This document shows positions 1-64,000 of a stretch of DNA of 64,000 bases, piece after piece. The position numbers and the translations under genes were made by a program. The notes under the pieces were generated by a model. It saw nothing but the letters and a program-made list of their open reading frames with translations, was not told the DNA's origin and searched no databases. The DNA is from Roseburia sp. 831b (GTDB lineage Bacteria; Bacillota; Clostridia; Lachnospirales; Lachnospiraceae), in NCBI RefSeq assembly GCF_001940165.2, contig NZ_CP135162.1, positions 2,592,001 to 2,656,000 on the forward strand. Direction: 5' to 3'. How positions within the stretch are numbered: the first letter of the stretch is position 1; every line of letters starts with the position of its first letter.

Positions 1-102
1 AGCTTTCTTTGTTTCCTCTGTCTGTATGGAATACTCCCGTTCGCCTGCATCGCTTCGAAGCTCCTCAAAAACATCAGATAATCTTTCAAATACTTCATTC
101 AT
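1..102 (-). CDS. Hypothetical protein, N-terminal 34 residues (runs off the left edge)
   Basis: An open frame starts at an ATG at 102-100 and reads to the window edge. A GGTGG ribosome-binding site lies about 9 bases upstream. The visible 34 residues begin MNEVFERLSDVFEELR and look helical, acidic and soluble, with no signal peptide. I do not recognise the family. It is divergent from the XRE regulator at 272, which may control it through the shared 170-bp gap. Confidence 0.5.
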   Translation of the reverse strand, partial: MNEVFERLSDVFEELRSDAGEREYSIQTEETKKA

Positions 103-188
103 TTTGTGTCCACCTTTCTCTAAATAAGTATTGCATTTTACAGGCAGTATTATCAATCCTAAAATTTCTTACAACAATATTTTTCTGT

Positions 189-258
189 ACTTCATCTTTA
201 GAAGTATATTATCAAGATTATTCCGTAAAATCAATCATGTGACACTTCATCTTTAGAA
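189..258. promoter_or_regulatory. Pair of 15-bp direct repeats upstream of the XRE regulator
   Basis: ACTTCATCTTTAGAA occurs at 189-203 and again, identical, at 244-258, just before the start of the XRE gene. Exact repeats of this length in the promoter gap of a Cro/C1-type regulator are likely binding sites for that regulator. This assignment is inference from position. Confidence 0.4.
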
Positions 259-271
259 AGTTGGTGATGAT

Positions 272-529
272 ATGAAAATTTACTGGAATAAAGAAAGCAA
301 TTCCAAAAATCTGATAGGTCAGAGAGTAAAGGAATTGCGTACAGAAAGGCAGCTATCGCAAAAAGCACTGGCAGAACAGCTCCAGCTTGCCGGATATGAA
401 TTTAGCGATTTGACCGTATTACGAATAGAACAAGGGACACGCTTTGTACCGGATTATGAAGTGGTTGCCCTTGCTGAATATTTCCAAGTATCATGTGAAT
501 ATCTTTTAGGTGTCGGAAACGAAAAATAA
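272..529 (+). CDS. XRE-family (Cro/C1-type) helix-turn-helix regulator
   Basis: An 85-aa single-domain DNA-binding protein. The HTH_3 fold covers about residues 12-80: GQRVKELRTERQLSQKALAE (helices 1-2), then the recognition region around FSDLTVLRIEQGTRFVPD, and a final helix ending YLLGVG. There is no sensor domain. The start is preceded by GGTGATGAT. It lies divergent from the partial gene at 1-102 and convergent to the winged-helix gene at 551, with the hairpin at 528-575 between. It probably represses its own promoter through the 15-bp repeats. Confidence 0.8.
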   Translation: MKIYWNKESNSKNLIGQRVKELRTERQLSQKALAEQLQLAGYEFSDLTVLRIEQGTRFVPDYEVVALAEYFQVSCEYLLGVGNEK

Positions 530-575
530 GCAGTGATCTGTATTTCTTCTTTACAGACCGCTGCTTAAATTTTTG
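528..575 (+). terminator. Intrinsic terminator of the XRE gene
   Basis: Two-part stem AAGCAG...CTGCTT (528-533/561-566) with an inner CTGT/ACAG stem, followed by AAATTTTTG. It overlaps the 3' end of the convergent gene. Confidence 0.55.
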
Positions 576-973
576 TTGAAACGATACCCAACTCCCCAGA
601 CCGTCTGTATATAAATTGGTTTACTAGGATTATCTTCTATCTTCTCTCTGAGATTCCGAATATGGCTCATTACGATATTATAATCTCCAAAATATGGCTC
701 TTTCCAAACATTATCGTAAATTTGCTCCTTACTAAATATTCTACCCGCATTTTGAGCAAGCAATAAAAGGATTTCAAATTCTGTAAAAGTTAATTTTATT
801 TCTTTATCCTTTTTCGTTACAGTACGCCTATATATATCTATCTCTAATTCACCATATCTCTGCACGTCCTTCGTACCATCAAATACTTGCAACGATTCAA
901 CTTGAGTATTAACATATTCTACCATATTTTGAAATAACTCTTTTTCGTCATCTTCAAAGGTTAATATCAACAT
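551..973 (-). CDS. Stand-alone OmpR/PhoB-type winged-helix DNA-binding protein
   Basis: The C-terminal about 95 residues are a trans_reg_C winged helix: a short strand region (YGELEIDIYRRTV), LTFTEFEILLLLAQNAGRIF, SKEQIYDNVW, then the recognition helix and wing NIVMSHIRNLREKIED and IQTVWGVGYRF. The N-terminal about 45 residues are too short for a receiver domain and carry no phospho-acceptor Asp pattern, so it is not a classical response regulator. I chose the start MLILTFEDDE (973) because earlier codons read through a ribosome-binding-site-like GGTGG tract. It is the last gene of the arsenic set, 67 bp after ferredoxin-arsC, so co-transcription is possible but unproven. Confidence 0.7.
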   Translation of the reverse strand: MLILTFEDDEKELFQNMVEYVNTQVESLQVFDGTKDVQRYGELEIDIYRRTVTKKDKEIKLTFTEFEILLLLAQNAGRIFSKEQIYDNVWKEPYFGDYNIVMSHIRNLREKIEDNPSKPIYIQTVWGVGYRFNKNLSSGL

Positions 974-1039
974 TTTCCCATACTGACCACCACCTTTTAT
1001 CCACCTTGTACATAATATCAATGAATCACTCAAAGCTGA

Positions 1040-1696
1040 TTATTGGCTCAATTTGTTCTTTAATTTCAAGATATTTTCCTCAATTTTCCTAATCGTCTCC
1101 TCAAACACTTCATCACTCTGTCCTGAAGGATCGTCTAATCCCCAATTTTCTGCATACTGACTTGGAACATTTGGACAGCTTACATTACATCCCATAAAAA
1201 TCACCACATCCGGTTCTGGAATATCTGTAACCAACTTGTTATACTGTGTCTGCTCCATATCTATTCCATGCAATTTTTTCATCATACGAACTGCATCTTG
1301 ATTGATGTGGTCTTTCAGTTCTGTTCCTCCCGAATAACTTTCAAAAACGTCAGAAGCCAGCTTTTTTCCCAATGCTTCTGCAATCTGACTACGGCAGGAA
1401 TTGTGTACACAGACAAATGCTACTTTAGGTTTTCCCTCACACTCAATCTCCGGCTTATAGGTTTCGTAGTCATAATCAATGTTCAATGTGCCATCATCAC
1501 CATAATAATGAATTGCTCCCATTGGACATTTGTTTTCACATCCATGACAGCCATGCACACAACCATTCCCATAAACCACTTTCGGTTTATGAGTATCTTC
1601 ATCCGGCTTATACACACCATGTTTACACATATCATTGCAGACCATACAGCCTACACATTTATCATAATCTATAACAGGATACCATCCTTTGCTCAT
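1040..1696 (-). CDS. arsC: Ferredoxin-arsenate reductase fusion (2[4Fe-4S] + ArsC)
   Basis: A 218-aa fusion. Residues about 1-65 form a two-cluster ferredoxin: CX2CX2CX3C (DKCVGCMVCNDMC) and CX3CX2CX3CP (GCVHGCHGCENKCP). Residues about 90-215 are a low-molecular-weight-phosphatase-type arsenate reductase. Its P-loop is CVHNSCRS (CX5R), and the downstream pair in MGCNVSCPNVP sits where thioredoxin-coupled ArsC proteins keep their relay cysteines. The start at 1696 follows a perfect GGAGG with 7-base spacing, and its ATG shares one base with the arsA stop (TAATG). The family reduces arsenate to arsenite. The attached ferredoxin suggests electrons may come from ferredoxin-type donors, which is inference. 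Confidence 0.88.
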   Translation of the reverse strand: MSKGWYPVIDYDKCVGCMVCNDMCKHGVYKPDEDTHKPKVVYGNGCVHGCHGCENKCPMGAIHYYGDDGTLNIDYDYETYKPEIECEGKPKVAFVCVHNSCRSQIAEALGKKLASDVFESYSGGTELKDHINQDAVRMMKKLHGIDMEQTQYNKLVTDIPEPDVVIFMGCNVSCPNVPSQYAENWGLDDPSGQSDEVFEETIRKIEENILKLKNKLSQ

Positions 1697-3435
1697 TATA
1701 GTACCTCCAATAATTTTTCTCCTTTTATCTGCTCGCCACTCCATGCAATAACTGCAAATTTACCGTTTGTGTGTTGCTCTACCCGGTTAATCCATTCCAC
1801 TTCACTTGACGCCTTTGTTTTTAACAAAGAATTTGAAATTTTTGCCTTACTAAATGATTGGTTGATTACCCACCAGTTCACATCAAGATTTGCACGCTCC
1901 AAATCTTCCTCCAAACGCAGAGCTTCATATACAGGTGTTGCTTCTGGTAGCGTTACGATGATCACTTCCGTTTCAGCACTCTTTAATCTTGGCAGAAGTT
2001 TTTTAACAGCTTCCAGTGTTTCACCCTTTGTCCTTTGGATTTCTTTATCATAACTTTCTGTCGATTCCAACAAAAGCAGGGTGTGCCCTGTCGGGGCGGT
2101 ATCAATGACAACAATCTCATCATCCGCCTTTTCCACTATCTCGGCAAATGCACGAAATACTGCGATCTCCTGCGTACATGGTGAACGCAAATCTTCCTCA
2201 ATATAGGCAATATCCTCATCCGACATATGATTCTCTTTTGCCTTATCAAGAACCTCTGTCTGATATTTCTTCAATTCTACCGCTTCATCAATATGGCTCA
2301 TTGTAATTCCATCTGCTTCATTCAATACGAAATTAAGATGTGCCGCAGGATCAGTAGTCGCTAAATGTACTTTTTTACCTCTTTGGGAAAGTCCCATTGC
2401 AATCGCCGCCGCTATCGTTGTTTTTCCTACACCGCCTTTTCCCATTGTAAAGATGACTTTTTTATTATTTTTATCTAAATCATCTACAATCTTACCGAGA
2501 GAGAAAAACTGTTCTACCTGGACTTTCTTATTCGTCTGTACATATTTATCTTCTGTCAGCATTGCTCTCACATTATCAAGTCCTGTAATGTTATAAGCAC
2601 GAAGCGGTATTTTATACTGTGTCAGGCTCTTTAATTCTTCTGGCATTCCATCTAAGGCTGCCTGCTGTTTGCTGAAAAACATTTCTGATAACTCATCATC
2701 ATATTCTGCAAGTACACCGTTGATAATAAGTGCCTGATTTTTGATTCCCAATTCAGAAAGCTCGGCAGATGCTCTCCTTGCTTCCTTTAATGGTGCTTCT
2801 TCCGGTCTTGTTACAAGCAATAAAGTTGTATGCTTTGCATCAGCAAGTGTTTCCACTGCCTTTTTATATACTGCCTTTTTACTCTCCAAACCGGACAGTT
2901 GCCCCAAACAGGAAGCTCCATGTGTGCTTTCACTAATAAAGTTGCTCCATGCTGAAGGAAGTTGGAGCATTCTTAATGTATGACCTGTTGGTGCTGTATC
3001 GAAAATAATATAATCATACTGATTCTGTATCTCATCATCCGTAATAAAATTTGAGAACTCATTAAAAGCTGCAATCTCAATCGTGCAGGAACCCGAAAGC
3101 TGCTCCTCCATATTTTTGATAACTGCATCCGGCAATTTACCTCTATATGGTGCAATTACACTTTCCCTATATTCAGCCGCTGCTTCGATAGGGTTCAGAT
3201 TGGCTACCACAAGACCAGGAACTTCCGGTATTGCAACTCCTTTATTATCAAGTTCCATTGAAAATACATCCTGTAAGTTAGAAGCAGGATCTGTGCTGAT
3301 TAACAACACTTTTTTTCCCGCATCAGCCAATGAAACAGCCGTAGCACAAGCAGTAGATGTCTTTCCTACACCACCCTTTCCTGTATAAAAAAGGTATTGT
3401 GTCAATTTCATATTCTGCGGAGAGAAACTTTCCAT
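1696..3435 (-). CDS. arsA: Arsenical pump-driving ATPase ArsA (two-domain)
   Basis: About 579 aa with two homologous halves. Each half has a deviant Walker A (TGKGGVGKTS near residue 18; GKGGVGKTT in the second half) and the ArsA signature DTAPTGHT. Cysteines matching the known metalloid-site positions are visible in SGSCTIEIAAF and SPCTQEIAVF, with a third in GASCLGQLSG. The family hydrolyses ATP to energise arsenite export by the membrane pump. The start is the ATG at 3435 behind AAAGGAGG; it shares one base with the arsD stop (TGATG). The TTG ten bases upstream is too close to the Shine-Dalgarno. Confidence 0.95.
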   Translation of the reverse strand: MESFSPQNMKLTQYLFYTGKGGVGKTSTACATAVSLADAGKKVLLISTDPASNLQDVFSMELDNKGVAIPEVPGLVVANLNPIEAAAEYRESVIAPYRGKLPDAVIKNMEEQLSGSCTIEIAAFNEFSNFITDDEIQNQYDYIIFDTAPTGHTLRMLQLPSAWSNFISESTHGASCLGQLSGLESKKAVYKKAVETLADAKHTTLLLVTRPEEAPLKEARRASAELSELGIKNQALIINGVLAEYDDELSEMFFSKQQAALDGMPEELKSLTQYKIPLRAYNITGLDNVRAMLTEDKYVQTNKKVQVEQFFSLGKIVDDLDKNNKKVIFTMGKGGVGKTTIAAAIAMGLSQRGKKVHLATTDPAAHLNFVLNEADGITMSHIDEAVELKKYQTEVLDKAKENHMSDEDIAYIEEDLRSPCTQEIAVFRAFAEIVEKADDEIVVIDTAPTGHTLLLLESTESYDKEIQRTKGETLEAVKKLLPRLKSAETEVIIVTLPEATPVYEALRLEEDLERANLDVNWWVINQSFSKAKISNSLLKTKASSEVEWINRVEQHTNGKFAVIAWSGEQIKGEKLLEVL

Positions 3436-3809
3436 CAGCAGCAACCTCCTTTACAACAGCAGCCATTTGTTTTTTTATCCTGCTCTGAAACTCCAAGTAC
3501 ATCTGCCGACAGTCCAAGCCACTCTGTAAATTCCTCATTTGACGGATAGTGACCAATCGCTCTAATTTCTCCTTCTACCAAAATAACAGGCAACTTATCT
3601 ACACCATACCGATTTATAAAATCATTCACAACCTTATTGTCTACAAACGCCTGTGGCGCATTGGAAAGATTGAAACGCTCTACGATAATACCTTTTTCTT
3701 TCAGAGTATTCAGTACCGTCGAGATACGCAGTAATTCCGGATCGACACCTACTCCACAAAGTCCTGTTGCACAGCACATAGCTGGTTCAAATATTTCCAT
3801 TTTATTCAT
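3435..3809 (-). CDS. arsD: Arsenic metallochaperone ArsD
   Basis: A 124-aa thioredoxin-fold metallochaperone that passes As(III) to ArsA. The conserved triad Cys12, Cys13 and Cys18 is present in EPAMCCATGLCG. A vicinal cysteine tail (NGCCCKGGCC) ends the protein, matching the extra Cys pairs of classical ArsD. I placed the start at MNKMEIFEP (3809) because AAGGAG lies 8 bases upstream; an earlier in-frame ATG lacks one. It is translationally coupled to arsA and lies directly after the 58-aa ORF. Confidence 0.93.
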   Translation of the reverse strand: MNKMEIFEPAMCCATGLCGVGVDPELLRISTVLNTLKEKGIIVERFNLSNAPQAFVDNKVVNDFINRYGVDKLPVILVEGEIRAIGHYPSNEEFTEWLGLSADVLGVSEQDKKTNGCCCKGGCC

Positions 3810-3825
3810 AATTACAACTCCTTTT

Positions 3826-4002
3826 CTATTTTGACATACCATTCATATCACTGAAACTAAAACAACTATCTGCATTATCTGATGTTCCATTCATATTTAT
3901 TATTGAATATCTATCTTTTGCATTATTCATGTTATTTATAGAGTAAACGCTGTTATCATCACTTTTTCCATTCAAATTTTCCCATGAAATCTTATTATTC
4001 AT
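3826..4002 (-). CDS. 58-aa ORF of unknown function between acr3 and arsD
   Basis: An ATG at 4002-4000 is preceded by AGGAGG with 7-base spacing and opens a 58-codon frame ending at 3826, 16 bases before the arsD start. The peptide is rich in Asn, Ser and Asp. It shows a weak internal repeat around LNGKSDDNSVYSI, MNNAKDRYSII and MNGTSDNADS, then DMNGMS at the end. It has no membrane segment and a single Cys. I do not recognise it. Position and ribosome-binding site argue that it is translated as part of the ars operon. Confidence 0.6.
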   Translation of the reverse strand: MNNKISWENLNGKSDDNSVYSINNMNNAKDRYSIINMNGTSDNADSCFSFSDMNGMSK

Positions 4003-4013
4003 CCGTATACCTC

Positions 4014-5063
4014 CTAGTCAAACCATTTTTTTGTTTGATTAGCAATCTTTACAAGTAACAACATAACCGGAACTTCCGTAAGCACCCCAACTGTTGTTGC
4101 CAAAGCCGCAGAGGAAGTTGTTCCAAAAAGTGCAATCGCTACTGCAACTGCAAGTTCAAAGAAATTGGAAGCACCTATCATTCCTGCTGGTGCTGCCACA
4201 TCATGTGGCAATTTCAAAATCTTACAAGCCACATATGCAATCGCAAATATCAAACAGGTCTGTATGATAAGTGGCACAGCAATCAAAATAATATGAAGCG
4301 GATTTGACAATATTACCTCTGTCTGAGAAGCAAATATAATAATCAGGGTAAGTAATAACCCGACAGTCGTTGCATTGTCAAACTTATGGATAAAAGTATC
4401 CTCAAAATACTCCTGCCCCTTACTCTTAATAACACCCACTCTTGTTACGATTCCTCCAACCAAAGGAATTACAACAAACAGAAATACACTAAGGAACAAC
4501 GTGCTGTATGGCACTGTTACATTTGAAACACCAAGCAAAAACTTCACAATAGGTACAAATGCAACCAGAATAATCAAATCATTTGTTGCCACCTGTACCA
4601 CTGTATAAGCCGGATTGCCGTTAGTCAGTGTACTCCAGACAAACACCATAGCAGTACAGGGAGCTGCTCCTAAAAGCACTGCCCCTGCAAGATATTCCGT
4701 TGCCAGCTCCGGTGCAATCAGTCCTTTAAACACTGTAAACAGAAATACAGAAGCAATCGCATACATGGTAAATGGCTTAATCAACCAGTTTACAATCCAT
4801 GTAACAAACAATCCTTTCGGGTTTTTTCCTACCTGTTTTACGCTTTGAAAATCGACTTTCATCATCATTGGATAAATCATAACCCAAATTAGGATTGCAA
4901 TCGGTATGGATATTCCTGCAATTGAAAGTTCATCAAGGAACGCAGGGACAGCCGGAAGAAATTTTCCGATCAATACCCCTACTACCATACACAAAATTAC
5001 CCATACTGTAAGATACTTTTGAAAAATGCTGATTCCATTACTTTTTTTTACATTTTTACTCAT
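4014..5063 (-). CDS. acr3: ACR3-family arsenite efflux permease
   Basis: A 349-aa polytopic membrane protein with about ten hydrophobic segments. The Acr3 signature GAAPCTAMVFVWS (residues about 150-162) carries the conserved Cys needed for As(III) transport, and a second family block GASNFFELAVAVAIALFG lies near residue 300. It exports arsenite through the cytoplasmic membrane and can be energised by ArsA. The 5' end overlaps arsR by 8 bases, and the 58-aa ORF, arsD, arsA and arsC follow on the same strand. Earlier annotation styles call this arsB; the sequence is of the ACR3 type rather than the 12-helix ArsB type. Confidence 0.93.
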   Translation of the reverse strand: MSKNVKKSNGISIFQKYLTVWVILCMVVGVLIGKFLPAVPAFLDELSIAGISIPIAILIWVMIYPMMMKVDFQSVKQVGKNPKGLFVTWIVNWLIKPFTMYAIASVFLFTVFKGLIAPELATEYLAGAVLLGAAPCTAMVFVWSTLTNGNPAYTVVQVATNDLIILVAFVPIVKFLLGVSNVTVPYSTLFLSVFLFVVIPLVGGIVTRVGVIKSKGQEYFEDTFIHKFDNATTVGLLLTLIIIFASQTEVILSNPLHIILIAVPLIIQTCLIFAIAYVACKILKLPHDVAAPAGMIGASNFFELAVAVAIALFGTTSSAALATTVGVLTEVPVMLLLVKIANQTKKWFD

Positions 5064-5418
5064 GCTTACTCACTCCTTTACTATGATCACAGGAACATAG
5101 TTTTCTTGCTTTATTTTTGTCACTGGCTTCCCTATCGCTCTGAAAAGTTGGCAGTTTCTTCAATCCGTCCAAGAGATACAGCCACAATTCCTTATGCTCC
5201 TGCTGAAATGCCAAGCTAATGCGATAATACGTCCATAGTGCATCTTTCCTGCTTTCTACAATTCCACACCTTTTTAATACTGTCAGGTGTCGTGAAACAT
5301 TGGACTGTGTAAGATTAAGCGTTACCTCTATTTCACAAACACATAATTCTGTATCAATCAGGATTGAAAGAATCCTAAGCCTGCTTTCCTCTGAAAGTGC
5401 TTTAAATATCTCTGTCAA
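5056..5418 (-). CDS. arsR: ArsR/SmtB-family metalloregulator (copy 1)
   Basis: A 120-aa winged-helix repressor. The As(III)-binding motif ELCVCEIE lies at about residues 24-31, followed by LNLTQSNVSRHLTVLKRCGI (recognition helix) and the wing ESRKDALWTYYRI. The C-terminal tail has a further Cys pair (KLCSCDH). The start is TTG behind GGAGG. It is the first gene of the acr3 half-operon and should bind its own promoter, where the dyad at 5437-5458 lies, releasing DNA on As(III) or Sb(III). Confidence 0.9.
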   Translation of the reverse strand: MTEIFKALSEESRLRILSILIDTELCVCEIEVTLNLTQSNVSRHLTVLKRCGIVESRKDALWTYYRISLAFQQEHKELWLYLLDGLKKLPTFQSDREASDKNKARKLCSCDHSKGVSKHE

Positions 5419-5436
5419 AATATCCCTCCTTATTCG

Positions 5437-5458
5437 TATATGCTCATTTACTCATATA
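5437..5458. promoter_or_regulatory. Candidate ArsR operator dyad
   Basis: Inverted repeat TATATG (5437-5442) and CATATA (5453-5458) with a 10-bp spacer, about 20 bp before the arsR start and just after an intrinsic terminator. The position fits an ArsR operator. No clean -35 element was identified. Confidence 0.5.
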
Positions 5459-5466
5459 GTATGCTA

Positions 5467-5495
5467 AAAATGTGCCGTTTGTTACAAACGGCAAC
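5467..5495 (-). terminator. Terminator separating the two ars half-operons
   Basis: Perfect 9-bp stem TGCCGTTTG / CAAACGGCA with a 3-base loop, followed on the minus strand by CATTTTT. It lies after the Cys-rich thioredoxin-like gene and before arsR, so it splits the set into two units, or attenuates readthrough. Confidence 0.8.
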
Positions 5496-5510
5496 ACTTT
5501 TTATAAATTT

Positions 5511-5918
5511 TTAGTATCCAAGTTTATGCAATAATTTTTCTACATCTGCTACCTTAAGTACCTTTCCCATAGAAACAACTTTCTCATTGACAACCAAACC
5601 CGGCATACTCATAACACCATATCCCATGACTTTCTCCAGATCGGTAATGTATTCTACTTCTACAGACAGACCTGTATTTTTTACTGCTTCTTTTGTATTC
5701 TCGTATAGCTCATGACAGGACTTGCAACCGGAGCCAAGTACCTTGATACTTACCAAAGAATCTCCCACATCATTACAGCAACAGTTTTCCGTTTCTGCAT
5801 CCGCAGGGTTACTACCACAACAGCAACAGCTTTCTTCCTTTGTTTCCTCTACAGGTGCATTGCACGCACAGGCAGGCTCCTGTTCTTCTTTCTTCTTTCC
5901 AAAATTAAATAATCCCAT
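5511..5918 (-). CDS. Thioredoxin-fold redox protein with Cys-rich N-terminus
   Basis: A 135-aa protein. Residues about 55-135 match the small redox-active disulfide/thioredoxin-like family: VSIKVLGSGCKSCHELYENT with a CXXC, and a cis-Pro-like MSMPGLVVNE. Residues 1-50 are a charged linker with Cys clusters (CAC, SCCCCG, NCCCN) that look suited to metal or metalloid binding. The start follows GGAGG with good spacing. It is the last gene before the internal terminator in a block with CcdA-like and TlpA-like proteins. A role in thiol exchange linked to arsenic handling is inference. Confidence 0.78.
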   Translation of the reverse strand: MGLFNFGKKKEEQEPACACNAPVEETKEESCCCCGSNPADAETENCCCNDVGDSLVSIKVLGSGCKSCHELYENTKEAVKNTGLSVEVEYITDLEKVMGYGVMSMPGLVVNEKVVSMGKVLKVADVEKLLHKLGY

Positions 5919-5946
5919 TTTAAAGTCCTCCTAAATTATATTTTTA

Positions 5947-6639
5947 TTAAAATGCTAACCAGAACATATAAAGTCCAATCAGCAAAATGGTTGTTCCCAT
6001 TACAATCTTTAATGCGATTCCCACTTTGTTATACTTCTCATTACTACTGATTTTCTTAACAAAACTAATGGAAGTCCCTGCCACAATTACTAATGCACTG
6101 TGTCCGATAGAATATAGGAACATCAGCAAGATGCCCCAAATCAAGTTTCCTTTCCCCGCTACAATAGCAAGCAAAGCAATCAATACAGGTGTGGAACAAG
6201 GAGAAGAAAAAACACCACCCAATACTCCGGCAATAAATGCTCCAATAATCCCCTTTGCCTTACTCTTGGATAACAGATTTATGGAAGGAATAATCTGAAA
6301 TATCTCCCATGTCTGTAAAGCCATAAGTACCATCAATACACCAAGCACCAAATACCAAATCTGTGAAGAATTACCCATTAGTTTTCCTGCCGATGTAGCA
6401 ATCAGCCCCAAAGTAATAAATGTTACTGCTGTTCCCAATGCAAAAATTACAGAGTACCTAAAAGCTTTTTTTGTATTCTTCTCGCCGACACCTCCCACAT
6501 AGCCAATAATCAGAGGAATGTTGGAGAGGGCGCAAGGAGTAAATGATGTTAATACACCGGCTAAAAGTGCCAGAAGCGGGGCAATCCACATATTACTTTG
6601 GATAGACTGGGCAATCTGATTTAACCATGTGTCAACCAT
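5947..6639 (-). CDS. CcdA-like thiol-disulfide transmembrane electron carrier
   Basis: A 230-aa membrane protein with about six helices, typical of the CcdA/DsbD-beta family. Two Pro-Cys motifs on the first and fourth helices are present: FTPCALSNIPL and FSSPCSTPVL. These cysteines shuttle reducing equivalents from cytoplasmic thioredoxin to extracytoplasmic thiol proteins. Its ATG shares one base with the stop of the membrane-anchored thioredoxin gene upstream (TAATG), so the two are translationally coupled and probably form a donor-acceptor pair. Confidence 0.9.
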   Translation of the reverse strand: MVDTWLNQIAQSIQSNMWIAPLLALLAGVLTSFTPCALSNIPLIIGYVGGVGEKNTKKAFRYSVIFALGTAVTFITLGLIATSAGKLMGNSSQIWYLVLGVLMVLMALQTWEIFQIIPSINLLSKSKAKGIIGAFIAGVLGGVFSSPCSTPVLIALLAIVAGKGNLIWGILLMFLYSIGHSALVIVAGTSISFVKKISSNEKYNKVGIALKIVMGTTILLIGLYMFWLAF

Positions 6640-7211
6640 TATTCTACCCCCATTTCCTTTAATATCTTACGAAATTGTTCTTCCGTCAATCCCCCTTGAT
6701 GAACTGTAAAAACGTGTTCCCCACTTTTTCTGTCACTATACATCACAAATTCTATTTCCTGCTGTAATTCATCACTTGGAACAAATGGTGTCCCCTCTGC
6801 ATTGAATAACACTTGCGTTGGAATAACCTGAACTGGTACATTGCCCGCTGCATCCTGGTATTTCCATACATCTGTAAACTTGATAAACGCTTTTCCTGCA
6901 AATTCTTCATTCATTGCTTCCAACACAGGAGCCATCTCTTTACATGGAATGCAACTGTCAGAACCATAGTCTGCGATTATCGGCAGCCCATATTCTGATA
7001 AACTTGCAAAATCAATCTGCTCAGTTGCATTCAAGGAAAAATCTGCACTCTGCAATTCTTCCGGAATATCCTGCACCTGTTCATCACGATTTTGATTATC
7101 TACTATATTTTCTTTTTCTGATGAGTTTTTAATAACCCACATACCCACAACAACCGCAACGATCATAAGTGGTACAATTATTTTTAATATTAATTTCTTT
7201 TTTTCTTTCAC
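6639..7211 (-). CDS. Membrane-anchored TlpA-like thioredoxin
   Basis: About 190 aa. A Lys-rich start and one hydrophobic anchor (about residues 8-27, LKIIVPLMIVAVVVGMWVI) are followed by a linker and a thioredoxin domain. The active site CIPC is in GSDSCIPCKEMAP at about residue 87, and a cis-Pro loop VIPTQVLF follows. I prefer the GTG at 7211, because GGAGG sits 9 bases upstream and the GTG overlaps the previous stop by one base; the TTG two codons earlier is too close. The domain would face outside and receive electrons from the CcdA-like partner. Confidence 0.88.
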   Translation of the reverse strand: MKEKKKLILKIIVPLMIVAVVVGMWVIKNSSEKENIVDNQNRDEQVQDIPEELQSADFSLNATEQIDFASLSEYGLPIIADYGSDSCIPCKEMAPVLEAMNEEFAGKAFIKFTDVWKYQDAAGNVPVQVIPTQVLFNAEGTPFVPSDELQQEIEFVMYSDRKSGEHVFTVHQGGLTEEQFRKILKEMGVE

Positions 7212-7954
7212 TAACAACTACCTCCACAAGAGGTCGTGTTATCACACTTTTTTTCCTTGCCGTTATAAAAACGTTTGAGATTCTCAGGAAGTACATAAGT
7301 ATCACAGGAATAAACCTGCTGAAGATTCAGATTATCTAAAATTGCACTTGCCAGCATCTCTTTCGTTGGTACTGTATATGTCTTACCCTGATATTTAAAC
7401 ACCCGGCAATCTACATCTGTGCCAGCAATATCACTACAGCATCCACAATCTGACTCTAAAACACTTCCGAATATATCCTGTCCATTGACAAGAATTGTAG
7501 GGGAAGAAACGAAATGATACTGCTCCGCAATCTGTGCGGTTGTCATTTCATGCTTCTGATAATCAACTGTATATCCTGCCAGTTCTAATGCCGGACGGAG
7601 AACTTCCACCACTTCATCTAAAACAGTATCCGTACCGATACAGCGTTCACAGATATTCAAATCAAGATACAAATACTCAATACTCAATTTTTTGCAAGAT
7701 TCTGTATCCGACTCAGAAGAACAGCAACAGTTTGACGCCGCACTCATATTGCCAGTATCTCCAACATAAGAGATTGCGCCAGACGGACATTTTTTCTGAC
7801 AACCATGACAATGGTCTATACAGTTATCTGGATTAACTACCACTGGGACTGGGAATTTACTCTTGTCATAAACACCATGAGGACAAAAGTTCACACAAGT
7901 ACCACACTCTACACAAGTTAAAATATCTACAACAGGATACCATTTTTTTACCAT
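7211..7954 (-). CDS. Ferredoxin-DUF2703 fusion protein
   Basis: A 247-aa fusion. Residues 1-65 are a two-[4Fe-4S] ferredoxin (LTCVECGTCVNFCP and NCIDHCHGCQKKCP), clearly paralogous to the ferredoxin of the arsC fusion (both open with K/GWYPV-D). After a Cys-rich linker, the DUF2703 domain starts at LYLDLNICERCIGTDTVLDE and continues with a thioredoxin-like FVSSPTILVNG strand and SDCGCC. The end is Cys-rich (CGGSC). DUF2703 is often found near arsenic and mercury genes but has no settled function. It follows the permease by 11 bp and precedes tlpA with a one-base overlap. Confidence 0.82.
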   Translation of the reverse strand: MVKKWYPVVDILTCVECGTCVNFCPHGVYDKSKFPVPVVVNPDNCIDHCHGCQKKCPSGAISYVGDTGNMSAASNCCCSSESDTESCKKLSIEYLYLDLNICERCIGTDTVLDEVVEVLRPALELAGYTVDYQKHEMTTAQIAEQYHFVSSPTILVNGQDIFGSVLESDCGCCSDIAGTDVDCRVFKYQGKTYTVPTKEMLASAILDNLNLQQVYSCDTYVLPENLKRFYNGKEKKCDNTTSCGGSC

Positions 7955-7965
7955 ATTCTACCTAC

Positions 7966-8973
7966 CTAAATTAACAAATACTGAAACGCATTGAAGAAAT
8001 ATCCAACAATGATAATTCCTATCGTGCAGATTGCAATAAATATTCCTAACAGCTTCGGTTTTACTGCTTTCTTTAACATAATCATCGACGGCAGAGAAAG
8101 TGTGGTAACACCCATCATAAAGGAAAGTACAACACCTAACCTTGCACCTTTAGCAAGCAGAGCTTCCGCAATCGGAATACATCCAAATATATCTGCATAC
8201 ATCGGTACTCCGGCAATCGTGGCAATAATAACTCCAAATGGATTGCCTGTACCTAATACCTTGACAATGATCTCCTCCGGTATCCAATTATGAATAAATG
8301 CGCCAATGCCAACACCAACAAGTACATACGGAGCCACCTTTTTTGCTGTCGAAACAACTTGTTCCCACGCATATTTCAGACGATCTTTTTTTGTAAGTTC
8401 TTCCTGCGGAACATCTATGGATTTACCATTCCGAATAAATTCCTCTACCTGATTTTCCAAGTGCATTTTTTCGATTAAAGTTCCGCCAGCAACCGCAATA
8501 ACAAGACCGACAACCACATACACAATAGCTACTTTCCAACCAAAGATACTCATAAGGAGTACAAGCGAACCTAAATCCACCATAGGGGACGATATGAGGA
8601 ATGAAAACGTAACACCTAAAGGAAGTCCCGCACTGGTAAACCCTATGAATAATGGTATTGATGAACAGGAACAGAACGGAGTTACTGTTCCTAGAAGGGC
8701 AGCTATGATATTCGCCCATATTCCCTTAAATCTCCCTAATATTTTCTTGGTTCTCTCCGGTGGAAAATAACTTTGAATATAGGAAATCATCAAAATCAGG
8801 AAGCCAAGCAGTACCATGATTTTTATTGTATCATAGATAAAAAACTGTATGCCTCCACCCACCTTACCACTTGTGTCTAGTCCGGCTGCTTCCAGACCAC
8901 TGCCAATGAGTCTGTTCAGCCATTTCATTCCTAAAACTTCATTCTGGAAAAAATCCCAAATATTTTTTAACAT
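7966..8973 (-). CDS. Permease of the DUF318/ArsP-like family
   Basis: About 335 aa, with roughly eight membrane helices in two halves around a soluble loop (residues about 175-215). The family motif GTVTPFCSCSSIPLFIGF (Cys-Ser-Cys) is in the first half, and VPMYADIFGCIPIAEALL in the second. ArsP members export trivalent organoarsenicals; the motif alone does not prove the substrate. The start MLKNIWDFF (8973) has AAAGGAG upstream, unlike the earlier in-frame ATG. It directly follows arsR copy 2. Confidence 0.82.
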   Translation of the reverse strand: MLKNIWDFFQNEVLGMKWLNRLIGSGLEAAGLDTSGKVGGGIQFFIYDTIKIMVLLGFLILMISYIQSYFPPERTKKILGRFKGIWANIIAALLGTVTPFCSCSSIPLFIGFTSAGLPLGVTFSFLISSPMVDLGSLVLLMSIFGWKVAIVYVVVGLVIAVAGGTLIEKMHLENQVEEFIRNGKSIDVPQEELTKKDRLKYAWEQVVSTAKKVAPYVLVGVGIGAFIHNWIPEEIIVKVLGTGNPFGVIIATIAGVPMYADIFGCIPIAEALLAKGARLGVVLSFMMGVTTLSLPSMIMLKKAVKPKLLGIFIAICTIGIIIVGYFFNAFQYLLI

Positions 8974-9063
8974 GACACTTCTCCTTTCATTCATGTATCT
9001 AAATATTCAAATCTTTCTATATTTAATGCAAACAATTAGTCGTGCAAAAAAGTTCATTAAGAA

Positions 9064-9372
9064 CTACCCTTTACAACACGACTTTTCTTCTGTTCCACCC
9101 GAATGATTTGCAAAGTAATCTAAGCATTCTCTAATTTCTTCTAAACCTTTATCAGAAATAGAATAGTGCATCCACTTGCCTTCTTTTCTTCCAACGACAA
9201 CTCCTGAATCACATAATATTTTCATATGATGTGATAATGTCGGCTGGGTAATCTGCATTTCTTCCAAGATACTGCAAGCACACCTTTCTCCATCTCGTAG
9301 CAGCTCTAAAATCTGCAATCTATTCTCATCGCAAAATGCTTTAAACATTGCCGCCATTTTTTTATTATCCAT
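9064..9372 (-). CDS. ArsR/SmtB-family metalloregulator (copy 2)
   Basis: A 102-aa repressor with the ArsR metal motif ERCACSILEE at about residues 30-39, recognition helix TQPTLSHHMKIL, wing GRKEGKWMHYSI, and a C-terminal CysCys (KSCCKG). It differs from copy 1 and is closer to ArsR proteins with an ERCAC site. The start has GGAGG 7 bases upstream. It heads the operon running down to the Cys-rich thioredoxin-like gene. Its promoter at 9410-9437 is flanked by two identical operator-like repeats. Confidence 0.9.
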   Translation of the reverse strand: MDNKKMAAMFKAFCDENRLQILELLRDGERCACSILEEMQITQPTLSHHMKILCDSGVVVGRKEGKWMHYSISDKGLEEIRECLDYFANHSGGTEEKSCCKG

Positions 9373-9387
9373 AATTGCACCTCCATT

Positions 9388-9437
9388 CATTGAAGTTTAT
9401 CTATGTGTAATTATAACATCGCATTGAAGTTTGTCAA
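9388..9437 (-). promoter_or_regulatory. Strong sigma-A promoter with twin operator repeats for the upstream ars unit
   Basis: On the minus strand TTGACA (9437-9432), 16 bp, TATAAT (9415-9410). The repeat CATTGAAGTTT (plus-strand reading) occurs at 9388-9398 and 9422-9432, one copy at the -35 and the other downstream of the start point, as expected for an autoregulated ArsR promoter. Confidence 0.8.
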
Positions 9438-9479
9438 TATGTTTTTTTGCTTTTTCATCTCTAAAAACTAGATTAGCAA

Positions 9480-9600
9480 GCACTGCCCCTGTCATGACAC
9501 ATGGGCTGAAATTAACTTTTATGCCACAAGCATAACCCGTAAATTTCCATAGGGAAGTATCCCTAACCCTCTTTGAATTTTCTTTCAATTCCTGCCGGAA
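9480..9600. other. Candidate oriT of the Tn1549-like ICE
   Basis: The non-coding gap before mobC contains a cluster of dyads: the palindrome TGTCATGACA (9490-9499) inside GCCC...GGGC arms, TTATGC/GCATAA (9519-9535), and TAGGGA/TCCCTA (9550-9565). A relaxase-accessory pair begins just downstream. The nick site itself cannot be assigned. Confidence 0.55.
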
Positions 9601-9604
9601 GTTC

Positions 9605-9633
9605 TTGACCTTTCCTTTTGCTTTTGCTACAAT
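9605..9633 (+). promoter_or_regulatory. Promoter of mobC-relaxase
   Basis: TTGACC (9605-9610), 17 bp, TACAAT (9628-9633). A perfect dyad TTGGATA-ATTC-TATCCAA (9639-9656) lies at the expected transcription start and may be a MobC or regulator site. Confidence 0.65.
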
Positions 9634-9677
9634 TTTTCTTGGATAATTCTATCCAAAAATCGAATACACTTTGAAAC

Positions 9678-9719
9678 AAACTGTTGTAAAACATCGAACA
9701 TTTTACAGCAGTTTTTTTG
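9678..9719 (+). terminator. Leader hairpin/attenuator before mobC
   Basis: Arms at 9678-9691 and 9701-9714 pair over 14 bp with one mismatch and are followed by a T run. It lies between the promoter and mobC, so it would attenuate mob expression. Confidence 0.55.
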
Positions 9720-9746
9720 TACCCAAAAAAGGAAGGAGTTAAAGAA

Positions 9747-10088
9747 ATGGCAAACAGAAAACGCACTAATCCGGTGCAATTCTATCTCGATGATGACGAG
9801 CAGTATATCCTGGACGAGAAGTTCAGAGTATCAGGCATGAAAAGCAAGTCCGCCTTCTTACGAAAGCTCATTTTGTATGGCTATGTCTATGACGTGGATT
9901 ACAGTTATCTAAGAAATTATAATACGGAGCTTGGACGTATCAGCTCAAATTTGAACCAAATTGCCAAGCGGGTAAACAGCACCGGAAACATTTATCAGGA
10001 AGATATGGACGAAGTAAAGGAGTTGATGAATGAGGTATGGCGTACACAAAAATCCATGCTATCAAAGCAACCGTTGATAAAGCGATAG
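9747..10088 (+). CDS. mobC: MobC-like relaxosome accessory protein
   Basis: A 113-aa basic protein. The N-terminal ribbon-helix-helix part (NPVQFYLDDDEQYILDEKF, then KSKSAFLRKLILYG) and the MobC block GRISSNLNQIAKRVNSTGN are the family hallmarks. It binds oriT and helps the relaxase nick. The start has GGAAGGAG 8 bases upstream. Its 3' end overlaps the relaxase gene by 52 bases, so the two are coupled. Confidence 0.9.
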   Translation: MANRKRTNPVQFYLDDDEQYILDEKFRVSGMKSKSAFLRKLILYGYVYDVDYSYLRNYNTELGRISSNLNQIAKRVNSTGNIYQEDMDEVKELMNEVWRTQKSMLSKQPLIKR

Positions 10089-11398
10089 ACTACATCTGCA
10101 ACCCCGAAAAGACCGATGAAAAAATGTTCGTTTCTTCTTATGCCTGTTCTCCGGAAACCGCAGCTTATGACTTCAAATATACTCTCGACCACTGCCGGGA
10201 AAACAGTCCCAACAAAGCCTATCATCTGATACAGGCTTTTGCTCCGGGAGAGGTTGGTTTTGAAGAAGCACACCGCATTGGAAAGGAACTTGCAGATAAA
10301 CTTTTAGAGGGGAAATATTCGTATATTGTAACCACCCATATTGACAAAGGACACGTTCATAATCACATCATTTTTTGCGCTGCTGACAACATCGAACACA
10401 ACAAATATCACGACTGCAAACAGTCCTATTACCACATCCGGAATCTGAGTGATGAGCTGTGCAAGGAACACAATCTTTCCGTCATCATTCCGGGTGCGCA
10501 GCGTGGCAAAAAATACAAAGAATGGCAGTCCGACCAGAACGGTTCTGCATGGAAAACGCAGATCAGAAAGGACATCAATTTCTGCATCAAGTCGGCTTCC
10601 ACTTACGAAGAATTTCTGCTTCTGATGAGAGCCAAAGGGTATGAAATCAAAGGGGAAACTTTTGAAGAAGGAGCTGCCAAATACATCTCATTCCGCCCTC
10701 TGGATAAAGAGCGTTTTGTGCGTGGCAGTGCGAAGTCTTTGGGTAAAGAATACACAAAGGAACGTATCAGGGAACGCATCGAAAGGAAACGGGAACGAAA
10801 GGCAGTGATCCAGAAAAAAGACTACTCTGCCCGCAGGCTCATTGACACCTCTGACGAAAAATTTCAGAACAGTCCGGGACTTCAAAGGTGGGCTGCCATT
10901 GAGAATTTAAAGACTGCCGCACAGAGCTATAATGAAGTCGGCTCCCTTGCAGAACTGGAACACAAAATTGCGGTGAAAACCGAAGCCGGAAAGTCTGCAA
11001 AACAGAGCGTGGTAGAACTGGAACACCGTATCAAAGACCTTGCGGAAATCATCAAATATGCACAGCAGTACAAAGACAACCGCTCCTATCATATTGGCTA
11101 CAAAAAAGCCAAGAACCCTGACGCATATTTCCGCAAATTTGAAAGTCAGATTATTCTTTATGGCGGTGCCAGACGTATGCTTGAACAGGCGGGCATAAAC
11201 TTAAAGGGCTTGAATGTCGATAAATTAAAAGCTGAGTACCAGGAACTGATGAAGCAGAAAAGCGAGCTGACTTTCACCTATAAAGATTGTGAAAAGGAAG
11301 TGCGTGAGCTGAAACGGAAACAGGAAAATCTCAATCAGTATCTTGGGAAAAATATGCCCACTACTCAAGACATAAAGAACAGGCAACAATCTCTATAA
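10037..11398 (+). CDS. ICE relaxase (MobA/VirD2-type mobilization nuclease)
   Basis: A 453-aa relaxase. The candidate catalytic Tyr19 lies in AIDYICNPEKT; the metal-binding histidine motif HVHNH is at residues 106-110 within DKGHVHNHIIFC. After residue about 250 the protein is a basic helical region with coiled-coil potential, used for oriT and coupling-protein contacts in the family. It matches relaxases of Tn1549-like conjugative transposons. It overlaps mobC and ends at an AT-rich cargo boundary. Confidence 0.92.
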   Translation: MAYTKIHAIKATVDKAIDYICNPEKTDEKMFVSSYACSPETAAYDFKYTLDHCRENSPNKAYHLIQAFAPGEVGFEEAHRIGKELADKLLEGKYSYIVTTHIDKGHVHNHIIFCAADNIEHNKYHDCKQSYYHIRNLSDELCKEHNLSVIIPGAQRGKKYKEWQSDQNGSAWKTQIRKDINFCIKSASTYEEFLLLMRAKGYEIKGETFEEGAAKYISFRPLDKERFVRGSAKSLGKEYTKERIRERIERKRERKAVIQKKDYSARRLIDTSDEKFQNSPGLQRWAAIENLKTAAQSYNEVGSLAELEHKIAVKTEAGKSAKQSVVELEHRIKDLAEIIKYAQQYKDNRSYHIGYKKAKNPDAYFRKFESQIILYGGARRMLEQAGINLKGLNVDKLKAEYQELMKQKSELTFTYKDCEKEVRELKRKQENLNQYLGKNMPTTQDIKNRQQSL

Positions 11399-11468
11399 AT
11401 TTGGTAGTATGTTAACCCATTTTATAGTATAATCAATTCACTACTTAACAAAGGAGCAATCTATTCAT

Positions 11469-12290
11469 ATGCTTACATTCATAGACGAAAGTGGATACCC
11501 TCGCCCTACAGATTCAACCAAGAATCCTATCCTGCTTGGTGTCTGTATCCATGAGAATGATATTAAACCGATCACAAATCAGATATACAAATTAAAAGAT
11601 TCCATTTACGGAAAACAGGACGAAATAAAGTCTACAAAACTAATTCGTGAAGCAACTATTACTAAGAATCGTACAAATAATAAAGCGTATGTTGAAGGCA
11701 TGGTGGACATCATTACCTCTTATGACGCTGCTATTTTTGCCATAATTATGGACAAGCCAGATGAACCAATTATTGTTCCAGATAATCATCTTCCAAAGCA
11801 GTATTACCTCCTTTTAAAAAAGGTTGAATTTTACTGTAACCATCATCACTATGGCAAGGCAATGATGATATTTGACGAGGTACACGAAGACGCTGATCGG
11901 AAAATTGCCGAAGCAATTACTGGTTTTTTATTCAAAACTAAATTCGGGCGTTCTTTCCATCACATATTAGAAATGCCCTTGTTTGTCAGCTCCGCTGTAA
12001 CTCCTGCAGTACAGTTCGCTGATATATTTGCTGGTATCGTGAGACATTATTATGAAAATGAACTTGACCAAATAGAACCGGAAACAGAATTTCAGGAATG
12101 GCTTGTAGAGCTTTTTACCAAATTACATAATCTTACAGAAAATAACTTCATCCCTAAATCACATTATCTGGAGTATGGATTTCAGAAAATGGGTAAAAAC
12201 TTCTCCTATCCTGTAAGTGAAAAATTTACTACTTCCGATAATGATGAAAACCTTTTAGGTGAAGATATTTCTAATGATTTATCTGAATAA
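11469..12290 (+). CDS. DUF3800 domain protein
   Basis: A 273-aa protein matching DUF3800: the N-terminal FIDESGYP motif (acidic residues on the first strand), an internal MMIFDEVHEDAD, and the C-terminal QFADIFAGIVRHYYE. These acidic residues resemble an RNase H-like metal site. Some members lie in phage-defence or abortive-infection loci. AAAGGAG sits before the start, with a TATAAT-like box at about 11428. It lies in the ICE cargo pocket, beside the small RNA and the minus-strand two-gene unit. The function is not established. Confidence 0.8.
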   Translation: MLTFIDESGYPRPTDSTKNPILLGVCIHENDIKPITNQIYKLKDSIYGKQDEIKSTKLIREATITKNRTNNKAYVEGMVDIITSYDAAIFAIIMDKPDEPIIVPDNHLPKQYYLLLKKVEFYCNHHHYGKAMMIFDEVHEDADRKIAEAITGFLFKTKFGRSFHHILEMPLFVSSAVTPAVQFADIFAGIVRHYYENELDQIEPETEFQEWLVELFTKLHNLTENNFIPKSHYLEYGFQKMGKNFSYPVSEKFTTSDNDENLLGEDISNDLSE

Positions 12291-12298
12291 TTTTTTGT

Positions 12299-12326
12299 TT
12301 GACTTCATACAAATATGGTGTATAAT
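12299..12326 (+). promoter_or_regulatory. Promoter of the small RNA candidate
   Basis: TTGACT (12299-12304), 16 bp, TATAAT (12321-12326), starting 9 bases after the DUF3800 stop codon. No start codon with a ribosome-binding site follows before the terminator. Confidence 0.7.
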
Positions 12327-12332
12327 ATTATT

Positions 12333-12425
12333 AGAGTCATATGTTGTTCCGTCCTGGAGCTGCGTAGGACTCGTAATATTAACAAAAGTGTCGCACTTGC
12401 AGTTTAGCAAGTGCGATTTTCTTTT
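12333..12425 (+). ncRNA. Candidate small non-coding RNA (about 90 nt)
   Basis: A self-contained transcription unit: near-consensus promoter, about 58 bases of structured sequence, and a strong intrinsic terminator. The body contains GTCCT/AGGAC (5-bp stem, 10-base loop) nested in GAGTC/GACTC, so a hairpin is likely. No credible ORF is present. It lies between DUF3800 (same strand) and the convergent two-gene unit, overlapping neither coding region. The family is unknown. Confidence 0.62.
12391..12425 (+). terminator. Intrinsic terminator of the small RNA
   Basis: Perfect 10-bp stem TCGCACTTGC / GCAAGTGCGA (12391-12400, 12407-12416), 6-base loop, then TTTTCTTTT. The T tract exists only on the plus strand, so it belongs to the small RNA or DUF3800 transcript. 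Confidence 0.9.
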
Positions 12426-12431
12426 ATAAAA

Positions 12432-13928
12432 TTAAAACATCTTTTTTATATTTTGCATAAATAAATCTAATTCCTTTCCTATAACCTGATAAGTTGGATT
12501 ACTACTCAAATATTCAACTATAAGCAATGCTGCAATTAAAAAAACAATCCAAACACCTAAATATAATTTTTCTGATTTGCTTATGGTTTTTTTCATTTTA
12601 TTCAGACCTTCATCGTTACCAAATGTCTCTAACAAATCATCTTCCGTCAAAATATCCTTATAATTCAATTTCAATTGTTCGTAGCTTTCATATACCTTTT
12701 CTATTTCATAACGTGATTGAAAATAGCATATAAATAAGTATACAAATGAACCTGCCAAAACACATTCAACCAATACTGTAATTTCTCTTGTAAAAAGATT
12801 ATTCAATGGTTGATCGGAAACGATATTTGCCAATATAACAGAAAAAATAAAACCAAAAATAGCAATAAGATTTGATTTAAATTTATCTAATAAACTTGTC
12901 GCATATTCCCCTGTTTTCGATACTATATCACTTATGAACTCAGCCACCTTATTCTTTAACTCCAAATAGTCTTTTACGTTATCTTTCAAATACATATTAT
13001 AATTAGACTGTATTGAAGCCATAACTTTATCATCAATTTCTATTATAGAAACATACTTGCAATGTAAACTAATAACATTTCTAGCTATTATCGCCTTGTC
13101 TATTGGACTACCATCTGTATATATCCAATTATATATTCTATATAATACTTTATTGTCCGGAATATTATTTATATCGCAACAATATTCCATTGTACGCTGT
13201 CCATTTATGATGCCTTTTAACTGCCTTCCATTTATTGATGAAGAAGTGGCAATAAAACTAATAGATAATAGCATTGTAATTTTCTGAAATAACTCAGTTA
13301 GTGGATTACTTTCATAATTAATTGTTATTTTAAAATCATCTGGTAGTACTTCATAGGTGTCAAAATTATAAAAATATGAAACTTCTTTGCAACTCTCCAT
13401 TCTCTGTTTTCTATTGAATTCTGAATTTGTAATCTGGCTCCTATATGGTACAAAAAACATTGTTTTTGTAGCAAACATTGTCATCGGACTGTAAACATCA
13501 AAAACCAAAAACGTTGATACCTGACTCAATAGACCAGAAAAAGCTATCATAACTTGTTCTATTGATAACATTAAAATATCTTTTACAAACTCATCATACG
13601 AATAAATAGAAAAATGATTTTCCTCTACTTTTTTATCAATGCGCAACTTAACATTAATAGTTTCATCATCAAGTGTATTTTTTAAAAATGTTTTATACTC
13701 TTCCTCTCCTTCTGTTTTTGAGGAAGAAACCTCAAAAATCCTCTCATTTTCATCTTGTAAAGTTATCTTAATATTATCCCTTTTGGGAATAAAATTGATT
13801 ATATTAAAAAAATAACTATAATCTGGCGCATTATTTAAATCAAAATTAAAAGAGGCTTCATACACTTTCATTCTTTCGGAAACAATTATATCTCTTATTT
13901 CTGCCAAACTAAGTAACTCTGCAAGCAT
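12432..13928 (-). CDS. Membrane protein of unknown function, partner of the NdpA-like gene
   Basis: A 498-aa protein in an AT-rich gene. The N-terminal about 345 residues look soluble, with acidic and aromatic stretches and one moderately hydrophobic segment around MIAFSGLLSQVSTFLVF. The C-terminal part has two membrane helices (LIAIFGFIFSVILANIV and CVLAGSFVYLFICYF), a cytosolic-looking helical region, then another helix (GVWIVFLIAALLIVEYL). AAAGGAGG lies 9 bases before the start, 24 bp after the NdpA-like stop. I do not recognise a family. The arrangement suggests a membrane-anchored effector or sensor working with the upstream gene. Confidence 0.7.
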   Translation of the reverse strand: MLAELLSLAEIRDIIVSERMKVYEASFNFDLNNAPDYSYFFNIINFIPKRDNIKITLQDENERIFEVSSSKTEGEEEYKTFLKNTLDDETINVKLRIDKKVEENHFSIYSYDEFVKDILMLSIEQVMIAFSGLLSQVSTFLVFDVYSPMTMFATKTMFFVPYRSQITNSEFNRKQRMESCKEVSYFYNFDTYEVLPDDFKITINYESNPLTELFQKITMLLSISFIATSSSINGRQLKGIINGQRTMEYCCDINNIPDNKVLYRIYNWIYTDGSPIDKAIIARNVISLHCKYVSIIEIDDKVMASIQSNYNMYLKDNVKDYLELKNKVAEFISDIVSKTGEYATSLLDKFKSNLIAIFGFIFSVILANIVSDQPLNNLFTREITVLVECVLAGSFVYLFICYFQSRYEIEKVYESYEQLKLNYKDILTEDDLLETFGNDEGLNKMKKTISKSEKLYLGVWIVFLIAALLIVEYLSSNPTYQVIGKELDLFMQNIKKMF

Positions 13929-13952
13929 ACTTCTACACCTCCTTTTATTTTA

Positions 13953-14987
13953 TCATTCATCTGAAAAAAGTTTATATGTCAGATCATTATCCGTTTTAAT
14001 CCTTATATATCTATTTCCATCTGGTTCCCTATATGCCTTAATTGTATCGCCAAAATCATCTATAGCATCCGTTATTTTTAATTGAACTCCTTGGCAGACA
14101 TCATACACTTTTCTAATACGAGCATTGATAACTGATGATACTGTATTAAACTGTTTATCAAATTTATGTTTTTCTGGTAATTCTCTTATCTTTTCAATTA
14201 CTTTGTCCATCTTTTCTTGATCTAATTCTACCGGATGATAACTCTCCAATGTATTTTGTATCATGGTATCATAATCTATATAATCATTGGACTTAAAATA
14301 TGCTATCAAAGAATTTCTGAGTAATGTATGATCTCTAGGCGCAATATTCTTTACATTTCTATTTAATGCACTATCTATTGCACGAAATGCTTTGTCTGTG
14401 TTTGTTTCATCACTCACAACTTGGTCTAACTCTAAAAAATTATCATACCAATATTTTGCAACTGTATTAGAATAAACCTTTGCCGAATAACTATCAGCGT
14501 TTAAATTATCAATTTCAAAAATACAAGACTTCCAAAGTTTTTTCATATCTTTTGAAAAACCAGATTTAAAACTAAAATCAGAATCATCCACAAAATCTGT
14601 ATGTTCTACTTTTGCAAGCAGATACGTATACTTGTCCTTGTCCTCATCGTATAATAAAGCTTGTATTAAGCTGCCTTTTTGTACATTTGTATTCATATGC
14701 ACAACAGTAGTTTGTGCCTCTCTTTCTTTTAAAAGTAATCTCTGTGCAATAAAATCAATTTTTCCTGTCACATATTCCTCGTCAATTTGATTTCTGACTA
14801 TATCTAAAATACAACTTATGACTTCAGTATTAGCTGAACGAGTTTTATATTCACGAATAGAAGTATTACCATTTATATAAGTAATCAATTGACTTACATA
14901 TTCAGAAAATGTCTCTGGAGTTTCTCTAACATATACAGCATTATTCTCATAATCAATAATTCTAATGGTTTTAATTACTATTTCCAT
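13953..14987 (-). CDS. NdpA/37-kDa nucleoid-associated-like protein
   Basis: A 344-aa soluble acidic protein. Its layout resembles nucleoid-associated protein NdpA/YejK (about 335 aa): an N-terminal region, a central strand set KGSLIQALLYDEDKDKYTYL then LLAKVEHTDFVDD, the helix block SNTVAKYWYDNFLELDQVV, and a C-terminal beta part VQLKITDAIDDFGDTI with NRYIRIKTD. Conservation is visible only at pattern level, so this is a remote match. The start has GGAGGG at proper spacing and a promoter at 15017-15044. It is the first gene of a two-gene operon in the ICE cargo pocket. NdpA-like and DUF4868 (KwaB) proteins occur in phage-defence pairs with membrane partners, which motivates the defence hypothesis. 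Confidence 0.6.
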   Translation of the reverse strand: MEIVIKTIRIIDYENNAVYVRETPETFSEYVSQLITYINGNTSIREYKTRSANTEVISCILDIVRNQIDEEYVTGKIDFIAQRLLLKEREAQTTVVHMNTNVQKGSLIQALLYDEDKDKYTYLLAKVEHTDFVDDSDFSFKSGFSKDMKKLWKSCIFEIDNLNADSYSAKVYSNTVAKYWYDNFLELDQVVSDETNTDKAFRAIDSALNRNVKNIAPRDHTLLRNSLIAYFKSNDYIDYDTMIQNTLESYHPVELDQEKMDKVIEKIRELPEKHKFDKQFNTVSSVINARIRKVYDVCQGVQLKITDAIDDFGDTIKAYREPDGNRYIRIKTDNDLTYKLFSDE

Positions 14988-15016
14988 GTGTAACCCTCCT
15001 ACTGATATTTTTTATC

Positions 15017-15044
15017 ATTATATCACATATTATTAAAGTCACAA
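15017..15044 (-). promoter_or_regulatory. Promoter of the NdpA-like/membrane protein operon
   Basis: On the minus strand TTGTGA (15044-15039), 16 bp, TATAAT (15022-15017). The RNA start falls about 25 bases before the NdpA-like ATG. The neighbouring stretch 15061-15129 holds only a 16-codon open frame with no ribosome-binding site, possibly a gene remnant. Confidence 0.65.
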
Positions 15045-15129
15045 ACATAATCTTAATGATACATTTTAGTAGCTCTCAATATGTTCTGCAATAAAGGCAG
15101 CCAGCAATACCGCCAACTGCCTATCCTAC

Positions 15130-15342
15130 CTACATTTCTTCTGCCGCTTCCAAAGATACTTCTGCAAATTCCTCATCGGTCATGCTCCGGAGTTTTCCCA
15201 AGACCTGCTCAGCAAGCTCCACCATATCGCTGTCCTTTATGTGCGGCATTACCTGTCTGATGTTCTCAAGCATCTGCGTCCTGTCCTGTGTCTCAAATAC
15301 ACACATGAAATTGATTTCTTCTACTGTAAATTTACTCATCAT
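15130..15342 (-). CDS. Transposon-transfer assisting protein (TTRAP family)
   Basis: A 70-aa protein fitting TTRAP (PF14203): KFTVEEINFMCVFETQDRTQ then an amphipathic helix region, ELAEQVLGKL and MTDEEFAEVSLE. TTRAP proteins are small accessory proteins of Tn1549-like ICEs with no proven mechanism. I chose the ATGATG start at 15342 with GGGAG upstream; the longer open frame in this region is a shadow of the large polyvalent gene. It follows that gene's stop by one base. Confidence 0.8.
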   Translation of the reverse strand: MMSKFTVEEINFMCVFETQDRTQMLENIRQVMPHIKDSDMVELAEQVLGKLRSMTDEEFAEVSLEAAEEM

Positions 15343-15343
15343 T

Positions 15344-18300
15344 TTACATCTCCCTCTGTGATTTTTTATCTTTCTCCGGCGAAGTATGTTCTGCCCTATC
15401 CCGCTGTTCGATAACAGCCTTTTTCTCCGCCAGCTTCTCCTTAATGGATATTCTGCCTTTGGACTGTTCCTGTTCTTTCTTCTCCGCTCCGTTATTGAGA
15501 ACATTGTCAATCTGATTATAATTCTGCTCGGTCAGTTCCTCCACCTTTGCGAGTGGCTTGTATTCTGCCAGCTTGTCAAGCAGCTCCTTTGCCCTTCTCG
15601 CAGTCTGAACCGCTTCACTGTCATCAATCTCCACACCCTGTCCGAAAATGTCTGTAATGCCCTCTCTGACGCCTTCAGAAATGACCGCATTGAGAAAGTC
15701 ATTCAGATACCCAGTATTTCCGCTTCTGATGTCCTCAGTGATGTTGGCAACCTGTGCTTCCCTGTTATCAACCGTATCCTGATACTGATAGGTGTCATAA
15801 TCATAAGAAAACTGGTCTATCTCCGTAGCAAGGATAGCCGCCTGCCACTTCTCCAGCGAACCACGCACTTCAATATCCGGCAACTTGTCAATCAGCTCCT
15901 CTATTACCTCGATTGCTTTCGGATCGTCTGTTATGTCCGGTACATAATCCAAGACCTCCAGGTCAATGACCTTGCCGGAGAGAATATCCATTTCCACGTC
16001 CTCATAACGCTCAGTGCCCTCAGTGTGTATATTAATGCCGATACTCGTAATCCCATTCATGCGCTCTGGTGGTATGCTTTTCCACACAGTGATTGCTTCC
16101 TCCACACTTGCGATATTCTCATGGAACTCTCCCAGACTGTGAAATTCGCCGCACTCTGCAACTGTTAAGGTAACGGTTTTCTCCGGTGTGGCTTCCACCG
16201 CAGACGCTTTCTGCATTGCCTGTTTCTCTGCAAGATAGCTCTCCACTCCCGGAAGATAGGTTGCAAGTGTTCCGGTCTTACCCTCTGTGATAGGATTGAT
16301 GTCAACCTTCACACCGCCAATCATAAGACCGTCCTCGTTAAAAGCATTGAACAGATCATCTTCATGCTCCCTGCCCTTATACTCCACAACCACATCCAGA
16401 TCGGAGCCTGCTTTCTCCAGTCCTCTGCATCTGCTTCCGGACACCACCACATCCACAAGCTCAACATCTATCTTATACTCGTCAATCTTGGATTGCAGAT
16501 ATGCCCAAACAGTCTGCTCTATATCGTCCTGTGTCTGTCCGTTGATTCCGTTAAATAATTCCTCTGTCTTTGCCTTGAAATCAGCAACAACACTGTCTGC
16601 TTCCGGTACTTCCGCCTGGATACGCTCATTCAACTGTTCACGCTCCACCGCTTCTGTTTTCTCCATAAGCTCCTCATAGTCCACCGGAATACGCTTATCC
16701 TGTTCTGACAGTCCAAAGTCCTCCAGAACGTCCTTTAACGCCGCATGAATGGAAATATCAGGATTGTCATACACGCCACCGTCAATCAGCTTGTAATCCG
16801 CATCAAAAACGGAATAATCATAGCCCTCCGTACAGGTCTGTATGCTGACATATTTATCTTTTATGGAAAATGCCATCTGATCCGGCTCCTTTACCTCAAA
16901 ATACGGATTGTCCCACTCCGTAATCGGTACATTTTCCTCGATGTGCTTCTGGTTGGCAGTAGGCATTAACTTTTCCATCTTGCCCTGTTCATAGAGCGTA
17001 TCGAACCGGCTCATATAAAGGGAAATATCATCAAGACCGCCCTGTTTCAACTGATGTTCAAAACGCCGCTTCACAAAGTCTTTCACTTCCTCCGGTGTCA
17101 TATCCCGGTGGACTCTTACCTTGTCGATGCCGATGCTGTCACTCAACGTCTGCAAATCGTCCATGAAGTGCTTACTTTCCTTTGCTTCGCTGCTGTGGAT
17201 AAAATCAAGGGACAAGACATTTTCGTTATTCCTTACATGGATCACATCAAATTCAATGCCATGCACACTGACACCAAAGGTTGTCCTTGCCTTGTCATCG
17301 CAGTACTGTGCATCTTTGCCACGATAAGCCTGAAATGCTTCCATTGCTTCAGAAATGCTGTCAAAACGCTCCAGCTTGCTCCTTTCTGAGCTGTTCTCTG
17401 CCCATGTGCTTAAATCCGCAATGACATAGTAGGATACCTTGTCATTTTCAATGTCCATGTGCTTCTGAAGCTGTCTTGCTTCCATGATGCGCTCAAGCTG
17501 TGTCCTTCCGTTTACCATGTAGGAACCGATGTTATTTTCTTTATTGAAAGGCATATTCGCCATTTCCCGCTCTGCTTCATAAAGGGCAGCCGCAGCTTCC
17601 TCATAGGTATCGTAATGCACTCCTGCAGGTGTGATGTCCTTGATCTGGTTTTGTAAATGCAAAAGTCTGAAATCCCCATCCGCATACGGATCGTCAATAG
17701 CAAAATAATTCTGTTCCAAGTCAAGCGTACTGACCTCACGCCATTCGTTGTAATTGACAAGGAACACTTCATTTTCCCTGCCCTGTTCATCCTGTGCGTG
17801 TTCCTGTGCAATCTCCGAAAGGATCTCCGCCGTTTCATCAATAACCGAAGCCTGTTCTTTTGTATGCTCTACCATAAGCTCCCTTGTAAACTCCGGCACT
17901 TCCCTGTAACCAAAGGAATCCACATAATGGCTTGTGTTCTCTCCGTTCTGATGAAGCACCACCACATCGCTGACAGAAAGGGAATGTCCTCGAAAATCTG
18001 CCGGATGAGCTATATTAAAGCGGGTGTAAATATCTTCAAGGCTTGTGCCTTCCTCTAACGGTGCGATATAAAGCAGTTCATAATTCTCCTTTGTGACCGC
18101 AATGCCCTTGCTTTCAAGATAGTCCATTCCCATAAAGCGAATATTCCTTGCTTCCTCTGTATCTTTGAGCTGATAAATGCCAAATCTGTCCTCACTGCCA
18201 AATAGAAGCTGTGCTTCCCTGTTTGCAGGGCTTTCCTTTCGTTCTTTCATATCCACAAGCTCCTCTGTATCGGTATTGTAGCGGACATCAAGGTGATATT

Positions 18301-19435
18301 CTCCAAATTCTTTTGTATCTTCATTGGCAATCTCAGTAGTCCATGCCCCTTTACTCTCCAGATATGCTTGAATACTCAGCTTATCGTCCTCACTCATGGC
18401 TGAAAGAATGTCCATAAGTTCCTGTCTGTCCATGCCCACAACACTCACAAGGCTGTATTGTGTCAGATCATCATTCTGTATCAGAAGAATACTCTCCTTA
18501 TTCTGCTCCTGCTCCACTGCCCTGTCCTTCTGTAACTCTGCTAACCTGTCCTCAATGCCTGTGATCAGCTCCGAAGCGGTCTTTCGTATGGTATCAAGGG
18601 AAGATTTCAGTTCTTTCATATCCCGGTCACTGCTCCATCCGGCAATATACCCAAAGGAATAGTCCGATGTATCAATACCGAAATGCTGACATACCGTATA
18701 AGCAACGCTCTCTGCTTCCACTTCCTTTGTATTGCGGTCTTTGTCTAAAACCTTATCTATATCCTGATTCCGTTCCCAGTCATGGAGCATTGCGTGTGCC
18801 ACCTCATGGATAGCGGTTTTTACGGTCTGACTCTGGCTCATCCCCTCCTGTATGGCAATCCGGTGGTCGGTGGTATGGAAATACCCCTTCACATCCTCGT
18901 CTATATCTTCATAGGTAACAGGAACCGGGGCAACCTCCGTAAGTGCCTGCATAAAGTCCTCATAGTCCTCCACGCTTCCTGAAAGCTCATTTACCCCTAT
19001 GTCCGGCAGTTCCTTTCCGTCCGTCTGTGACACATCAAATACCGGAACCACACGAAAGGCGGGTATCTTAATCTCCACTTCCTCCGTAATGGGCATTCCG
19101 TTCTTATCAAGCATAATCTCTCCCGTTACCGGATTAAGTTTCTCCTGTTCTTCCTTAATCTTGTACGGTGCTGGAGCAAGGATACGGATACCCTTTTCCC
19201 CTTTCTTAACGTGCCTGTCAAAATTTTTCTGCCAAGCCTTGAATCCAGCCACTAACGTAGCGTCAGGCTTTTGCATTGCGATTAACATGGTATTGTTAAA
19301 GCTGTAATTATGAAATTTTGACATAGTATTCAGATAGGTCTTGTACTTCTCGCTTTCAAAAAGCTCCTTGATTCCCTGCTCCAGCTTCTCCGTTATTTCC
19401 TGTACTTTCTGTTTTTCTGTTTTAGCGCCTGCCAT
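15344..19435 (-). CDS. Large polyvalent protein: ArdC-like antirestriction/metallopeptidase, YodL, nucleotidyltransferase
   Basis: A 1363-aa multidomain ICE protein. Residues about 1-135 match the ArdC-like N-terminal ssDNA-binding domain. Residues about 150-290 are a zincin-like metallopeptidase with HEVAH at 210-214 and a later EAESVAYTVC glutamate. A YodL-type domain follows (about 410-525, ending ADFRGHSLSVSDVVVL). Around residue 1000 a minimal nucleotidyltransferase signature appears: GSRCRGLEKAGSDLDVVVEY (GS and DxD). The C-terminus is helical and Lys/Glu-rich. Such proteins are thought to be transferred or made early to protect incoming DNA. The start has AAGGAGG. DUF6674 lies upstream. 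Confidence 0.85.
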   Translation of the reverse strand: MAGAKTEKQKVQEITEKLEQGIKELFESEKYKTYLNTMSKFHNYSFNNTMLIAMQKPDATLVAGFKAWQKNFDRHVKKGEKGIRILAPAPYKIKEEQEKLNPVTGEIMLDKNGMPITEEVEIKIPAFRVVPVFDVSQTDGKELPDIGVNELSGSVEDYEDFMQALTEVAPVPVTYEDIDEDVKGYFHTTDHRIAIQEGMSQSQTVKTAIHEVAHAMLHDWERNQDIDKVLDKDRNTKEVEAESVAYTVCQHFGIDTSDYSFGYIAGWSSDRDMKELKSSLDTIRKTASELITGIEDRLAELQKDRAVEQEQNKESILLIQNDDLTQYSLVSVVGMDRQELMDILSAMSEDDKLSIQAYLESKGAWTTEIANEDTKEFGEYHLDVRYNTDTEELVDMKERKESPANREAQLLFGSEDRFGIYQLKDTEEARNIRFMGMDYLESKGIAVTKENYELLYIAPLEEGTSLEDIYTRFNIAHPADFRGHSLSVSDVVVLHQNGENTSHYVDSFGYREVPEFTRELMVEHTKEQASVIDETAEILSEIAQEHAQDEQGRENEVFLVNYNEWREVSTLDLEQNYFAIDDPYADGDFRLLHLQNQIKDITPAGVHYDTYEEAAAALYEAEREMANMPFNKENNIGSYMVNGRTQLERIMEARQLQKHMDIENDKVSYYVIADLSTWAENSSERSKLERFDSISEAMEAFQAYRGKDAQYCDDKARTTFGVSVHGIEFDVIHVRNNENVLSLDFIHSSEAKESKHFMDDLQTLSDSIGIDKVRVHRDMTPEEVKDFVKRRFEHQLKQGGLDDISLYMSRFDTLYEQGKMEKLMPTANQKHIEENVPITEWDNPYFEVKEPDQMAFSIKDKYVSIQTCTEGYDYSVFDADYKLIDGGVYDNPDISIHAALKDVLEDFGLSEQDKRIPVDYEELMEKTEAVEREQLNERIQAEVPEADSVVADFKAKTEELFNGINGQTQDDIEQTVWAYLQSKIDEYKIDVELVDVVVSGSRCRGLEKAGSDLDVVVEYKGREHEDDLFNAFNEDGLMIGGVKVDINPITEGKTGTLATYLPGVESYLAEKQAMQKASAVEATPEKTVTLTVAECGEFHSLGEFHENIASVEEAITVWKSIPPERMNGITSIGINIHTEGTERYEDVEMDILSGKVIDLEVLDYVPDITDDPKAIEVIEELIDKLPDIEVRGSLEKWQAAILATEIDQFSYDYDTYQYQDTVDNREAQVANITEDIRSGNTGYLNDFLNAVISEGVREGITDIFGQGVEIDDSEAVQTARRAKELLDKLAEYKPLAKVEELTEQNYNQIDNVLNNGAEKKEQEQSKGRISIKEKLAEKKAVIEQRDRAEHTSPEKDKKSQREM

Positions 19436-19503
19436 TGTATGTCCTCCTTATCATAAAAACAGGAAAAAGCAGATAGATTGCTACCTGCTCTTTCCATACA
19501 ACT

Positions 19504-20337
19504 TTATAAACTTGCTTCCTGACTCTTGGTCTTTGATTTTTCCGGTTCTTTCTTCTGCTGTTCCGATTTCACTTTCATCTGTGACAGCTTTTCTTTAACG
19601 GACACCCTGCTCTTTTCCTTATCCTTTCCGGTATCCAGTCCGGCACAGACCTTATCCAGCTTCGCTACTGCACCGTCAATCCACTCCACCTGTTTCTTTA
19701 AGGCTGAGATATGCTTCTTAATAGGCATATTCAATACCCTTGTAAGGGCAACGCCCTCTTTTTCGTCCGACACTTCCTTTGTGCCTTTTCCGGTTAAGAG
19801 CCTTCCCACGTTGGCTACGCTGTTTCCGATCTGCTTGAGCTCGTCCCCAATGCTGTCTATTTGGTTGGCGGTCTTTTCATAACTGGTAAGCACATCAACC
19901 ATCTTCTCCCGGCATCCGGAAAGCACCGACTTCACACTGGAAATTCCTTTCTGAAGAACCCTGTTCATTTCCTCTTTTCCCTTTTCCTTAAAGGCGGTTA
20001 CTGCCTGTGCTGCGGTGTCAATCAAATGGTCTTTCAGTTCCGATAAACGTTCTGCAAGACTGCTTACCTTCTCCTGGAGGTATGACACCTTATCCAATAG
20101 CTGACTTTCCGCTGCTTTCGGCTGGCTCTCCTGCATCTTTTCAAGCTGCTTTCGTACTCCCTGCAGTTCGTCCACCATAGCGGAAAGCTGTAACTGCATC
20201 CCGGCGATATACTGCAAGACCTCCATAAAGTCCTGTGACTGCTCTTTCATGTCCTGCTGTCCCATAAGCTCCATGAACTGCTTCATAACGTCCATTTCCT
20301 CTGTGTTCTGTTCTTTCTTTGGTTCGTTTGCTTCCAT
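19504..20337 (-). CDS. DUF6674 family ICE protein
   Basis: A 277-aa highly helical coiled-coil protein, with repeated heptads from about residue 40 to 170 (QLSAMVDELQGVRKQLEKM and VSYLQEKVSSLAERLSELKD) and a basic tail (SRVSVKEKLSQMKVKSEQQ). The tail motif RVSVKEKL is shared with the C-termini of the SNF2 fragment and, as RISIKEKL, with the large polyvalent protein, a sign that the three ICE proteins carry a common terminal signal. The start has GGAGGG. No enzymatic motif is visible. Confidence 0.75.
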   Translation of the reverse strand: MEANEPKKEQNTEEMDVMKQFMELMGQQDMKEQSQDFMEVLQYIAGMQLQLSAMVDELQGVRKQLEKMQESQPKAAESQLLDKVSYLQEKVSSLAERLSELKDHLIDTAAQAVTAFKEKGKEEMNRVLQKGISSVKSVLSGCREKMVDVLTSYEKTANQIDSIGDELKQIGNSVANVGRLLTGKGTKEVSDEKEGVALTRVLNMPIKKHISALKKQVEWIDGAVAKLDKVCAGLDTGKDKEKSRVSVKEKLSQMKVKSEQQKKEPEKSKTKSQEASL

Positions 20338-20346
20338 CGCACCCTC

Positions 20347-21526
20347 CTATAAACTTTCCTCTTTTCCTTTGCTCTTTGTTACTTCCGGTTTCTCCGGCAT
20401 CTTCTGATCGGATATTTTCTGCTTCATCTCTACAAGTTTCTCCTTGACGGATACCCGCCCTCTGGAACCGTCTGCTAACATCCGTTTCTTGTCATGCTCT
20501 GCGATACGTTCCGACATAAGAAAACTTGCAACAGGCTTTAACGGTTCCTCAGCCACCGCCTGTATATCTTCTGCCTTGTCCGGCTCGCCCTCCTGTGCCT
20601 GTGCGCTCCGCTCTCCGGTTTCGTCCTCCGGCTCATCATCTCCCATATCCAACGCATTATCGCCCTTTTCGTCCATATTAAGAAGTGCATTTAACTCTGC
20701 AAGGCGCTCTAGCTTCTCCGCCAGTTCCTGCTCCTGTGCAAAAGGTTTTGTGACCTCCACCTTTGCGGTTTCAAGCTGATGTTCCACGTTGGAAAGCTTC
20801 TGCTCCACGTCTGCCATTTTCCCGGTCATTCCCTCTAACGCATTGGAAAGTCTTTGCAGATTTCCAAGCGGATCGGCTCCGATTTCCACCTCATGGCTCA
20901 GACTTCCTTTTAAGCTGACCGTAAACTTTGAGAAGAACGAGTCAAAGGACACGCTCATCTTAAAGCCCTGAAATTCTCCGATTGTGACCGCCATGTTTGG
21001 CTGTTTGGCACTCCGGCACATATCAATTAAAGCCGCACCCGCTTCCTTTTTGTCCGTATAGGTACGGTTGCCTATCTTCATGGAAAAAGCGTCCTTATCC
21101 ACAGGCTTATACGCCGCATAGGTCTGAATGTCCGTCCGATACCCTTCAAGCCTTTCTTTTAAGGCTGTGATCTGCATCGGGTAATGCTTTGCGATATTGT
21201 CCTCCAGACGGTAACGCTGGCTTGTGTGGTTCGCCTTTAAGAGCTTCAGTTTTGACACCTGTATGTCTAAGTCCATCTTCTCCTTGATGTAAGGGTTTCC
21301 GGTTGCAAGTGCCTTTACCTCCGCATAAGAGAGCGCCGCTTCGTCAATGTCCTCACAGCTTCGTACCGGGGACTTGCTCGTCATGATCTGCCCGATAAAC
21401 TTCTGCTTGTTCTCAATGAGCTGCCATGAATAGCTGTCGAAAGTTCCTTCCGTCACATACCGGAAAATCTTGACCTTATCATTCATATTGCCCTGTCGTA
21501 AAATACGACCTTCCTGCTGTTCAATG
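20347..21526 (-). pseudogene. C-terminal fragment of the ICE SNF2 helicase/DNA methylase gene
   Basis: The open frame runs from the serine-recombinase junction at 21526 to 20347. It begins mid-motif with DIEQQEGRILRQGN, which is helicase motif VI of SNF2 ATPases (QxxGRxxRQ), then FRYVTEGTFDSYSW and a long coiled region, ending in the shared RVSVKEKL tail. The native protein in Tn1549-like ICEs is very large with N-terminal methylase and helicase domains. Everything N-terminal to motif VI is missing here because the IME sits in it. A putative ATG at 21486 is internal and has no ribosome-binding site, so the fragment is probably not functional. Confidence 0.88.
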
Positions 21527-21550
21527 TCAGTCGGTCATTTTTTGCGGACA
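21510..21550. other. Left attachment site of the IME (SNF2 side)
   Basis: The core TCAGTC (21527-21532) separates SNF2 sequence (left) from an element arm GGTCATTTTTTGCGGACA (21533-21550). The arm is an imperfect inverted copy of the arm at 33663-33684. Joined in a circle the arms flank the core symmetrically, as in large serine integrase attP sites. Confidence 0.8.
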
Positions 21551-23383
21551 GTTCATACATGCTATCCTTTTCTGTTCTCTGCTCCTGCGTTTGCTCTCGT
21601 TTGATTTCTCCCTCCGTATCTTCTTGGCACAAGCAGGACAATACCTTGATGCACCAGAGCCCGGGACATATTCAACGCCGCACACCGTACAATTTTTAGC
21701 GGGCATTGCTGCCCACCGTTTTGTAGGTATGATATGTAATTCATCGACAAAGCCGATGAATTTATAGTAAATCTTGATTTCCTGCTTCACTGTTCCGTCT
21801 GCCATCTTCTCACGCTCCGAAACAAGTATCTTGTCTATGAGTGCGTTTATAACTGTTGCATCCAGTTCTTTTAAGCCTTGATAATTTCGGATAAGGGCGA
21901 GGAAGTCACGGATTCCCCGTGATTTCTCGTAGCTTTCATTAAGAGTTTCCGTCACCTCTTTCAGCCTTGCTTCAATTTCAAGCTGCTCTTTCTGGTATTT
22001 CCCCGACATCATCTCAAAATTCCGCTCGGTAATACGCTCCATGACCTTATCCTCGTAGAGAGAGGAAAACAGCCTGTCCAGTTCCGCAAGGCGTTTGTTC
22101 AGCTTCTTACGTTCTTTCTCTAATGCTTTCGCCCTGCTCTGGTCTGTTTCCGTGAGCCGCTTTTCTATGGCCCTGACCGCCTTTTCATCATTCACTGCCA
22201 TATCCGCAAAACAGTTGATGTCGGCAAGAACGGCATTGAATAAATCCCTTGCTTCTATATTGTGGGCACTACACTCGCTTCTTCCGTTTCTTGCATAATT
22301 ATTACATGAATACTGTACACAGTCGATAATCTCTGGGCGTTTCCTCCTGTGTACGTTCATTGCCCGCAGAGCACATCCGCAGTCCACACACTTGATAACG
22401 CCTGCAAAAATATTTACAAATCCTCCCTTGTTCTGTGGAAGCCTACGACTTGTAATAAGCTGTTGGACAATATCAAATTCCTCCTGCGTGACTATTCCCT
22501 CATGGGTATTGGGTATCACTTCCCATTCTTCGGGCAGCTTAGAGGGGCGTTTCTTGCTTTTCATATTGGCGGCAATCCGTTTGTAGCCTACAAGATTTCC
22601 CGCATATATCGGGCTTCTTAAAATGCTCCTCACGCTGTTCCCACTCCAAATATAGCGTTTGTCCTCGTTCCCCTCAAAATGACGTTCAAAGCCTGTTTCG
22701 CCACGCTCCGCCGCATAAGCGGCAGGGCGTAGGATATGCTGTTTATTAAGATGTCTGCAAATTTTGGCAACTCCATTCCCTTTTAATGCAAGGTCGAATA
22801 TCTCTTTTACAACATGTGCCACTTTATCATCTATCAGCAGATGGTTGTGGTCGGCAGGGTCTTTGATATAGCCATAAGGGGCGGTAGTTCCCATGAATTT
22901 CCCCTGTTGAAACCTCGCCCGATATGCCGATTTTATCTTAACAGATATGTCAGCGGCATACATTTCGTTTAAAATGTTGCGGAAAGGCGTGATGTCCATA
23001 GCAGATTTATTCAAGGTATCTACGCCGTCATTGACCGCTATATACCTCACGTTATGCTCTGGGAAGAAAACTTCCAGATATAACCCACAATCAAGATAGT
23101 TTCTCCCCAGACGGGATAAATCTTTCGTAATCACGCAGTTTATCAGACCGCTTTCAATGTCTTTTATCATATTCTGGAAACTTGGTCTTTGGAAATTTGT
23201 ACCAGAATAACCATCGTCCACATACGTTTTTGCTATGTGCCATCCCTGCTTTTTCACATAATCCGTGAGGATGGATTTCTGTGTCGCAATGCTCGCACTC
23301 TCGTTATCCGTACCATCGTCTTTAGATAAGCGGCAATAAATGCCGACTAAATAGATTTTCTTTTCTTCTTTGATTCCTGCCAT
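21527..23383 (-). CDS. Large serine recombinase (TnpX/integrase type)
   Basis: A 618-aa recombinase. The N-terminal resolvase domain has the nucleophile in GIYCRLSKDD, the catalytic arginines in ITKDLSRLGRNY, and the DDGYSGTNFQRP block. A recombinase domain (about 165-275) and a zinc ribbon (CVDCGCAL...CNNYARNGRSEC, about 330-375) follow, then a coiled coil. A second zinc-finger-like tail (CTVCGVEYV, YCPACAKK, CMNCP) ends the protein. It integrates and excises the IME. It is the first gene inside the left end, and its TGA stop lies inside the crossover core. Confidence 0.95.
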   Translation of the reverse strand: MAGIKEEKKIYLVGIYCRLSKDDGTDNESASIATQKSILTDYVKKQGWHIAKTYVDDGYSGTNFQRPSFQNMIKDIESGLINCVITKDLSRLGRNYLDCGLYLEVFFPEHNVRYIAVNDGVDTLNKSAMDITPFRNILNEMYAADISVKIKSAYRARFQQGKFMGTTAPYGYIKDPADHNHLLIDDKVAHVVKEIFDLALKGNGVAKICRHLNKQHILRPAAYAAERGETGFERHFEGNEDKRYIWSGNSVRSILRSPIYAGNLVGYKRIAANMKSKKRPSKLPEEWEVIPNTHEGIVTQEEFDIVQQLITSRRLPQNKGGFVNIFAGVIKCVDCGCALRAMNVHRRKRPEIIDCVQYSCNNYARNGRSECSAHNIEARDLFNAVLADINCFADMAVNDEKAVRAIEKRLTETDQSRAKALEKERKKLNKRLAELDRLFSSLYEDKVMERITERNFEMMSGKYQKEQLEIEARLKEVTETLNESYEKSRGIRDFLALIRNYQGLKELDATVINALIDKILVSEREKMADGTVKQEIKIYYKFIGFVDELHIIPTKRWAAMPAKNCTVCGVEYVPGSGASRYCPACAKKIRREKSNESKRRSREQKRIACMNCPQKMTD

Positions 23384-23437
23384 ACTGTAAAACCTCCGTA
23401 TCTGTCCTATCTGTTTTCATGTCCCATTGCGTACATT

Positions 23438-23701
23438 CTAAGCGGACAGCCCCTCATTGTCGAAGGTGTCGCCCTCGGCAATCTTCTTCCGAATATCCTC
23501 GGAGATAATCGGGACAAACGCTTCTGTAACGGTCTGTGTGCCGACATATTCACGGCTGATTATCATCTGCACTGGTGCTTTTGGCACGATACGCTTTCTC
23601 TTTTTATCTGCTTTCTTATCCTCGCCCATACTTAAATCTTCCTTTCCAGACAGGGCAGGGAAGAGTTTGGAAATGTCCCCGCCCTGCCAATCAGATACCA
23701 T
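23438..23701 (-). CDS. Conserved small IME protein of unknown function
   Basis: An 87-aa protein, basic in the middle (KKADKKRKRIVPK) and with a C-terminal part AFVPIISEDIRKKIAEGDTF. Its ATG shares one base with the stop of the PC4-like gene, so it is translationally coupled. Genes of this shape commonly precede serine recombinases in related elements; a role as excision or accessory factor would be a guess. Confidence 0.6.
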   Translation of the reverse strand: MVSDWQGGDISKLFPALSGKEDLSMGEDKKADKKRKRIVPKAPVQMIISREYVGTQTVTEAFVPIISEDIRKKIAEGDTFDNEGLSA

Positions 23702-23931
23702 TAATCCTCGCTGTTTAATTCTTTCTGTAATGCTTTAAGGAGTGCCGCCGCTTCATCAGCGTTCAGCGTGATTCCCTTGCCGCACTTTTCACGGTTCGGG
23801 GAAAAGCTGCGGATGTCATACTTCGGCTCTTTCCCATTCCATGAAATGAGATTGATTTCCTTTGTGTAGCCACTGTCGCCCGTAGACAATACTGCGATTT
23901 CCTTTACGATTTCATACTGGATTTCTCTCAT
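23701..23931 (-). CDS. PC4/YdbC-family ssDNA-binding protein
   Basis: A 76-aa protein of the YdbC/PC4 (p15 coactivator) family: an N-terminal strand MREIQYEIVKEIAVLS, then KEINLISWNGKEPKYDIRSF (the family motif W-G-x-x-P-K-Y-D-I-R) and a C-terminal helix AAALLKALQKEL. The fold binds single-stranded DNA, and it may act during IME excision, replication or transfer. It overlaps the following 87-aa gene by one base. Confidence 0.85.
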   Translation of the reverse strand: MREIQYEIVKEIAVLSTGDSGYTKEINLISWNGKEPKYDIRSFSPNREKCGKGITLNADEAAALLKALQKELNSED

Positions 23932-23976
23932 TCTCCATACCTCAACTCTCTGTATTTACTTCCCGAAAAAAGAAGA

Positions 23977-24831
23977 TTAGCGGCTGTCACGGTTGCGTTT
24001 CCTCTGCAACTCACGCTCCAAAAGTTTGATGATGGTTTCCTCCATCTGCTTCGGCGTTGTGTTCTTCGGAAAGTATTTTTTCAGCTTGCTTGTGTTGATT
24101 TTCAAGGTTTCTTTCTGGTTGCCCTTTTCCTCCGTCATAATCGCAAATATCGTATCCATGTCAAGCCGCCCGCTCTGGCTTAACTGTTTCATCCGCTGTG
24201 CCTGTGAGAGTGAGGGCGTTGCTTCTTCGCTCTCCATCGTGGCAAAGAGGTTTTCCTGCTCGTCTTTCTTCAAGAAGGACAGTTCCACCGCAGGCGTGAG
24301 GGCGATTTTCCCCTCGTCCACCATCTGCAAAATCGGCGGTATCAGTTCCGTCAGGCGGATAAAACGCTGCACGGTCATCCTGCCCACGCCGAAGCCCTGT
24401 GCCACCTTGTCGTCCGTCCGCAACTTCGTCACAACTTGTGACGAGGTTAAGTCTGTGCGGAAACCCTGCCGCTTCATGGCTTCGGATTTCATCTTGTAAG
24501 CAAACGCCCGCTCCGATGGCAGGATATTCTCACGCTGCAAATTGCTGTCTACAAGGGTGATGATGGCTCGGTCACGGTCTAAGGGCAGGACAAACGCAGG
24601 CACGGTATTTATCCCTGCAAGTTCAGAAGCACGGACACGCCGCTGTCCTGCAATCACTTCATAACCGTCCCCGTCCTCTTTCGGGCGTGTGATTATCGGC
24701 GTGACAATGCCAAATTCCTTGATGCTTTCCGCTAACTCTGACAGTGTTTCATCTTCTGCCACATGAAACGGATTGTCGGGGAACGGGTACAAGTCTTTGG
24801 TCTTTAACACCTTAAAATCCTGTTTCTTCAT
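23977..24831 (-). CDS. ParB/Spo0J-family protein
   Basis: A 284-aa ParB-type protein: N-terminal ParB/sulfiredoxin-like nuclease domain with LAESIKEFGIVTPIITRP and the GYEVIAGQRRVRASELAG motif (GxRRxxA), then an HTH region GFGVGRMTVQRFIRLTELI, and a basic C-terminus. No ParA partner is visible in the window, so it may act in IME maintenance or regulation rather than classic partition. It lies 8 bp after the MobV gene. Confidence 0.88.
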   Translation of the reverse strand: MKKQDFKVLKTKDLYPFPDNPFHVAEDETLSELAESIKEFGIVTPIITRPKEDGDGYEVIAGQRRVRASELAGINTVPAFVLPLDRDRAIITLVDSNLQRENILPSERAFAYKMKSEAMKRQGFRTDLTSSQVVTKLRTDDKVAQGFGVGRMTVQRFIRLTELIPPILQMVDEGKIALTPAVELSFLKKDEQENLFATMESEEATPSLSQAQRMKQLSQSGRLDMDTIFAIMTEEKGNQKETLKINTSKLKKYFPKNTTPKQMEETIIKLLERELQRKRNRDSR

Positions 24832-24839
24832 TCACATAT

Positions 24840-25805
24840 CTACCTTTCTTTCGCTCTGCTTCTATGATTTTTCTGCAATTCTTCCAACACTTCGGGCGGT
24901 ATTTTTGACAGCAGCCGCCCCATCTGCTCGTTGGTTCTCTGCAATTCAAATATCTTCTGATTCGCTTTCTGCACCTTTAGTTCCTGCTCGTACTTTTCAT
25001 CACGCATACGCCCCGCATAGTCTGATTCCTGCCCAATTCTCTCTTTCAAACTGTCGATATACGCCTGCTGTTTCCCGATTTCCTTAGAGAATTTCTCCAC
25101 GTCTGGCAGCCATGCAGAGAGTAAATCTAACGCTTTATCCCTTTTCTTCCCTGCGTTAAAGGCGTTGATGTCGGATAGGGCAGACACGATTTCTTCATAC
25201 TGTTTATCAAGCCTGCCGCCTAATTTATAGAGCCATGTGGGGACGTGTTTCCGCTTGGTTTCCATTGAGGACTGCCCCCGTTCAAGCTGATTCCACCGTG
25301 AGGACATCCGCTCATGGTAGGCGGTCTGCCACTCGGATAATGATTTCTGGTTGCCTAAGATAGCTTTCGCTGACAGCTTATTGTCTGGCGTAATCGGCAC
25401 AAAGCAGAGGTGCATATGGGGCGTTCTCTCGTCCATATGGACGACAGCGGAGAGGATATTCTGCTTTCCAACACGCTCCGAAATGAAGTCAAGAGCCGTC
25501 TGGAAATACGCTTTTTGTTCTTCGGGCGGTAACTGGTTCATAAATTCTGGTGAAGCTGTGATGAGCGTTTCCACCATCATCACGCTGTCTTTCCTTGTCC
25601 TGCACCCCGCTTCGGCTACCATGCGGTTAATCTCTTTCTTGTAGGTGTACTTTGGTGGTGCTATGAGATGGTAATTGTTTTTAGAGCGTTCCATATCTAT
25701 ATCTGGGTTGCTTTTGTAGGCTTCTTTCTTCCGCTCGTTGTGGCGTTCACAAGCCGCAACGCCGCCCGCTTTTCGTTTCTGGAAACGCAGGATTGCATAA
25801 GGCAT
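24840..25805 (-). CDS. MobV-family relaxase (Pre/Mob type)
   Basis: About 321 aa. MobV motifs: the N-terminal MPYAILRFQKRKAGG with ACERHNERKK, then NYHL, and the metal-binding histidine motif HMDERTPHMHLCFVP near residue 150. A coiled-coil tail (QKIFELQRTNEQMGRLL) follows. I chose the start at 25805 because AAAGGAGG lies 9 bases upstream; the longer frame reads through the iteron-like repeats. The matching oriT lies at 26075-26115. The protein should mobilise the excised IME using a helper ICE's conjugation machinery. Confidence 0.9.
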   Translation of the reverse strand: MPYAILRFQKRKAGGVAACERHNERKKEAYKSNPDIDMERSKNNYHLIAPPKYTYKKEINRMVAEAGCRTRKDSVMMVETLITASPEFMNQLPPEEQKAYFQTALDFISERVGKQNILSAVVHMDERTPHMHLCFVPITPDNKLSAKAILGNQKSLSEWQTAYHERMSSRWNQLERGQSSMETKRKHVPTWLYKLGGRLDKQYEEIVSALSDINAFNAGKKRDKALDLLSAWLPDVEKFSKEIGKQQAYIDSLKERIGQESDYAGRMRDEKYEQELKVQKANQKIFELQRTNEQMGRLLSKIPPEVLEELQKNHRSRAKER

Positions 25806-25847
25806 AGGCGGATTCCTCCTTTCTTTCGGCGGGTGACCGTCCTTTGG

Positions 25848-25970
25848 GGTGACAGCGGTGACGGTGGTGACAGCAGTTTTGGGATACCCCCTGCCGACTG
25901 CCGCAACTGTCACCCTCACCCCCTGCATGACGGTCATGTCGATGATGACGGTGTTTTTGGGATACCCCCC
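25848..25970 (+). repeat. Iteron-like repeats, pair 1 (direct, plus orientation)
   Basis: Two related units of about 43 bp at 25848-25890 and 25928-25970. Each starts with a TGACGGTGGTGAC-like block and ends in TTTTGGGATACCCC. They are inverted relative to pair 2. Spacing and content fit iterons of a RepA-dependent origin; the function is inferred. Confidence 0.6.
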
Positions 25971-26074
25971 TCGCAAGAGCCGTCACCGTCATGCCGCCAT
26001 TCTTTTATCCGAAGCCGTAAGGCGTAGGATAGCAGGGCACAGCCCTGCCTTAAGGGAGTCCAGAGGGAACGTCT

Positions 26075-26115
26075 GGCACACGACTTTGCAGGGCAAAGTG
26101 TAGTGTGTTACACCC
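26075..26115 (+). other. MobV-type oriT of the IME with nick motif
   Basis: Hairpin ACTTTGC-AGG-GCAAAGT (26083-26099) is followed by TAGTGTGTTA (26101-26110), which equals the pMV158-type MobV nick sequence TAGTGTG/TTA, with the expected nick after 26107. The hairpin-then-nick layout is the same as in pMV158. The MobV gene lies 270 bp away. Confidence 0.85.
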
Positions 26116-26224
26116 TGTAAACGCAGTCGGAAAAATCGGAATGATTTTTCTGACCGCAGGGGTGGTTTTACACGACCGAAAAGGGCGAGTAAATCTCACG
26201 CCTGCATTTTGCGTTTACGGGGTG
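26111..26224. repeat. Long-range and local inverted repeats next to oriT
   Basis: CACCCTGTAAACGCA (26111-26125) pairs with TGCGTTTACGGGGTG (26210-26224), one mismatch over 15 bp. Inside lies a second dyad GTCGGAAAAATC / GATTTTTCTGAC (26126-26137, 26143-26154). This could form a large cruciform at the transfer or replication origin. Confidence 0.7.
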
Positions 26225-26249
26225 TTCTCCCGTAGGGATGACAGCGGCA

Positions 26250-26390
26250 GGGTATCCTAAAATCACTGTCACCACCGTCACTGCTGTCACCCGCAGGGCA
26301 GAGCCGCCAGCTTTACATGGCTTTAAGCGTCAATGACAGTAACAGGGGGGTATCCTAATATCGCTGTCACCACCATCACCGCTGTCACCC
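26250..26390 (-). repeat. Iteron-like repeats, pair 2 (direct, minus orientation)
   Basis: Two units at 26250-26292 and 26346-26390, reading on the minus strand GGGTGACAGC...GGATACCC. The second unit overlaps the 3' end of the RepA-like gene and encodes its Gly-Asp-rich tail GDSGDGGDSDIR. Confidence 0.65.
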
Positions 26391-27355
26391 GCCCTCCTTG
26401 CAAGGGCAATCCGCCTGCCGTCTTTCCTGCGGCTGTACTGGTAGCAGATACGGTTCTCGCTTAAAAATGTGGTGCGGTATTCATTCAGCCATTTCGTAAT
26501 CACCGTGGGTATGGTTTCCGTTTCCCCCATAGCGGCTAACAGTTCCGTTGCCGTGCCTATCCATTCTTCCTTATCCCTCATAAAATCCACCAACCGAAAA
26601 AGGACATCTGGTATCGTTTCTTTCGCAAGCTGCTCCTGCGTTTTCCGCTCCACAAGCTCCCAACGGCAATCACGGAAACGCAGCGTGTATTCCTGATAAG
26701 GCGTGTCCCTGCCCGTCACATACAGCTTGGCGGTGTCAGACGCACGTTTCTCCTTTTCCAGAACAAAGGTAGCGTCCGCACTCCCCGTTAATCCTGTCGT
26801 CCCAGACACCTTGTTGAACACGTCGCTGTCATTCTGCTTTCGGATGTGGTGTACGACAATGACCGCCAGAGAGTGCCTGTCGGCAAAGTCTTTGATGAGG
26901 GAGATGTCCCCATAGTCGCTTGCATAGGCATTGTCTTTTGAAGCTGTACGGACTTTCTGCAAGGTATCAATGACAATGAGCCTGCTGTCTGGGTAATCTT
27001 TCAGATAATCTTCAAGCTGCACGATAAGACCGTCTGACAGCTTGCAGCTTGCCACGGCAAAGTGGAGCCGCCCGCTTGCTTCGTCCGTCAAACGAAATAA
27101 CCTGTCCTGTATGCGGCAGAACGTGTCCTCAAGGCAGAGGTAAAGCACATCGCCCTCCATTGTCGGCATATCCCATAAAGGGATTCCCTGCGACACGCAT
27201 AAGCATAGCTTCAGCATGAGCCAGCTTTTGCCTATCTTCTGTGAGCCGCAGAACAGCGATAAGCCTGTCGGGATAAGGCTGTCCACCACAAAGGATGGTT
27301 TCTCAAGCGGTTCATAAAGGAGCGTTTCGGCGTTGACTGTCTGTAACTTCTGCAT
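26330..27355 (-). CDS. RepA-like AAA ATPase (replicative helicase type)
   Basis: A 341-aa RecA-fold ATPase of the AAA_25/RepA helicase type. Walker A is GSQKIGKSWLMLKL (residues about 37-50), Walker B is SRLIVIDTLQKV (about 128), and a sensor-like histidine motif LAVIVVHHIRKQ follows. The C-terminal part (about 235-320) looks like a winged-helix region. The start has AAAGGAGG. The final residues come from an iteron-like repeat. It probably replicates the excised IME from the adjacent repeats. Confidence 0.85.
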   Translation of the reverse strand: MQKLQTVNAETLLYEPLEKPSFVVDSLIPTGLSLFCGSQKIGKSWLMLKLCLCVSQGIPLWDMPTMEGDVLYLCLEDTFCRIQDRLFRLTDEASGRLHFAVASCKLSDGLIVQLEDYLKDYPDSRLIVIDTLQKVRTASKDNAYASDYGDISLIKDFADRHSLAVIVVHHIRKQNDSDVFNKVSGTTGLTGSADATFVLEKEKRASDTAKLYVTGRDTPYQEYTLRFRDCRWELVERKTQEQLAKETIPDVLFRLVDFMRDKEEWIGTATELLAAMGETETIPTVITKWLNEYRTTFLSENRICYQYSRRKDGRRIALARRAGDSGDGGDSDIRIPPCYCH

Positions 27356-27984
27356 GGCTTTCCTCCTTTCGGGCGGTGTCTTTGTTTTCGTTGCACATAG
27401 GCGTTGACCTCCTTAAAAATAGATTTACTCCCACGGAAAAAAGTGAGAGTATGTAATGCCGCCAATCCCACACAAATAAAAAACAGATTTCTTTTTCGGG
27501 CGGTGTCGGTCACGGTTGGAGATATTTCTTCAATTTCCGCCTTTACTTTCTCCTTTGCAATCGCAACAGATTTCTGTATTGCCGAAGCGGTGCAATGCTC
27601 CATAGCGGCGATTTGGTAAAAATTGAACTCATACTCGTAGTAGAGCAGGAAACGCCGCCTTTGTATCTCTGGAAGGCTCCCAACCGCCTTATAGAGCGTT
27701 TCATTCCGTTCTTCCTCAACCATGCGTTCATCAAGGCTCTTAGGCACACGCAACGCCCGTCTGTAAAGGGTTTCGTCCCATACCTCGTTAAACTCCCTGT
27801 GCCGCTCGTCCCATTAGAAAAGATTCCTGTTCCTGCGCTCCATCTGCCGAAACTCCATAAAGAACTGTTCCGACACTTCCAACTCGTGGGATTTGCCCTG
27901 CCCGTCCTTAAAGCTGATAAAATACCTTGTGCCGCTTTCCGTGGATTCCTCCCGAAGCGTGTATGCCTTAACCCTGTATGCCAT
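27232..27984 (-). pseudogene. Sigma-70-like regulator with an in-frame TAA stop
   Basis: The frame opens at MAYRVKAYTLREESTES (27984, AGGAGG upstream), reads 56 codons, meets TAA at 27816-27814, and continues in the same frame as WDERHREFNEVWDETLYRRALRVPKSLDERM, then a region-4-like HTH (LPEIQRRRFLLYYEYEFNFY, QIAAMEHCTASAIQKSV). The uninterrupted flanks indicate a single nonsense change (CAA to TAA is the simplest) rather than two genes. The distal frame extends into the repA start, so its true C-terminus is unsure. Either the gene is broken or the second half restarts internally. Confidence 0.75.
27312..27398 (-). CDS. 28-aa upstream ORF overlapping the RepA-like start
   Basis: ATG at 27398-27396 with AAGGAGG 9 bases upstream opens 28 codons (MCNENKDTARKEESHAEV...) that end 44 bases inside repA. 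The repA Shine-Dalgarno lies within this ORF, a layout typical of translational coupling or leader control. The peptide matches nothing I know. Confidence 0.45.
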   Translation of the reverse strand: MCNENKDTARKEESHAEVTDSQRRNAPL

Positions 27985-28067
27985 CCTGTTGTCCTCCTGC
28001 AAAAAATGAGTGAGGGGATTTCCATCCCTCACCCAGTAGCCCGCAGGATGGCAGGCTGTTTTAGAAG

Positions 28068-28493
28068 CTATAAAATTTTCCGCAGCTTCTTCCGCAGATG
28101 GTCTAACCTCGCATAGATGGCACCAGTCGTCAAATGCACAAGCGGGGCAATCTCCTTTGTGGAATACCCCTGCATTTTCAGCAGGACGATTTTCAAGGTA
28201 CGCCCGTCCACCGTGACTAATACTTGATAGAGATTTTCGCTCTCAATCTCTTCCAGTAACTCCGCAACCGTACCCACTTCCGCCTGCCGCTCCCTGCCTG
28301 CCATGTCCTCAAGATATTCCGCAACGTCATTCGTCCATCGGTAAAACCGCCTGTTGGAATTGAAGTCTGCCCTGTCCGCCATGCGTATCTGCTCAATGGT
28401 CGCTTCATCAACGCCGCACTCACGCAGCAGCTTTTCCTCCGCTTCTTTCCAGATACGCCATTTCCTGTCCTCCCGTCCGTGGTTGTATGCCAT
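28068..28493 (-). CDS. Sigma-70-like HTH protein (IME regulator)
   Basis: About 141 aa. It begins MAYNHGREDRKWRIWKEAEE, preceded by GGAGG at 8-base spacing, and ends with a region-4-type HTH: VLLKMQGYSTKEIAPLVHLT then GAIYARLDHLRKKLRKIL. Proteins of this kind occur in series in Tn1549- and TnpX-type elements and probably regulate element genes. It is 83 bp upstream of the interrupted sigma-like gene. Confidence 0.72.
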   Translation of the reverse strand: MAYNHGREDRKWRIWKEAEEKLLRECGVDEATIEQIRMADRADFNSNRRFYRWTNDVAEYLEDMAGRERQAEVGTVAELLEEIESENLYQVLVTVDGRTLKIVLLKMQGYSTKEIAPLVHLTTGAIYARLDHLRKKLRKIL

Positions 28494-28535
28494 TCTTACT
28501 TCCTCCAATCAGAATTGATTGAGAGGGCAGAGAAA

Positions 28536-28573
28536 AGCCCCCTCATCTTCCCAAAGGAAAAAACAAGGGGGCT
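28536..28573 (-). terminator. Terminator between the two sigma-like genes
   Basis: Stem AGCCCCCT / AGGGGGCT (28566-28573 with 28536-28543), followed on the minus strand by TTTTCTCT. It ends transcripts of the 28588 gene. Confidence 0.75.
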
Positions 28574-28587
28574 GAACGCCTTAAATT

Positions 28588-29100
28588 TTAATTTTCTATT
28601 ATCTTTCTTAGTTTTATTAGGATTCTGGCTTTGCGTTTGTTTACAACGCTCTGGGTTATGCCCAACCTCGCCCCGACTTCACGCTCGGAAAGTCCGTCAA
28701 AAAAGATTGCCTGTATCAGCTCCTGTTCACTATCCGACAGCAAAGGCAGGGCGGCTTTCAGCCTGTCCACCATGACCGCATTGACAACGGTTTCTGCAAT
28801 GTCCACCGCTTCATCAGTGATAAAGTCCAGAGGATTCCCCTCGCTGTCCGTAAATCCGTCGAGAGATAGCAGTCTATTCTTTGTATCTAATTTTTGCAGA
28901 TAACGCCACCGTTCCTTGTCACGGTAGAAGTCTGTGTATTGCTCCCTCACGACTTCAAGCAGACAGCCTTGAATGGGGATAAACAGCTTGTCCATATAGG
29001 TCTGGTCGGATTCCCTGCAACGGCAGAACTCCGTGTAGGATAATTCCACATAGCCGCCACTTTCTCTGATATATACCTTTCTTGGTGCATATTTCACCAT
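28588..29100 (-). CDS. RNA polymerase sigma-70-family protein (IME)
   Basis: About 170 aa. Sigma-70 region 4 is clear at the C-terminus: LLSDSEQELIQAIFFDGLSE then EREVGARLGITQSVVNKRKA. The N-terminal half (KVYIRESGGYVELSYTEFCR) resembles ORF7/sigma-like regulators of conjugative transposons. I chose the start MVKYAPRKVYI (29100) with GGGAGG upstream. It probably drives or switches IME genes. Confidence 0.82.
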   Translation of the reverse strand: MVKYAPRKVYIRESGGYVELSYTEFCRCRESDQTYMDKLFIPIQGCLLEVVREQYTDFYRDKERWRYLQKLDTKNRLLSLDGFTDSEGNPLDFITDEAVDIAETVVNAVMVDRLKAALPLLSDSEQELIQAIFFDGLSEREVGARLGITQSVVNKRKARILIKLRKIIEN

Positions 29101-29420
29101 AAATACCTCCCATCTGAATTTTTGAAATGTAAAAAATCCAGATGGAGAGGCGGAGAACGACACCGCATATCAGAAACAGCCCTACGGCACTTTCCAACAA
29201 AAATCGACAAAAGAAAAACCGCAAAGGCTCTGTGACCTTTACGGTTATAGGAAATAGTAATTCTATTGTATGGAGATTGTACTTCTACTTTCAAGGTGAG
29301 AAGTACCGTTGCACTGGCAGAAATTTTTTTAACTGGTTTCCTGCCGTTCTCTGATATGCTATGTATTGATAAATTTTGCTTCGTATGAGCAGATAGATAA
29401 CTGCCCGAAAAAAGGACATA

Positions 29421-29457
29421 AAAAAATCCCTCCAAATTTAAAAACAAATTCAGAGGG
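29421..29457 (-). terminator. Intrinsic terminator downstream of tet(40)
   Basis: Stem CCCTCTGAATTT / AAATTTGGAGGG on the minus strand followed by ATTTTTTTATG. It is the first strong terminator after the tet operon. Confidence 0.75.
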
Positions 29458-29647
29458 TAATTTAGGGTATAACAAAATAACCCACCCGAATATCGTTTTT
29501 TTTATTTGGTGAGTTTGTTCTTTCAAATACGAAACAAATGCTCATGTACGGTAAAGTATCACAAGAAAATTATGTCGAATTGACAGCCGCCTCCGCTATA
29601 CCGAATAAGGAAATAAAGAGTCCTCAAATTTTGCGCTACTAAATGAA

Positions 29648-29675
29648 GACGAGCGGAAGTAATCTCCCGCTCGTC
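29648..29675 (-). terminator. Hairpin directly after the tet(40) stop
   Basis: GACGAGCGG / CCGCTCGTC perfect 9-bp stem, 10-base loop, but only TTCATTT follows. It may be an mRNA 3' stabiliser rather than a full terminator. Confidence 0.45.
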
Positions 29676-29696
29676 AGTAAACTTAACTATGCCATA

Positions 29697-30917
29697 TCAA
29701 TCCCGCTTCTTTCCCGCCACCGGCACTAAGAACAGCGCGGGCAACAGCAGGAAAGCGGTACAGACCAGCCCCCAGGGTATGGACACCTGCTGGGCTACCA
29801 GCCCCACAATAGGCCCGCCGATGATCTGCCCGAAAGAGTCCAGCTGTCCGCTGGTGGAAAAGACTGTGGCGCGCATTTTCTCATCCACATGGTCGTTCAT
29901 CCAGGCGGCCAGCACAGGCTCCTTGATGGTGCGCATAAGCCCCGCCAGCAGGAACACCAACAACATGAACCAAAAGCTCCGCCCCACCGCGAAGAGAACC
30001 AGGCACAGGATATACCCGGCGCTGGTGGACATGACCACACTGGTTCGGCTGACAGTCCCTTTTTTCTCCATGCGGGCGATGAGCAACTGAGAAGCCAGAA
30101 TACCTAAGCCGCTGCCGATAAGACTGATAACACCGAACCAAGTGACGCTGTTCAGCGGCCCGATAACGGGTATTACCGTGTCATCCAGAAAATGAGCGGT
30201 GGAGAGCCGGTCAAAGCCTTCACTGGCAAGTCCCCCGCATAGTGTGATTGCTAAGAGCGCCAGCAACACAGGTGCGCCTTTCACAAAGCCCAGGTTGAGC
30301 TTGAACAGGCAGACAAAGTCTTTAAGCAAGCCCTGCCGTTCCTCAATAGCAGGGGAGAAGTTGGTTTCTGGCATGATGCGAACCAACACCAGCCCCAACA
30401 ACAAGCACAAACTGCCCCCCAAGATGACAGGCATTTGCAGGTTTATGTTTCCCAGCAGTGTGCCCAGCACCACGCCCAGAACGCCGCCGATTTGCCCCAT
30501 TTGACTGCCCCGCAGGAACACCTTGTCTATGGGTTTGTCCTCTTCCTCCGAGGCAATCCACGCCTCCAGAGCGCCGGTGATGAAGGTATCACCGCAACCC
30601 CAGACAACCTGGGCCAGCAGAACCGGCGCGAACCACGGTAGCGCACCCTCCATCAGAAAGCCCAGGCCGTAGAGGAACATTCCAATCAGCACCGAGCGCC
30701 GACGGCTATACAAATCCGCCACCACACCGGTGGGTATCTCGAACAGAAAGCAGGAGGTCTCCAGAACCGTCCCTACCAGGACAAGCTGGAAAGCATCCAG
30801 CTGCACCACCTCCAGGTGGTACACGATGGAAAGCACTGTGGACATAGAAACCGCCAGGGAACAGACAAATCGGAACAGCAGGTAGACAGAATATGCCTTT
30901 GAATTTTTAGCAAACAT
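29697..30917 (-). CDS. tet(40): Tetracycline efflux MFS transporter Tet(40)
   Basis: A 406-aa 12-helix major facilitator, the usual Tet(40) length, starting MFAKNSKAYSVYLLFRF. The MFS motif-A region is GVVADLYSRRRSV in loop 2-3, with a second half around SGLGILASQLLIARMEKKG. Tet(40) exports tetracycline by proton antiport. I chose 30917 as start because AAAGGAG lies at reasonable spacing. The gene is visibly more GC-rich than tet(O), which suggests separate origins. It lies 50 bp after tet(O); this pair is known from human gut Clostridia. Confidence 0.92.
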   Translation of the reverse strand: MFAKNSKAYSVYLLFRFVCSLAVSMSTVLSIVYHLEVVQLDAFQLVLVGTVLETSCFLFEIPTGVVADLYSRRRSVLIGMFLYGLGFLMEGALPWFAPVLLAQVVWGCGDTFITGALEAWIASEEEDKPIDKVFLRGSQMGQIGGVLGVVLGTLLGNINLQMPVILGGSLCLLLGLVLVRIMPETNFSPAIEERQGLLKDFVCLFKLNLGFVKGAPVLLALLAITLCGGLASEGFDRLSTAHFLDDTVIPVIGPLNSVTWFGVISLIGSGLGILASQLLIARMEKKGTVSRTSVVMSTSAGYILCLVLFAVGRSFWFMLLVFLLAGLMRTIKEPVLAAWMNDHVDEKMRATVFSTSGQLDSFGQIIGGPIVGLVAQQVSIPWGLVCTAFLLLPALFLVPVAGKKRD

Positions 30918-30967
30918 GAAGTTACATTCTCCTTTCAAATCTCATTTTATATGACTTTTGCAAGCTG

Positions 30968-32887
30968 TTAAGCTAACTTGTTGAACATATGCCGAACCTT
31001 ATCTATACGGCTATTCGGGCGGCGGGGTTGGCAAATAAATTTACCAATAGCTGGCTGGTATCCTTTTAACTCTGTCAAGCAGACTCCCTGCCCATTTGTG
31101 AAATAAGTTAAATCGTTCCTGTATTCTTGAATACATCTAGCAGGGATTTCTCCTTTCAGAATGACCTCGTCATTCTTTATCTGAGTACTTACAATATCTG
31201 CACAATACCTTGGAGCATCATGATACGCCCGTGAGAGATATTCCTGCGGTGCATAAATTTCAAAGTGGAGATATGGCTCTAATAGTTCTGTCCCTGCTTT
31301 TTTTAAAGCCTGCTCCAATACGATAGGGGAAAGCAGCCGAAAGTCTGCGGGGGTACTTACAGGACTATAATACAATCCATATTCAAAACAGATTTTACAG
31401 TCTGTCACTTTCCATCCATACAGCCCCTGCTCGCAGCCATAAAGAACCCCCTCCATAACCGCATTTTGGAACGATTGATTTAAATATCCAAGTGAAACTC
31501 TGCTTTCATACTGCACTCCGCTTCCAATAGGGAGCGGCTCTATGGACAACCCGACAGAAGCCCAGAAAGGATTTGGCGGGACTTCTATGTGGATGGTATA
31601 TTCTGCTTTTCTAAGCGGTCTTTCCATATATATAACAGTAGGCTCTTTTATTTCTGCCTCCACATGATATTTTTCCTCAAGGATGGCACAAATGACTTCC
31701 ATCTGCACATTCCCCAAAAAAGAAAGTATAATCTCATGCGTTGTAGTATCCACATAATATTTTAAAAGAGGGTCGCCATCTGAAATTTCTGTAAGTGCCC
31801 CAAGCAATATTTCCCGCTGTTCAGGTTTCTTTACTGCAATCGTTGTTTGGAGCATAGGGAGAGGATTTTCAATAAATTTTCTCTGCGGCAACAGCATTTC
31901 GTTCCCCAAAATACTGTTTAGCTGCAAAACATCATTTGGTAAAATTACAATATCACCAGAGCAGGCTGTATCGGATGGATATAATTCACCGTTTGTCGGA
32001 ACACACATCTCTGTGATTTTTATTTTCTCTTTTTCAGATATTCTAATAACATCCCTCAAATGCAATGTTCCGCTATATATACGCACATAAACAAAACGCC
32101 GCCTTTTCTCTGAATATTCAATCTTAAAAACCTGCCCGCATAATTCAGATTGACCTTCAGGCGTTGATGAATAAAATTTACTGGCAATCACTTCTATAAG
32201 CTGCCGAATCCCCAGATTGTTTTTAGCGCTTCCGTGATAAACGGGAAATAACGTTCCGTTTTGGAATCTCCTGTTTTCTTCCTGTTCCAGTTCTGACATT
32301 TTAAACGGTTTCCCTGACATATATTTCTCTAATAGTTCATCGTTTCCCATAATTACCGCATCCCACTGTTCCATATCGTCATTGTCCGTTACATTTATAT
32401 GGGGATGCTGCCCAACCTTTTGCTTCACTATAATTTCCGAAGAAAGCTTTGCTTTCATTTCCCGATATACCATTGGCAAATCAATCCCCTCTTGGTCAAT
32501 TTTATTGATGAAAAAGATTGTCGGAATCTTCATTGTCTGTAGTGCATGAAACAGTATACGGGTCTGTGCCTGTATGCCATCCTTTGCAGAAACTAATAAT
32601 ACTGCTCCGTCTAAAACGGATAAAGAACGGTATACTTCCGCCAAAAAATCCATATGGCCTGGCGTATCTATAATGTTGACTTTTACATCCTCCCACTGAA
32701 AAGATGTCACTGCTGTCTGGATAGTGATTCCCCTTTGACGCTCCAAATTCATTGTATCTGTCCTTGTTGTGCCTTCATCTACGCTCCCTGGTTCTGCAAT
32801 TGCACCACTGGTATATAATAAACTTTCCGTTAATGTTGTCTTTCCTGCGTCAACGTGAGCCAGAATGCCTATGTTAATTATTTTCAT
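30968..32887 (-). CDS. tet(O): Tetracycline ribosomal protection protein, Tet(O) type
   Basis: A 639-aa EF-G-like GTPase. P-loop AHVDAGKTT at residues 10-18, switch [10 protein letters not shown] near 74, NKID near 128. Domains II to V follow, and the C-terminus [16 protein letters not shown] is typical. The protein releases tetracycline from ribosomes by GTP hydrolysis. GGAGG sits 8 bases before the start. As far as I can recall the sequence follows Tet(O); mosaics such as tet(O/32/O) share both ends, so the allele should be typed by alignment. Its leader at 32929-33196 suggests drug-dependent attenuation. Confidence 0.93.
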
Positions 32888-32928
32888 GTGATTTTCCTCC
32901 TATCAACACCCAAAAAAGGGCATAAAAA

Positions 32929-32960
32929 TACCCAGTGATAAATACTCCTATCACTGGGTA
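32929..32960 (-). promoter_or_regulatory. tet(O) leader attenuator hairpin
   Basis: Perfect 12-bp stem TACCCAGTGATA / TATCACTGGGTA with an 8-base loop, followed on the minus strand by TTTTTATG, about 40 bp before the tet(O) start. This is the transcription attenuator of ribosomal-protection tet genes. Confidence 0.85.
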
Positions 32961-32985
32961 AATAACTCCAATAGCCCCAAAACAC

Positions 32986-33003
32986 TTATATGTTTTCGGG
33001 CAT
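32986..33003 (-). promoter_or_regulatory. Possible tet(O) leader mini-ORF (MPENI)
   Basis: ATG-CCC-GAA-AAC-ATA-TAA lies 25 bases upstream of the attenuator stem. No clear Shine-Dalgarno is seen, so translation is uncertain. Confidence 0.35.
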
Positions 33004-33111
33004 ATAAAATTACATGATAAAAGTATTCTTAAACTGGGTACAAAAAACTAAGCCCCATATTAAAAGTGAAACGGGACTGCTACTTTTTGTTCCCACTATC
33101 AAATTGACAGT

Positions 33112-33135
33112 TTATTTAAGAATACCTTGCCGCAT
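33112..33135 (-). promoter_or_regulatory. tet(O) leader mini-ORF (MRQGILK)
   Basis: A seven-codon ORF with AAGGAG upstream, in the 5' leader. Its 3' end overlaps an inverted-repeat arm (TTTAAGAATAC, 33115-33125) complementary to 33023-33034, consistent with switching of leader structures when ribosomes stall. Confidence 0.5.
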
Positions 33136-33167
33136 ATTTATTAACTCCTTGTATAATACTGAATCTA

Positions 33168-33196
33168 ATTATATTCCTTAACCCTTTATTTGTCAA
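33168..33196 (-). promoter_or_regulatory. Consensus promoter of tet(O)-tet(40)
   Basis: On the minus strand TTGACA (33196-33191), 17 bp, TATAAT (33173-33168): a perfect sigma-A match. Confidence 0.88.
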
Positions 33197-33221
33197 GCTG
33201 ACAAACTAAAGCAGAAAAAGC

Positions 33222-33246
33222 GGCAGGATTTCCCCCTGCCACTAAT
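33222..33246 (-). terminator. Terminator of the tnpV gene
   Basis: Stem GGCAGG / CCTGCC (33222-33227, 33235-33240), with GCTTTTTC after it on the minus strand, lying between tnpV and the tet(O) promoter. Confidence 0.7.
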
Positions 33247-33253
33247 CATCTGT

Positions 33254-33628
33254 TTATGCAAAAATAATTTCCTTTTCCACAATCTCCCTCGCACAAGCCC
33301 TTATGTTATTGAGGCATCCTGTCCATTCTAAGGCGTTTTCTGCCTTTAGCTGTTCCGTTATGCCCTGTGCCTGTTTCATACCCTCTATGAGCCTTTCAAA
33401 GCGTTCCTGTGCCTGTCTGTTGATGTCGGCAAGGTAGGCGTTTAGCCTGCCGCTTGTAAGAAGATTGGTGTATGTAACTTTACGGTACTGTTTTAGATAA
33501 TCTAAATGCCGTTGCCCCCAGATGCCTATTGCCTGTTCTTCTTCGGCGGGTACAGTTAAGCACGGTATCAAATAATCCCCTTGCCTTTCGTATTTGCCGC
33601 CCAGTTCCTCAAATAATGATTTTGCCAT
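33254..33628 (-). CDS. TnpV family transposon-encoded protein
   Basis: A 124-aa protein of the TnpV family (PF14198): MAKSLFEELGGKYERQGDYL, LPC-like residues (YLIPCLTVP), IGIWGQRHLDYLKQYRKV and a Cys-containing C-terminus. TnpV is a common accessory gene of Tn4451/TnpX-like elements with no proven role. The start has GGAGG. It is the outermost gene on the right side of the IME, 35 bp from the right arm. Confidence 0.82.
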   Translation of the reverse strand: MAKSLFEELGGKYERQGDYLIPCLTVPAEEEQAIGIWGQRHLDYLKQYRKVTYTNLLTSGRLNAYLADINRQAQERFERLIEGMKQAQGITEQLKAENALEWTGCLNNIRACAREIVEKEIIFA

Positions 33629-33662
33629 TGTCTGTTACCTCCACATTCTTTTTTATTTTGAA

Positions 33663-33700
33663 TGTCCGCAAAATCCGTCCTACATCAGTCCTACAGTATG
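33663..33700. other. Right attachment site of the IME (macrodomain side)
   Basis: The element arm begins TGTCCGCAAAATCCGTCC (33663-33680) and is followed by the core TCAGTC (33685-33690), then macrodomain sequence. The core is identical and in the same orientation as at 21527-21532, giving an element of about 12,158 bp. Confidence 0.8.
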
Positions 33701-33925
33701 TATCACATAATCACATGGCAGATTATAGGCTTTTGTTATCTTTGCTTCTCCAGTCTCACATCCGTTAAGTATCCTGCACTCTGCCAGAAGTTCCGGTCCT
33801 GCTGCTCTGTGAATTGCACCATCTACACCACCTCCACCAAGAAGTGAATTGTTAGCTGCATTTACGATTGCCTGCACATCTGTTACTTTTGTTATGTCAC
33901 CTTTTATCGTCTTAATCAAATACAT
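33680..33925 (-). pseudogene. Macrodomain (ADP-ribose-binding) protein, truncated by the IME
   Basis: Starts [20 protein letters not shown] and carries the ADP-ribose-binding signatures [20 protein letters not shown] and [12 protein letters not shown]. After CDYVIHTVG the frame runs into the attachment core and stops at TAG. The usual domain is longer by about half, so the remaining 3' part must lie elsewhere, probably at the far end of the integrated DNA. An upstream AGG gives a modest ribosome-binding site. The intact enzyme class removes ADP-ribose or O-acetyl groups; this fragment is unlikely to work. Confidence 0.88.
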
Positions 33926-33945
33926 CTTTCTTACCTGCCTGTTTA

Positions 33946-34305
33946 TTATATTACCTCTGCCCCAAATGGCATCAGAGACAATTTTGCAATTTTGAAAAAC
34001 TGCTTTCCGAAAGGAATTCCGATAATTGTTATACAACATATCAGACCTACCACAGCATTTCCAACTGCCATAGGAATTCCTGATACAATCAGCCAGATAA
34101 TATTTGCAATTAAGCTAACTGCACCGCCGCCATATACCACTTCTTTTCCAAACGGAAAAAATGCCAAACCTGCAAACTTAAAGCACTGTAAGCCTATCGG
34201 TATTCCTATTATGGAAATGCACCACAGGCAACCTGCCAAAACCCACGACAATCCACTCAACAATCCACCACATATAAACCAAAGTATGTTTCCTAATATG
34301 CTCAT
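33946..34305 (-). CDS. YccF domain inner-membrane protein
   Basis: A 119-aa protein made of two tandem YccF units: [20 protein letters not shown] with [20 protein letters not shown], and [20 protein letters not shown] with [20 protein letters not shown]. About four membrane segments result. YccF proteins have no established biochemical role. It is 20 bp upstream of the macrodomain gene and 1 bp from the 72-aa gene. Confidence 0.85.
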
Positions 34306-34306
34306 A

Positions 34307-34525
34307 TCAATATTCCTTCTCTATCTCTCCATCTATTCCATACATTTTCTTGAATGCATCAAGGTCTGCCTGATTTTTAATCAGCATAACCTCCTCTATC
34401 TTACCTGTATGAATGTCCTTAAAGCCTGCAACCTGCTCACCATTACATATGCTTGCCTTGATTACCGGTTTCTTATTTTCTTTATCATATGTCTTTATAA
34501 CTGTCTTTTTCTTAAAGAGTCCCAC
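34307..34525 (-). CDS. Conserved hypothetical protein (72 aa)
   Basis: A basic small protein MGLFKKKTVIKTYDKENKKP, then VIKASICNGEQVAGFKDIHT and EEVMLIKNQADLDAF. Similar proteins are common in Clostridia, and some databases carry misleading enzyme names for them; no catalytic motif is present. I chose the GTG at 34525, with GAAGG upstream. It overlaps the YaiI gene end by 14 bases. Confidence 0.6.
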   Translation of the reverse strand: MGLFKKKTVIKTYDKENKKPVIKASICNGEQVAGFKDIHTGKIEEVMLIKNQADLDAFKKMYGIDGEIEKEY

Positions 34526-34985
34526 TCTGAGCACCTTCTTTTGACTTTGCTATCAGTATAAGTTTTTCAAAGGACTGTCCAAAACGTACATCATCATCTT
34601 CTGTACGCTTTCTCGGTCCTTTCATATGATTCTTATGAGAGCTGCGTCTTGCCTTCTTGTTAAGATGTCGTTCCATAAGCATCTGATCTATGTTATCATT
34701 CGTATACCACTTGCCAGATTGGTGAATAGCATATGCACCTTTTCCAAGAGCCATAGCAGCGACACCATAATCCTGAGATACTACTACATCCCCTTTATGA
34801 CAAATGCTGATCAGTTTATAATCTACTGCATCTACTCCTGCACCTACCACAATCACATCGCTGTAATCAGAATGCAAAATGTGATTTGTATCACACAGCA
34901 ATGTGGTGGGAATATTGTATTTCTCTGCTATTGTCTCTACAATGTCCACTACCGGACACGCATCTGCATCTACAAATATCTGCAT
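34512..34985 (-). CDS. YaiI/YqxD (DUF188) family protein
   Basis: A 157-aa PIN-like protein with the family signature MQIFVDADACPVVDIVETIA, the Asp pair in SDVIVVGAGVDAVDYKL, VVSQDYGVAAMALGKGA and the tail RHLNKKARRSS. The length matches the family. The function is unknown; the acidic cluster suggests a nuclease-like fold. Confidence 0.92.
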   Translation of the reverse strand: MQIFVDADACPVVDIVETIAEKYNIPTTLLCDTNHILHSDYSDVIVVGAGVDAVDYKLISICHKGDVVVSQDYGVAAMALGKGAYAIHQSGKWYTNDNIDQMLMERHLNKKARRSSHKNHMKGPRKRTEDDDVRFGQSFEKLILIAKSKEGAQSGTL

Positions 34986-35008
34986 TTTCTCCTTAAATCC
35001 ATTTCATA

Positions 35009-35380
35009 TCAGTTATAGTTAATTGGTGTGCGTACTTCTATAAGATTTCCTGACGGATCATAGAATCTTACAAGTTTCTGTCCACCTTCAAGTTCCGTTA
35101 ATTCCGTAACATAACTTACAACATACTTGCCAGACTCCAGTTTTTCAATAATGCCTTCTATATCATTATCTTCAAAATAAAGCTCTGTCATATTGTTATG
35201 TGGAGTTGTATGTATTTTTGTACTATCATACCATACATCTACATCTTGTAACACAAGCCCCTCAGACATTATCACATTGCCTTCCAGCCTTGTAATCACA
35301 CGCAGTCCAAACAGTTCTTCATAAAAATTAATTGATTCGTCAATGTTATCAACAATAATCAATACATTTTTCAAACTCAT
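35009..35380 (-). CDS. VOC-superfamily (glyoxalase-like) protein
   Basis: A 123-aa single VOC domain: MSLKNVLIIVDNIDESINFY then EELFGLRV, a middle strand ELYFEDNDIEGI, and the C-terminal RFYDPSGNLIEVRTP (glutamate ligand in LIEV). Such proteins include glyoxalases, dioxygenases and resistance proteins; the substrate is not predictable. It overlaps the DUF4186 gene by 4 bases. Confidence 0.85.
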   Translation of the reverse strand: MSLKNVLIIVDNIDESINFYEELFGLRVITRLEGNVIMSEGLVLQDVDVWYDSTKIHTTPHNNMTELYFEDNDIEGIIEKLESGKYVVSYVTELTELEGGQKLVRFYDPSGNLIEVRTPINYN

Positions 35381-35757
35381 GATTTATGTACCTGCCTCTC
35401 CATTTCTCGTTGAATCCATGTCATAATTACATCTACAAGATAATCCTGCTGCACCTGACTCAATTCCCTGCCGGGCTGCATTTTATGCCACTTTCGGATG
35501 CACTCCCTACAGCATGTAGCTGTTGCGTGCTGAGCAATAAATACCGGATGACCACGCATTGGTGTCTGCTTGCCATCATTTGCTATATATGCCGGAGCTT
35601 CTCTCTTTGCAATAAAGTCCTTAGCATGTTGTCTTATTGTATCAAGGCCTTTTTCATTTATGTAATCAATATCTTTCTGCTTCAGATGGAAACTGCTTCG
35701 GAACTTGGAATTATCCAATCTATCAAACAGCTGCTTATACCACTCTTCTTTAGTCAT
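35377..35757 (-). CDS. DUF4186 family protein
   Basis: A 126-aa protein matching DUF4186: FRSSFHLKQKDIDYINEKGL, DTIRQHAKDFIAKREAPA, KQTPMRGHPVFIAQHATATC, CCRECIRKWHKM and the end DVIMTWIQREME. The Cys/His arrangement (HATATCCRECIRKWH) suggests a metal site. The function is unknown. The start overlaps the stop of a short upstream frame (TAATG). Confidence 0.85.
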   Translation of the reverse strand: MTKEEWYKQLFDRLDNSKFRSSFHLKQKDIDYINEKGLDTIRQHAKDFIAKREAPAYIANDGKQTPMRGHPVFIAQHATATCCRECIRKWHKMQPGRELSQVQQDYLVDVIMTWIQREMERQVHKS

Positions 35758-35855
35758 TAGAACTTCACTACTTCCGGTTCATGCGTAAATGATGAAAATG
35801 TAGCGGTTGCATTCTTGAAATAGAATACCTCGGTATTTCCATCATCTCCTAATAG
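35757..35855 (-). pseudogene. Start-less 32-codon C-terminal remnant before DUF4186
   Basis: The frame LLGDDGNTEVFYFKNATATF...EVVKF ends TAA, sharing one base with the DUF4186 ATG. It has no start codon and is in frame with, but separated by TAA from, the 66-aa gene upstream. It looks like the end of a deleted gene formerly coupled to DUF4186. Confidence 0.45.
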
Positions 35856-36056
35856 TTACTTAAATAAATCCATAATGCCAAAGCTCGTCTTCTTATAAAC
35901 TTTATTGTAAGCTGCTTTCTTTGGATCCTTAATCCATCCTGCACCTTTTTTTCCGTACCCTGGAATTAAAGCTTTCTTAATAGCTCGCTTGGCTTTTCCG
36001 GTTGTTCTTGCCTTTATTGATTTCTTTATACTGGGTGTTCTCATTCCAAACTTCAT
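35856..36056 (-). CDS. Small very basic protein (66 aa)
   Basis: Begins MKFGMRTPSIKKSIKARTTG, then KAKRAIKKALIPGYGKKGAG, WIKDPKKAAYNKVYKKTS. About a third of residues are Lys or Arg. A GAGGCGATTA-type ribosome-binding site precedes it. Similar basic proteins occur widely in gut Clostridia, often near prophage or island genes. Possible nucleic-acid or envelope binding is a guess. Confidence 0.6.
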   Translation of the reverse strand: MKFGMRTPSIKKSIKARTTGKAKRAIKKALIPGYGKKGAGWIKDPKKAAYNKVYKKTSFGIMDLFK

Positions 36057-36401
36057 CTTAATCGCCTCCGTTGTTCCATAAAAATCACCTATTATTACTA
36101 TCTATCAATAATAGGATTATACCACCATTTACACATCTTCAACAAACACAATATCATAGATTTTTTTGGATTTCTTCTTACAATATGTATCTGGTCCCAA
36201 AATCAACCAATGCTCTTCGAGTTATTTATTCTGCATTATCTAAGAAAAACTTTACGTTAGATGAGATACATCAAGCCTTGTTTGTGTAATTTCTCGGGGC
36301 GAAAACAGGGTAAATATTCCTTTCTAAGCCTTTCAAAAAATCACAACAAGGTCTTTGTACTAACCTGTGGTTATGTATTGAATTATAGGTTTTAGGTAAC
36401 A

Positions 36402-36430
36402 AAAAAACACCGTATTACTACGATGTTTTT
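36402..36430 (-). terminator. Terminator of the DUF6462 gene cluster
   Basis: Stem AACATCGTA / TACGGTGTT (one G-T pair) with a TTTTTTT tail on the minus strand, 30 bp after the stop at 36460. The region 36057-36401 shows no supported gene. Confidence 0.75.
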
Positions 36431-36459
36431 ATGCTATTCCGAAGATTAGTAATTATTTT

Positions 36460-36936
36460 TTACTTGTTAAGTACAAAATTTCTGAATTGATCAATAGTCA
36501 ATGTTTCTTCAATACCGTTTTGGTATTTTGTAATTCTCCAAACATCTTCTTTCATTATAGGCAAGTAAAAAATATGACCTGTAACAATCGAAGCCTGCTT
36601 ATAGCACTTCTTTAGTTCTGTAGCCAGCTCGATAAACCTATGCCTTCCAATACTGTATATAATTGAAGCTTCTCCAATTCTCGCAAACTTTTTGATTATC
36701 TGCTTATTTGTTCCTGGCACTTTATATATGTGTTTCATAAACTCATCAAACCTTTCCTTTTTTACCAAATGTATACGTGTAAGCTTGTATAAAGAACTTG
36801 CAGCCTTAGCTATATATTCAGTTTCTTCAACACTAAATCCATATTCCTGAGCCACCTCTTCGACCCTTATGTATCTTTTTATTACCTCCCCACCGTGAAG
36901 ATAAGCCCTAACATCCGGCTGTAATTGTGTTACCAT
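36460..36936 (-). CDS. DUF6462-related protein, long form
   Basis: About 158 aa with two related segments: KRYIRVEEVAQEYGFSVEE...IHLVKKERFDEFMKHI, then KKFARIGEASIIYSIGRHRF...FYLPIMKEDVWR. Each resembles the DNA-binding-like DUF6462 unit found in the two genes upstream (K-x-V-R-Y-x-E-G-A, then a helix, then L-V-N-x-x-x-x-D-E-Y). I chose the ATG at 36936 with AGGTG upstream. Three related genes in a row suggest tandem duplication and fusion. Confidence 0.6.
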   Translation of the reverse strand: MVTQLQPDVRAYLHGGEVIKRYIRVEEVAQEYGFSVEETEYIAKAASSLYKLTRIHLVKKERFDEFMKHIYKVPGTNKQIIKKFARIGEASIIYSIGRHRFIELATELKKCYKQASIVTGHIFYLPIMKEDVWRITKYQNGIEETLTIDQFRNFVLNK

Positions 36937-36945
36937 CCTTTTCAC

Positions 36946-37173
36946 CTACTTATAAAATTCATCATCAACTATATGGAATGTCTCAATGTACTCATCAAAT
37001 ATTTTTAAATTGACAAGTACTAACTGACCTAACTTATAGACTGCTTTGGCATCCTTAGCCATTTGCATAAACTTTGATACGCTCATATGATACATTTCTG
37101 CTCCTTCGCTATATCTTACAAACTTTGTATTACCATTCTTCTTAAATTCCTGATATGCCTTTGTGTGTTCCAT
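36946..37173 (-). CDS. DUF6462 family small protein (copy 2)
   Basis: About 75 aa starting MEHTKAYQEFKKNGNTKFVR, then YSEGAEMYHMSVSKFMQMAK and KLGQLVLVNLKIFDEYIETF. It resembles the MerR/excisionase-type small HTH seen in DUF6462 proteins of Lachnospiraceae mobile elements. It ends two bases before the GTG that precedes the downstream gene. Its sequence is closely related to copy 1. Confidence 0.7.
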   Translation of the reverse strand: MEHTKAYQEFKKNGNTKFVRYSEGAEMYHMSVSKFMQMAKDAKAVYKLGQLVLVNLKIFDEYIETFHIVDDEFYK

Positions 37174-37185
37174 TATATTCACCTC

Positions 37186-37413
37186 TTATTTATAAAAATC
37201 ATCATCTGCTATGTAAAATGTTTCAATATATGCATCCAATTTATCCAGATTAACCAATACCATTCTATTAATCTTATATATAGCCTTTGCATCTTTTGCC
37301 AATTGCTGAAATTTTGACAAACTCATACTATACATCTCTGCTCCTTCTGGATATCTAACATATTTTTTACTATTCTGCTTTTTAAACTCCTTATAAGCTT
37401 TCGTGTGTTCCAT
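37186..37413 (-). CDS. DUF6462 family small protein (copy 1)
   Basis: About 75 aa: MEHTKAYKEFKKQNSKKYVR, YPEGAEMYSMSLSKFQQLAK and KINRMVLVNLDKLDAYIETF. By eye, more than half of its residues are identical to copy 2, and the spacing between the genes is 12 bases. The start has AAAGG upstream. First gene of the DUF6462 series. Confidence 0.7.
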   Translation of the reverse strand: MEHTKAYKEFKKQNSKKYVRYPEGAEMYSMSLSKFQQLAKDAKAIYKINRMVLVNLDKLDAYIETFYIADDDFYK

Positions 37414-37447
37414 ATTAACCATCCTTTCTAAAATTGATCTTATGACG

Positions 37448-37490
37448 CAAAAAAGAGGACACCTTCTAAATTTCTTTAGAAAATGTCCTC
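37448..37490 (-). terminator. Terminator between lysS and the DUF6462 genes
   Basis: Stem GAGGACA...TTCTAAA / TTTAGAA...TGTCCTC (37455-37490) with TTTTTT on the minus strand. It would end the lysS transcript. Confidence 0.8.
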
Positions 37491-37654
37491 GAAAGTAATA
37501 CTTTTTTAAATTTGGAACTAGGCAATCTAGTTATTAGCATTTTACACGCTTTTTTTGACTATGCCAAAAATTGGTCAAATCTTGGTCAAAACCCATTGAC
37601 CAACTATATATTTTATTACATCCAAATGCTGAAACCCTTGATTTTCCTGCATTC
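37491..37654 (-). other. lysS 3' flank with possible integrase C-terminal remnant
   Basis: On the minus strand an open stretch reads MGFDQDLTNFWHSQKK and stops, preceded by TTGGTCAA repeats. Short LTNF-like endings are familiar from tyrosine integrases. There is no start codon or ribosome-binding site. It may mark an old element end next to lysS. Confidence 0.25.
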
Positions 37655-39256
37655 TTACTTATCAATAGACTTCATCGTCGGGAAGAGTAAAACGTCTCTG
37701 ATTGCCGGTGAATCTGTGAGCAGCATCACAAGACGGTCAATTCCGTAACCGATTCCACCGGTTGGTGGCATACCGATTTCAAGTGCATTTAAGAAGTCTT
37801 CGTCTGTGTGGTTTGCTTCTTCGTCTCCAGCTTCGAATGCCGCATCCTGTGCTGCGAAACGTTCGCGCTGGTCGATTGGATCGTTCAACTCGGAGTATGC
37901 GTTACACATTTCCCATGTGTTGATGAAGAGTTCGAAACGCTCTACCTTGCTTGGGTCGGATGGTTTCTTCTTGGTTAAAGGAGAAATTGCCACCGGATGA
38001 TCCATGATGAAAGTAGGCTGAATCAGTTCTTTCTCACAGAACTCTTCGAAGAAGAGGTTGATGATGTCACCTTTGGTGTGACGCTCTTCGTATTCTACAT
38101 GATGTTCTCTTGCGAGTGCTTTTGCTGCTTCATCATCTGCTACGGTATCGAAATCGATTCCGGTATATTTCTTGATGGCATCGTTCATGGTGAGACGTGC
38201 AAATGGTTTGCCAAGGTCAATCTCAATGCCATTGTAAGTAATCTTTGTAGAACCACAAACTTTTTCTGCAAGGTAACGGAACATGCTCTCGGTAAGTTCC
38301 ATCATGCCTTCGTAGTCTGTGTATGCCTGATATAATTCCATCAGAGTGAATTCCGGGTTATGACGGGTATCAACACCCTCGTTACGGAATACACGTCCGA
38401 TTTCGTAAACACGTTCTAATCCACCGACAATTAATCTCTTTAAGTATAACTCAAGAGAAATACGAAGTTTTACATCTTCGTTCAATGCGTTGTAGTGTGT
38501 TTCGAAAGGTCTTGCTGCTGCACCACCTGCGTTGGAAACAAGCATTGGTGTCTCAACTTCCATGAAGTCACGTCCATCTAAGAAGTTACGAATCTCTTTA
38601 ATAATTTGAGAACGTTTGATGAAAGTCTCCTTAGACTCCTGGTTCATGATAAGGTCAACGTAACGCTGACGATATCTGGTATCGGTATCGGTAAGTCCGT
38701 GAAATTTCTCCGGAAGAATCTGGAGAGATTTTGACAGTAATGTCATCTCTTCTGCATGGATAGAAATTTCTCCTGTCTTAGTGCGGAATGCATATCCTTT
38801 TACACCATAGATGTCACCGATATCAGATTTCTTGAAATCTGCATAGGATTCTTCTCCGATGTTGTCTCTTGCCACGTAAATCTGAATATTTCCTTTTAAG
38901 TCCTGGATATTGCAGAAAGATGCTTTACCCATGACACGTTTGAACATCATACGGCCTGCAATGCTTACCTGAATTGGCTGTGCATCCATGATGGCTCTTC
39001 TCTCGTTGTAATCGGCATTGATGACATCTTTTTTTGCAGCTTCATCAAGTCCTTCTATGTTTGGTGCAACTCTTCCGGCGAGAATCTCTGCCTCATGTGC
39101 GTTGTACTGTTCTTTTACATCGCTGCTGTGATGAGTCACATCATATTTTGTAATGACAAATGGATCTTTTCCATTGTTCTGTAAATCCTGTAATTTTTCA
39201 CGACGAACCTTTAAAAGCTGGTTCAAATCCTGCTGATTATTATTCTGGTCAGCCAT
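37655..39256 (-). CDS. lysS: Lysine-tRNA ligase, class II
   Basis: A 533-aa class II LysRS. An N-terminal OB-fold covers about residues 60-180 ([20 protein letters not shown]). Motif 1 lies around [20 protein letters not shown]. Motif 2 is [20 protein letters not shown]; motif 3 is [15 protein letters not shown]. It charges tRNA-Lys in the cytoplasm. The extra C-terminal stretch before motif 3 has an acidic insert typical of Clostridia. It follows greA with a 47-bp gap, so greA-lysS is probably one operon. No T-box leader fits in the gap. Confidence 0.97.
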
Positions 39257-39303
39257 ATTGTTCCTCCTCTGTCCTGCTGCATCGCTTGAGGATTGCGGCA
39301 GTC

Positions 39304-39783
39304 TTAGTTTGATCTTTGAATCTCAAGAACTTTGTAAGAAAGCTCTCCTGCTTGTGTTTCAACTGTAATAACATCACCAACTTTAGAACCAATCAATGCA
39401 CGTCCTACCGGTGACTCGTTGGAAATTTTACCTTTTAAGCTGTTTGCTTCTGTGGAACCAACAATTTTATATTCTAATTCTTCATCAAATTCCATGTCTA
39501 AGATTCTGACTTTACATCCGATGCTGATTTTGTCTAGGTCAACTTCTTCCTCTACGACAACTTCTGCGTTTTTCAAAATCTTTTCGATATCCTCGATACG
39601 TGCTTCAATATCTCTCTGCTCATCTTTTGCTGCATCGTATTCTGCGTTCTCAGATAAGTCTCCCTGCTCTCTTGCTTCCTTGATTTTCTGGGATACTTCT
39701 TTACGTCTTACAACTTTTAAGTTTTCTAATTCGTCCTCAAGTTTTTTCAATCCTTCATAAGTCAGAATATTTTTCTTGTCCAT
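39304..39783 (-). CDS. greA: Transcription elongation factor GreA
   Basis: A 159-aa GreA: N-terminal coiled-coil finger ([20 protein letters not shown], then [20 protein letters not shown] with the tip acidic residues), and a C-terminal FKBP-like domain with GCKVRILDM and [18 protein letters not shown]. It rescues backtracked RNA polymerase. It lies upstream of lysS, a common arrangement in Clostridia. Confidence 0.97.
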
Positions 39784-39840
39784 CTTGTTCTACCCTTCTT
39801 CATTTATTTTCTTCAGTGACAGGCTACATACCCCTGCCCT

Positions 39841-40422
39841 TCATCTTTTTTTATAAAAAGCCTCTTCAAATCTGTCTCGCATGGGCTTTTGTCCTTGAAT
39901 TTTGGTGTTCTTAACAATCACAGTATTATAACCGATAGGCACCGTAATGTCAAGATTTTCGGCTATTTGCCACGTCTTTTTGTAAATTGGAATGTAATCA
40001 TTTTGAGGTGCTACAAAAAAATCATAGCACCTTCCCTTTTTTTCAAAGTCGAGAATCAGACACTGCCTCCCATACCCTGCTTTTTGCCTTTCCATCTTAT
40101 CTTTCTGGAAAAGTGACACCACAAGCCCGTTCTCCTCATACATTCTCTCAACAAATGTGGAAAAATAGGCTGGTCTGTCCGTTAAGATTGTCAAAAAATT
40201 CAAATCATCTTCTAACTGTTCTAGCAAAAGTAGTACAGTATCTTCCTCAAAAATTCCAAACTCCTCTTCCTGAAAAAAAGAATTCCAATCATCATCCACA
40301 GGATTTGTGATTTTTTCATCAATTATCCACAATTCCACATTTTGTAGTGTATTTTTTCTTCTTTTCAAAATCTCATTTAAGAAAAATTGTGGTCGTTGGA
40401 AGAAAAACTGGTGTACTTCCAT
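39841..40422 (-). CDS. Conserved hypothetical protein (193 aa)
   Basis: A soluble protein beginning MEVHQFFFQRPQFFLNEILK. It has a WIIDEKITNPVDDD segment and alternating hydrophobic pattern (TVLLLLEQLEDDLNFLTILT) that resembles a Rossmann-like core, and ends MRDRFEEAFYKKR. I do not recognise the family. It lies between dusB and greA on the same strand, with 24 bp to dusB. Confidence 0.6.
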   Translation of the reverse strand: MEVHQFFFQRPQFFLNEILKRRKNTLQNVELWIIDEKITNPVDDDWNSFFQEEEFGIFEEDTVLLLLEQLEDDLNFLTILTDRPAYFSTFVERMYEENGLVVSLFQKDKMERQKAGYGRQCLILDFEKKGRCYDFFVAPQNDYIPIYKKTWQIAENLDITVPIGYNTVIVKNTKIQGQKPMRDRFEEAFYKKR

Positions 40423-40446
40423 CTAACGCCTCAAATTTTGCCTGTT

Positions 40447-41430
40447 TTACATATTATATGAGGCTACTTCACGAAATAGAGCCTCAAGCTGTTCGTAACT
40501 TTCCACTTCGTTAATTCTGCCGCGAAGTTTGGATGAATTCTTATAACCACTTGTGTACCAGGCTGCATGTTTGCGGATTTCGCGGATTCCGGTGTACTCC
40601 CCTTTAAATGCAAGCTGCATTTTTGCATGGCGCAACAGCATCTCGGTCACCTCTTGAAAACCTGGTTTTTCCGGGTAGGTTCCTGTCTTAAAATAAGATA
40701 AAATCTGCGAAAAAATCCATGGATTTCCTTGTGCACCACGCCCAATCATGAAACCATCGCATCCGGTCTGCTCTTTCATTGCAATCACATCTTCTGCTTT
40801 TAAAATATCACCGTTTCCAATGACAGGAATTGATACCGCCTCTTTTACCTGTCGGATAATGTCCCAGTCTGCTTTTCCGGAATAGTACTGTTCTCTTGTT
40901 CTGCCATGCACGGCGACTGCTGCCGCACCGGATTCCTGTGCAATATGCGCCATCTCAACCGCATTGACATGTTCGTCATCAAATCCTTTTCGGATTTTTA
41001 CTGTCACCGGTTTTTCAATAGCAGAAGCAACTTTTTCAATAATTTTTCCGGCAAGAAGCGGATTCTTCATCAGTGCGGAACCGTCTCCGTTGTTGACTAC
41101 TTTTGGAACCGGACATCCCATGTTGATATCTAAAATATCGAACGGCCGCTCCTCAATCTGTTTTGCAATCTCGCCCATAATATCCGGGTCGGAGCCAAAT
41201 AACTGCAATGATACCGGATTTTCTCTTGGGTCGATAGTTAAAAGTTCTTCGGTATTTTTATTTTTATAAAGAATCGCCTTTGCACTGACCATCTCCATGC
41301 ACAAAAGACCCGCACCTTGTTCTTTGCATAGTAAGCGAAAAGGCAGGTCTGTTACGCCTGCCATTGGTGCTAATATCAAATTGTTTTCGAGTGTTACATT
41401 TCCAATTTGTAATTTCTGAATTGAATTCAT
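40447..41430 (-). CDS. dusB: tRNA-dihydrouridine synthase DusB
   Basis: A 327-aa FMN-dependent TIM-barrel enzyme. Family motifs: LAPMAGVTDLPFRLLCKEQG, the active-site Cys in DINMGCPVPKVVNNGDGSAL, VAVHGRTREQYYSG, and GNGDI plus GRGAQGNPWIF for FMN phosphate binding. It reduces specific uridines of tRNA. The downstream helical RNA-binding domain is complete. It follows coaX by 13 bp. Confidence 0.95.
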   Translation of the reverse strand: MNSIQKLQIGNVTLENNLILAPMAGVTDLPFRLLCKEQGAGLLCMEMVSAKAILYKNKNTEELLTIDPRENPVSLQLFGSDPDIMGEIAKQIEERPFDILDINMGCPVPKVVNNGDGSALMKNPLLAGKIIEKVASAIEKPVTVKIRKGFDDEHVNAVEMAHIAQESGAAAVAVHGRTREQYYSGKADWDIIRQVKEAVSIPVIGNGDILKAEDVIAMKEQTGCDGFMIGRGAQGNPWIFSQILSYFKTGTYPEKPGFQEVTEMLLRHAKMQLAFKGEYTGIREIRKHAAWYTSGYKNSSKLRGRINEVESYEQLEALFREVASYNM

Positions 41431-41443
41431 GTTACATCCATTT

Positions 41444-42220
41444 CTATTTCTGTCTATTTTGCTTCTTGTAGATGATATTCATACCTTTTAATGTCAGATA
41501 TGGGTCATAAATATCAATCACTTTTGTTTCATTTGCAATGATTTTACCAAGTCCACCTGTTGCAACTACTTTGACCTCACCAACATTGGCTTCTTTGATC
41601 ATATTTTTTACAATGTATTCGGTCTGACCAATCTGTCCATAGACAAGACCTGCCTGCATACTGCTGATGGTTTCTTTTGCAAGAATACTCTCAGGTTTTA
41701 CAATCTCAATCTCTGGAAGTTTTGCAGTGCCTTCCCACAAAGCTTTTGCAGAAATACGAATTCCCGGTGCTGTAACCGCACAGAGGAAGGAACCATCCTT
41801 ATCCACCAGATCATAGGTGGTTGCAGTTCCAAAATCTAATACTAAAACAGGGCCGCCATAAATTCCATAAGCCGCAGCCGCATCTACAATTCGATCCGGT
41901 CCAATCTGACGTGGGTTTTCTGTAACAATACGAATTCCCGTTTTAATGCCCGGCTCAACAATAATCGGTGTGATGTGTAAGTACTTGATAATCGCTCCCT
42001 CTAAGGAATGCATCACATTTGGTACAACCGATGCTACAATTGCATCCGATATCTGGTCACGAGAAATCTGATTCTGCTCCAACAGATTCAAGATAATCAT
42101 ACCGTACTCATCCGATGTCCTTGGCATCTTTGTCGTGATACGGAACGTTGTCCTGATGTCATCCCCTTCAAAAACTCCAACTGTGATATTTGTATTTCCT
42201 ACATCAACTGTTAATAACAT
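41444..42220 (-). CDS. coaX: Type III pantothenate kinase CoaX
   Basis: A 258-aa ASKHA-fold kinase catalysing the first step of CoA synthesis. The N-terminal phosphate-binding motif is [17 protein letters not shown]; the pantothenate/ATP regions include [20 protein letters not shown] and [14 protein letters not shown] chose the start at 42220, since the upstream extension lacks family similarity and AAGGATGG precedes this ATG. Confidence 0.95.
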
Positions 42221-42282
42221 GATTTTTCCATCCTTTCGGAACATTTCGTTCTTTTGTCAATGCCCATGTGGGGCACTGCCTT

Positions 42283-42627
42283 TTATTCTTCAAACCCGAT
42301 TCCTAAGAACATGGTTTTGTAATACATTTCTAATGCACTTAAAATTTCTTCTTTTGTCTGCTGAAGCTGTTTGATTTTCAATCCGCATCCAATGTCATCA
42401 TACAACAAATCTCCTTCATCACAGGAGGTACGGAACTGTAAATCCCCATTTTCATCAAACACCAATTGCAAAATTCCTCCGATATCCTCAGTAAAAAGGA
42501 CACACATAATTTTTAGTTCGTCCTTGATACTGTCCGGAAGATTTTTGAAATTCTCATTTAAATAAAACTTCTTGTTATAAGCACTTGCACCGCAAAGTAC
42601 TACTTCTTTGTTACTAGACATATCCAT
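42283..42627 (-). CDS. DUF6145 family protein
   Basis: A 114-aa cytoplasmic protein with EVVLCGASAYNKKFYLNENF, then LPDSIKDELKIMCVLFTEDI, GGILQLVFDENGDLQF and a C-terminal helix EILSALEMYYKTMFLG. The pattern fits the Lachnospiraceae DUF6145 family, function unknown. It overlaps the end of birA by 14 bases, so it is coupled to it. Confidence 0.7.
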   Translation of the reverse strand: MDMSSNKEVVLCGASAYNKKFYLNENFKNLPDSIKDELKIMCVLFTEDIGGILQLVFDENGDLQFRTSCDEGDLLYDDIGCGLKIKQLQQTKEEILSALEMYYKTMFLGIGFEE

Positions 42628-43591
42628 AAATTCCTCTCACTGATACTTCTCCTGAGGACACGAGCTTTCTTGACTCCCAGGTCTCAACAATCAGCTCACC
42701 TTTGGCTGTGATTCCTCTTGCTGTTCCCTCAAACGGTTCTCTCGGATCTAATACTCTGACTTTCTGGTTCAGATTTACCAGATTGGCATTGTACTCTTTC
42801 AACATACCACTTAAGTCTTCTGTCTGTAAATAGATTTCGTAGTATTTTTCGAAAGCCTCCAAAATTGCCTCAATCAATTCTGCACGGTTGAAATGCTTTC
42901 CTGTCACCAGGAAAAGAGAGGTTGCCATATCTGCAATCTCTTCCGGGAAACTTTCATTGTGTACATTAATTCCGATTCCCACCACAATGTGGTTTACATA
43001 ATCAAACTGTGCACTCATCTCGGTTAGGATGCCACATACCTTTTTTCCATCCATGACAATGTCATTCGGCCATTTGATTCCGGCTTCATGCCCTGTCACT
43101 TTTTCAATTGCCTTTGTCACCGCAAGCGCACTCACAAGGGTAATGACGGATGCACGGTTTGGATTGACCTGTGGTTTTAACACCAGTGTCATGGAGATTG
43201 TGGTGCCTTTTTCTGACTCCCAGTTTCTTCCGCGTCTTCCGCGTCCTGCTTCCTGTTTGTCTGCAACCACAAGCGTTCCATTTGGATGTCCTTCCTCTGC
43301 AAGCTGTTTCGCAAGCGTGTTGGTGGAGTCTATGACATCCCGGTAATAAATCTCACACCCTGCCCACTTTGTATTTCGAATACTAAGAAGTTCGTTTTCA
43401 CTAAGGGTATCCGGTGCTGAAATCATGCGGTACCCTTTGTTCTGAACGGCTTCTATCTCATAACCTGCCTCTTTTAACTGGTTGATGTCTTTCCAGATTG
43501 CGGTTCTGGACACTCCGAACTTCTCACAAAGTTCTTGTCCGGACACGTAATCGGTCGCCTCTCTTAATAATTTTAATAATTCTACTCTCAT
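42614..43591 (-). CDS. birA: Biotin operon repressor/biotin-protein ligase BirA
   Basis: A 325-aa bifunctional protein. The N-terminal HTH (about 1-60) contains VSGQELCEKFGVSRTAIWKD. The ligase domain has ADKQEAGRGRRGRNWESEKG (biotinyl-AMP loop) and GIKWPNDIVMDGKKVCGILT, and the C-terminal SH3-like domain ends with VSVRGIYGYV. It attaches biotin to carboxylases and represses biotin genes. Confidence 0.95.
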   Translation of the reverse strand: MRVELLKLLREATDYVSGQELCEKFGVSRTAIWKDINQLKEAGYEIEAVQNKGYRMISAPDTLSENELLSIRNTKWAGCEIYYRDVIDSTNTLAKQLAEEGHPNGTLVVADKQEAGRGRRGRNWESEKGTTISMTLVLKPQVNPNRASVITLVSALAVTKAIEKVTGHEAGIKWPNDIVMDGKKVCGILTEMSAQFDYVNHIVVGIGINVHNESFPEEIADMATSLFLVTGKHFNRAELIEAILEAFEKYYEIYLQTEDLSGMLKEYNANLVNLNQKVRVLDPREPFEGTARGITAKGELIVETWESRKLVSSGEVSVRGIYGYV

Positions 43592-43600
43592 CTCTCGCCC

Positions 43601-44590
43601 TTAATCACGAAGTGTTGCAAGCATAATTGCTTTGATGGTATGCATTCTGTTTTCTGCCTCATCAAACACAACGGACTGCTCACTTTCAAATACTTCGTCT
43701 GTTACCTCTAATTCGCTGTAACCAAATTTTTCGTAAACTTCTTTTCCAATTTTTGTCTTTAAATCATGAAATGCTGGCAGACAGTGCATAAATACTGCTG
43801 TGTCCTTCGCATTCGCCATTGCCTTTGCATTTACCTGATATGGCATCAAATCCTTAAGACGCTCTTCCCAGATTTCGTCCGGCTCTCCCATGGATACCCA
43901 GACGTCGGTATAAATTACATCGGCATCTTTGGTTCCTTCCGCCACATCCTCTGTCAAAGTAATAGTTGCGCCTGTTTCTTTTGCTACACCTTTACAGTAA
44001 TCCACAAGTTCCTGCTCCGGGAAATACTTTTTCGAGGTGCAGGCTACAAAATCCATTCCTAATTTTGCACAGGTCACCATTAAGGAGTTGCCCATATTAT
44101 AACGGGCATCGCCCATATATACAAGTTTTATTCCCTTTAATCTGCCAAATTTTTCTTTGATGGTTAACATATCTGCTATCATCTGTGTCGGATGGAACTC
44201 GTTCGTTAAGCCATTCCACACCGGAACACCCGCATATTTTGCGAGTTCTTCTACGATTTCCTGTCCGTAACCACGGTACTCGATTCCGTCAAACATACGT
44301 CCAAGCACTCTTGCAGTATCTGCAATACTTTCTTTTTTTCCTATCTGGGAGCCGGACGGATCAAGATACGTTACATGCATACCCAAATCATGTGCTGCCA
44401 CCTCAAAGGAACAGCGGGTACGTGTGCTTGTCTTTTCAAAAATAAGTGCAATATTTTTGCCAACAAGTTCATCGTGACGAATTCCCTGTTTCTTTTTTGC
44501 CTTAAGCTCTGCTGCAAGGTCAACCAGGTATTCAATCTCTTCCGGTGTATAATCTTTTAACTTTAAAAAATGACGTCCTGCTAAATTCAT
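43601..44590 (-). CDS. argF: Ornithine carbamoyltransferase
   Basis: About 329 aa. Carbamoyl-phosphate site [20 protein letters not shown]; ornithine site region [20 protein letters not shown]; carbamoyl-phosphate site [10 protein letters not shown]. It converts ornithine and carbamoyl phosphate to citrulline, either in arginine synthesis or, reversed, in the deiminase pathway. I chose the ATG at 44590 with GGAGG upstream. Confidence 0.95.
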
Positions 44591-44767
44591 AATCCTATCC
44601 TCCAACTTCTCTCTTTCGCGAAACTATGTATTGTCTTTCTCTTATGCAAAACTATACGATATTCTTATCTTATGTAAATCGGGCTGTCAGATGACAGCCC
44701 GTTGATAACGTATCCTTTGTTATACTGGCCCGGATTACTCCGTCCATCTTCTCGCGCCTTGCGGCGA

Positions 44768-45700
44768 TTATTTAACGTCGTTTGCTGCGACCTCAACAAC
44801 AGATTTTGCAAGACCAGCCATTCCCTGAATCTCGGATGGAATGATAATCTTGGTTGCTTTTCCGTCTGCTGCCTTTGCAAATGCTTCCAGGCTCTTTAAC
44901 TGGATAACACTCTGATCCGGAGCGGCTTCTTTCAACATACGAAGACCGTCTGCATTTGCCTGCTGAATCTTGATGATAGCATCTGCCTGACCTTCTGCCT
45001 CGCGGATGGTTGCTTCCTTCTTTGCCTCTGCACGAAGAATGGCTGCCTGTTTCTCAGCTTCTGCATCAAGGATTGCGGATTCTTTTTTACCTTCTGCAAC
45101 AAGGATGGTAGATTTCTTCTCACCTTCTGCACGAAGAATTGCCTCACGACGTTCACGCTCTGCCTTCATCTGCTTCTCCATCGCATCCTGAATGGCTGCT
45201 GGTGGAATAATATTCTTTAACTCTACACGATTTACTTTGATTCCCCAAGGATCCGTTGCAACATCAAGAGATGCTCTCATCTTGGTATTGATGGTCTCTC
45301 TGGATGTCAGTGTCTCATCCAGCTCCAAATCACCAATGACATTTCGAAGTGTTGTAGCGGTTAAGTTCTCAATCGCCATAATTGGATTCTCAACGCCGTA
45401 AGCGTACAGCTTTGGATCTGTAATCTGGAAATATACAACAGTGTCAATCTGCATGGTTACATTATCCTTTGTGATAACTGGCTGTGGCGGGAAGTCTACA
45501 ACCTGCTCTTTTAAAAGAACTTTCTTTGCCACACGATCAATAAATGGTGCCTTGAAATGAATTCCGACATTCCAGGTTGCAAGATATCCGCCCAGACGTT
45601 CTACGACAACTGCGTATGCCTGTGGCACGATTTTAATGCAAGATACCAGAATGCATAAACCTACGATGATTAGAATAAAAAATGCAATGATAAAACCCAT
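44768..45700 (-). CDS. SPFH/band 7 (stomatin-like) membrane protein
   Basis: About 310 aa. One N-terminal membrane segment (IIAFFILIIVGLCILVSCI) is followed by the SPFH domain (QAYAVVVERLGGYLATWNVG, VTMQIDTVVYFQITDPKLYA, LRNVIGDLELDETLTSRE) and a long Ala/Glu/Lys coiled coil (residues about 180-260). The C-terminus is small and acidic. It organises membrane microdomains with proteases or transporters. The start has GGAGGG. A dyad CGGGCTGTCA/TGACAGCCCG follows at 44679-44701. Confidence 0.93.
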   Translation of the reverse strand: MGFIIAFFILIIVGLCILVSCIKIVPQAYAVVVERLGGYLATWNVGIHFKAPFIDRVAKKVLLKEQVVDFPPQPVITKDNVTMQIDTVVYFQITDPKLYAYGVENPIMAIENLTATTLRNVIGDLELDETLTSRETINTKMRASLDVATDPWGIKVNRVELKNIIPPAAIQDAMEKQMKAERERREAILRAEGEKKSTILVAEGKKESAILDAEAEKQAAILRAEAKKEATIREAEGQADAIIKIQQANADGLRMLKEAAPDQSVIQLKSLEAFAKAADGKATKIIIPSEIQGMAGLAKSVVEVAANDVK

Positions 45701-45799
45701 TTTAATTCCCTCCATTTTCTTTTTGTTGAACTTTCCTGATTCCTGATTGAATCATTCTATGCTTATCTTACATATTACTATACTTAAAATGAGAAAACA

Positions 45800-45833
45800 A
45801 GAAAAAAGTGCCATGTTTCCAAACATGACACTT
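45800..45833 (-). terminator. Terminator of the SleB-like hydrolase gene
   Basis: Stem AAGTGTCATGTTT / AAACATGGCACTT, 2-base loop, then TTTTTTC on the minus strand. Confidence 0.88.
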
Positions 45834-45846
45834 CTTTAGGTTCTAA

Positions 45847-47067
45847 TTAGTAAAATACGTGATTTCCAATTACTACGCCTCCCTGACCGGAACTTGTAGG
45901 ACGGAAAGATAATGCGCCTCCGGTGTTATCCACACCATTTAAGGCTTCCTGTGCTGCCTGCATGCAGCTTCCTTTTGGTCCGTTTGCAACCGTTGCTGCC
46001 ACGGAACCGTTACCAGCCGGTGTAAACTGACCGCTCTGATAAATAACGTTGTAAATGCTTCCTGGATAGGAGCCGCTTCTGACACGGTTCATGACAACCG
46101 CACCAACCGCTACCTGACCTTCATAACATTCGTTTCCAGCTTCACACTGGATAATTGCAGCAAGCAATGTCACTTCATCTGCGGATGCTGCCACGGATGC
46201 CTTCTGGGTTGTGGCTGCAGTCTGTGCTGCCTTCTTCGCAGCTTCTTCCTCTTCCGCTTTCTTGATAGCGGCCTGCTCTTCTTCAAGGGTAATTCCTTCC
46301 CCTAAATCAAGAGACAATGTAACATATCCTGCACTTACAAAACCTGTGCTTCCATCATAGTTTACTGCTACCCAGCCCTCTGGTGTTCCCACATCAGAGG
46401 CAACCGTTAAGTCTGTGCCTTCTGTCAAGGCTGTGATTACAGAGGCATCTTCTGCTGCTTCGCTTCTAAGACGAAGTCCATTCGTTCCTACTTTTGCCAC
46501 TGTATCAAAATTTGCTTTTGCATAATTCAATGCATCTGTGCCAAACAAGCAATACTCATTTTTCACATATCCATCCACGTTACCGGATGTAATATGTGTC
46601 CAGGTTTCTCCTGCCTCTACAACCGTTGCCTTGTCACCTTTGTATAACTTGCCAACAATCGATGCATTCTCATCTGCCTCTGCTCTGACATAAAGGAATT
46701 CGTCTACATTTGCCATCAGATTGCTCTGCCATGACGCTTCTTCCTCTGTCATCGTCTCTGCTGCCGGTGCCACTTCTTCACTCTCCTGCTCCTGACCAGA
46801 TGCAACTACATCTGTCTGTGTCTGCTCCACACTGACAGTAACAGTTTCCAGTGAATCCAGTGCTGTAAATTCCATTGATTTTAAATCGATGGTAACACCA
46901 GCCATTCCGTTCTTTTCTATGTCCGTAGCTTCTTCTGTTAGAACCCTAGTCGCTGCCACATTCGTAACACCTGTGTTACCATTGTTTGCAACTGCTGCGA
47001 ATATGGTCATTGTTGTGAGCGATGCTGCAACAACAATTCCTTCTACCGCTTTCTTGTCTAATCTCAT
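45847..47067 (-). CDS. Secreted cell-wall hydrolase with two SH3 domains (SleB/Hydrolase_2)
   Basis: A 406-aa exported protein. The N-terminal signal-like helix (AVEGIVVAASLTTMTIFAAV) leads to a Thr/Glu-rich linker, two bacterial SH3 domains (about 120-175 FLYVRAEADENASIVGKLYK; about 195-250 GLRLRSEAAEDASVITAL), an Ala/Lys coiled linker, and a C-terminal Hydrolase_2 domain (about 300-406: LLAAIIQCEAGNECYEGQVA, VGAVVMNRVRSGSYPG). The glutamate in QCEAGNE is the family's likely catalytic residue. It cleaves peptidoglycan and may act in wall turnover or spore germination. Confidence 0.92.
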   Translation of the reverse strand: MRLDKKAVEGIVVAASLTTMTIFAAVANNGNTGVTNVAATRVLTEEATDIEKNGMAGVTIDLKSMEFTALDSLETVTVSVEQTQTDVVASGQEQESEEVAPAAETMTEEEASWQSNLMANVDEFLYVRAEADENASIVGKLYKGDKATVVEAGETWTHITSGNVDGYVKNEYCLFGTDALNYAKANFDTVAKVGTNGLRLRSEAAEDASVITALTEGTDLTVASDVGTPEGWVAVNYDGSTGFVSAGYVTLSLDLGEGITLEEEQAAIKKAEEEEAAKKAAQTAATTQKASVAASADEVTLLAAIIQCEAGNECYEGQVAVGAVVMNRVRSGSYPGSIYNVIYQSGQFTPAGNGSVAATVANGPKGSCMQAAQEALNGVDNTGGALSFRPTSSGQGGVVIGNHVFY

Positions 47068-47405
47068 CTAAACCTCCATCAGTGAATTCTACTCTGATAC
47101 TTCAAGTAGTATTACACTTTTGTTTCGTTTTATTCAATTTTATTACAATTGTTACGGATTTGTTACGCCTCGGATTATAGCAGAGCCCTATTTTCTTGTC
47201 AAGTTTTTGCAATTTTCTGTGTATTATTTACAAATCTTATTCTCTTTTTTGTAAGTTTTTCCTCTTGATTTCACAAAAAATTTGTTTTTCTTAAAATTTA
47301 GGGCAAATATTTTCTTAAATATTGCACAATAAATCTTTTGTTTTTCTTAAGAAATAAAAATTCCATTTTTTCATTTATGTCGAATTATTCTTTAAAAAAG
47401 ACCAT
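47068..47405. other. AT-rich gap upstream of the wall hydrolase
   Basis: About 340 bp with very high AT and homopolymer runs. No gene, tRNA or riboswitch-like structure is seen. It presumably holds the hydrolase promoter. Confidence 0.5.
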
Positions 47406-47669
47406 TTATGGAAAAATTTCCTGTAAAACCTCGTTAATGAGTACCTCTGGCGGCTCTGTAATCGCAGTCTCTTTTTCACATTTTGGTCTTTCCTTCTCTT
47501 CTTTTTGAGGTTCCATTTTGCGCTCCTGGTGATGGAATTCCTCTCTCAGACACGCAATCTTTTTCTTTTGTTCCTCCCGAATCTCTCTTATCTGGTGTAA
47601 GACTGCTAGCATCAGCAACGCAAGGACGATTTCACCTGCTATCGCAATATAATAAGCGGCCTGCACCAT
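47406..47669 (-). CDS. Small membrane-anchored protein (87 aa)
   Basis: A short N-terminus and a membrane helix (AIAGEIVLALLMLAVLHQIR) are followed by a highly charged cytosolic part rich in Glu and Lys (REEQKKKIACLREEFHHQER), then a short hydrophobic C-terminus. A GGAGTGATAT-type ribosome-binding site precedes it. No family is recognised. It is isolated between the wall hydrolase and the degenerate MBL-like gene. Confidence 0.5.
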   Translation of the reverse strand: MVQAAYYIAIAGEIVLALLMLAVLHQIREIREEQKKKIACLREEFHHQERKMEPQKEEKERPKCEKETAITEPPEVLINEVLQEIFP

Positions 47670-47847
47670 ATCACTCCTTTCTCCTTATCTTAGAACTCTT
47701 TTTGACTGTCTTTTCATCAAGCCCATTTCCACTTCTGACATCCTAATTATTAACTCCTGATATCCTAACTATTATAGGAAACTTTTCTTCCCCTGAAAAG
47801 AGGACAGACCCTACATCTCGCCGCAAGTTACGACAAGATAGGACCTG

Positions 47848-49125
47848 TTAATCTGAAATCTGATTTTCTTCGTCATATGGCACCAGATATCCCGAAATGC
47901 AAAAACCATATTCCGCATTTACCTGAATCAATCTGTTAAACGAACTTTCCGTGATAATCTGAAGCAGTGCCCTTGTACTTGTATATTTTCGAACCGGGCA
48001 AACCCAATAAATCATGTCACTTCCATGAATTAATTTTAAAATCTGGGAATTCCAGTATTCTTCCACGCAACAGTTTGGAAGCCCAATCGCGCGAACCTGA
48101 TTGCGAATCTCCCAAAAACGCATTGCTATATCGGAAAAATATCTCCTTAAATTGATATTTCCCAGCAATAACGTACCATACCGTGCATATTGAAACGAAT
48201 GTTTTTTCTGATTTTGCATGACATCATGGTCATGGTGATATTGGCAAGCCATACTGCAGGACGAACCGTCATTCGGAATATACGACATACAGGAACGGCT
48301 GCTGTGAAATACTTTTCCTGTCATCATGCTCTTAATCTGCGTCGGATGGTCGTAGAGCGGTCCGTGATACATCACAATCGAACCATAGGCATCTCTGCCA
48401 AAACTTTTTAAGAAAAGTTCAGTTGCTTCCCCAACTTTTCCCTGATCAATCTCTTCCTTCCACTTCTCGCGCACAAGCTTGGAAATCTGTGTAATATCCG
48501 GTCCATACACACCAAAATAGAAAATCCACTGATTCTCAAATATGTAGCCAGCATGCACCACCGGCACATGCACACCCTCCATCTCGTCCACCAGATTTTG
48601 AACTGTCTCATCGACAGCCTCAAAATGAATCCCGGTTGTAAGAGACGCATCTACATTCGATATCGGCGTTCCATTTTCATAAAGAAAATAAATATGTTCC
48701 ACATTCTTTTCTTTCAAAAAATGATAGGGCGCATCTAAAAACTGTATCATTTCTTTTCTTCTTCCAAATGCGTTTGGCATGCATTCTGCAATCATCAGCC
48801 TTTGAATCGGCGTCAGATAAGGAAGTATCACGGTTTTGACATGCTTTTGTTCCAGCAGGACAAAAAGTCTTCTAATATAGGACAGGGAATAAGAGGCCAG
48901 CACAAAAAGATCCACTGCCACTTCCCCGGTTCCCTGTCTTTTTAAAATTTCAATATCATACTCATCGCTCTGATATTGTTCCTGTCTGACGTAATTTTGC
49001 GAATAACTTCCCGCAGCATAAATAAAATTCGTATAACGCTCCATCGAGCGGTCAAAAATACATCCAGACTGAACAATCCCGTCTCTTTCGTTCTCAAATA
49101 ATGTTCGGAAATAGTTTGCGAGCAC
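47848..49125 (-). CDS. MBL-fold-like protein with degenerate metal site (hypothetical)
   Basis: A 425-aa protein. Residues about 70-115 read VDLFVLASYSLSYIRRLFVL then KHVKTVILPYLTPIQRLMIA. This parallels metallo-beta-lactamase-fold proteins, where the same position carries S-H-x-H-x-D-H and then a strand ending in LPYLxPxER. The histidine motif is replaced by ASYSLSY. A later VMYHGPLYDHP block and a Cys-rich stretch (SSRSCMSYIP, CSMACQYHH) follow. The start is GTG with GGGGAGG 8 bases upstream. It is divergent from murG. The assignment is by pattern and remote. Confidence 0.5.
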   Translation of the reverse strand: MLANYFRTLFENERDGIVQSGCIFDRSMERYTNFIYAAGSYSQNYVRQEQYQSDEYDIEILKRQGTGEVAVDLFVLASYSLSYIRRLFVLLEQKHVKTVILPYLTPIQRLMIAECMPNAFGRRKEMIQFLDAPYHFLKEKNVEHIYFLYENGTPISNVDASLTTGIHFEAVDETVQNLVDEMEGVHVPVVHAGYIFENQWIFYFGVYGPDITQISKLVREKWKEEIDQGKVGEATELFLKSFGRDAYGSIVMYHGPLYDHPTQIKSMMTGKVFHSSRSCMSYIPNDGSSCSMACQYHHDHDVMQNQKKHSFQYARYGTLLLGNINLRRYFSDIAMRFWEIRNQVRAIGLPNCCVEEYWNSQILKLIHGSDMIYWVCPVRKYTSTRALLQIITESSFNRLIQVNAEYGFCISGYLVPYDEENQISD

Positions 49126-49202
49126 CTAAAGAGCCTCCCCATTAAAAACAACTATGTTATGTTTTCATTTTAGCCAATATTTCTATTTTTACAAGTCTTT
49201 TC

Positions 49203-49231
49203 TTGACTTTTGTGCATAAGGGTATTATAAA
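49203..49231 (+). promoter_or_regulatory. murG promoter
   Basis: TTGACT (49203-49208), 17 bp, TATAAA (49226-49231), leaving a leader of about 100 bases before the murG ATG. Confidence 0.65.
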
Positions 49232-49338
49232 TAGGAAGAGTTTTGTACTTATGATTGGTGCAGAAACCGCAAAATTCAAAAGAGAATTTTTCGATTTTAA
49301 AATCGCATATTATATAGAAGAAAGGACACGATTATCCT

Positions 49339-50412
49339 ATGAAAAAAATTGTTATGACTGGCGGTGGAACCGCAGGACATGTTACACCAAATATTGCTTT
49401 AATGCCTGCTTTAAAAGAAAATGGCTATGAAATTTCCTATATCGGTTCTTATGCCGGAATGGAAAAACAGTTAATCGAAGAACAGAACATCCCTTATTAC
49501 GGCATCTCATCGGGAAAACTGAGACGTTATTTTGACTGGAAAAACTTTTCCGACCCATTTAAGGTATTAAAAGGATACGGTCAGGCTGTACGCCTTTTGA
49601 AAAAATTAAAACCGGACGTAGTCTTCTCAAAAGGTGGCTTTGTTTCTGTTCCGGTTGTGCTTGCCGCAAAACGCTGCAAAATCCCGGCTATTATTCATGA
49701 ATCGGATCTCACACCAGGCCTTGCAAACCGCCTTGCCATTCCTAGTGCAAGCAAAGTTTGCTGCAACTTCCCGGAAACCATGAAATATCTCCCGGAGGGT
49801 AAAGCTGTCCTAACCGGCTCCCCAATCCGCCAGGAACTTCTCTCCGGCAAAAAGGAAGCCGCTATTTCTTACTGTGGATTTGAGGGAAGAAACCTTCCTG
49901 TTATCCTGATTGTAGGCGGAAGCAGTGGATCTAAAGTAATCAACTCCGCTGTCCGCGCCATCCTTCCTGAATTACTGGACCACTTCTCCATTATTCACCT
50001 TTGTGGAAAAGGAAACCTAGATGAATCTTTGAAAAATCTGGAAGGCTACGCACAGTTTGAATATGCAAAACAGGAATTAACCGACATGTTCGCCTTAAGT
50101 GACCTTGTTATCTCCCGTGCCGGTGCAAATTCAATCTGTGAACTGTTAGCACTTCATAAGCCAAATATTTTAATTCCACTCTCCGCAGCAGCAAGCCGTG
50201 GCGACCAGATTTTAAATGCAAAATCTTTCAAGGCACAGGGATTTAGTTATGTGATTGAAGAGGAATCTTTAACCGATGATACGTTAAAAGAAGCAATCCA
50301 TGAAGTCTTTGCTCATAAGGAAGACTACATCAATGCTATGAAAAAGAGCAATCAGATGAACTCTATTGATACGATTTTATCTTTAATCAAAGAGGTCTCT
50401 TTGAAGAAATAA
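49339..50412 (+). CDS. murG: MurG: lipid II-forming GlcNAc transferase
   Basis: A 357-aa GT28 glycosyltransferase. The N-terminal acceptor domain has [20 protein letters not shown] and the second glycine-rich loop [15 protein letters not shown]. The C-terminal UDP-GlcNAc domain has [17 protein letters not shown] and [16 protein letters not shown]. It adds GlcNAc to lipid I at the inner face of the membrane. It stands alone on the plus strand, outside a dcw cluster, with its own promoter and terminator, so it may be a second or relocated copy. Confidence 0.95.
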
Positions 50413-50488
50413 TTTATGGATTTTCCCATAAATATAAGGAATAAAGAATTACAGCTTAACCCAAATGTGACTTTCTAAAGAGGTTTGA

Positions 50489-50527
50489 AAAGGCAGCACT
50501 TAACTTTTAAAAGTGCTGCCTTTTTCT
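50489..50527 (+). terminator. murG terminator
   Basis: Stem AAGGCAGCACTT / AAGTGCTGCCTT with TTTTTC tail on the plus strand. Confidence 0.9.
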
Positions 50528-50587
50528 ATTGTCAGTAGGTGTCACCTATTACTTTATGGCGCCCATTCTCTCGCTGTCCTTCATCTC

Positions 50588-51001
50588 TTACTTTAATTCA
50601 TCGCGGATTTCTGCGAGTTCTTCCGGTGTGAATTCCAAGTGATTCCACAAAATCATATCATCATTTTTCGCATTCTTGTATCTTGGAATCAAATGCATAT
50701 GGAAGTGAAATACGGTCTGTCCTGCCACTTCTCCGTTGTTCTGTAAAATGTTAAATCCATCACAATGAAGTACTTCCTTCATATGGGTTGCCAGTTTTTT
50801 CGCAAGTTTCATGGCTTTTGCAGCGACATCCTCATCAATCGTAAAAATATCTGCTACATGATTCTTTGGCAGAATCAGCGCATGTCCCTTGGATGCCGGA
50901 CTGACATCTAAGATTACCTTAAAGTCATCGTCCTCGTAAATCGTATTGGATGGAATTTCTCCAGCAATAATTTTACAAAAAATACAATTCTCGTCTCTCA
51001 T
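50588..51001 (-). CDS. HIT-family protein (HinT-like nucleotide hydrolase)
   Basis: A 137-aa protein: N-terminal CIFCKIIAGEIPSNTIYEDD with a zinc-type Cys pair, the mid region KGHALILPKNHVADIF, and the histidine triad TVFHFHMHLIPRY. The family hydrolyses adenosine phosphoramidates and related nucleotides. It is monocistronic, divergent from the histidine kinase gene. Confidence 0.95.
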   Translation of the reverse strand: MRDENCIFCKIIAGEIPSNTIYEDDDFKVILDVSPASKGHALILPKNHVADIFTIDEDVAAKAMKLAKKLATHMKEVLHCDGFNILQNNGEVAGQTVFHFHMHLIPRYKNAKNDDMILWNHLEFTPEELAEIRDELK

Positions 51002-51126
51002 CTTTTTCTCTCCTTACTTGTCGAATTTTGTTGTACTGTTTCCGTTGAACATTCTGTCTTGTCATGCTACACTAGTTGTAATTACAACTGTAACAGTTGC
51101 TTTATTCTCAGAAAGCAGGTTTTATT

Positions 51127-51801
51127 ATGTTAAACAATGATGATTATCTTAAAATATTTCACGAAATCAAAAATTCTATTACCCTAATCGGAAGTTCTCT
51201 TCAACTTCTTGAAAAAAAGCATCCCGAAGTAAAAGATTTCGAATACTGGAGTGAAACCATGAACGACATCCAGTTTCTAAAAAACATGGTAACCGAACTA
51301 TCCGCTTCCCGCATCAACGAGAAACTCCATATCACTCCTGTCTCCTTAGAAAAATTTCTAGGCGAACTTGAGGATTCGGTCCGTTCGCTTTCCTGGCAGC
51401 ATTTCTACTGTAAATTTTCTATTGAACCAAATCTTCCTTCTGTCGAATTCGATTCTTCTCGCATGAAGCAAGCCATCATTAATCTTTTAAAAAATGCATA
51501 CGAAGCAATGCTTGCAAATCCTGCCAATCCGGATTCCTCGGAAATTGGCACCGTCAATGTGCATGTTTTCCAGAAAAATCAACAATTATACATCAATGTC
51601 ATTGATTGTGGCGGCGGGCTTGACCCATCCTGCAGTGACAATCTGTTTCAGTCCACTACAACCACAAAAGAATATGGCAGTGGGCTTGGACTTCTCATTA
51701 CCAGACAAATCGTAGAAGCTCATCATGGCACCTTATCCTATGAATCCAGACCAGGTGATGGCTGTACTTTTACCATCCAGCTTCCATTTAAGCAAAATTA
51801 A
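51127..51801 (+). CDS. Small cytosolic histidine kinase
   Basis: A 224-aa kinase with no membrane or PAS domain. H box FHEIKNSITLIGSSLQLLEK (residue about 12), N box MKQAIINLLKNAYEAM, G1 VIDCGGGLDPS, G2 GSGLGLLITRQIVEAHHGTL. No response regulator is adjacent, so it is an orphan; the closest general pattern is sporulation-type kinases. I chose MLNNDDYLKI (51127) with AGCAGG upstream. Its 3' end overlaps the convergent flavodoxin-SCP2 gene by 14 bases. Confidence 0.85.
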   Translation: MLNNDDYLKIFHEIKNSITLIGSSLQLLEKKHPEVKDFEYWSETMNDIQFLKNMVTELSASRINEKLHITPVSLEKFLGELEDSVRSLSWQHFYCKFSIEPNLPSVEFDSSRMKQAIINLLKNAYEAMLANPANPDSSEIGTVNVHVFQKNQQLYINVIDCGGGLDPSCSDNLFQSTTTTKEYGSGLGLLITRQIVEAHHGTLSYESRPGDGCTFTIQLPFKQN

Positions 51802-52780
51802 ATGCTGCATCCAGGGTTCTAAGAATCTTGAAATTACCTTTTGCAGTCATTTCACCTGTCATGAAAGCTCTCTGGAATGTCATTCTTCCGCTAATGACAC
51901 CTTCTAATACGTCAGGGGATAATTTGGCATAAACATCAATATTATCTTCCTGGCCGTAATGAATCTCTAAATTCTCGTCCTTGACTTCCACAAAAAGTGG
52001 TTTGTCTTTTCCTTCAATCATAAACAGATATCTTGCATGGAAATCGTTCTGCTCTACAAAGTGGCTCTGGAAATCCTCGATATACTCTCTGCCTTTTTCT
52101 TCATTCTTTTTATCCATCTTATCCTTAAAAAGACTTGCAAGTTCTTCGATGTCTTCCTTCTGCTTCTTCACATAAGAATCATCCGACACATATTTGGATA
52201 ACTGCTCGCTCTCCTGTGGGGTCAGTTCCATCTGCTGTGTGCGCAATACACGTTGTTTTACAGCCTGGTTACTGGTCGGAAGGCTCTTCACCTTCTGCGA
52301 AATGGTACGATATAAATTTTCTGCCTTCTTCTCAATAATGAGCGTATATTCCTCATTCATTTCAAATGCCAGCAAATCATCCACATATCCGCAAAGACCC
52401 GGACATGGCAATCCGCCTAAAATCTCCCATGCATTGGCAAGTGTCACCTCACCTTCACGCTCTCCGTATGTGGTTGACATAACGATTGGCTGCATGTAAG
52501 TCTCTGTAATTTTTTCCTTATCTCCATATAGCCAGCATGCATCCAGAAACTGCTGCATGTATCCACCGATTCCAAGCCATTCAATCGTCGTCGCAAGAAT
52601 AATTCCATCCGCCTCTTTCATGGTCTGTGGAAGAACTGCAATCTCATTCTTGTGTTCATAAATATTGATTCTTTCTACCTCAACACGAAGTTCCTTTAAC
52701 ACTTCCTCCATTTTATTCAAAACATACAACGTCGGATCATCCAGCAACCCTCTTCCACCGTAATAAATATTTACCTTCAT
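51788..52780 (-). CDS. Flavodoxin-like/FMN reductase fused to SCP2 sterol-carrier domain
   Basis: A 330-aa two-domain protein. Residues about 1-175 are flavodoxin-like (MKVNIYYGGRGLLDDPTLYV, then DGIILATTIEWLGIGGYMQQ). Residues about 225-330 form an SCP2 domain (RYLFMIEGKDKPLFVEVKDE, then KLSPDVLEGVISGRMTFQRA and TAKGNFKILRTLDAAFNF). The combination suggests redox chemistry on a hydrophobic ligand. The middle is a charged helix. Confidence 0.82.
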   Translation of the reverse strand: MKVNIYYGGRGLLDDPTLYVLNKMEEVLKELRVEVERINIYEHKNEIAVLPQTMKEADGIILATTIEWLGIGGYMQQFLDACWLYGDKEKITETYMQPIVMSTTYGEREGEVTLANAWEILGGLPCPGLCGYVDDLLAFEMNEEYTLIIEKKAENLYRTISQKVKSLPTSNQAVKQRVLRTQQMELTPQESEQLSKYVSDDSYVKKQKEDIEELASLFKDKMDKKNEEKGREYIEDFQSHFVEQNDFHARYLFMIEGKDKPLFVEVKDENLEIHYGQEDNIDVYAKLSPDVLEGVISGRMTFQRAFMTGEMTAKGNFKILRTLDAAFNFA

Positions 52781-52882
52781 CTGTATATCCTCTCTCTAGC
52801 CTTTATCTTACAACGAATCTTCCCTTCGTCTCTTTTCGAATTCCTTTTCTGATATTTAGTATATAAATTTTTTATTCTAAAA

Positions 52883-53992
52883 TCAATCTTTTTGCGGTTT
52901 TCTGCGATAGAAAAGTACAGAGAAAAGAAATCCCACGATAAGCCCGCCGATATGACAGAAATTATCCACGCCGGCCGTTACAAATCCATAATACAGGCAC
53001 AACACAATCATGAGAATCATTCCTCTTTGTGTCAGGCCATCAAATCTTCCACGATGACGGATTACAACCCAGAGCAAACCTCCAATCACGCCAAATACCG
53101 CGCCGGATGCTCCCGCCGATACCGCAAACGAATTCTGATGAATCATTGTAAACAGAGAAAGCAGACCTCCTCCGATTCCAGCAAGAAAATACAATGTGAT
53201 AAATTTCACATGTCCCATTGCCGGTTCAAGCCTTGAGCCGACACAGGCAAAAATCACCATATTATTAAGTAAATGTGCTACTCCAAAATGAATAAACATC
53301 GATGTCAGAATTCTCCACCATTGATTTCCATACAAGACATACGGCGGGTACATTCCTCCATAATATGCGACAAACTCCGCATCTGTTGTACTTCCAAATA
53401 GTTCCATGATAAGAAAAACCAGTACATTTATCGCCACAATCGCGATTGTAAAATAAGGCATCCGCCTGATGTCAGCCGCCTTCAGACTCTCTATCCAAGA
53501 ACGGATTCCCTTTTTTTCGTTTGTATCACTTTGCGATGGTTCACCGGTATACTGTGATGTCTGCGCATCACCGTAAATCAGACGTTCCAGATTCGCACGC
53601 AAGCCGAAGAAATCACCCGGCTGATTTTCATAGATTAACAGCTTTTGCTCTGTGGTTGCAATTGCCCATGTATTGCTGCAATTTGCGCAAAGCCCATGTA
53701 ACAAATTGGAATCTGTTCCAACTACAATTGTCATCACTTCCACATGATATACCGGCAATCCCTGCGGGAACCCTTGCAAACGACCTTCTGGATGGTAAAA
53801 TAGATTCATTGTATTCTCGACAATCTTCTGATGTGCATCCGGTGTCAACATAAATCCATGTTCACAGTCCACAACAAGACATACATGAAATCCTTCCTGA
53901 TAAAATTTATAATAGATTCCGACTTCCTCCGGTTTGGATGGACAAAACCGGTATCCCATCTGTGTAAATTGTTCTGCTAATTTTTTTACCAT
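52883..53992 (-). CDS. Rhomboid-family intramembrane serine protease
   Basis: A 369-aa protein. The N-terminal about 160 residues are a soluble domain with a CXXC-type spot (GLCANCSNTW). The C-terminal part has about six helices and rhomboid motifs: HFGVAHLLNNMVIFACVG on helix 2, the catalytic serine in AGASGAVFGVIGG, and the histidine in NFCHIGGLIVGFL. It should cleave transmembrane substrates. It lies 66 bp after the FHA gene of the Tad cluster. Confidence 0.93.
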   Translation of the reverse strand: MVKKLAEQFTQMGYRFCPSKPEEVGIYYKFYQEGFHVCLVVDCEHGFMLTPDAHQKIVENTMNLFYHPEGRLQGFPQGLPVYHVEVMTIVVGTDSNLLHGLCANCSNTWAIATTEQKLLIYENQPGDFFGLRANLERLIYGDAQTSQYTGEPSQSDTNEKKGIRSWIESLKAADIRRMPYFTIAIVAINVLVFLIMELFGSTTDAEFVAYYGGMYPPYVLYGNQWWRILTSMFIHFGVAHLLNNMVIFACVGSRLEPAMGHVKFITLYFLAGIGGGLLSLFTMIHQNSFAVSAGASGAVFGVIGGLLWVVIRHRGRFDGLTQRGMILMIVLCLYYGFVTAGVDNFCHIGGLIVGFLFSVLFYRRKPQKD

Positions 53993-54058
53993 TCGACCAA
54001 CTTCCTTTATGTGAATTCATAAAGGTATTATAGGACTTCTTTGTGAAAAAACAAAGTC

Positions 54059-55345
54059 CTAACAAAAACGATATGGCTCGTTTGCAAAAATAATCTGTTC
54101 TCTCGGCTGTAATCCTACCTTTACTTTATAGTTCAATTCCTCGCCACCTACTGTTGTCCCATTGGTTGAGTTTAAATCCTCGATAAAATAGACACCACCT
54201 TCCATTGTAATTCTTGCATGTTGACGGCTCACGGAGCGGTTATTTATGACACCATCGGCCTTTGCCGCATCACTTCCCACCACGAATGGTGTCTGCTCTA
54301 TTACCAATGACTTCTGTTCTCCCATCCCCTCATAGACCAGCATTGCGCGGGGTTGCGGTGTTGTCTTTGCAAGCAGAACCGTCGGATGCTCGGTCATTGT
54401 GTTTTCTTCCTCTGGTTCAAACAAAAACGTTCTTTCTTTCTCTTTCTTTTTTGTAAAATGTGTTCTTTCTGCTATTATATTCCGCTTTTGTTCTTGTGTC
54501 GTGGTATTATTTTCAATGGAATTTGTCTTCTCTTTTTGTTTTAACTTTACCGGAAGATAATTTAAAATCTGTTGGATGGCTTCCCGTATGGATGCTTGCA
54601 GCTGCTCTTTTAGCTTTTCCTTATAAGAATACAGAAACTCTGCCGGAGACTGCCTGGCCTTATTTTCTATTTCCAACATCTCTTGTTTCTCCTCCGGCAC
54701 ATAATTTCCTTGCCTTTCCTCTGGCATGATATTTTTCTCCGGTACATCCAACCGCTGGCTGTTGCTTCCCGTTTCCTCTTGGGCAAAAAATTCGGGTTCT
54801 CCACTTCCCTGATCCATCTGGAATAACTTTTTGAAATCTTCCATTTTGAAGTCCTCTTGAATCGTCAGCTCATAAAATGCATAGACGAACTTCACCGCCT
54901 CATCGCTTTTGTGATCCACCTTTGTAATTAAGAATTCTGCCAGGCGGCGAAGTTGTAACAATAAGTTTTCTTCATACGCCGGACAGTAACAAAACAGACA
55001 TTCCTTCTGCGGAAGTTTTACAAAAATAGTTTCCGCCTGTAACAACAGACGATTTGCGTCCAGTAAATATTTTTCAATGCTGCCGACAACCTGACAAACG
55101 CCACTTAAAAGATACCGTAACGTTTTTTCGTCTAGCTGATTGACTTCTGCATATAAATCCAAAGACTGCCTTCCGCCCGTCTCATACCAATATTCCTTTT
55201 CCCCGTCGTGGTAAGAACATTGAAATGATAAAAGCCCCGGAATTTTGTTTTTCAGCAGAACCTTCTCCTCATATCCACCCTCTGTGCCAAGCTCCTGTAA
55301 CTTCATATAACTTTTCTTTAAATTTCTCTGATATTCAATCTTCAT
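54059..55345 (-). CDS. DUF6382-FHA domain protein
   Basis: A 428-aa protein. The N-terminal about 175 residues match the DUF6382 domain (KIEYQRNLKKSYMKLQELGT, LSFQCSY, DEKTLRYLLSGVCQVV). A long charged linker follows, then an FHA domain (about 345-425) with VVGSDAAKADGVINNRSVSR and EDLNSTNGTTVGG for phospho-threonine binding. It is coupled to the pseudopilin gene upstream (11-base overlap). The FHA suggests kinase-dependent regulation of the pilus or secretion system. Confidence 0.9.
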   Translation of the reverse strand: MKIEYQRNLKKSYMKLQELGTEGGYEEKVLLKNKIPGLLSFQCSYHDGEKEYWYETGGRQSLDLYAEVNQLDEKTLRYLLSGVCQVVGSIEKYLLDANRLLLQAETIFVKLPQKECLFCYCPAYEENLLLQLRRLAEFLITKVDHKSDEAVKFVYAFYELTIQEDFKMEDFKKLFQMDQGSGEPEFFAQEETGSNSQRLDVPEKNIMPEERQGNYVPEEKQEMLEIENKARQSPAEFLYSYKEKLKEQLQASIREAIQQILNYLPVKLKQKEKTNSIENNTTTQEQKRNIIAERTHFTKKKEKERTFLFEPEEENTMTEHPTVLLAKTTPQPRAMLVYEGMGEQKSLVIEQTPFVVGSDAAKADGVINNRSVSRQHARITMEGGVYFIEDLNSTNGTTVGGEELNYKVKVGLQPREQIIFANEPYRFC

Positions 55346-55550
55346 CCTTTATCCCCAACAATCCGCTCACCCATTCCTGGCGATACATACACTTGACCGG
55401 TGAATCCAGTTGTACCGTTGCCGTCTTTTCTGCCGTTTCTTTTACCTCTTCGTAACAAATAATAGTTGCTCTCATTGCAACCGTAAATAATCCCAGCACC
55501 AATGGCATAATCAGTGCCGCCTCTATCGTATAACGCGCCCTGCACTCCAT
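55335..55550 (-). CDS. TadE-like small pseudopilin
   Basis: A 71-aa protein with an Arg-rich start (MECRARYTIEAALIMPLVLG) and one helix ending AMRATII. The glutamate inside the Y-T-x-E-A-A motif is the class mark of TadE-type prepilins, cleaved before the helix. It starts right after the stop of the prepilin peptidase gene (TAAATG) and runs into the FHA gene. Confidence 0.82.
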   Translation of the reverse strand: MECRARYTIEAALIMPLVLGLFTVAMRATIICYEEVKETAEKTATVQLDSPVKCMYRQEWVSGLLGIKDED

Positions 55551-55988
55551 TTACACCCACACCTTTCCATATTGCATTCCTAACATACAAAGATAACTGG
55601 CAAACAGAAATGGAATAAATGGGATATCATCTTTTTTTCGTTTCTTCCCAAATACAAATAAAAATAGCGCACAGATTCCTGCCAGAAAAATTCCTATCAA
55701 TAATAACAGCATATTCTGCCTCATACCCAGATACAAACCTGTCACCATCAAAAGTAAACCATCTCCTTTCCCTATACTTTCTCGTGTTAAGAATGAAAGC
55801 AGCAGTACAAAACCTCCGACTAACATCCCTCCTGCCATCTCAGACAGGGATTGCTGAAATGTTGTAAGATGTATCACCAATCCAAGTATGGCAAACCAGA
55901 ATAACACTCCCAGTTTTACCTTTCTCTCTTTCATATCCTGTAAACTGCATACTGTCAAAAATCCAAATAAAACTCCTTCCTGTATCAT
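55551..55988 (-). CDS. Prepilin peptidase, A24 type (copy 2)
   Basis: About 145 aa with four to five helices. The two catalytic aspartates are in CSLQDMKERKVKLG and IGKGDGLLLM (GxGD). The gene is short, without the N-methylase domain, as in TadV/CpaA. I chose the start MIQEGVLFG (55988) over a longer frame that lacks a good Shine-Dalgarno. It precedes the small pseudopilin, whose processing it may do. Confidence 0.85.
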   Translation of the reverse strand: MIQEGVLFGFLTVCSLQDMKERKVKLGVLFWFAILGLVIHLTTFQQSLSEMAGGMLVGGFVLLLSFLTRESIGKGDGLLLMVTGLYLGMRQNMLLLLIGIFLAGICALFLFVFGKKRKKDDIPFIPFLFASYLCMLGMQYGKVWV

Positions 55989-56080
55989 AAAAATACCCCT
56001 CTCTTTCCGTAACTTGCAAGCTTTCAGGCATTCCATTCCTTATGCATGCAAAAATTTTTATAAGAACTTTTTTCACACCA

Positions 56081-56980
56081 CTATCCGCCCGAAGCTCCGC
56101 ACTTTGAGCATGCTCTTTTTCCATCTACCTCTGATAAACGTACCTGATAGATGGTTCTTTTTATACCGCTACAATTTAAATCAGCGTGATAGCAGGAACC
56201 ATAATTTGTGATATACACTCTGTGATATCCCTTATCCGGTTTTGCGCATATTGGACATGCCCCATACTTTCCGCCACCAGAGCTTCTGTAAGAATCAACA
56301 TCCGCGTAAGAAACTGACCTTATTGATAATTCCAAATGTGTACAACTCGTTGTCGTATGGTAGACTGTCCCTGTTTCTGTTATGTAAACCCACGTGTCCT
56401 GCAAATCTGCGTTACCATTCCATCCGGTCCACTTCCGGCTACAACTCCTTTGCATAATCCGAAATTGATACGGCATCGGTAAGTTCACAGGCATTTTAAC
56501 CTGGTAAGTCGCCACAAGGTCAATCTCATCTCCCGATACACTAGAAGATAATAAACTCACCCCATTACAACCGCCCTCTACCCAGTCTGCTATATGCTCC
56601 TGTTCCTCCATCCCTTTTACCAGCAGCACTTTTGCAAGCCCCATCGAAATTGCACCGTATTTTTTTGTTTCCTCACTCTCTTCCATCGCTGCATAAACAG
56701 CTAGTTTCCGGCTTGTTTCATCCATAACCTGCTGCACTTCCAGCTGAACCTGCATAATTCTAAAAAAAGATAACAATATGACAAAAAAGCACGCAAGCAG
56801 CGGCAGAATAACGGCAGCCTCTAATGTATACGATGCCTTGCAGGCATATCGGGGTGTCTCTTTTAGATATTTTGTACATGACTTTATATAGTAGAGAACA
56901 CTACTAGAAGGGAGAGATTTATCTTTTACTTTTTCACATATGATTTTTAATTTTGAGATTTTTTTGTTGAAAAGAGACAC
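56081..56980 (-). CDS. TadE/TadG-like pseudopilin with C-terminal tandem Cys motifs
   Basis: A 299-aa protein. After a basic N-terminus the prepilin-like segment ASYTLEAAVILPLLACFFVI (about residues 48-67) carries the Glu5-type motif. The extracytoplasmic part ends in two repeats of about 45 residues: VYITETGTVYHTTTSC...ACPICAKP and VYITNYGSCYHADLNC...ACSKCGAS. Each repeat has a lone Cys followed by CXXC, which resembles a metal or disulfide module. Such a tail is not standard for TadE. It sits directly after DUF5702. Confidence 0.82.
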   Translation of the reverse strand: MSLFNKKISKLKIICEKVKDKSLPSSSVLYYIKSCTKYLKETPRYACKASYTLEAAVILPLLACFFVILLSFFRIMQVQLEVQQVMDETSRKLAVYAAMEESEETKKYGAISMGLAKVLLVKGMEEQEHIADWVEGGCNGVSLLSSSVSGDEIDLVATYQVKMPVNLPMPYQFRIMQRSCSRKWTGWNGNADLQDTWVYITETGTVYHTTTSCTHLELSIRSVSYADVDSYRSSGGGKYGACPICAKPDKGYHRVYITNYGSCYHADLNCSGIKRTIYQVRLSEVDGKRACSKCGASGG

Positions 56981-56995
56981 CCCGATACACCTGCC

Positions 56996-58519
56996 TTACT
57001 CGTATAAATAAGAAAAACTTTCTGTTTTCTGACACTGATATGAAAAATTACCACCACCAATTGTAATGAGCTTCCAAAATAGCGGTTGTGTTGCGTAACG
57101 ATACTGAAAATCTGCAGCAACAATCATGTGATCCATTCTGCTGTTCTGATACATTTGCTCAAGCTGCAAATTATGTTCCATCAAATCCATTGCACGAAAA
57201 GCCTGCTCCCGCTCTTTCATAAAAAAGAGAAACTGTAACAAATAGTCCGTATAGGTACAACCATTCTTACATTCTTTTGCCTTCGCATTCTCTGTAACAA
57301 GTGATACCATATTTAACAATTCTGACGTCCACTCTGTCTTACTTTTTATCAATGAAATCTTTCCGCCTTGCAGCAGCGTCCGAACATCCAGAATGCTTTC
57401 TATATATGCCCATGCACCCACAATTCCAATTTGAACCGTTTTTACAACAGCCGGATTCCCTGTAAAGCCGGCAACTGCTAATGCTAGTGTCTCCGCCTCT
57501 GCAACTTTCTTCGTATCACTTAACAACGAAGCAACATTCGCAGCCTCCCGTACCAGCATCAGACGTTCTACCATCTGTTCTAAATTTTCTCTGTCCGATT
57601 GCTTTCCGCCGACAATGTATTCCAACTCGTACGAAAGCGCACGTCCTTCCATTGGATTTGTGTAGCTCGAAAAATACGTCTTGAGATAAAGTTCTAATAA
57701 AATCTTTTCATACCAGTCCGACTGATTCTCATATGCCTTATTCCCTTTTTCACAATCTCTCTCCAAAAGTGACTGATTTTGGGGAATACTGCATTCTGAA
57801 AGTTTACTTGTATCTTCTACAACCGTACCAAGTATGGCGTTCTCCTTTATCTGCAGCACATGCTCCATGGGATTTTGTGCTTCACTTCCTGTTTCTGTTT
57901 TTACTTCTTTTTCTGTTTTTGCTTCTTTTTCTGCCTTTGTTTCTTTTTCTGTCTTGGTTCCTTTTTCTGCTTCTTCTGCCTCTCCATTTAAAAGGTTATT
58001 CGCTTCTTCAATCGTAAGATTTGCACTCTCTCCCTCTTCCTCCTTGTCCCTACTCGTCTCGATACGGTCATAAATTGCCTTCGCTGATTCAACCGGTATA
58101 TTTTGCTTCATGTAATTTGTGACCTGCGCAAGAAAAAAATCCCCTCCACAGTCTGTTGCAAGTGCATACGATTCCACACTCACCTCATCCAGATTTAACT
58201 GAAAAAGGTCCTGTTCCCTCCATAGCTCATTCGAATACGGTGCCGTCAAATTGTTTTTCGCAATCTGGCTTGCACGTCCTGCAACCTTACTTGTAGAAAA
58301 CTCTGTTCCTCCATAGGCTCCATCCAAAAATAACAAATGATAATCCTCCCAGAGTTTTGCATTATACTCTGCGAACACCGACTCTGTAATCAAAGGTGAC
58401 TTCTGTTTGATATAGGTCTGGAGTCCGTAATATCTGGCGGACTCCAGCATGGCAAAAAGGAACGACGCAACAAGCATCATGCTTAAAGATGCAAATATGG
58501 TAATACTTCCTTTTTTCAT
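56996..58519 (-). CDS. DUF5702 domain protein (TadG-like)
   Basis: A 507-aa protein starting MKKGSITIFASLSMMLVASF, a single hydrophobic N-terminal segment typical of TadG/DUF5702 proteins. The rest is extracytoplasmic and helical. A hexapeptide repeat around residues 185-215 (TEKETK, AEKEAK, TEKEVK) forms a charged spacer. The family is found in Tad clusters of Lachnospiraceae. The start has AGGAG upstream. It follows the Flp pilin gene by 11 bp. Confidence 0.82.
   Translation of the reverse strand: MKKGSITIFASLSMMLVASFLFAMLESARYYGLQTYIKQKSPLITESVFAEYNAKLWEDYHLLFLDGAYGGTEFSTSKVAGRASQIAKNNLTAPYSNELWREQDLFQLNLDEVSVESYALATDCGGDFFLAQVTNYMKQNIPVESAKAIYDRIETSRDKEEEGESANLTIEEANNLLNGEAEEAEKGTKTEKETKAEKEAKTEKEVKTETGSEAQNPMEHVLQIKENAILGTVVEDTSKLSECSIPQNQSLLERDCEKGNKAYENQSDWYEKILLELYLKTYFSSYTNPMEGRALSYELEYIVGGKQSDRENLEQMVERLMLVREAANVASLLSDTKKVAEAETLALAVAGFTGNPAVVKTVQIGIVGAWAYIESILDVRTLLQGGKISLIKSKTEWTSELLNMVSLVTENAKAKECKNGCTYTDYLLQFLFFMKEREQAFRAMDLMEHNLQLEQMYQNSRMDHMIVAADFQYRYATQPLFWKLITIGGGNFSYQCQKTESFSYLYE
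57903..57974 (-). repeat. Four 18-bp tandem units inside the DUF5702 gene
   Basis: Units at 57903-57920, 57921-57938, 57939-57956 and 57957-57974 share the core TTCTTTTTCTG and encode the x-E-K-x-x-K hexapeptide. Copy number may vary between strains by slippage. Confidence 0.7.
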
Positions 58520-58530
58520 CACACTAACTC

Positions 58531-58701
58531 CTATACCTTACCTGCCTGGTCTGTAATCGTTTTGAAAATATTATTCACCAGTGTCGTTAACTGCTTCTTA
58601 AAAATCAGCACCAGTCCAATTAACACCACCAAAATCAGAATCATCTCTACTACCCCGATTCCATCTTCATCCATAATAAAATCGCGAAAACATCTTTCCA
58701 T
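58531..58701 (-). CDS. Flp1-like type IVb pilin (56 aa)
   Basis: A short frame from ATG 58701 to TAG 58531. It reads MERCFRDFIMDEDGIGVVEM then a helix ILILVVLIGLVLIFKKQL. The G-x-x-x-x-E pattern (GIGVVEMI) is the Flp prepilin cleavage region and the helix assembles the fibre. AAAGGA precedes the ATG. It is located between tadC and DUF5702 as expected for the major pilin. Confidence 0.85.
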   Translation of the reverse strand: MERCFRDFIMDEDGIGVVEMILILVVLIGLVLIFKKQLTTLVNNIFKTITDQAGKV

Positions 58702-58719
58702 TTTCTTATCCTTTCTCCT

Positions 58720-60009
58720 TTATCCAATCTGAAACGACAGCAATGCCGGCACCATAATAATTGCAATTACAATTCCAAGCATAAGAAGCATTGGAAAAAG
58801 CAGCTTTGTTCCGGCCTCTTCCCCCAATTTCTTTGCACTGTTTTTCCGCTCTTCAAATGCTTCTTCTGCCTCTTGTTCTAGCAATGCTGCCAAACCTTTT
58901 GTTCCCTTTTTTGCGTTCTGAATCAAAAGACTGCTTAGCTTTCGATATCTGCGCCCTCCACAGCGCTCACCAAAATGTTCATACGCAGTCCGCTCCCCGA
59001 CACCACTCTCGATTTCTCTGCAGGTAACCACCATTTCTTCGTATGCCGGACGCAGCTTCTGTGTATTTTTTTGCCTCTCATTTAAGTAAGAAGCGGCAAT
59101 TCGATTCCATGAAGCATTTAATGTCATCCCTGCCCCTAACAAAAGTGATAATTTACTTACAATCTCCGGGTATTCCAACGCCATAAGTGCAGCCCTTGTT
59201 TCCTTCTCCTTCTTTCTTCGTTCCAGCTCCGACATCCATATCCCAAAAGCAAGAATTGCTCCTAACAACGTAAATTTCCAGGCTAAATGATTCTCCATTT
59301 CCTTCCACCGGATGGTATAGCCATCTATTTGGGTAGGAAGATATAAGGTAGCCTCATTTTCCTTCTCCGCCTGACTTGCCAGGTTATCTTTAATCTTTTT
59401 TAGTACGGTTTGCTCTTCTGAAAGTCTTTTTGGAAACACCTGAAAGTAAAATTCATAAATACATTGATACTCCCCGCAGCTAAGCTCACAGGACGCTTTT
59501 TCCAAATATCCTTCTTCCGGTATATTGTCCTGCTGCAAATGTCCTTCTATATCCACATAATCATAACAATCAAAACTCCACTCCGCCGTCACAAGCCCTT
59601 TTTGATATTTCTTTTGCAAAATCACATCACAATCCACCCGGTCTAACGACTCATTATCGCCCAAAAAGGTATCTGTAATTTCCTCTTTTGCCTGTTCAAA
59701 AAGTTCTTGTGCCTGCTCTAAATCCGGCTTTTTCTCTGGAATAACAAGTTCATACTCGTATTCCTCGAGCAGACCGTCTGCTTCCAAAATTACACTGGCC
59801 AGGACATCTCCTTCTCCTGTTTCATTCCGCTTTATGGTTTTCGTCGACGGGTCAATCAGCTTTGTCTGATTTTCCAGCAGCTGAAACAGAATCCCAAGCA
59901 GACTCAATACACATAAAACCAGACACATCCTTGCCAGAACCGGTTTTCTTTTTTTCAACATTCCATAACTAATGCCTGTTACGACACAGACAATTCCTGA
60001 AAAAAGCAT
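58720..60009 (-). CDS. TadC-like assembly protein with large extra domain
   Basis: A 429-aa protein. Residues about 1-45 form two helices, residues about 50-235 a large charged soluble region, then a helix (FTLLGAILAFGIWM) and the type II secretion F domain (about 265-425: EYPEIVSKLSLLLGAGMTLN, SGVGERTAYEHFGERCGGRR) with C-terminal helices. Ordinary TadC proteins are near 300 aa and lack the central region. It works with TadB as the inner-membrane platform. Confidence 0.82.
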   Translation of the reverse strand: MLFSGIVCVVTGISYGMLKKRKPVLARMCLVLCVLSLLGILFQLLENQTKLIDPSTKTIKRNETGEGDVLASVILEADGLLEEYEYELVIPEKKPDLEQAQELFEQAKEEITDTFLGDNESLDRVDCDVILQKKYQKGLVTAEWSFDCYDYVDIEGHLQQDNIPEEGYLEKASCELSCGEYQCIYEFYFQVFPKRLSEEQTVLKKIKDNLASQAEKENEATLYLPTQIDGYTIRWKEMENHLAWKFTLLGAILAFGIWMSELERRKKEKETRAALMALEYPEIVSKLSLLLGAGMTLNASWNRIAASYLNERQKNTQKLRPAYEEMVVTCREIESGVGERTAYEHFGERCGGRRYRKLSSLLIQNAKKGTKGLAALLEQEAEEAFEERKNSAKKLGEEAGTKLLFPMLLMLGIVIAIIMVPALLSFQIG

Positions 60010-60018
60010 GTTTCTCCT

Positions 60019-60747
60019 CTACACCTCAATCTCCAACACGCGCTCTGCAAGTTTAAACGCTCCCACATATGCGGCCAATGAGACCGTCATCACAACGACT
60101 CCAAGAAGATTTCCATATAAGACAGCCAAAAAATCTGGAGACGCCATGTTAAAGTAAAATAAGATTCCTAACGGCACGACATTCATAATTTTCTGTTCCA
60201 TCTTTTTTGCCGCAATTACCGTATCGATTTCCTGCATAATCTCCACTTTATCCTTCATATGCCTTGTTGTAGTTCCGATAATCCGCACGAAGTCCCCACC
60301 TCCGCGTTTTGCAAACGAAAATACCTCCGCAAATGTGACAATATCCTCCACTCCGCTCTCTTTTGCAAACGAAAGCAAAAGTTGTTCGAGCGGCATATTA
60401 AGGCGCACCGACGCATTCATTTTTTCGAACTCTTTTCCAACCAGCGCATGTTCCCCATAACGCTCTAACAATTCTTTTTCCGCCTCTCTCCATGCATTTT
60501 CCATGGAGTATCCGGCAACTAATGATGTCGTCACTACCTGCATCGCATCTTTAAATTCCTGTGCAATCTCCTGTTTTCTCTCCGCCTCCTTCTTCTGTAT
60601 CCATCGTTTTTTCGTCATAATGTAAGCAATGGGCAAAACAAGCATCCCCCACACGGATTTGTAAAAAAGATTCGCAATTAGAGCAGACAACAGCAGACTG
60701 AATCCGACGCAGCACCAACGGTCCTTTCCTCCAAATTGATACTTCAT
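60019..60747 (-). CDS. TadB-like inner-membrane platform protein
   Basis: About 242 aa with the T2SSF fold: two N-terminal hydrophobic segments, then EFKDAMQVVTTSLVAGYSME and VEDIVTFAEVFSFAKRGGGD, then two C-terminal helices. I chose the ATG at 60747 with AGGAG upstream. It lies 9 bp before tadC and 70 bp after tadA. Confidence 0.85.
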   Translation of the reverse strand: MKYQFGGKDRWCCVGFSLLLSALIANLFYKSVWGMLVLPIAYIMTKKRWIQKKEAERKQEIAQEFKDAMQVVTTSLVAGYSMENAWREAEKELLERYGEHALVGKEFEKMNASVRLNMPLEQLLLSFAKESGVEDIVTFAEVFSFAKRGGGDFVRIIGTTTRHMKDKVEIMQEIDTVIAAKKMEQKIMNVVPLGILFYFNMASPDFLAVLYGNLLGVVVMTVSLAAYVGAFKLAERVLEIEV

Positions 60748-60817
60748 TTTCTCTACACTCCTCTTTGAAATTTTCACATTGCTTTTCCATCAAAATCAAA
60801 GCTGACTTTCCTCTAAG

Positions 60818-62056
60818 TCAGGTGATTCTGATTCCCGCCATCTCACATTTTTCCGTATGAAGCAGCGTACCTACTTTCTTTAACTCTCCTTGTACCCGCT
60901 CCTGCAGAAATTGTGATTTGTCTCGCTCTGTCGGAAAAGATTGTCTTGTCTCCACAAATTCATATAGCGGATGAATACATACCTCTCCGTCTTTCATTCC
61001 CTCGATTTCTGCTATCATCAATACTTTTCTGCTATGGTCACGCAGCCTTCCTAAGTGCACCAGCAAATCAACACCGGAAGCAATCTGGCTTCGAATAGCG
61101 GGTAGTGGTAAGTCCATCCCCATCAAAACCATGGTCTCTAACCGGCTTAGCATATCTTTACAGGAATTTGCATGACCGGTTGAAAGACTCCCGTCGTGGC
61201 CGGTATTCATCGCCTGCAAAACATCGAGTGCCTCTGCGCCACGGCATTCTCCCACCACAATACGGTCTGGACGCATTCGAAGCGCTGTTTTAATCAGGTC
61301 TCGAATTGTAATCGGATCTACACCCTCTAAATTCGCATTTCTCGTCTCAAGCCTTACCAGATTCGGATTTCCCTGAATCTGCAGCTCGGCAGAATCTTCA
61401 ATCGTAAGAATCCTTTCCCTTTTGGGAATATAGCCGGAGAGTACATTCAAAAAAGTTGTTTTTCCGGAACCGGTTCCACCCGAAACAAAAATGTTATATT
61501 TTGCCTCCACCATTTTTCTTAAGAAATCCGCTGCTTCCTGCGTAATCGATTCCTTTTCAATCAAATCCTCCATCTGAAATGGTTTCTCTGGAAACTTTCG
61601 GATGGAAACCGCTGCACCATCTATGGAAATCGGAGATAAGACAATGTTGACACGCGAACCATCTTTTAGGCGGGTATCGACGATAGGCGTTGATTCATTT
61701 ACCATACGGTTGTTTGTTCCAACCATCTGTTGAATCACATCCTCTAACTTCTCCTTACTGGAAAAGTGCTTGTCCCATTCGACGAGTTCTCCAGCTTTTT
61801 CATAAAATATATGATTTGGACCATTCACCATGATTTCTGTTATGTCGGTTCGATCTAGCAGCTCCTGGAGCACATCCATCTTGCGAAGTGAATTAAAAAG
61901 TCCCTGCTCGAGTGTTACCCTCTCCTCTATTGAAATTGCATTTTCCTTCGTGTAACTTCTTACCTCTTCTTCGATGAGGAAGCGGACTTCCTCATCAGAC
62001 ATCTCTCTGGAAAAATCCAGCCGGTTCCATATCCTTTTTTGTAGCTCATCCATCAT
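60818..62056 (-). CDS. TadA/CpaF-type secretion ATPase
   Basis: About 412 aa. Walker A FVSGGTGSGKTTFLNVLSGY near residue 190; Asp box LTIEDSAELQI; Walker B MRPDRIVVGECRGAEALDVL; His box NTGHDGSLSTGHANS. It powers pilus assembly. The start is the ATG at 62056 with GGAG upstream, overlapping the tadZ end by 11 bases. Confidence 0.94.
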   Translation of the reverse strand: MMDELQKRIWNRLDFSREMSDEEVRFLIEEEVRSYTKENAISIEERVTLEQGLFNSLRKMDVLQELLDRTDITEIMVNGPNHIFYEKAGELVEWDKHFSSKEKLEDVIQQMVGTNNRMVNESTPIVDTRLKDGSRVNIVLSPISIDGAAVSIRKFPEKPFQMEDLIEKESITQEAADFLRKMVEAKYNIFVSGGTGSGKTTFLNVLSGYIPKRERILTIEDSAELQIQGNPNLVRLETRNANLEGVDPITIRDLIKTALRMRPDRIVVGECRGAEALDVLQAMNTGHDGSLSTGHANSCKDMLSRLETMVLMGMDLPLPAIRSQIASGVDLLVHLGRLRDHSRKVLMIAEIEGMKDGEVCIHPLYEFVETRQSFPTERDKSQFLQERVQGELKKVGTLLHTEKCEMAGIRIT

Positions 62057-63116
62057 AAGCAATTGCTCCATACAACTGATTCCGAATGAGATCCCCCAGT
62101 TCACTCCACTTGAACTGGTCTAATAATCCACCCGTTGGAACGACCTGCGTTGCAGAATACGGCAGATATATCACCTGTATCCGCTCCGCCATCTGCTCCT
62201 GACGGAAGGACTGGATATACTGCAAAAATAATTCTTTTTTACATTCGAAAAAAGGACCACTTTTCATCAGGCAATCAATCTTTTTGCAACGCGATAACAG
62301 TTCTGAAAATCCGGCAAACATGCTGCCAAAATCAATGACAATCACCTCAAAATCCATTCTTTGTTCTAAAAAGGAAAGTAATGTTTCATATTCTTTAGCG
62401 CAGATTTCATAGATATTTTCCGGATTTCTTGCCGGAGGAATATAAAAAAGTTCACCACACTGGTACAGAACCTGCCGCACCCCTTCTTCCGTCAGGCGGT
62501 TTTGGTGTACCTTTACCAGTAAATCTCCTAAATCCCGCTCTCCTTCCCACTGAAAAATTTCGAGTAAGCCACTGCACTCCATCAGGTTTAAGTACAATAC
62601 TTTCTTCTTTTCTGCGAGAAGCGATGCCATTGTCACCGAAAACGGAACCTGCATCTCGTGCTGTATGGGCGAATATACGCCAATAATCTCCACACCTGAA
62701 AATGTTTCCCCATTTTCCTGTAAAGGCGGCGCTTCCTCTTTCTCGCACATCATGTACATCTCATGCAAAATCGCTTCCGCCGACTGGTATTTTAAAATAG
62801 ACCTTTCTTTCTGTTTCCCATAATCGGTTGTCTCCGCAACGAAAAGCCCTGCAGCATCCGCCACCTCAACCTCCTCTTGCAAATACAGCACCGGAACATC
62901 ATAGGAACCCAGCCCTTCTTTTGCAGCTTCAAACCCTTGTCCAATCAGAATCAGGTCATATTTTTGTTGCAAAAGTCCTTGCATAAATGCTTCCAGCCTT
63001 GTAAACGTATGAATCACAAAATTGTCCTCTTCGTGATTCCGAACATAAGCGGCAAACTGGTTTAGATACGCTGCATCTACATCACAAACTGCCACTGTAA
63101 GTTGTTTCAATCGCAC
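62046..63116 (-). CDS. TadZ/CpaE-like protein (MinD fold)
   Basis: A 356-aa protein. The N-terminal part resembles a receiver-like domain (LTVAVCDVDAAYLNQFAAYV). The ATPase-like domain begins IIGVYSPIQHEMQVPFSVTM, where the usual K-G-G-x-G-K-[ST] is lost. The later D-F-G (FEVIVIDFGSMFAG) keeps the MinD-type Asp. It is thought to localise the pilus machine. The upstream prepilin peptidase overlaps by 35 bases. Confidence 0.85.
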   Translation of the reverse strand: MRLKQLTVAVCDVDAAYLNQFAAYVRNHEEDNFVIHTFTRLEAFMQGLLQQKYDLILIGQGFEAAKEGLGSYDVPVLYLQEEVEVADAAGLFVAETTDYGKQKERSILKYQSAEAILHEMYMMCEKEEAPPLQENGETFSGVEIIGVYSPIQHEMQVPFSVTMASLLAEKKKVLYLNLMECSGLLEIFQWEGERDLGDLLVKVHQNRLTEEGVRQVLYQCGELFYIPPARNPENIYEICAKEYETLLSFLEQRMDFEVIVIDFGSMFAGFSELLSRCKKIDCLMKSGPFFECKKELFLQYIQSFRQEQMAERIQVIYLPYSATQVVPTGGLLDQFKWSELGDLIRNQLYGAIAYDG

Positions 63117-63528
63117 ACCCCCAAACGTATAAATACCCCATTAAAATTGGTACTGAAAAATGAATGAAATGTTTTTCCCCGATGCAGTATCTCTTTTTGA
63201 GAATCAAAAATGCTATTTTTAGAACCGATATCATGGCGCCAGCCAATAACGAAACCAATAACAACATCCACCATTCTTTCCAAATAAGAAATCCACCTGC
63301 TACGGAAAATAATTTGATATCGCCTGCTCCAAGAGCACGCATTAGAAATAAAAGATATAATAAGATAACCGGTATAGAACTATAAAATAAAAATTCAAGG
63401 ATTCCTCTCCATCCGTTCCCCATTATCCGAATGAAAAGTCCCAACACATAACCACACACAATCAGCCGGTTACTGATTCTTGTGCTTTTAAAATCCATTG
63501 CAACTGCCACGAAAAGTATGACAAGCAA
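63082..63528 (-). CDS. Prepilin peptidase, A24 type (copy 1)
   Basis: About 148 aa, six helices. The Asp residues are in FVAVAMDFKSTRISNRLIV and LMRALGAGDIKLF (GxGD). The start is a TTG; no ATG or good Shine-Dalgarno is present, so the exact start is unsure. It is the first gene of the tad cluster and overlaps tadZ. A second peptidase at 55551 suggests specialised processing of different pseudopilins. Confidence 0.82.
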   Translation of the reverse strand: MLVILFVAVAMDFKSTRISNRLIVCGYVLGLFIRIMGNGWRGILEFLFYSSIPVILLYLLFLMRALGAGDIKLFSVAGGFLIWKEWWMLLLVSLLAGAMISVLKIAFLILKKRYCIGEKHFIHFSVPILMGYLYVWGCAIETTYSGSL

Positions 63529-63648
63529 TGTTACATATCGTAATTCCCTTCCCCATCACCTCTCTTTGCTGTTTGTATCATGGATTATAGCAATGCCCCT
63601 TTTCTTTGTCCATACTTTTTTGACAACTTTTTCTTTTTTGTAAAATTG

Positions 63649-63921
63649 TCACAAAAATTTTGTAAAAACAATTCCGTAAAGAAGCGCAACTCCGCTGATA
63701 CCAAGGGTTCCGACTGTCAAAAGCGTAGTAGGATTTATTCCAACTACACTTGTAATATGTTCTTTTTCCAGAATCTGATTGCAAAAAAGAATCACCGCCA
63801 CGCAGGTTGCCATTCTTATCACAAAGCGAAGCAGAAACTGTCCTCTTTTTTTTGCTGCCAATACAAAAAGTAAAATCAGGCACATTCCCACAATAATCAT
63901 TGCCGCCGTCTTTGTATCCAT
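63649..63921 (-). CDS. bofA: BofA-family pro-sigma-K processing regulator
   Basis: About 90 aa with three hydrophobic segments. The family signature VVGINPTTLLTVGTLGISGV then ALLYGIVF is at the C-terminus. In Bacillus BofA holds the sigma-K protease SpoIVFB inactive in the mother cell until engulfment. I chose MDTKTAAMII (63921), with AAGGA at better spacing. It supports a spore-forming lineage or relict. Confidence 0.85.
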   Translation of the reverse strand: MDTKTAAMIIVGMCLILLFVLAAKKRGQFLLRFVIRMATCVAVILFCNQILEKEHITSVVGINPTTLLTVGTLGISGVALLYGIVFTKFL

Positions 63922-63943
63922 TTTCATTTCCTTGCACGTTTTT

Positions 63944-64000
63944 TTATAATATATGGCTTGCTTTTTCTTTTAGAACAGGATTTTTGATAATGTCCATATC
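63944..64000 (-). CDS. C-terminal 18 residues of an upstream gene
   Basis: Frame DMDIIKNPVLKEKASHIL then TAA, entering from the right edge, 23 bp before bofA. In Bacillus the gene before bofA is yaaL (DUF2508), but the visible part is too short to identify. Confidence 0.4.
   Translation of the reverse strand, partial: DMDIIKNPVLKEKASHIL

Follow-up and report, generated by a model that had tools for sequence, protein, structure and literature searches.

A conserved operon for an NdpA/YejK-like protein and a membrane protein as probable defence cargo of an exchangeable ICE slot in Roseburia sp. 831b

Kiwa is described as a membrane-anchored complex that binds injected DNA (PMC12904381), and the DefensePredictor study (Science 2026) reports phage protection of E. 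coli by a YejK-domain system (PMC13092281). DS-6 of the latter study was considered as its YejK system and ruled out, as it is described there as a HipA system. NdpA2 is reported to help control the transfer of the integrative and conjugative element (ICE) PAPI-1 (PMC8565334). Among structured RNAs, Rfam is reported to hold several that are associated with DUF3800 genes, e.g. DUF3800-I and DUF3800-IX (PMC11701678). Here we analysed a window of 64,000 nt from Roseburia sp. 831b (NZ_CP135162.1, forward strand 2,592,001-2,656,000; all coordinates are relative to this window). The gene pair at 12432-14987 is best explained, with a probability of roughly two in three, as a two-gene defence operon for the exclusion of phage or foreign DNA that is carried as exchangeable cargo of an ICE slot.

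The left border of this slot is a MobA/VirD2-type relaxase gene (10037..11398, + strand; PF03432, 2.1e-34) and the right border a TTRAP gene (15130..15510, - strand; PF14203, 7e-23), beyond which lies the gene of an ArdC-like protein of 1363 aa with ArdcN, YodL and LPD16 domains (15344-19435, - strand). From 45% at 10-11 kb the G+C content falls to 28-30% at 12-15 kb, and it is back at 44-47% at 15-19 kb; at 11-12 kb, where a DUF3800 gene is located, it is 38%. The domain matches and this profile bear out the AT-rich pocket between relaxase and TTRAP noticed in the first-pass annotation. Alignment with two related elements delimited a swappable cargo segment at 11347..15138: the match with L088, at 93-96%, breaks off after 11346 and is restored at 15139, and L107, whose slot is empty, can be aligned with the window up to 11343 and then from 15132 onwards. 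The pair thus occupies a swappable ICE slot between the relaxase and TTRAP/ArdC.

Seven related slots were readable, of which two (L092 and L107) were empty and five filled. In this small sample each of the five filled slots carried one or more defence families, either known or candidate, with AAA matches regarded as promiscuous and the PADLOC labels PDC and HEC denoting candidates only: Drt3b (3e-130), Drt3a (1.4e-37), AbiH (7e-21) and GmrSD_N (3e-34) in L039, Abi_2 in L050 (7e-7, Pfam only), AbiD in L090 (5e-26), PDC-S02 in L091 (4e-132), and HEC-01A in L088 (4e-26). The sequences of two close relaxase relatives, L089 and L093, end before the slot becomes readable and were left out of the count. 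For 13 more distant relaxase regions (L094 to L106) the family scan covered three neighbouring ORFs, two in L097 and one in L096; by eye, the L096 slot contains other cargo, namely a two-component system and an ABC transporter. A relaxase search in viral contigs gave no confirmed locus. The earlier proposal of an ICE cargo slot with defence-type company agrees with the five filled sister slots, and it is because all of them hold defence families that defence cargo is the best reading of the pair.

Both genes of the pair are located on the - strand, the gene of a 344-aa protein (13953..14987) being the first and that of a 498-aa protein (12432..13928) the second, and the ORFs confirm the distance of 24 bp claimed for them. 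A putative promoter, TTGTGA-16-TATAAT with an extended -10 (TG), is present at 15017..15044 (- strand), as previously proposed, and agrees with the consensus at 10 of 12 positions, but by itself it is not above chance and is weak as lone evidence, because 45 sites of such quality were observed in the region versus 25.3 expected from shuffling.

For the 344-aa protein an NdpA/YejK-like layout had been proposed. The window protein itself lies below Pfam detection, with no match to NA37 (PF04245) over the curated cut-off, and the proposal is instead backed by its relatives and by profile comparison. PF04245 was matched by 2 of the 18 aligned relatives (E<=0.1; best 3.9e-8), and hhalign of the extended family against NA37 yielded a full-length alignment over 297 columns with a Prob of 88.6 and an E of 2.6e-6, compared with a maximal Prob of 8.1 and a best E of 0.0042 in 30 column-shuffled controls. 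Comparisons with single NA37 sequences were weak (Prob 0.1-4.2) except for that of locus L112 (Prob 50.2), in which a divergent partner gene comes immediately after the NA37 gene. Judged by these similarities, the 344-aa protein is distantly related to NdpA/YejK (Pfam NA37) over its full length and is a putative DNA-binding protein. In E. coli K-12, in contrast to the window, no partner gene is annotated next to the chromosomal yejK. A PADLOC 2023 scan of the 344-aa protein matched no defence model and gave only CARF3 at E=0.018.

The 498-aa protein had been said to resemble no known family and to possess C-terminal membrane helices, and both statements held. Nothing above cut-off was found in Pfam or NCBIfam, nor was there a match in PADLOC or the PDB, where searches by sequence returned nothing usable. 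Sub-threshold matches to CARF, Stap_Strp_tox_C, Brp/Blh, LolA and similar families in the family scans were treated as chance. Kyte-Doolittle analysis predicted three hydrophobic segments (residues 352-370, 383-401, and 457-475), preceded by a soluble part of ~345 residues. Among the candidates scored, 460 relatives were found at E<=0.001, and in a 46-row alignment 59 positions were kept at >=90%, 43 of them before residue 345. By its sequence, the partner represents a family without a name, made up of a large soluble part followed by three predicted C-terminal membrane helices.

An NdpA-like gene was present directly upstream and on the same strand in 25 of the 27 partner loci having upstream DNA, a count that includes near relatives (L013/L014, L030 to L032, L033/L034), and in one further locus, L112, the upstream gene was the Pfam NA37 gene. 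The intergenic gaps in the paired loci were 5-39 bp, with two exceptions: the gap is 229 bp in L026, and the genes overlap in L028. The pairing was kept down to a partner identity of 24-30%. Pair loci were found in several Firmicutes, on viral contigs (L030, L031, L033, and L034 from IMG/VR) and on one Photobacterium replicon; searches of phage records with the pair proteins and of a plasmid collection at the DNA level gave no match. The pair is rare and patchy, occurring in 4 of 299 genomes of the family and in 3 of 279 genomes of the phylum, own genome included in both cases and one of the latter three being a fragment. These results show that the genes, whose tight coupling had been noticed in the first-pass annotation, are conserved as a single operon on different elements. 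The pair of L038 had no PADLOC match at E<=0.1 and that of L112 none at E<=0.001. The enrichment in defence islands, which had been proposed as a check, was weak outside the slot: among 103 neighbours of 19 pair loci, scanned without a control, there were few PADLOC matches, several of them to generic helicases or kinases, and this result is not counted as support.

Kiwa, whose logic the pair had been said to recall, likewise consists of two genes, one for a membrane protein (KwaA) and one for a soluble protein of DNA-binding type (KwaB). The KwaB domain PF16162 is also named DUF4868. The presumed KwaA, assigned by its position beside a Firmicute KwaB, has 188 aa and is encoded by the first gene, whereas the membrane partner in the window has 498 aa and is encoded by the second. 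PF16162 had no match in the own genome, PADLOC reported no KwaB, and hhalign of the NdpA-like profile against a single Firmicute KwaB sequence gave a Prob of 0.1 and an E of 0.57. Homology to Kiwa was therefore rejected on the basis of this one KwaB sequence and the absence of PF16162, and the resemblance is an analogy only. The YejK system of the DefensePredictor study shares the YejK/NdpA nucleoid-associated domain with the 344-aa protein; it originates from E. coli and is likened to the pair by its domain description only. The claim that the pair is undescribed holds insofar as PADLOC 2023 has no model for either protein, but is uncertain since a YejK-domain system has already been validated (PMC13092281).

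As sister elements carry known anti-virus genes at the same spot, the pair is probably an uncatalogued anti-phage system. The NdpA-like protein would bind DNA and the soluble N-terminal part of the partner would hold it at the membrane; upon phage entry, the complex might capture and silence the incoming DNA, following the logic of Kiwa with unrelated proteins. Alternatively, it might signal to the membrane helices and cause cell arrest. If true, the pair would define a new defence family of a membrane and a nucleoid protein in at least two phyla and give a hint of the role of NdpA relatives on mobile elements, and the relaxase-to-TTRAP slot would become a named site for testing unfamiliar cargo for defence.

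A toxin-antitoxin or abortive infection system, in which the membrane protein kills and the NdpA-like protein restrains it until titrated by phage DNA, is a possible reading that overlaps with defence. It would suit the tight coupling, the constant gene order and the membrane helices, but the partner is large and its conserved soluble part exceeds the needs of a small pore toxin. It is unlikely that the pair serves its own ICE, with the NdpA-like protein silencing or activating ICE genes and the partner acting in entry exclusion or conjugation. The role reported for NdpA2 in PAPI-1 would fit, as would the position of the pair directly beside a relaxase in three copies (the window, L051, and L053, with MobC/relaxase genes in the latter two) and ~4 kb from one in L021; however, the pair is missing from close sister ICEs, whose slot is either empty or filled with defence genes, and most pair loci examined have no relative of the window's relaxase in the sequence around them. 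Quite unlikely, too, are ordinary hitch-hiking genes without a defence role, which would agree with a partner belonging to no named family but not with constant pairing across phyla and defence company in the slot.

The slot also contains the gene of a 273-aa DUF3800 protein (11469..12290, + strand; PF12686, E=4.2e-11, 44.2 bits versus a cut-off of 21) and a small structured RNA of ~93 nt (12333..12425, + strand), whose start was deduced from the promoter TTGACT-16-TATAAT at 12299..12326 (+ strand; 11/12 consensus). A terminator hairpin at 12390..12417, listed for both strands, ends the RNA and perhaps also the convergent pair. With a folding z of -8.0, equalled by 0 of 200 shuffles, the promoter and the terminator, the evidence for this RNA is stronger than first claimed. 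It is highly improbable that DUF3800, RNA, NdpA-like protein and membrane protein together make up a single defence system with an RNA component, as had been suggested: the parts are adjacent in one slot and share the hairpin, but the pair proteins were near 0 of 7 DUF3800-RNA or solo RNA loci (L039, L047 to L050, L056, and L057) and the window-type DUF3800 was in 0 of 31 other pair locus files scanned, some stretches being short in both sets and three places occurring twice among the files (L003/L051, L004/L053, L005/L052). Because it recurs without the pair, the DUF3800-RNA module is counted as a second, independent module occupying the same slot. Doubtful as a whole is the fuller reading of two undescribed immune modules, in which a membrane-tethered nucleoid-type protein, spread from Firmicutes to Vibrionales, would trap incoming DNA, an RNase-H-fold DUF3800 protein would be licensed or guided by the near-invariant 93-nt RNA, and the terminator of this RNA would mark the boundary at which defence cargo is swapped.

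The RNA resembles the DUF3800 RNAs of Rfam in being a structured RNA beside a DUF3800 gene, but it fits no Rfam family and also occurs without DUF3800 in the sequence examined. At gathering thresholds Rfam had 0 matches in the window, and over the RNA none at E<=10; snoRNA matches at E>1 were regarded as chance. The core pattern was found in 0 viral contigs, and a DNA search of 299 phylum genomes returned the own genome and one terminator-only match. Across eight aligned loci, window included, the 48-nt core (12333-12380, + strand) is near-invariant, with 45-48 of 48 positions identical; the -10 is conserved, as is the -35 in most loci, its loss being seen in L056. Covariation of the main hairpin is uninformative because the hairpin is almost invariant; the terminator shows one compensatory pair, and some pairs in the lower stem are broken in L008. 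The RNA is conserved far better than the neighbouring DUF3800 gene, which would set this DUF3800-linked RNA apart as an entity of its own.

The A+T-rich segment of the window, which belongs to a host genome of 3.37 Mb, is bordered on the left by the MobC/MobA-VirD2 relaxase gene pair (9717-11398, + strand) and on the right by the TTRAP/ArdC-like genes (15130-19435, - strand). It contains a DUF3800 gene (11469-12290, +), a small RNA gene (12333-12425, +) and, convergent to both, a two-gene operon (14987-12432, -) encoding the 344-aa NdpA/YejK-like protein and its 498-aa membrane partner. DNA identity to the sister element L088 (93-96%) broke off at 11346 and returned at 15139, and that to the related locus L107 broke off at 11343 and returned at 15132; the exchanged cargo therefore spans about 11347-15138. 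Compared with window positions 11358-11445, positions 990-1036 of the human-gut scaffold L039 lack ~70 bp between two short CACTACT repeats, which in the window lie on either side of the relaxase end; this is probably a small deletion.

The pair is real and conserved. The co-occurrence of its homologs was assessed over 29 partner-gene loci, two of which (L032 and L118) were cut at the edge of the available sequence: an NdpA-like gene was located directly upstream on the same strand in 25 of the 27 scorable loci, a count that includes the window, some closely related loci and two loci with a partial upstream gene (L016 and L034). The 27 loci also comprise L112, with a gene of the NA37 family (PF04245) in the upstream position, and L119, a partner fragment with no NdpA-like gene upstream. 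Sources of the pair include Clostridium, Holdemanella, Ruminococcus, Acetoanaerobium, Paenibacillus and a Photobacterium replicon (L038), and a relative from Vibrio parahaemolyticus is known as protein only. The pair is rare: at family level 4 of 299 genomes carry it, and at phylum level 3 of 279 (own genome counted in each).

In two loci (L025, 9845-13746; L027, 9845-13786) the pair lies directly upstream of a helicase ORF that starts near its own Walker A stretch (GTGKT), and recombinase genes precede the pair in L025; the interior of the helicase gene may be an insertion site. The region shortly before terminase genes is a common place for prophage cargo, and on the viral contigs L030, L031, and L033 the pair was seen by eye shortly ahead of terminase-like genes.

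The NdpA-like layout ascribed to the 344-aa protein held at the family level, whereas the window protein had no NA37 match of its own. Its 60%-identity relatives (P0119, P0118) have a PF04245 match or are named nucleoid-associated protein, and 2 of 18 aligned family members matched NA37. An extended-family profile aligned over 297 columns, nearly the full length, with YejK of E. coli and eight NA37 proteins from Firmicutes (Prob 88.6, E 2.6e-6), compared to Prob ≤8.1 and a best E of 0.0042 in 30 column-shuffled controls. Matches of the family profile to single NA37 sequences were weak except for L112 (Prob 50), where a divergent partner gene (E 7e-13) comes directly after the NA37 gene (2.2e-41). 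The family of the 498-aa protein has no name; of its 46 aligned rows, a few of them copies of the window, 44 showed three or more hydrophobic segments in a Kyte-Doolittle scan. Only two segments were found in the partners of L005 and L033 (within the 46) and of L112 (outside).

Seven further readable slots were tied to this ICE type through either a closely related relaxase (80-94% identical) or the same DUF3800-sRNA; the close relaxases of L089 and L093, at contig ends, fall outside these seven. The slots of L092 and L107 were empty, with TTRAP lying within ~0.7 kb and ~0.3 kb of the relaxase. L039, labelled bacteriophage, looks like an ICE fragment: relaxase end, DUF3800 (96% protein identity) and sRNA are as in the window, the DNA match stops at 12420, and no TTRAP was found in the stretch scanned. 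Its slot holds AlbA_2, DUF2971/PDC-S31, DRT3 (Drt3a and Drt3b), GmrSD_N, and AbiH, a compact defence island at 1962-10626. L050 carries a DUF3800 remnant, sRNA, TTRAP and, as cargo, a Pfam Abi_2 protein for which PADLOC gave no match at E≤0.001; no relaxase was found in the stretch scanned. The remaining slots contain AbiD/Abi_2 (L090), the YhcG nuclease PDC-S02 (L091), or an IS, an unassigned 300-aa ORF, an AAA ATPase (HEC-01A/AriA-like), and a protein resembling DUF4276 below the cut-off (L088), where PDC and HEC labels, including that in L039, are only candidates in PADLOC and AAA matches are promiscuous. In thirteen more distant relaxase regions, of which a small part was scanned, cargo unrelated to defence was seen by eye in at least L096. 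On the far side of its relaxase, L096 carries a Dsr2-like SIR2 N-terminal region (14416-15001, 6e-60) cut by the stretch end.

Operon, pairing, hydrophobic helices and the company of known or candidate defence genes in the slot were directly observed, and the pair is probably a defence operon. The NdpA-like protein would bind DNA, its partner may tether it to the membrane, and incoming DNA might be captured or else the cell arrested. The layout resembles that of Kiwa, in which, according to PMC12904381, a membrane tetramer works together with DNA-binding dimers, but the pair showed no homology to it. The novelty of the pair is limited by a YejK-domain defence system reported as validated in PMC13092281. 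No description of the pair was found for NdpA/YejK and phage defence in the open-licence literature, represented mostly by titles and abstract starts.

The first-pass annotation had placed DUF3800 and the sRNA in one system with the pair; they instead form an independent module. Among the 299 family genomes, 5 have DUF3800 relatives and 7 the RNA, which lies just downstream of DUF3800 in all 5; G042 (L056) and G111 (L057) have the RNA without DUF3800 in the stretch scanned. According to PMC10910872, DUF3800 is predicted to adopt an RNase H fold and had been associated with ncRNA before. Its reading frame looks open in L047 and L039; in L048 it seems N-terminally short and in L049 interrupted, and L050 seems to retain a remnant. 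Coding DNA identities to the window are 75.7% (L047), 79.9% (L048), 81.8% (L049), and 92.1% (L039). The 48-nt sRNA core is identical at 45-48 of 48 positions in eight loci. As read from the sequence, the loop GUCCU of the sRNA is complementary to AGGAC in the 3' arm, with which it could form an alternative pairing. By eye, sRNAs with a nearly identical core lie beside rpsB-tsf in L056 (1622-1724) and in a conjugation region in L057 (1289-1384).
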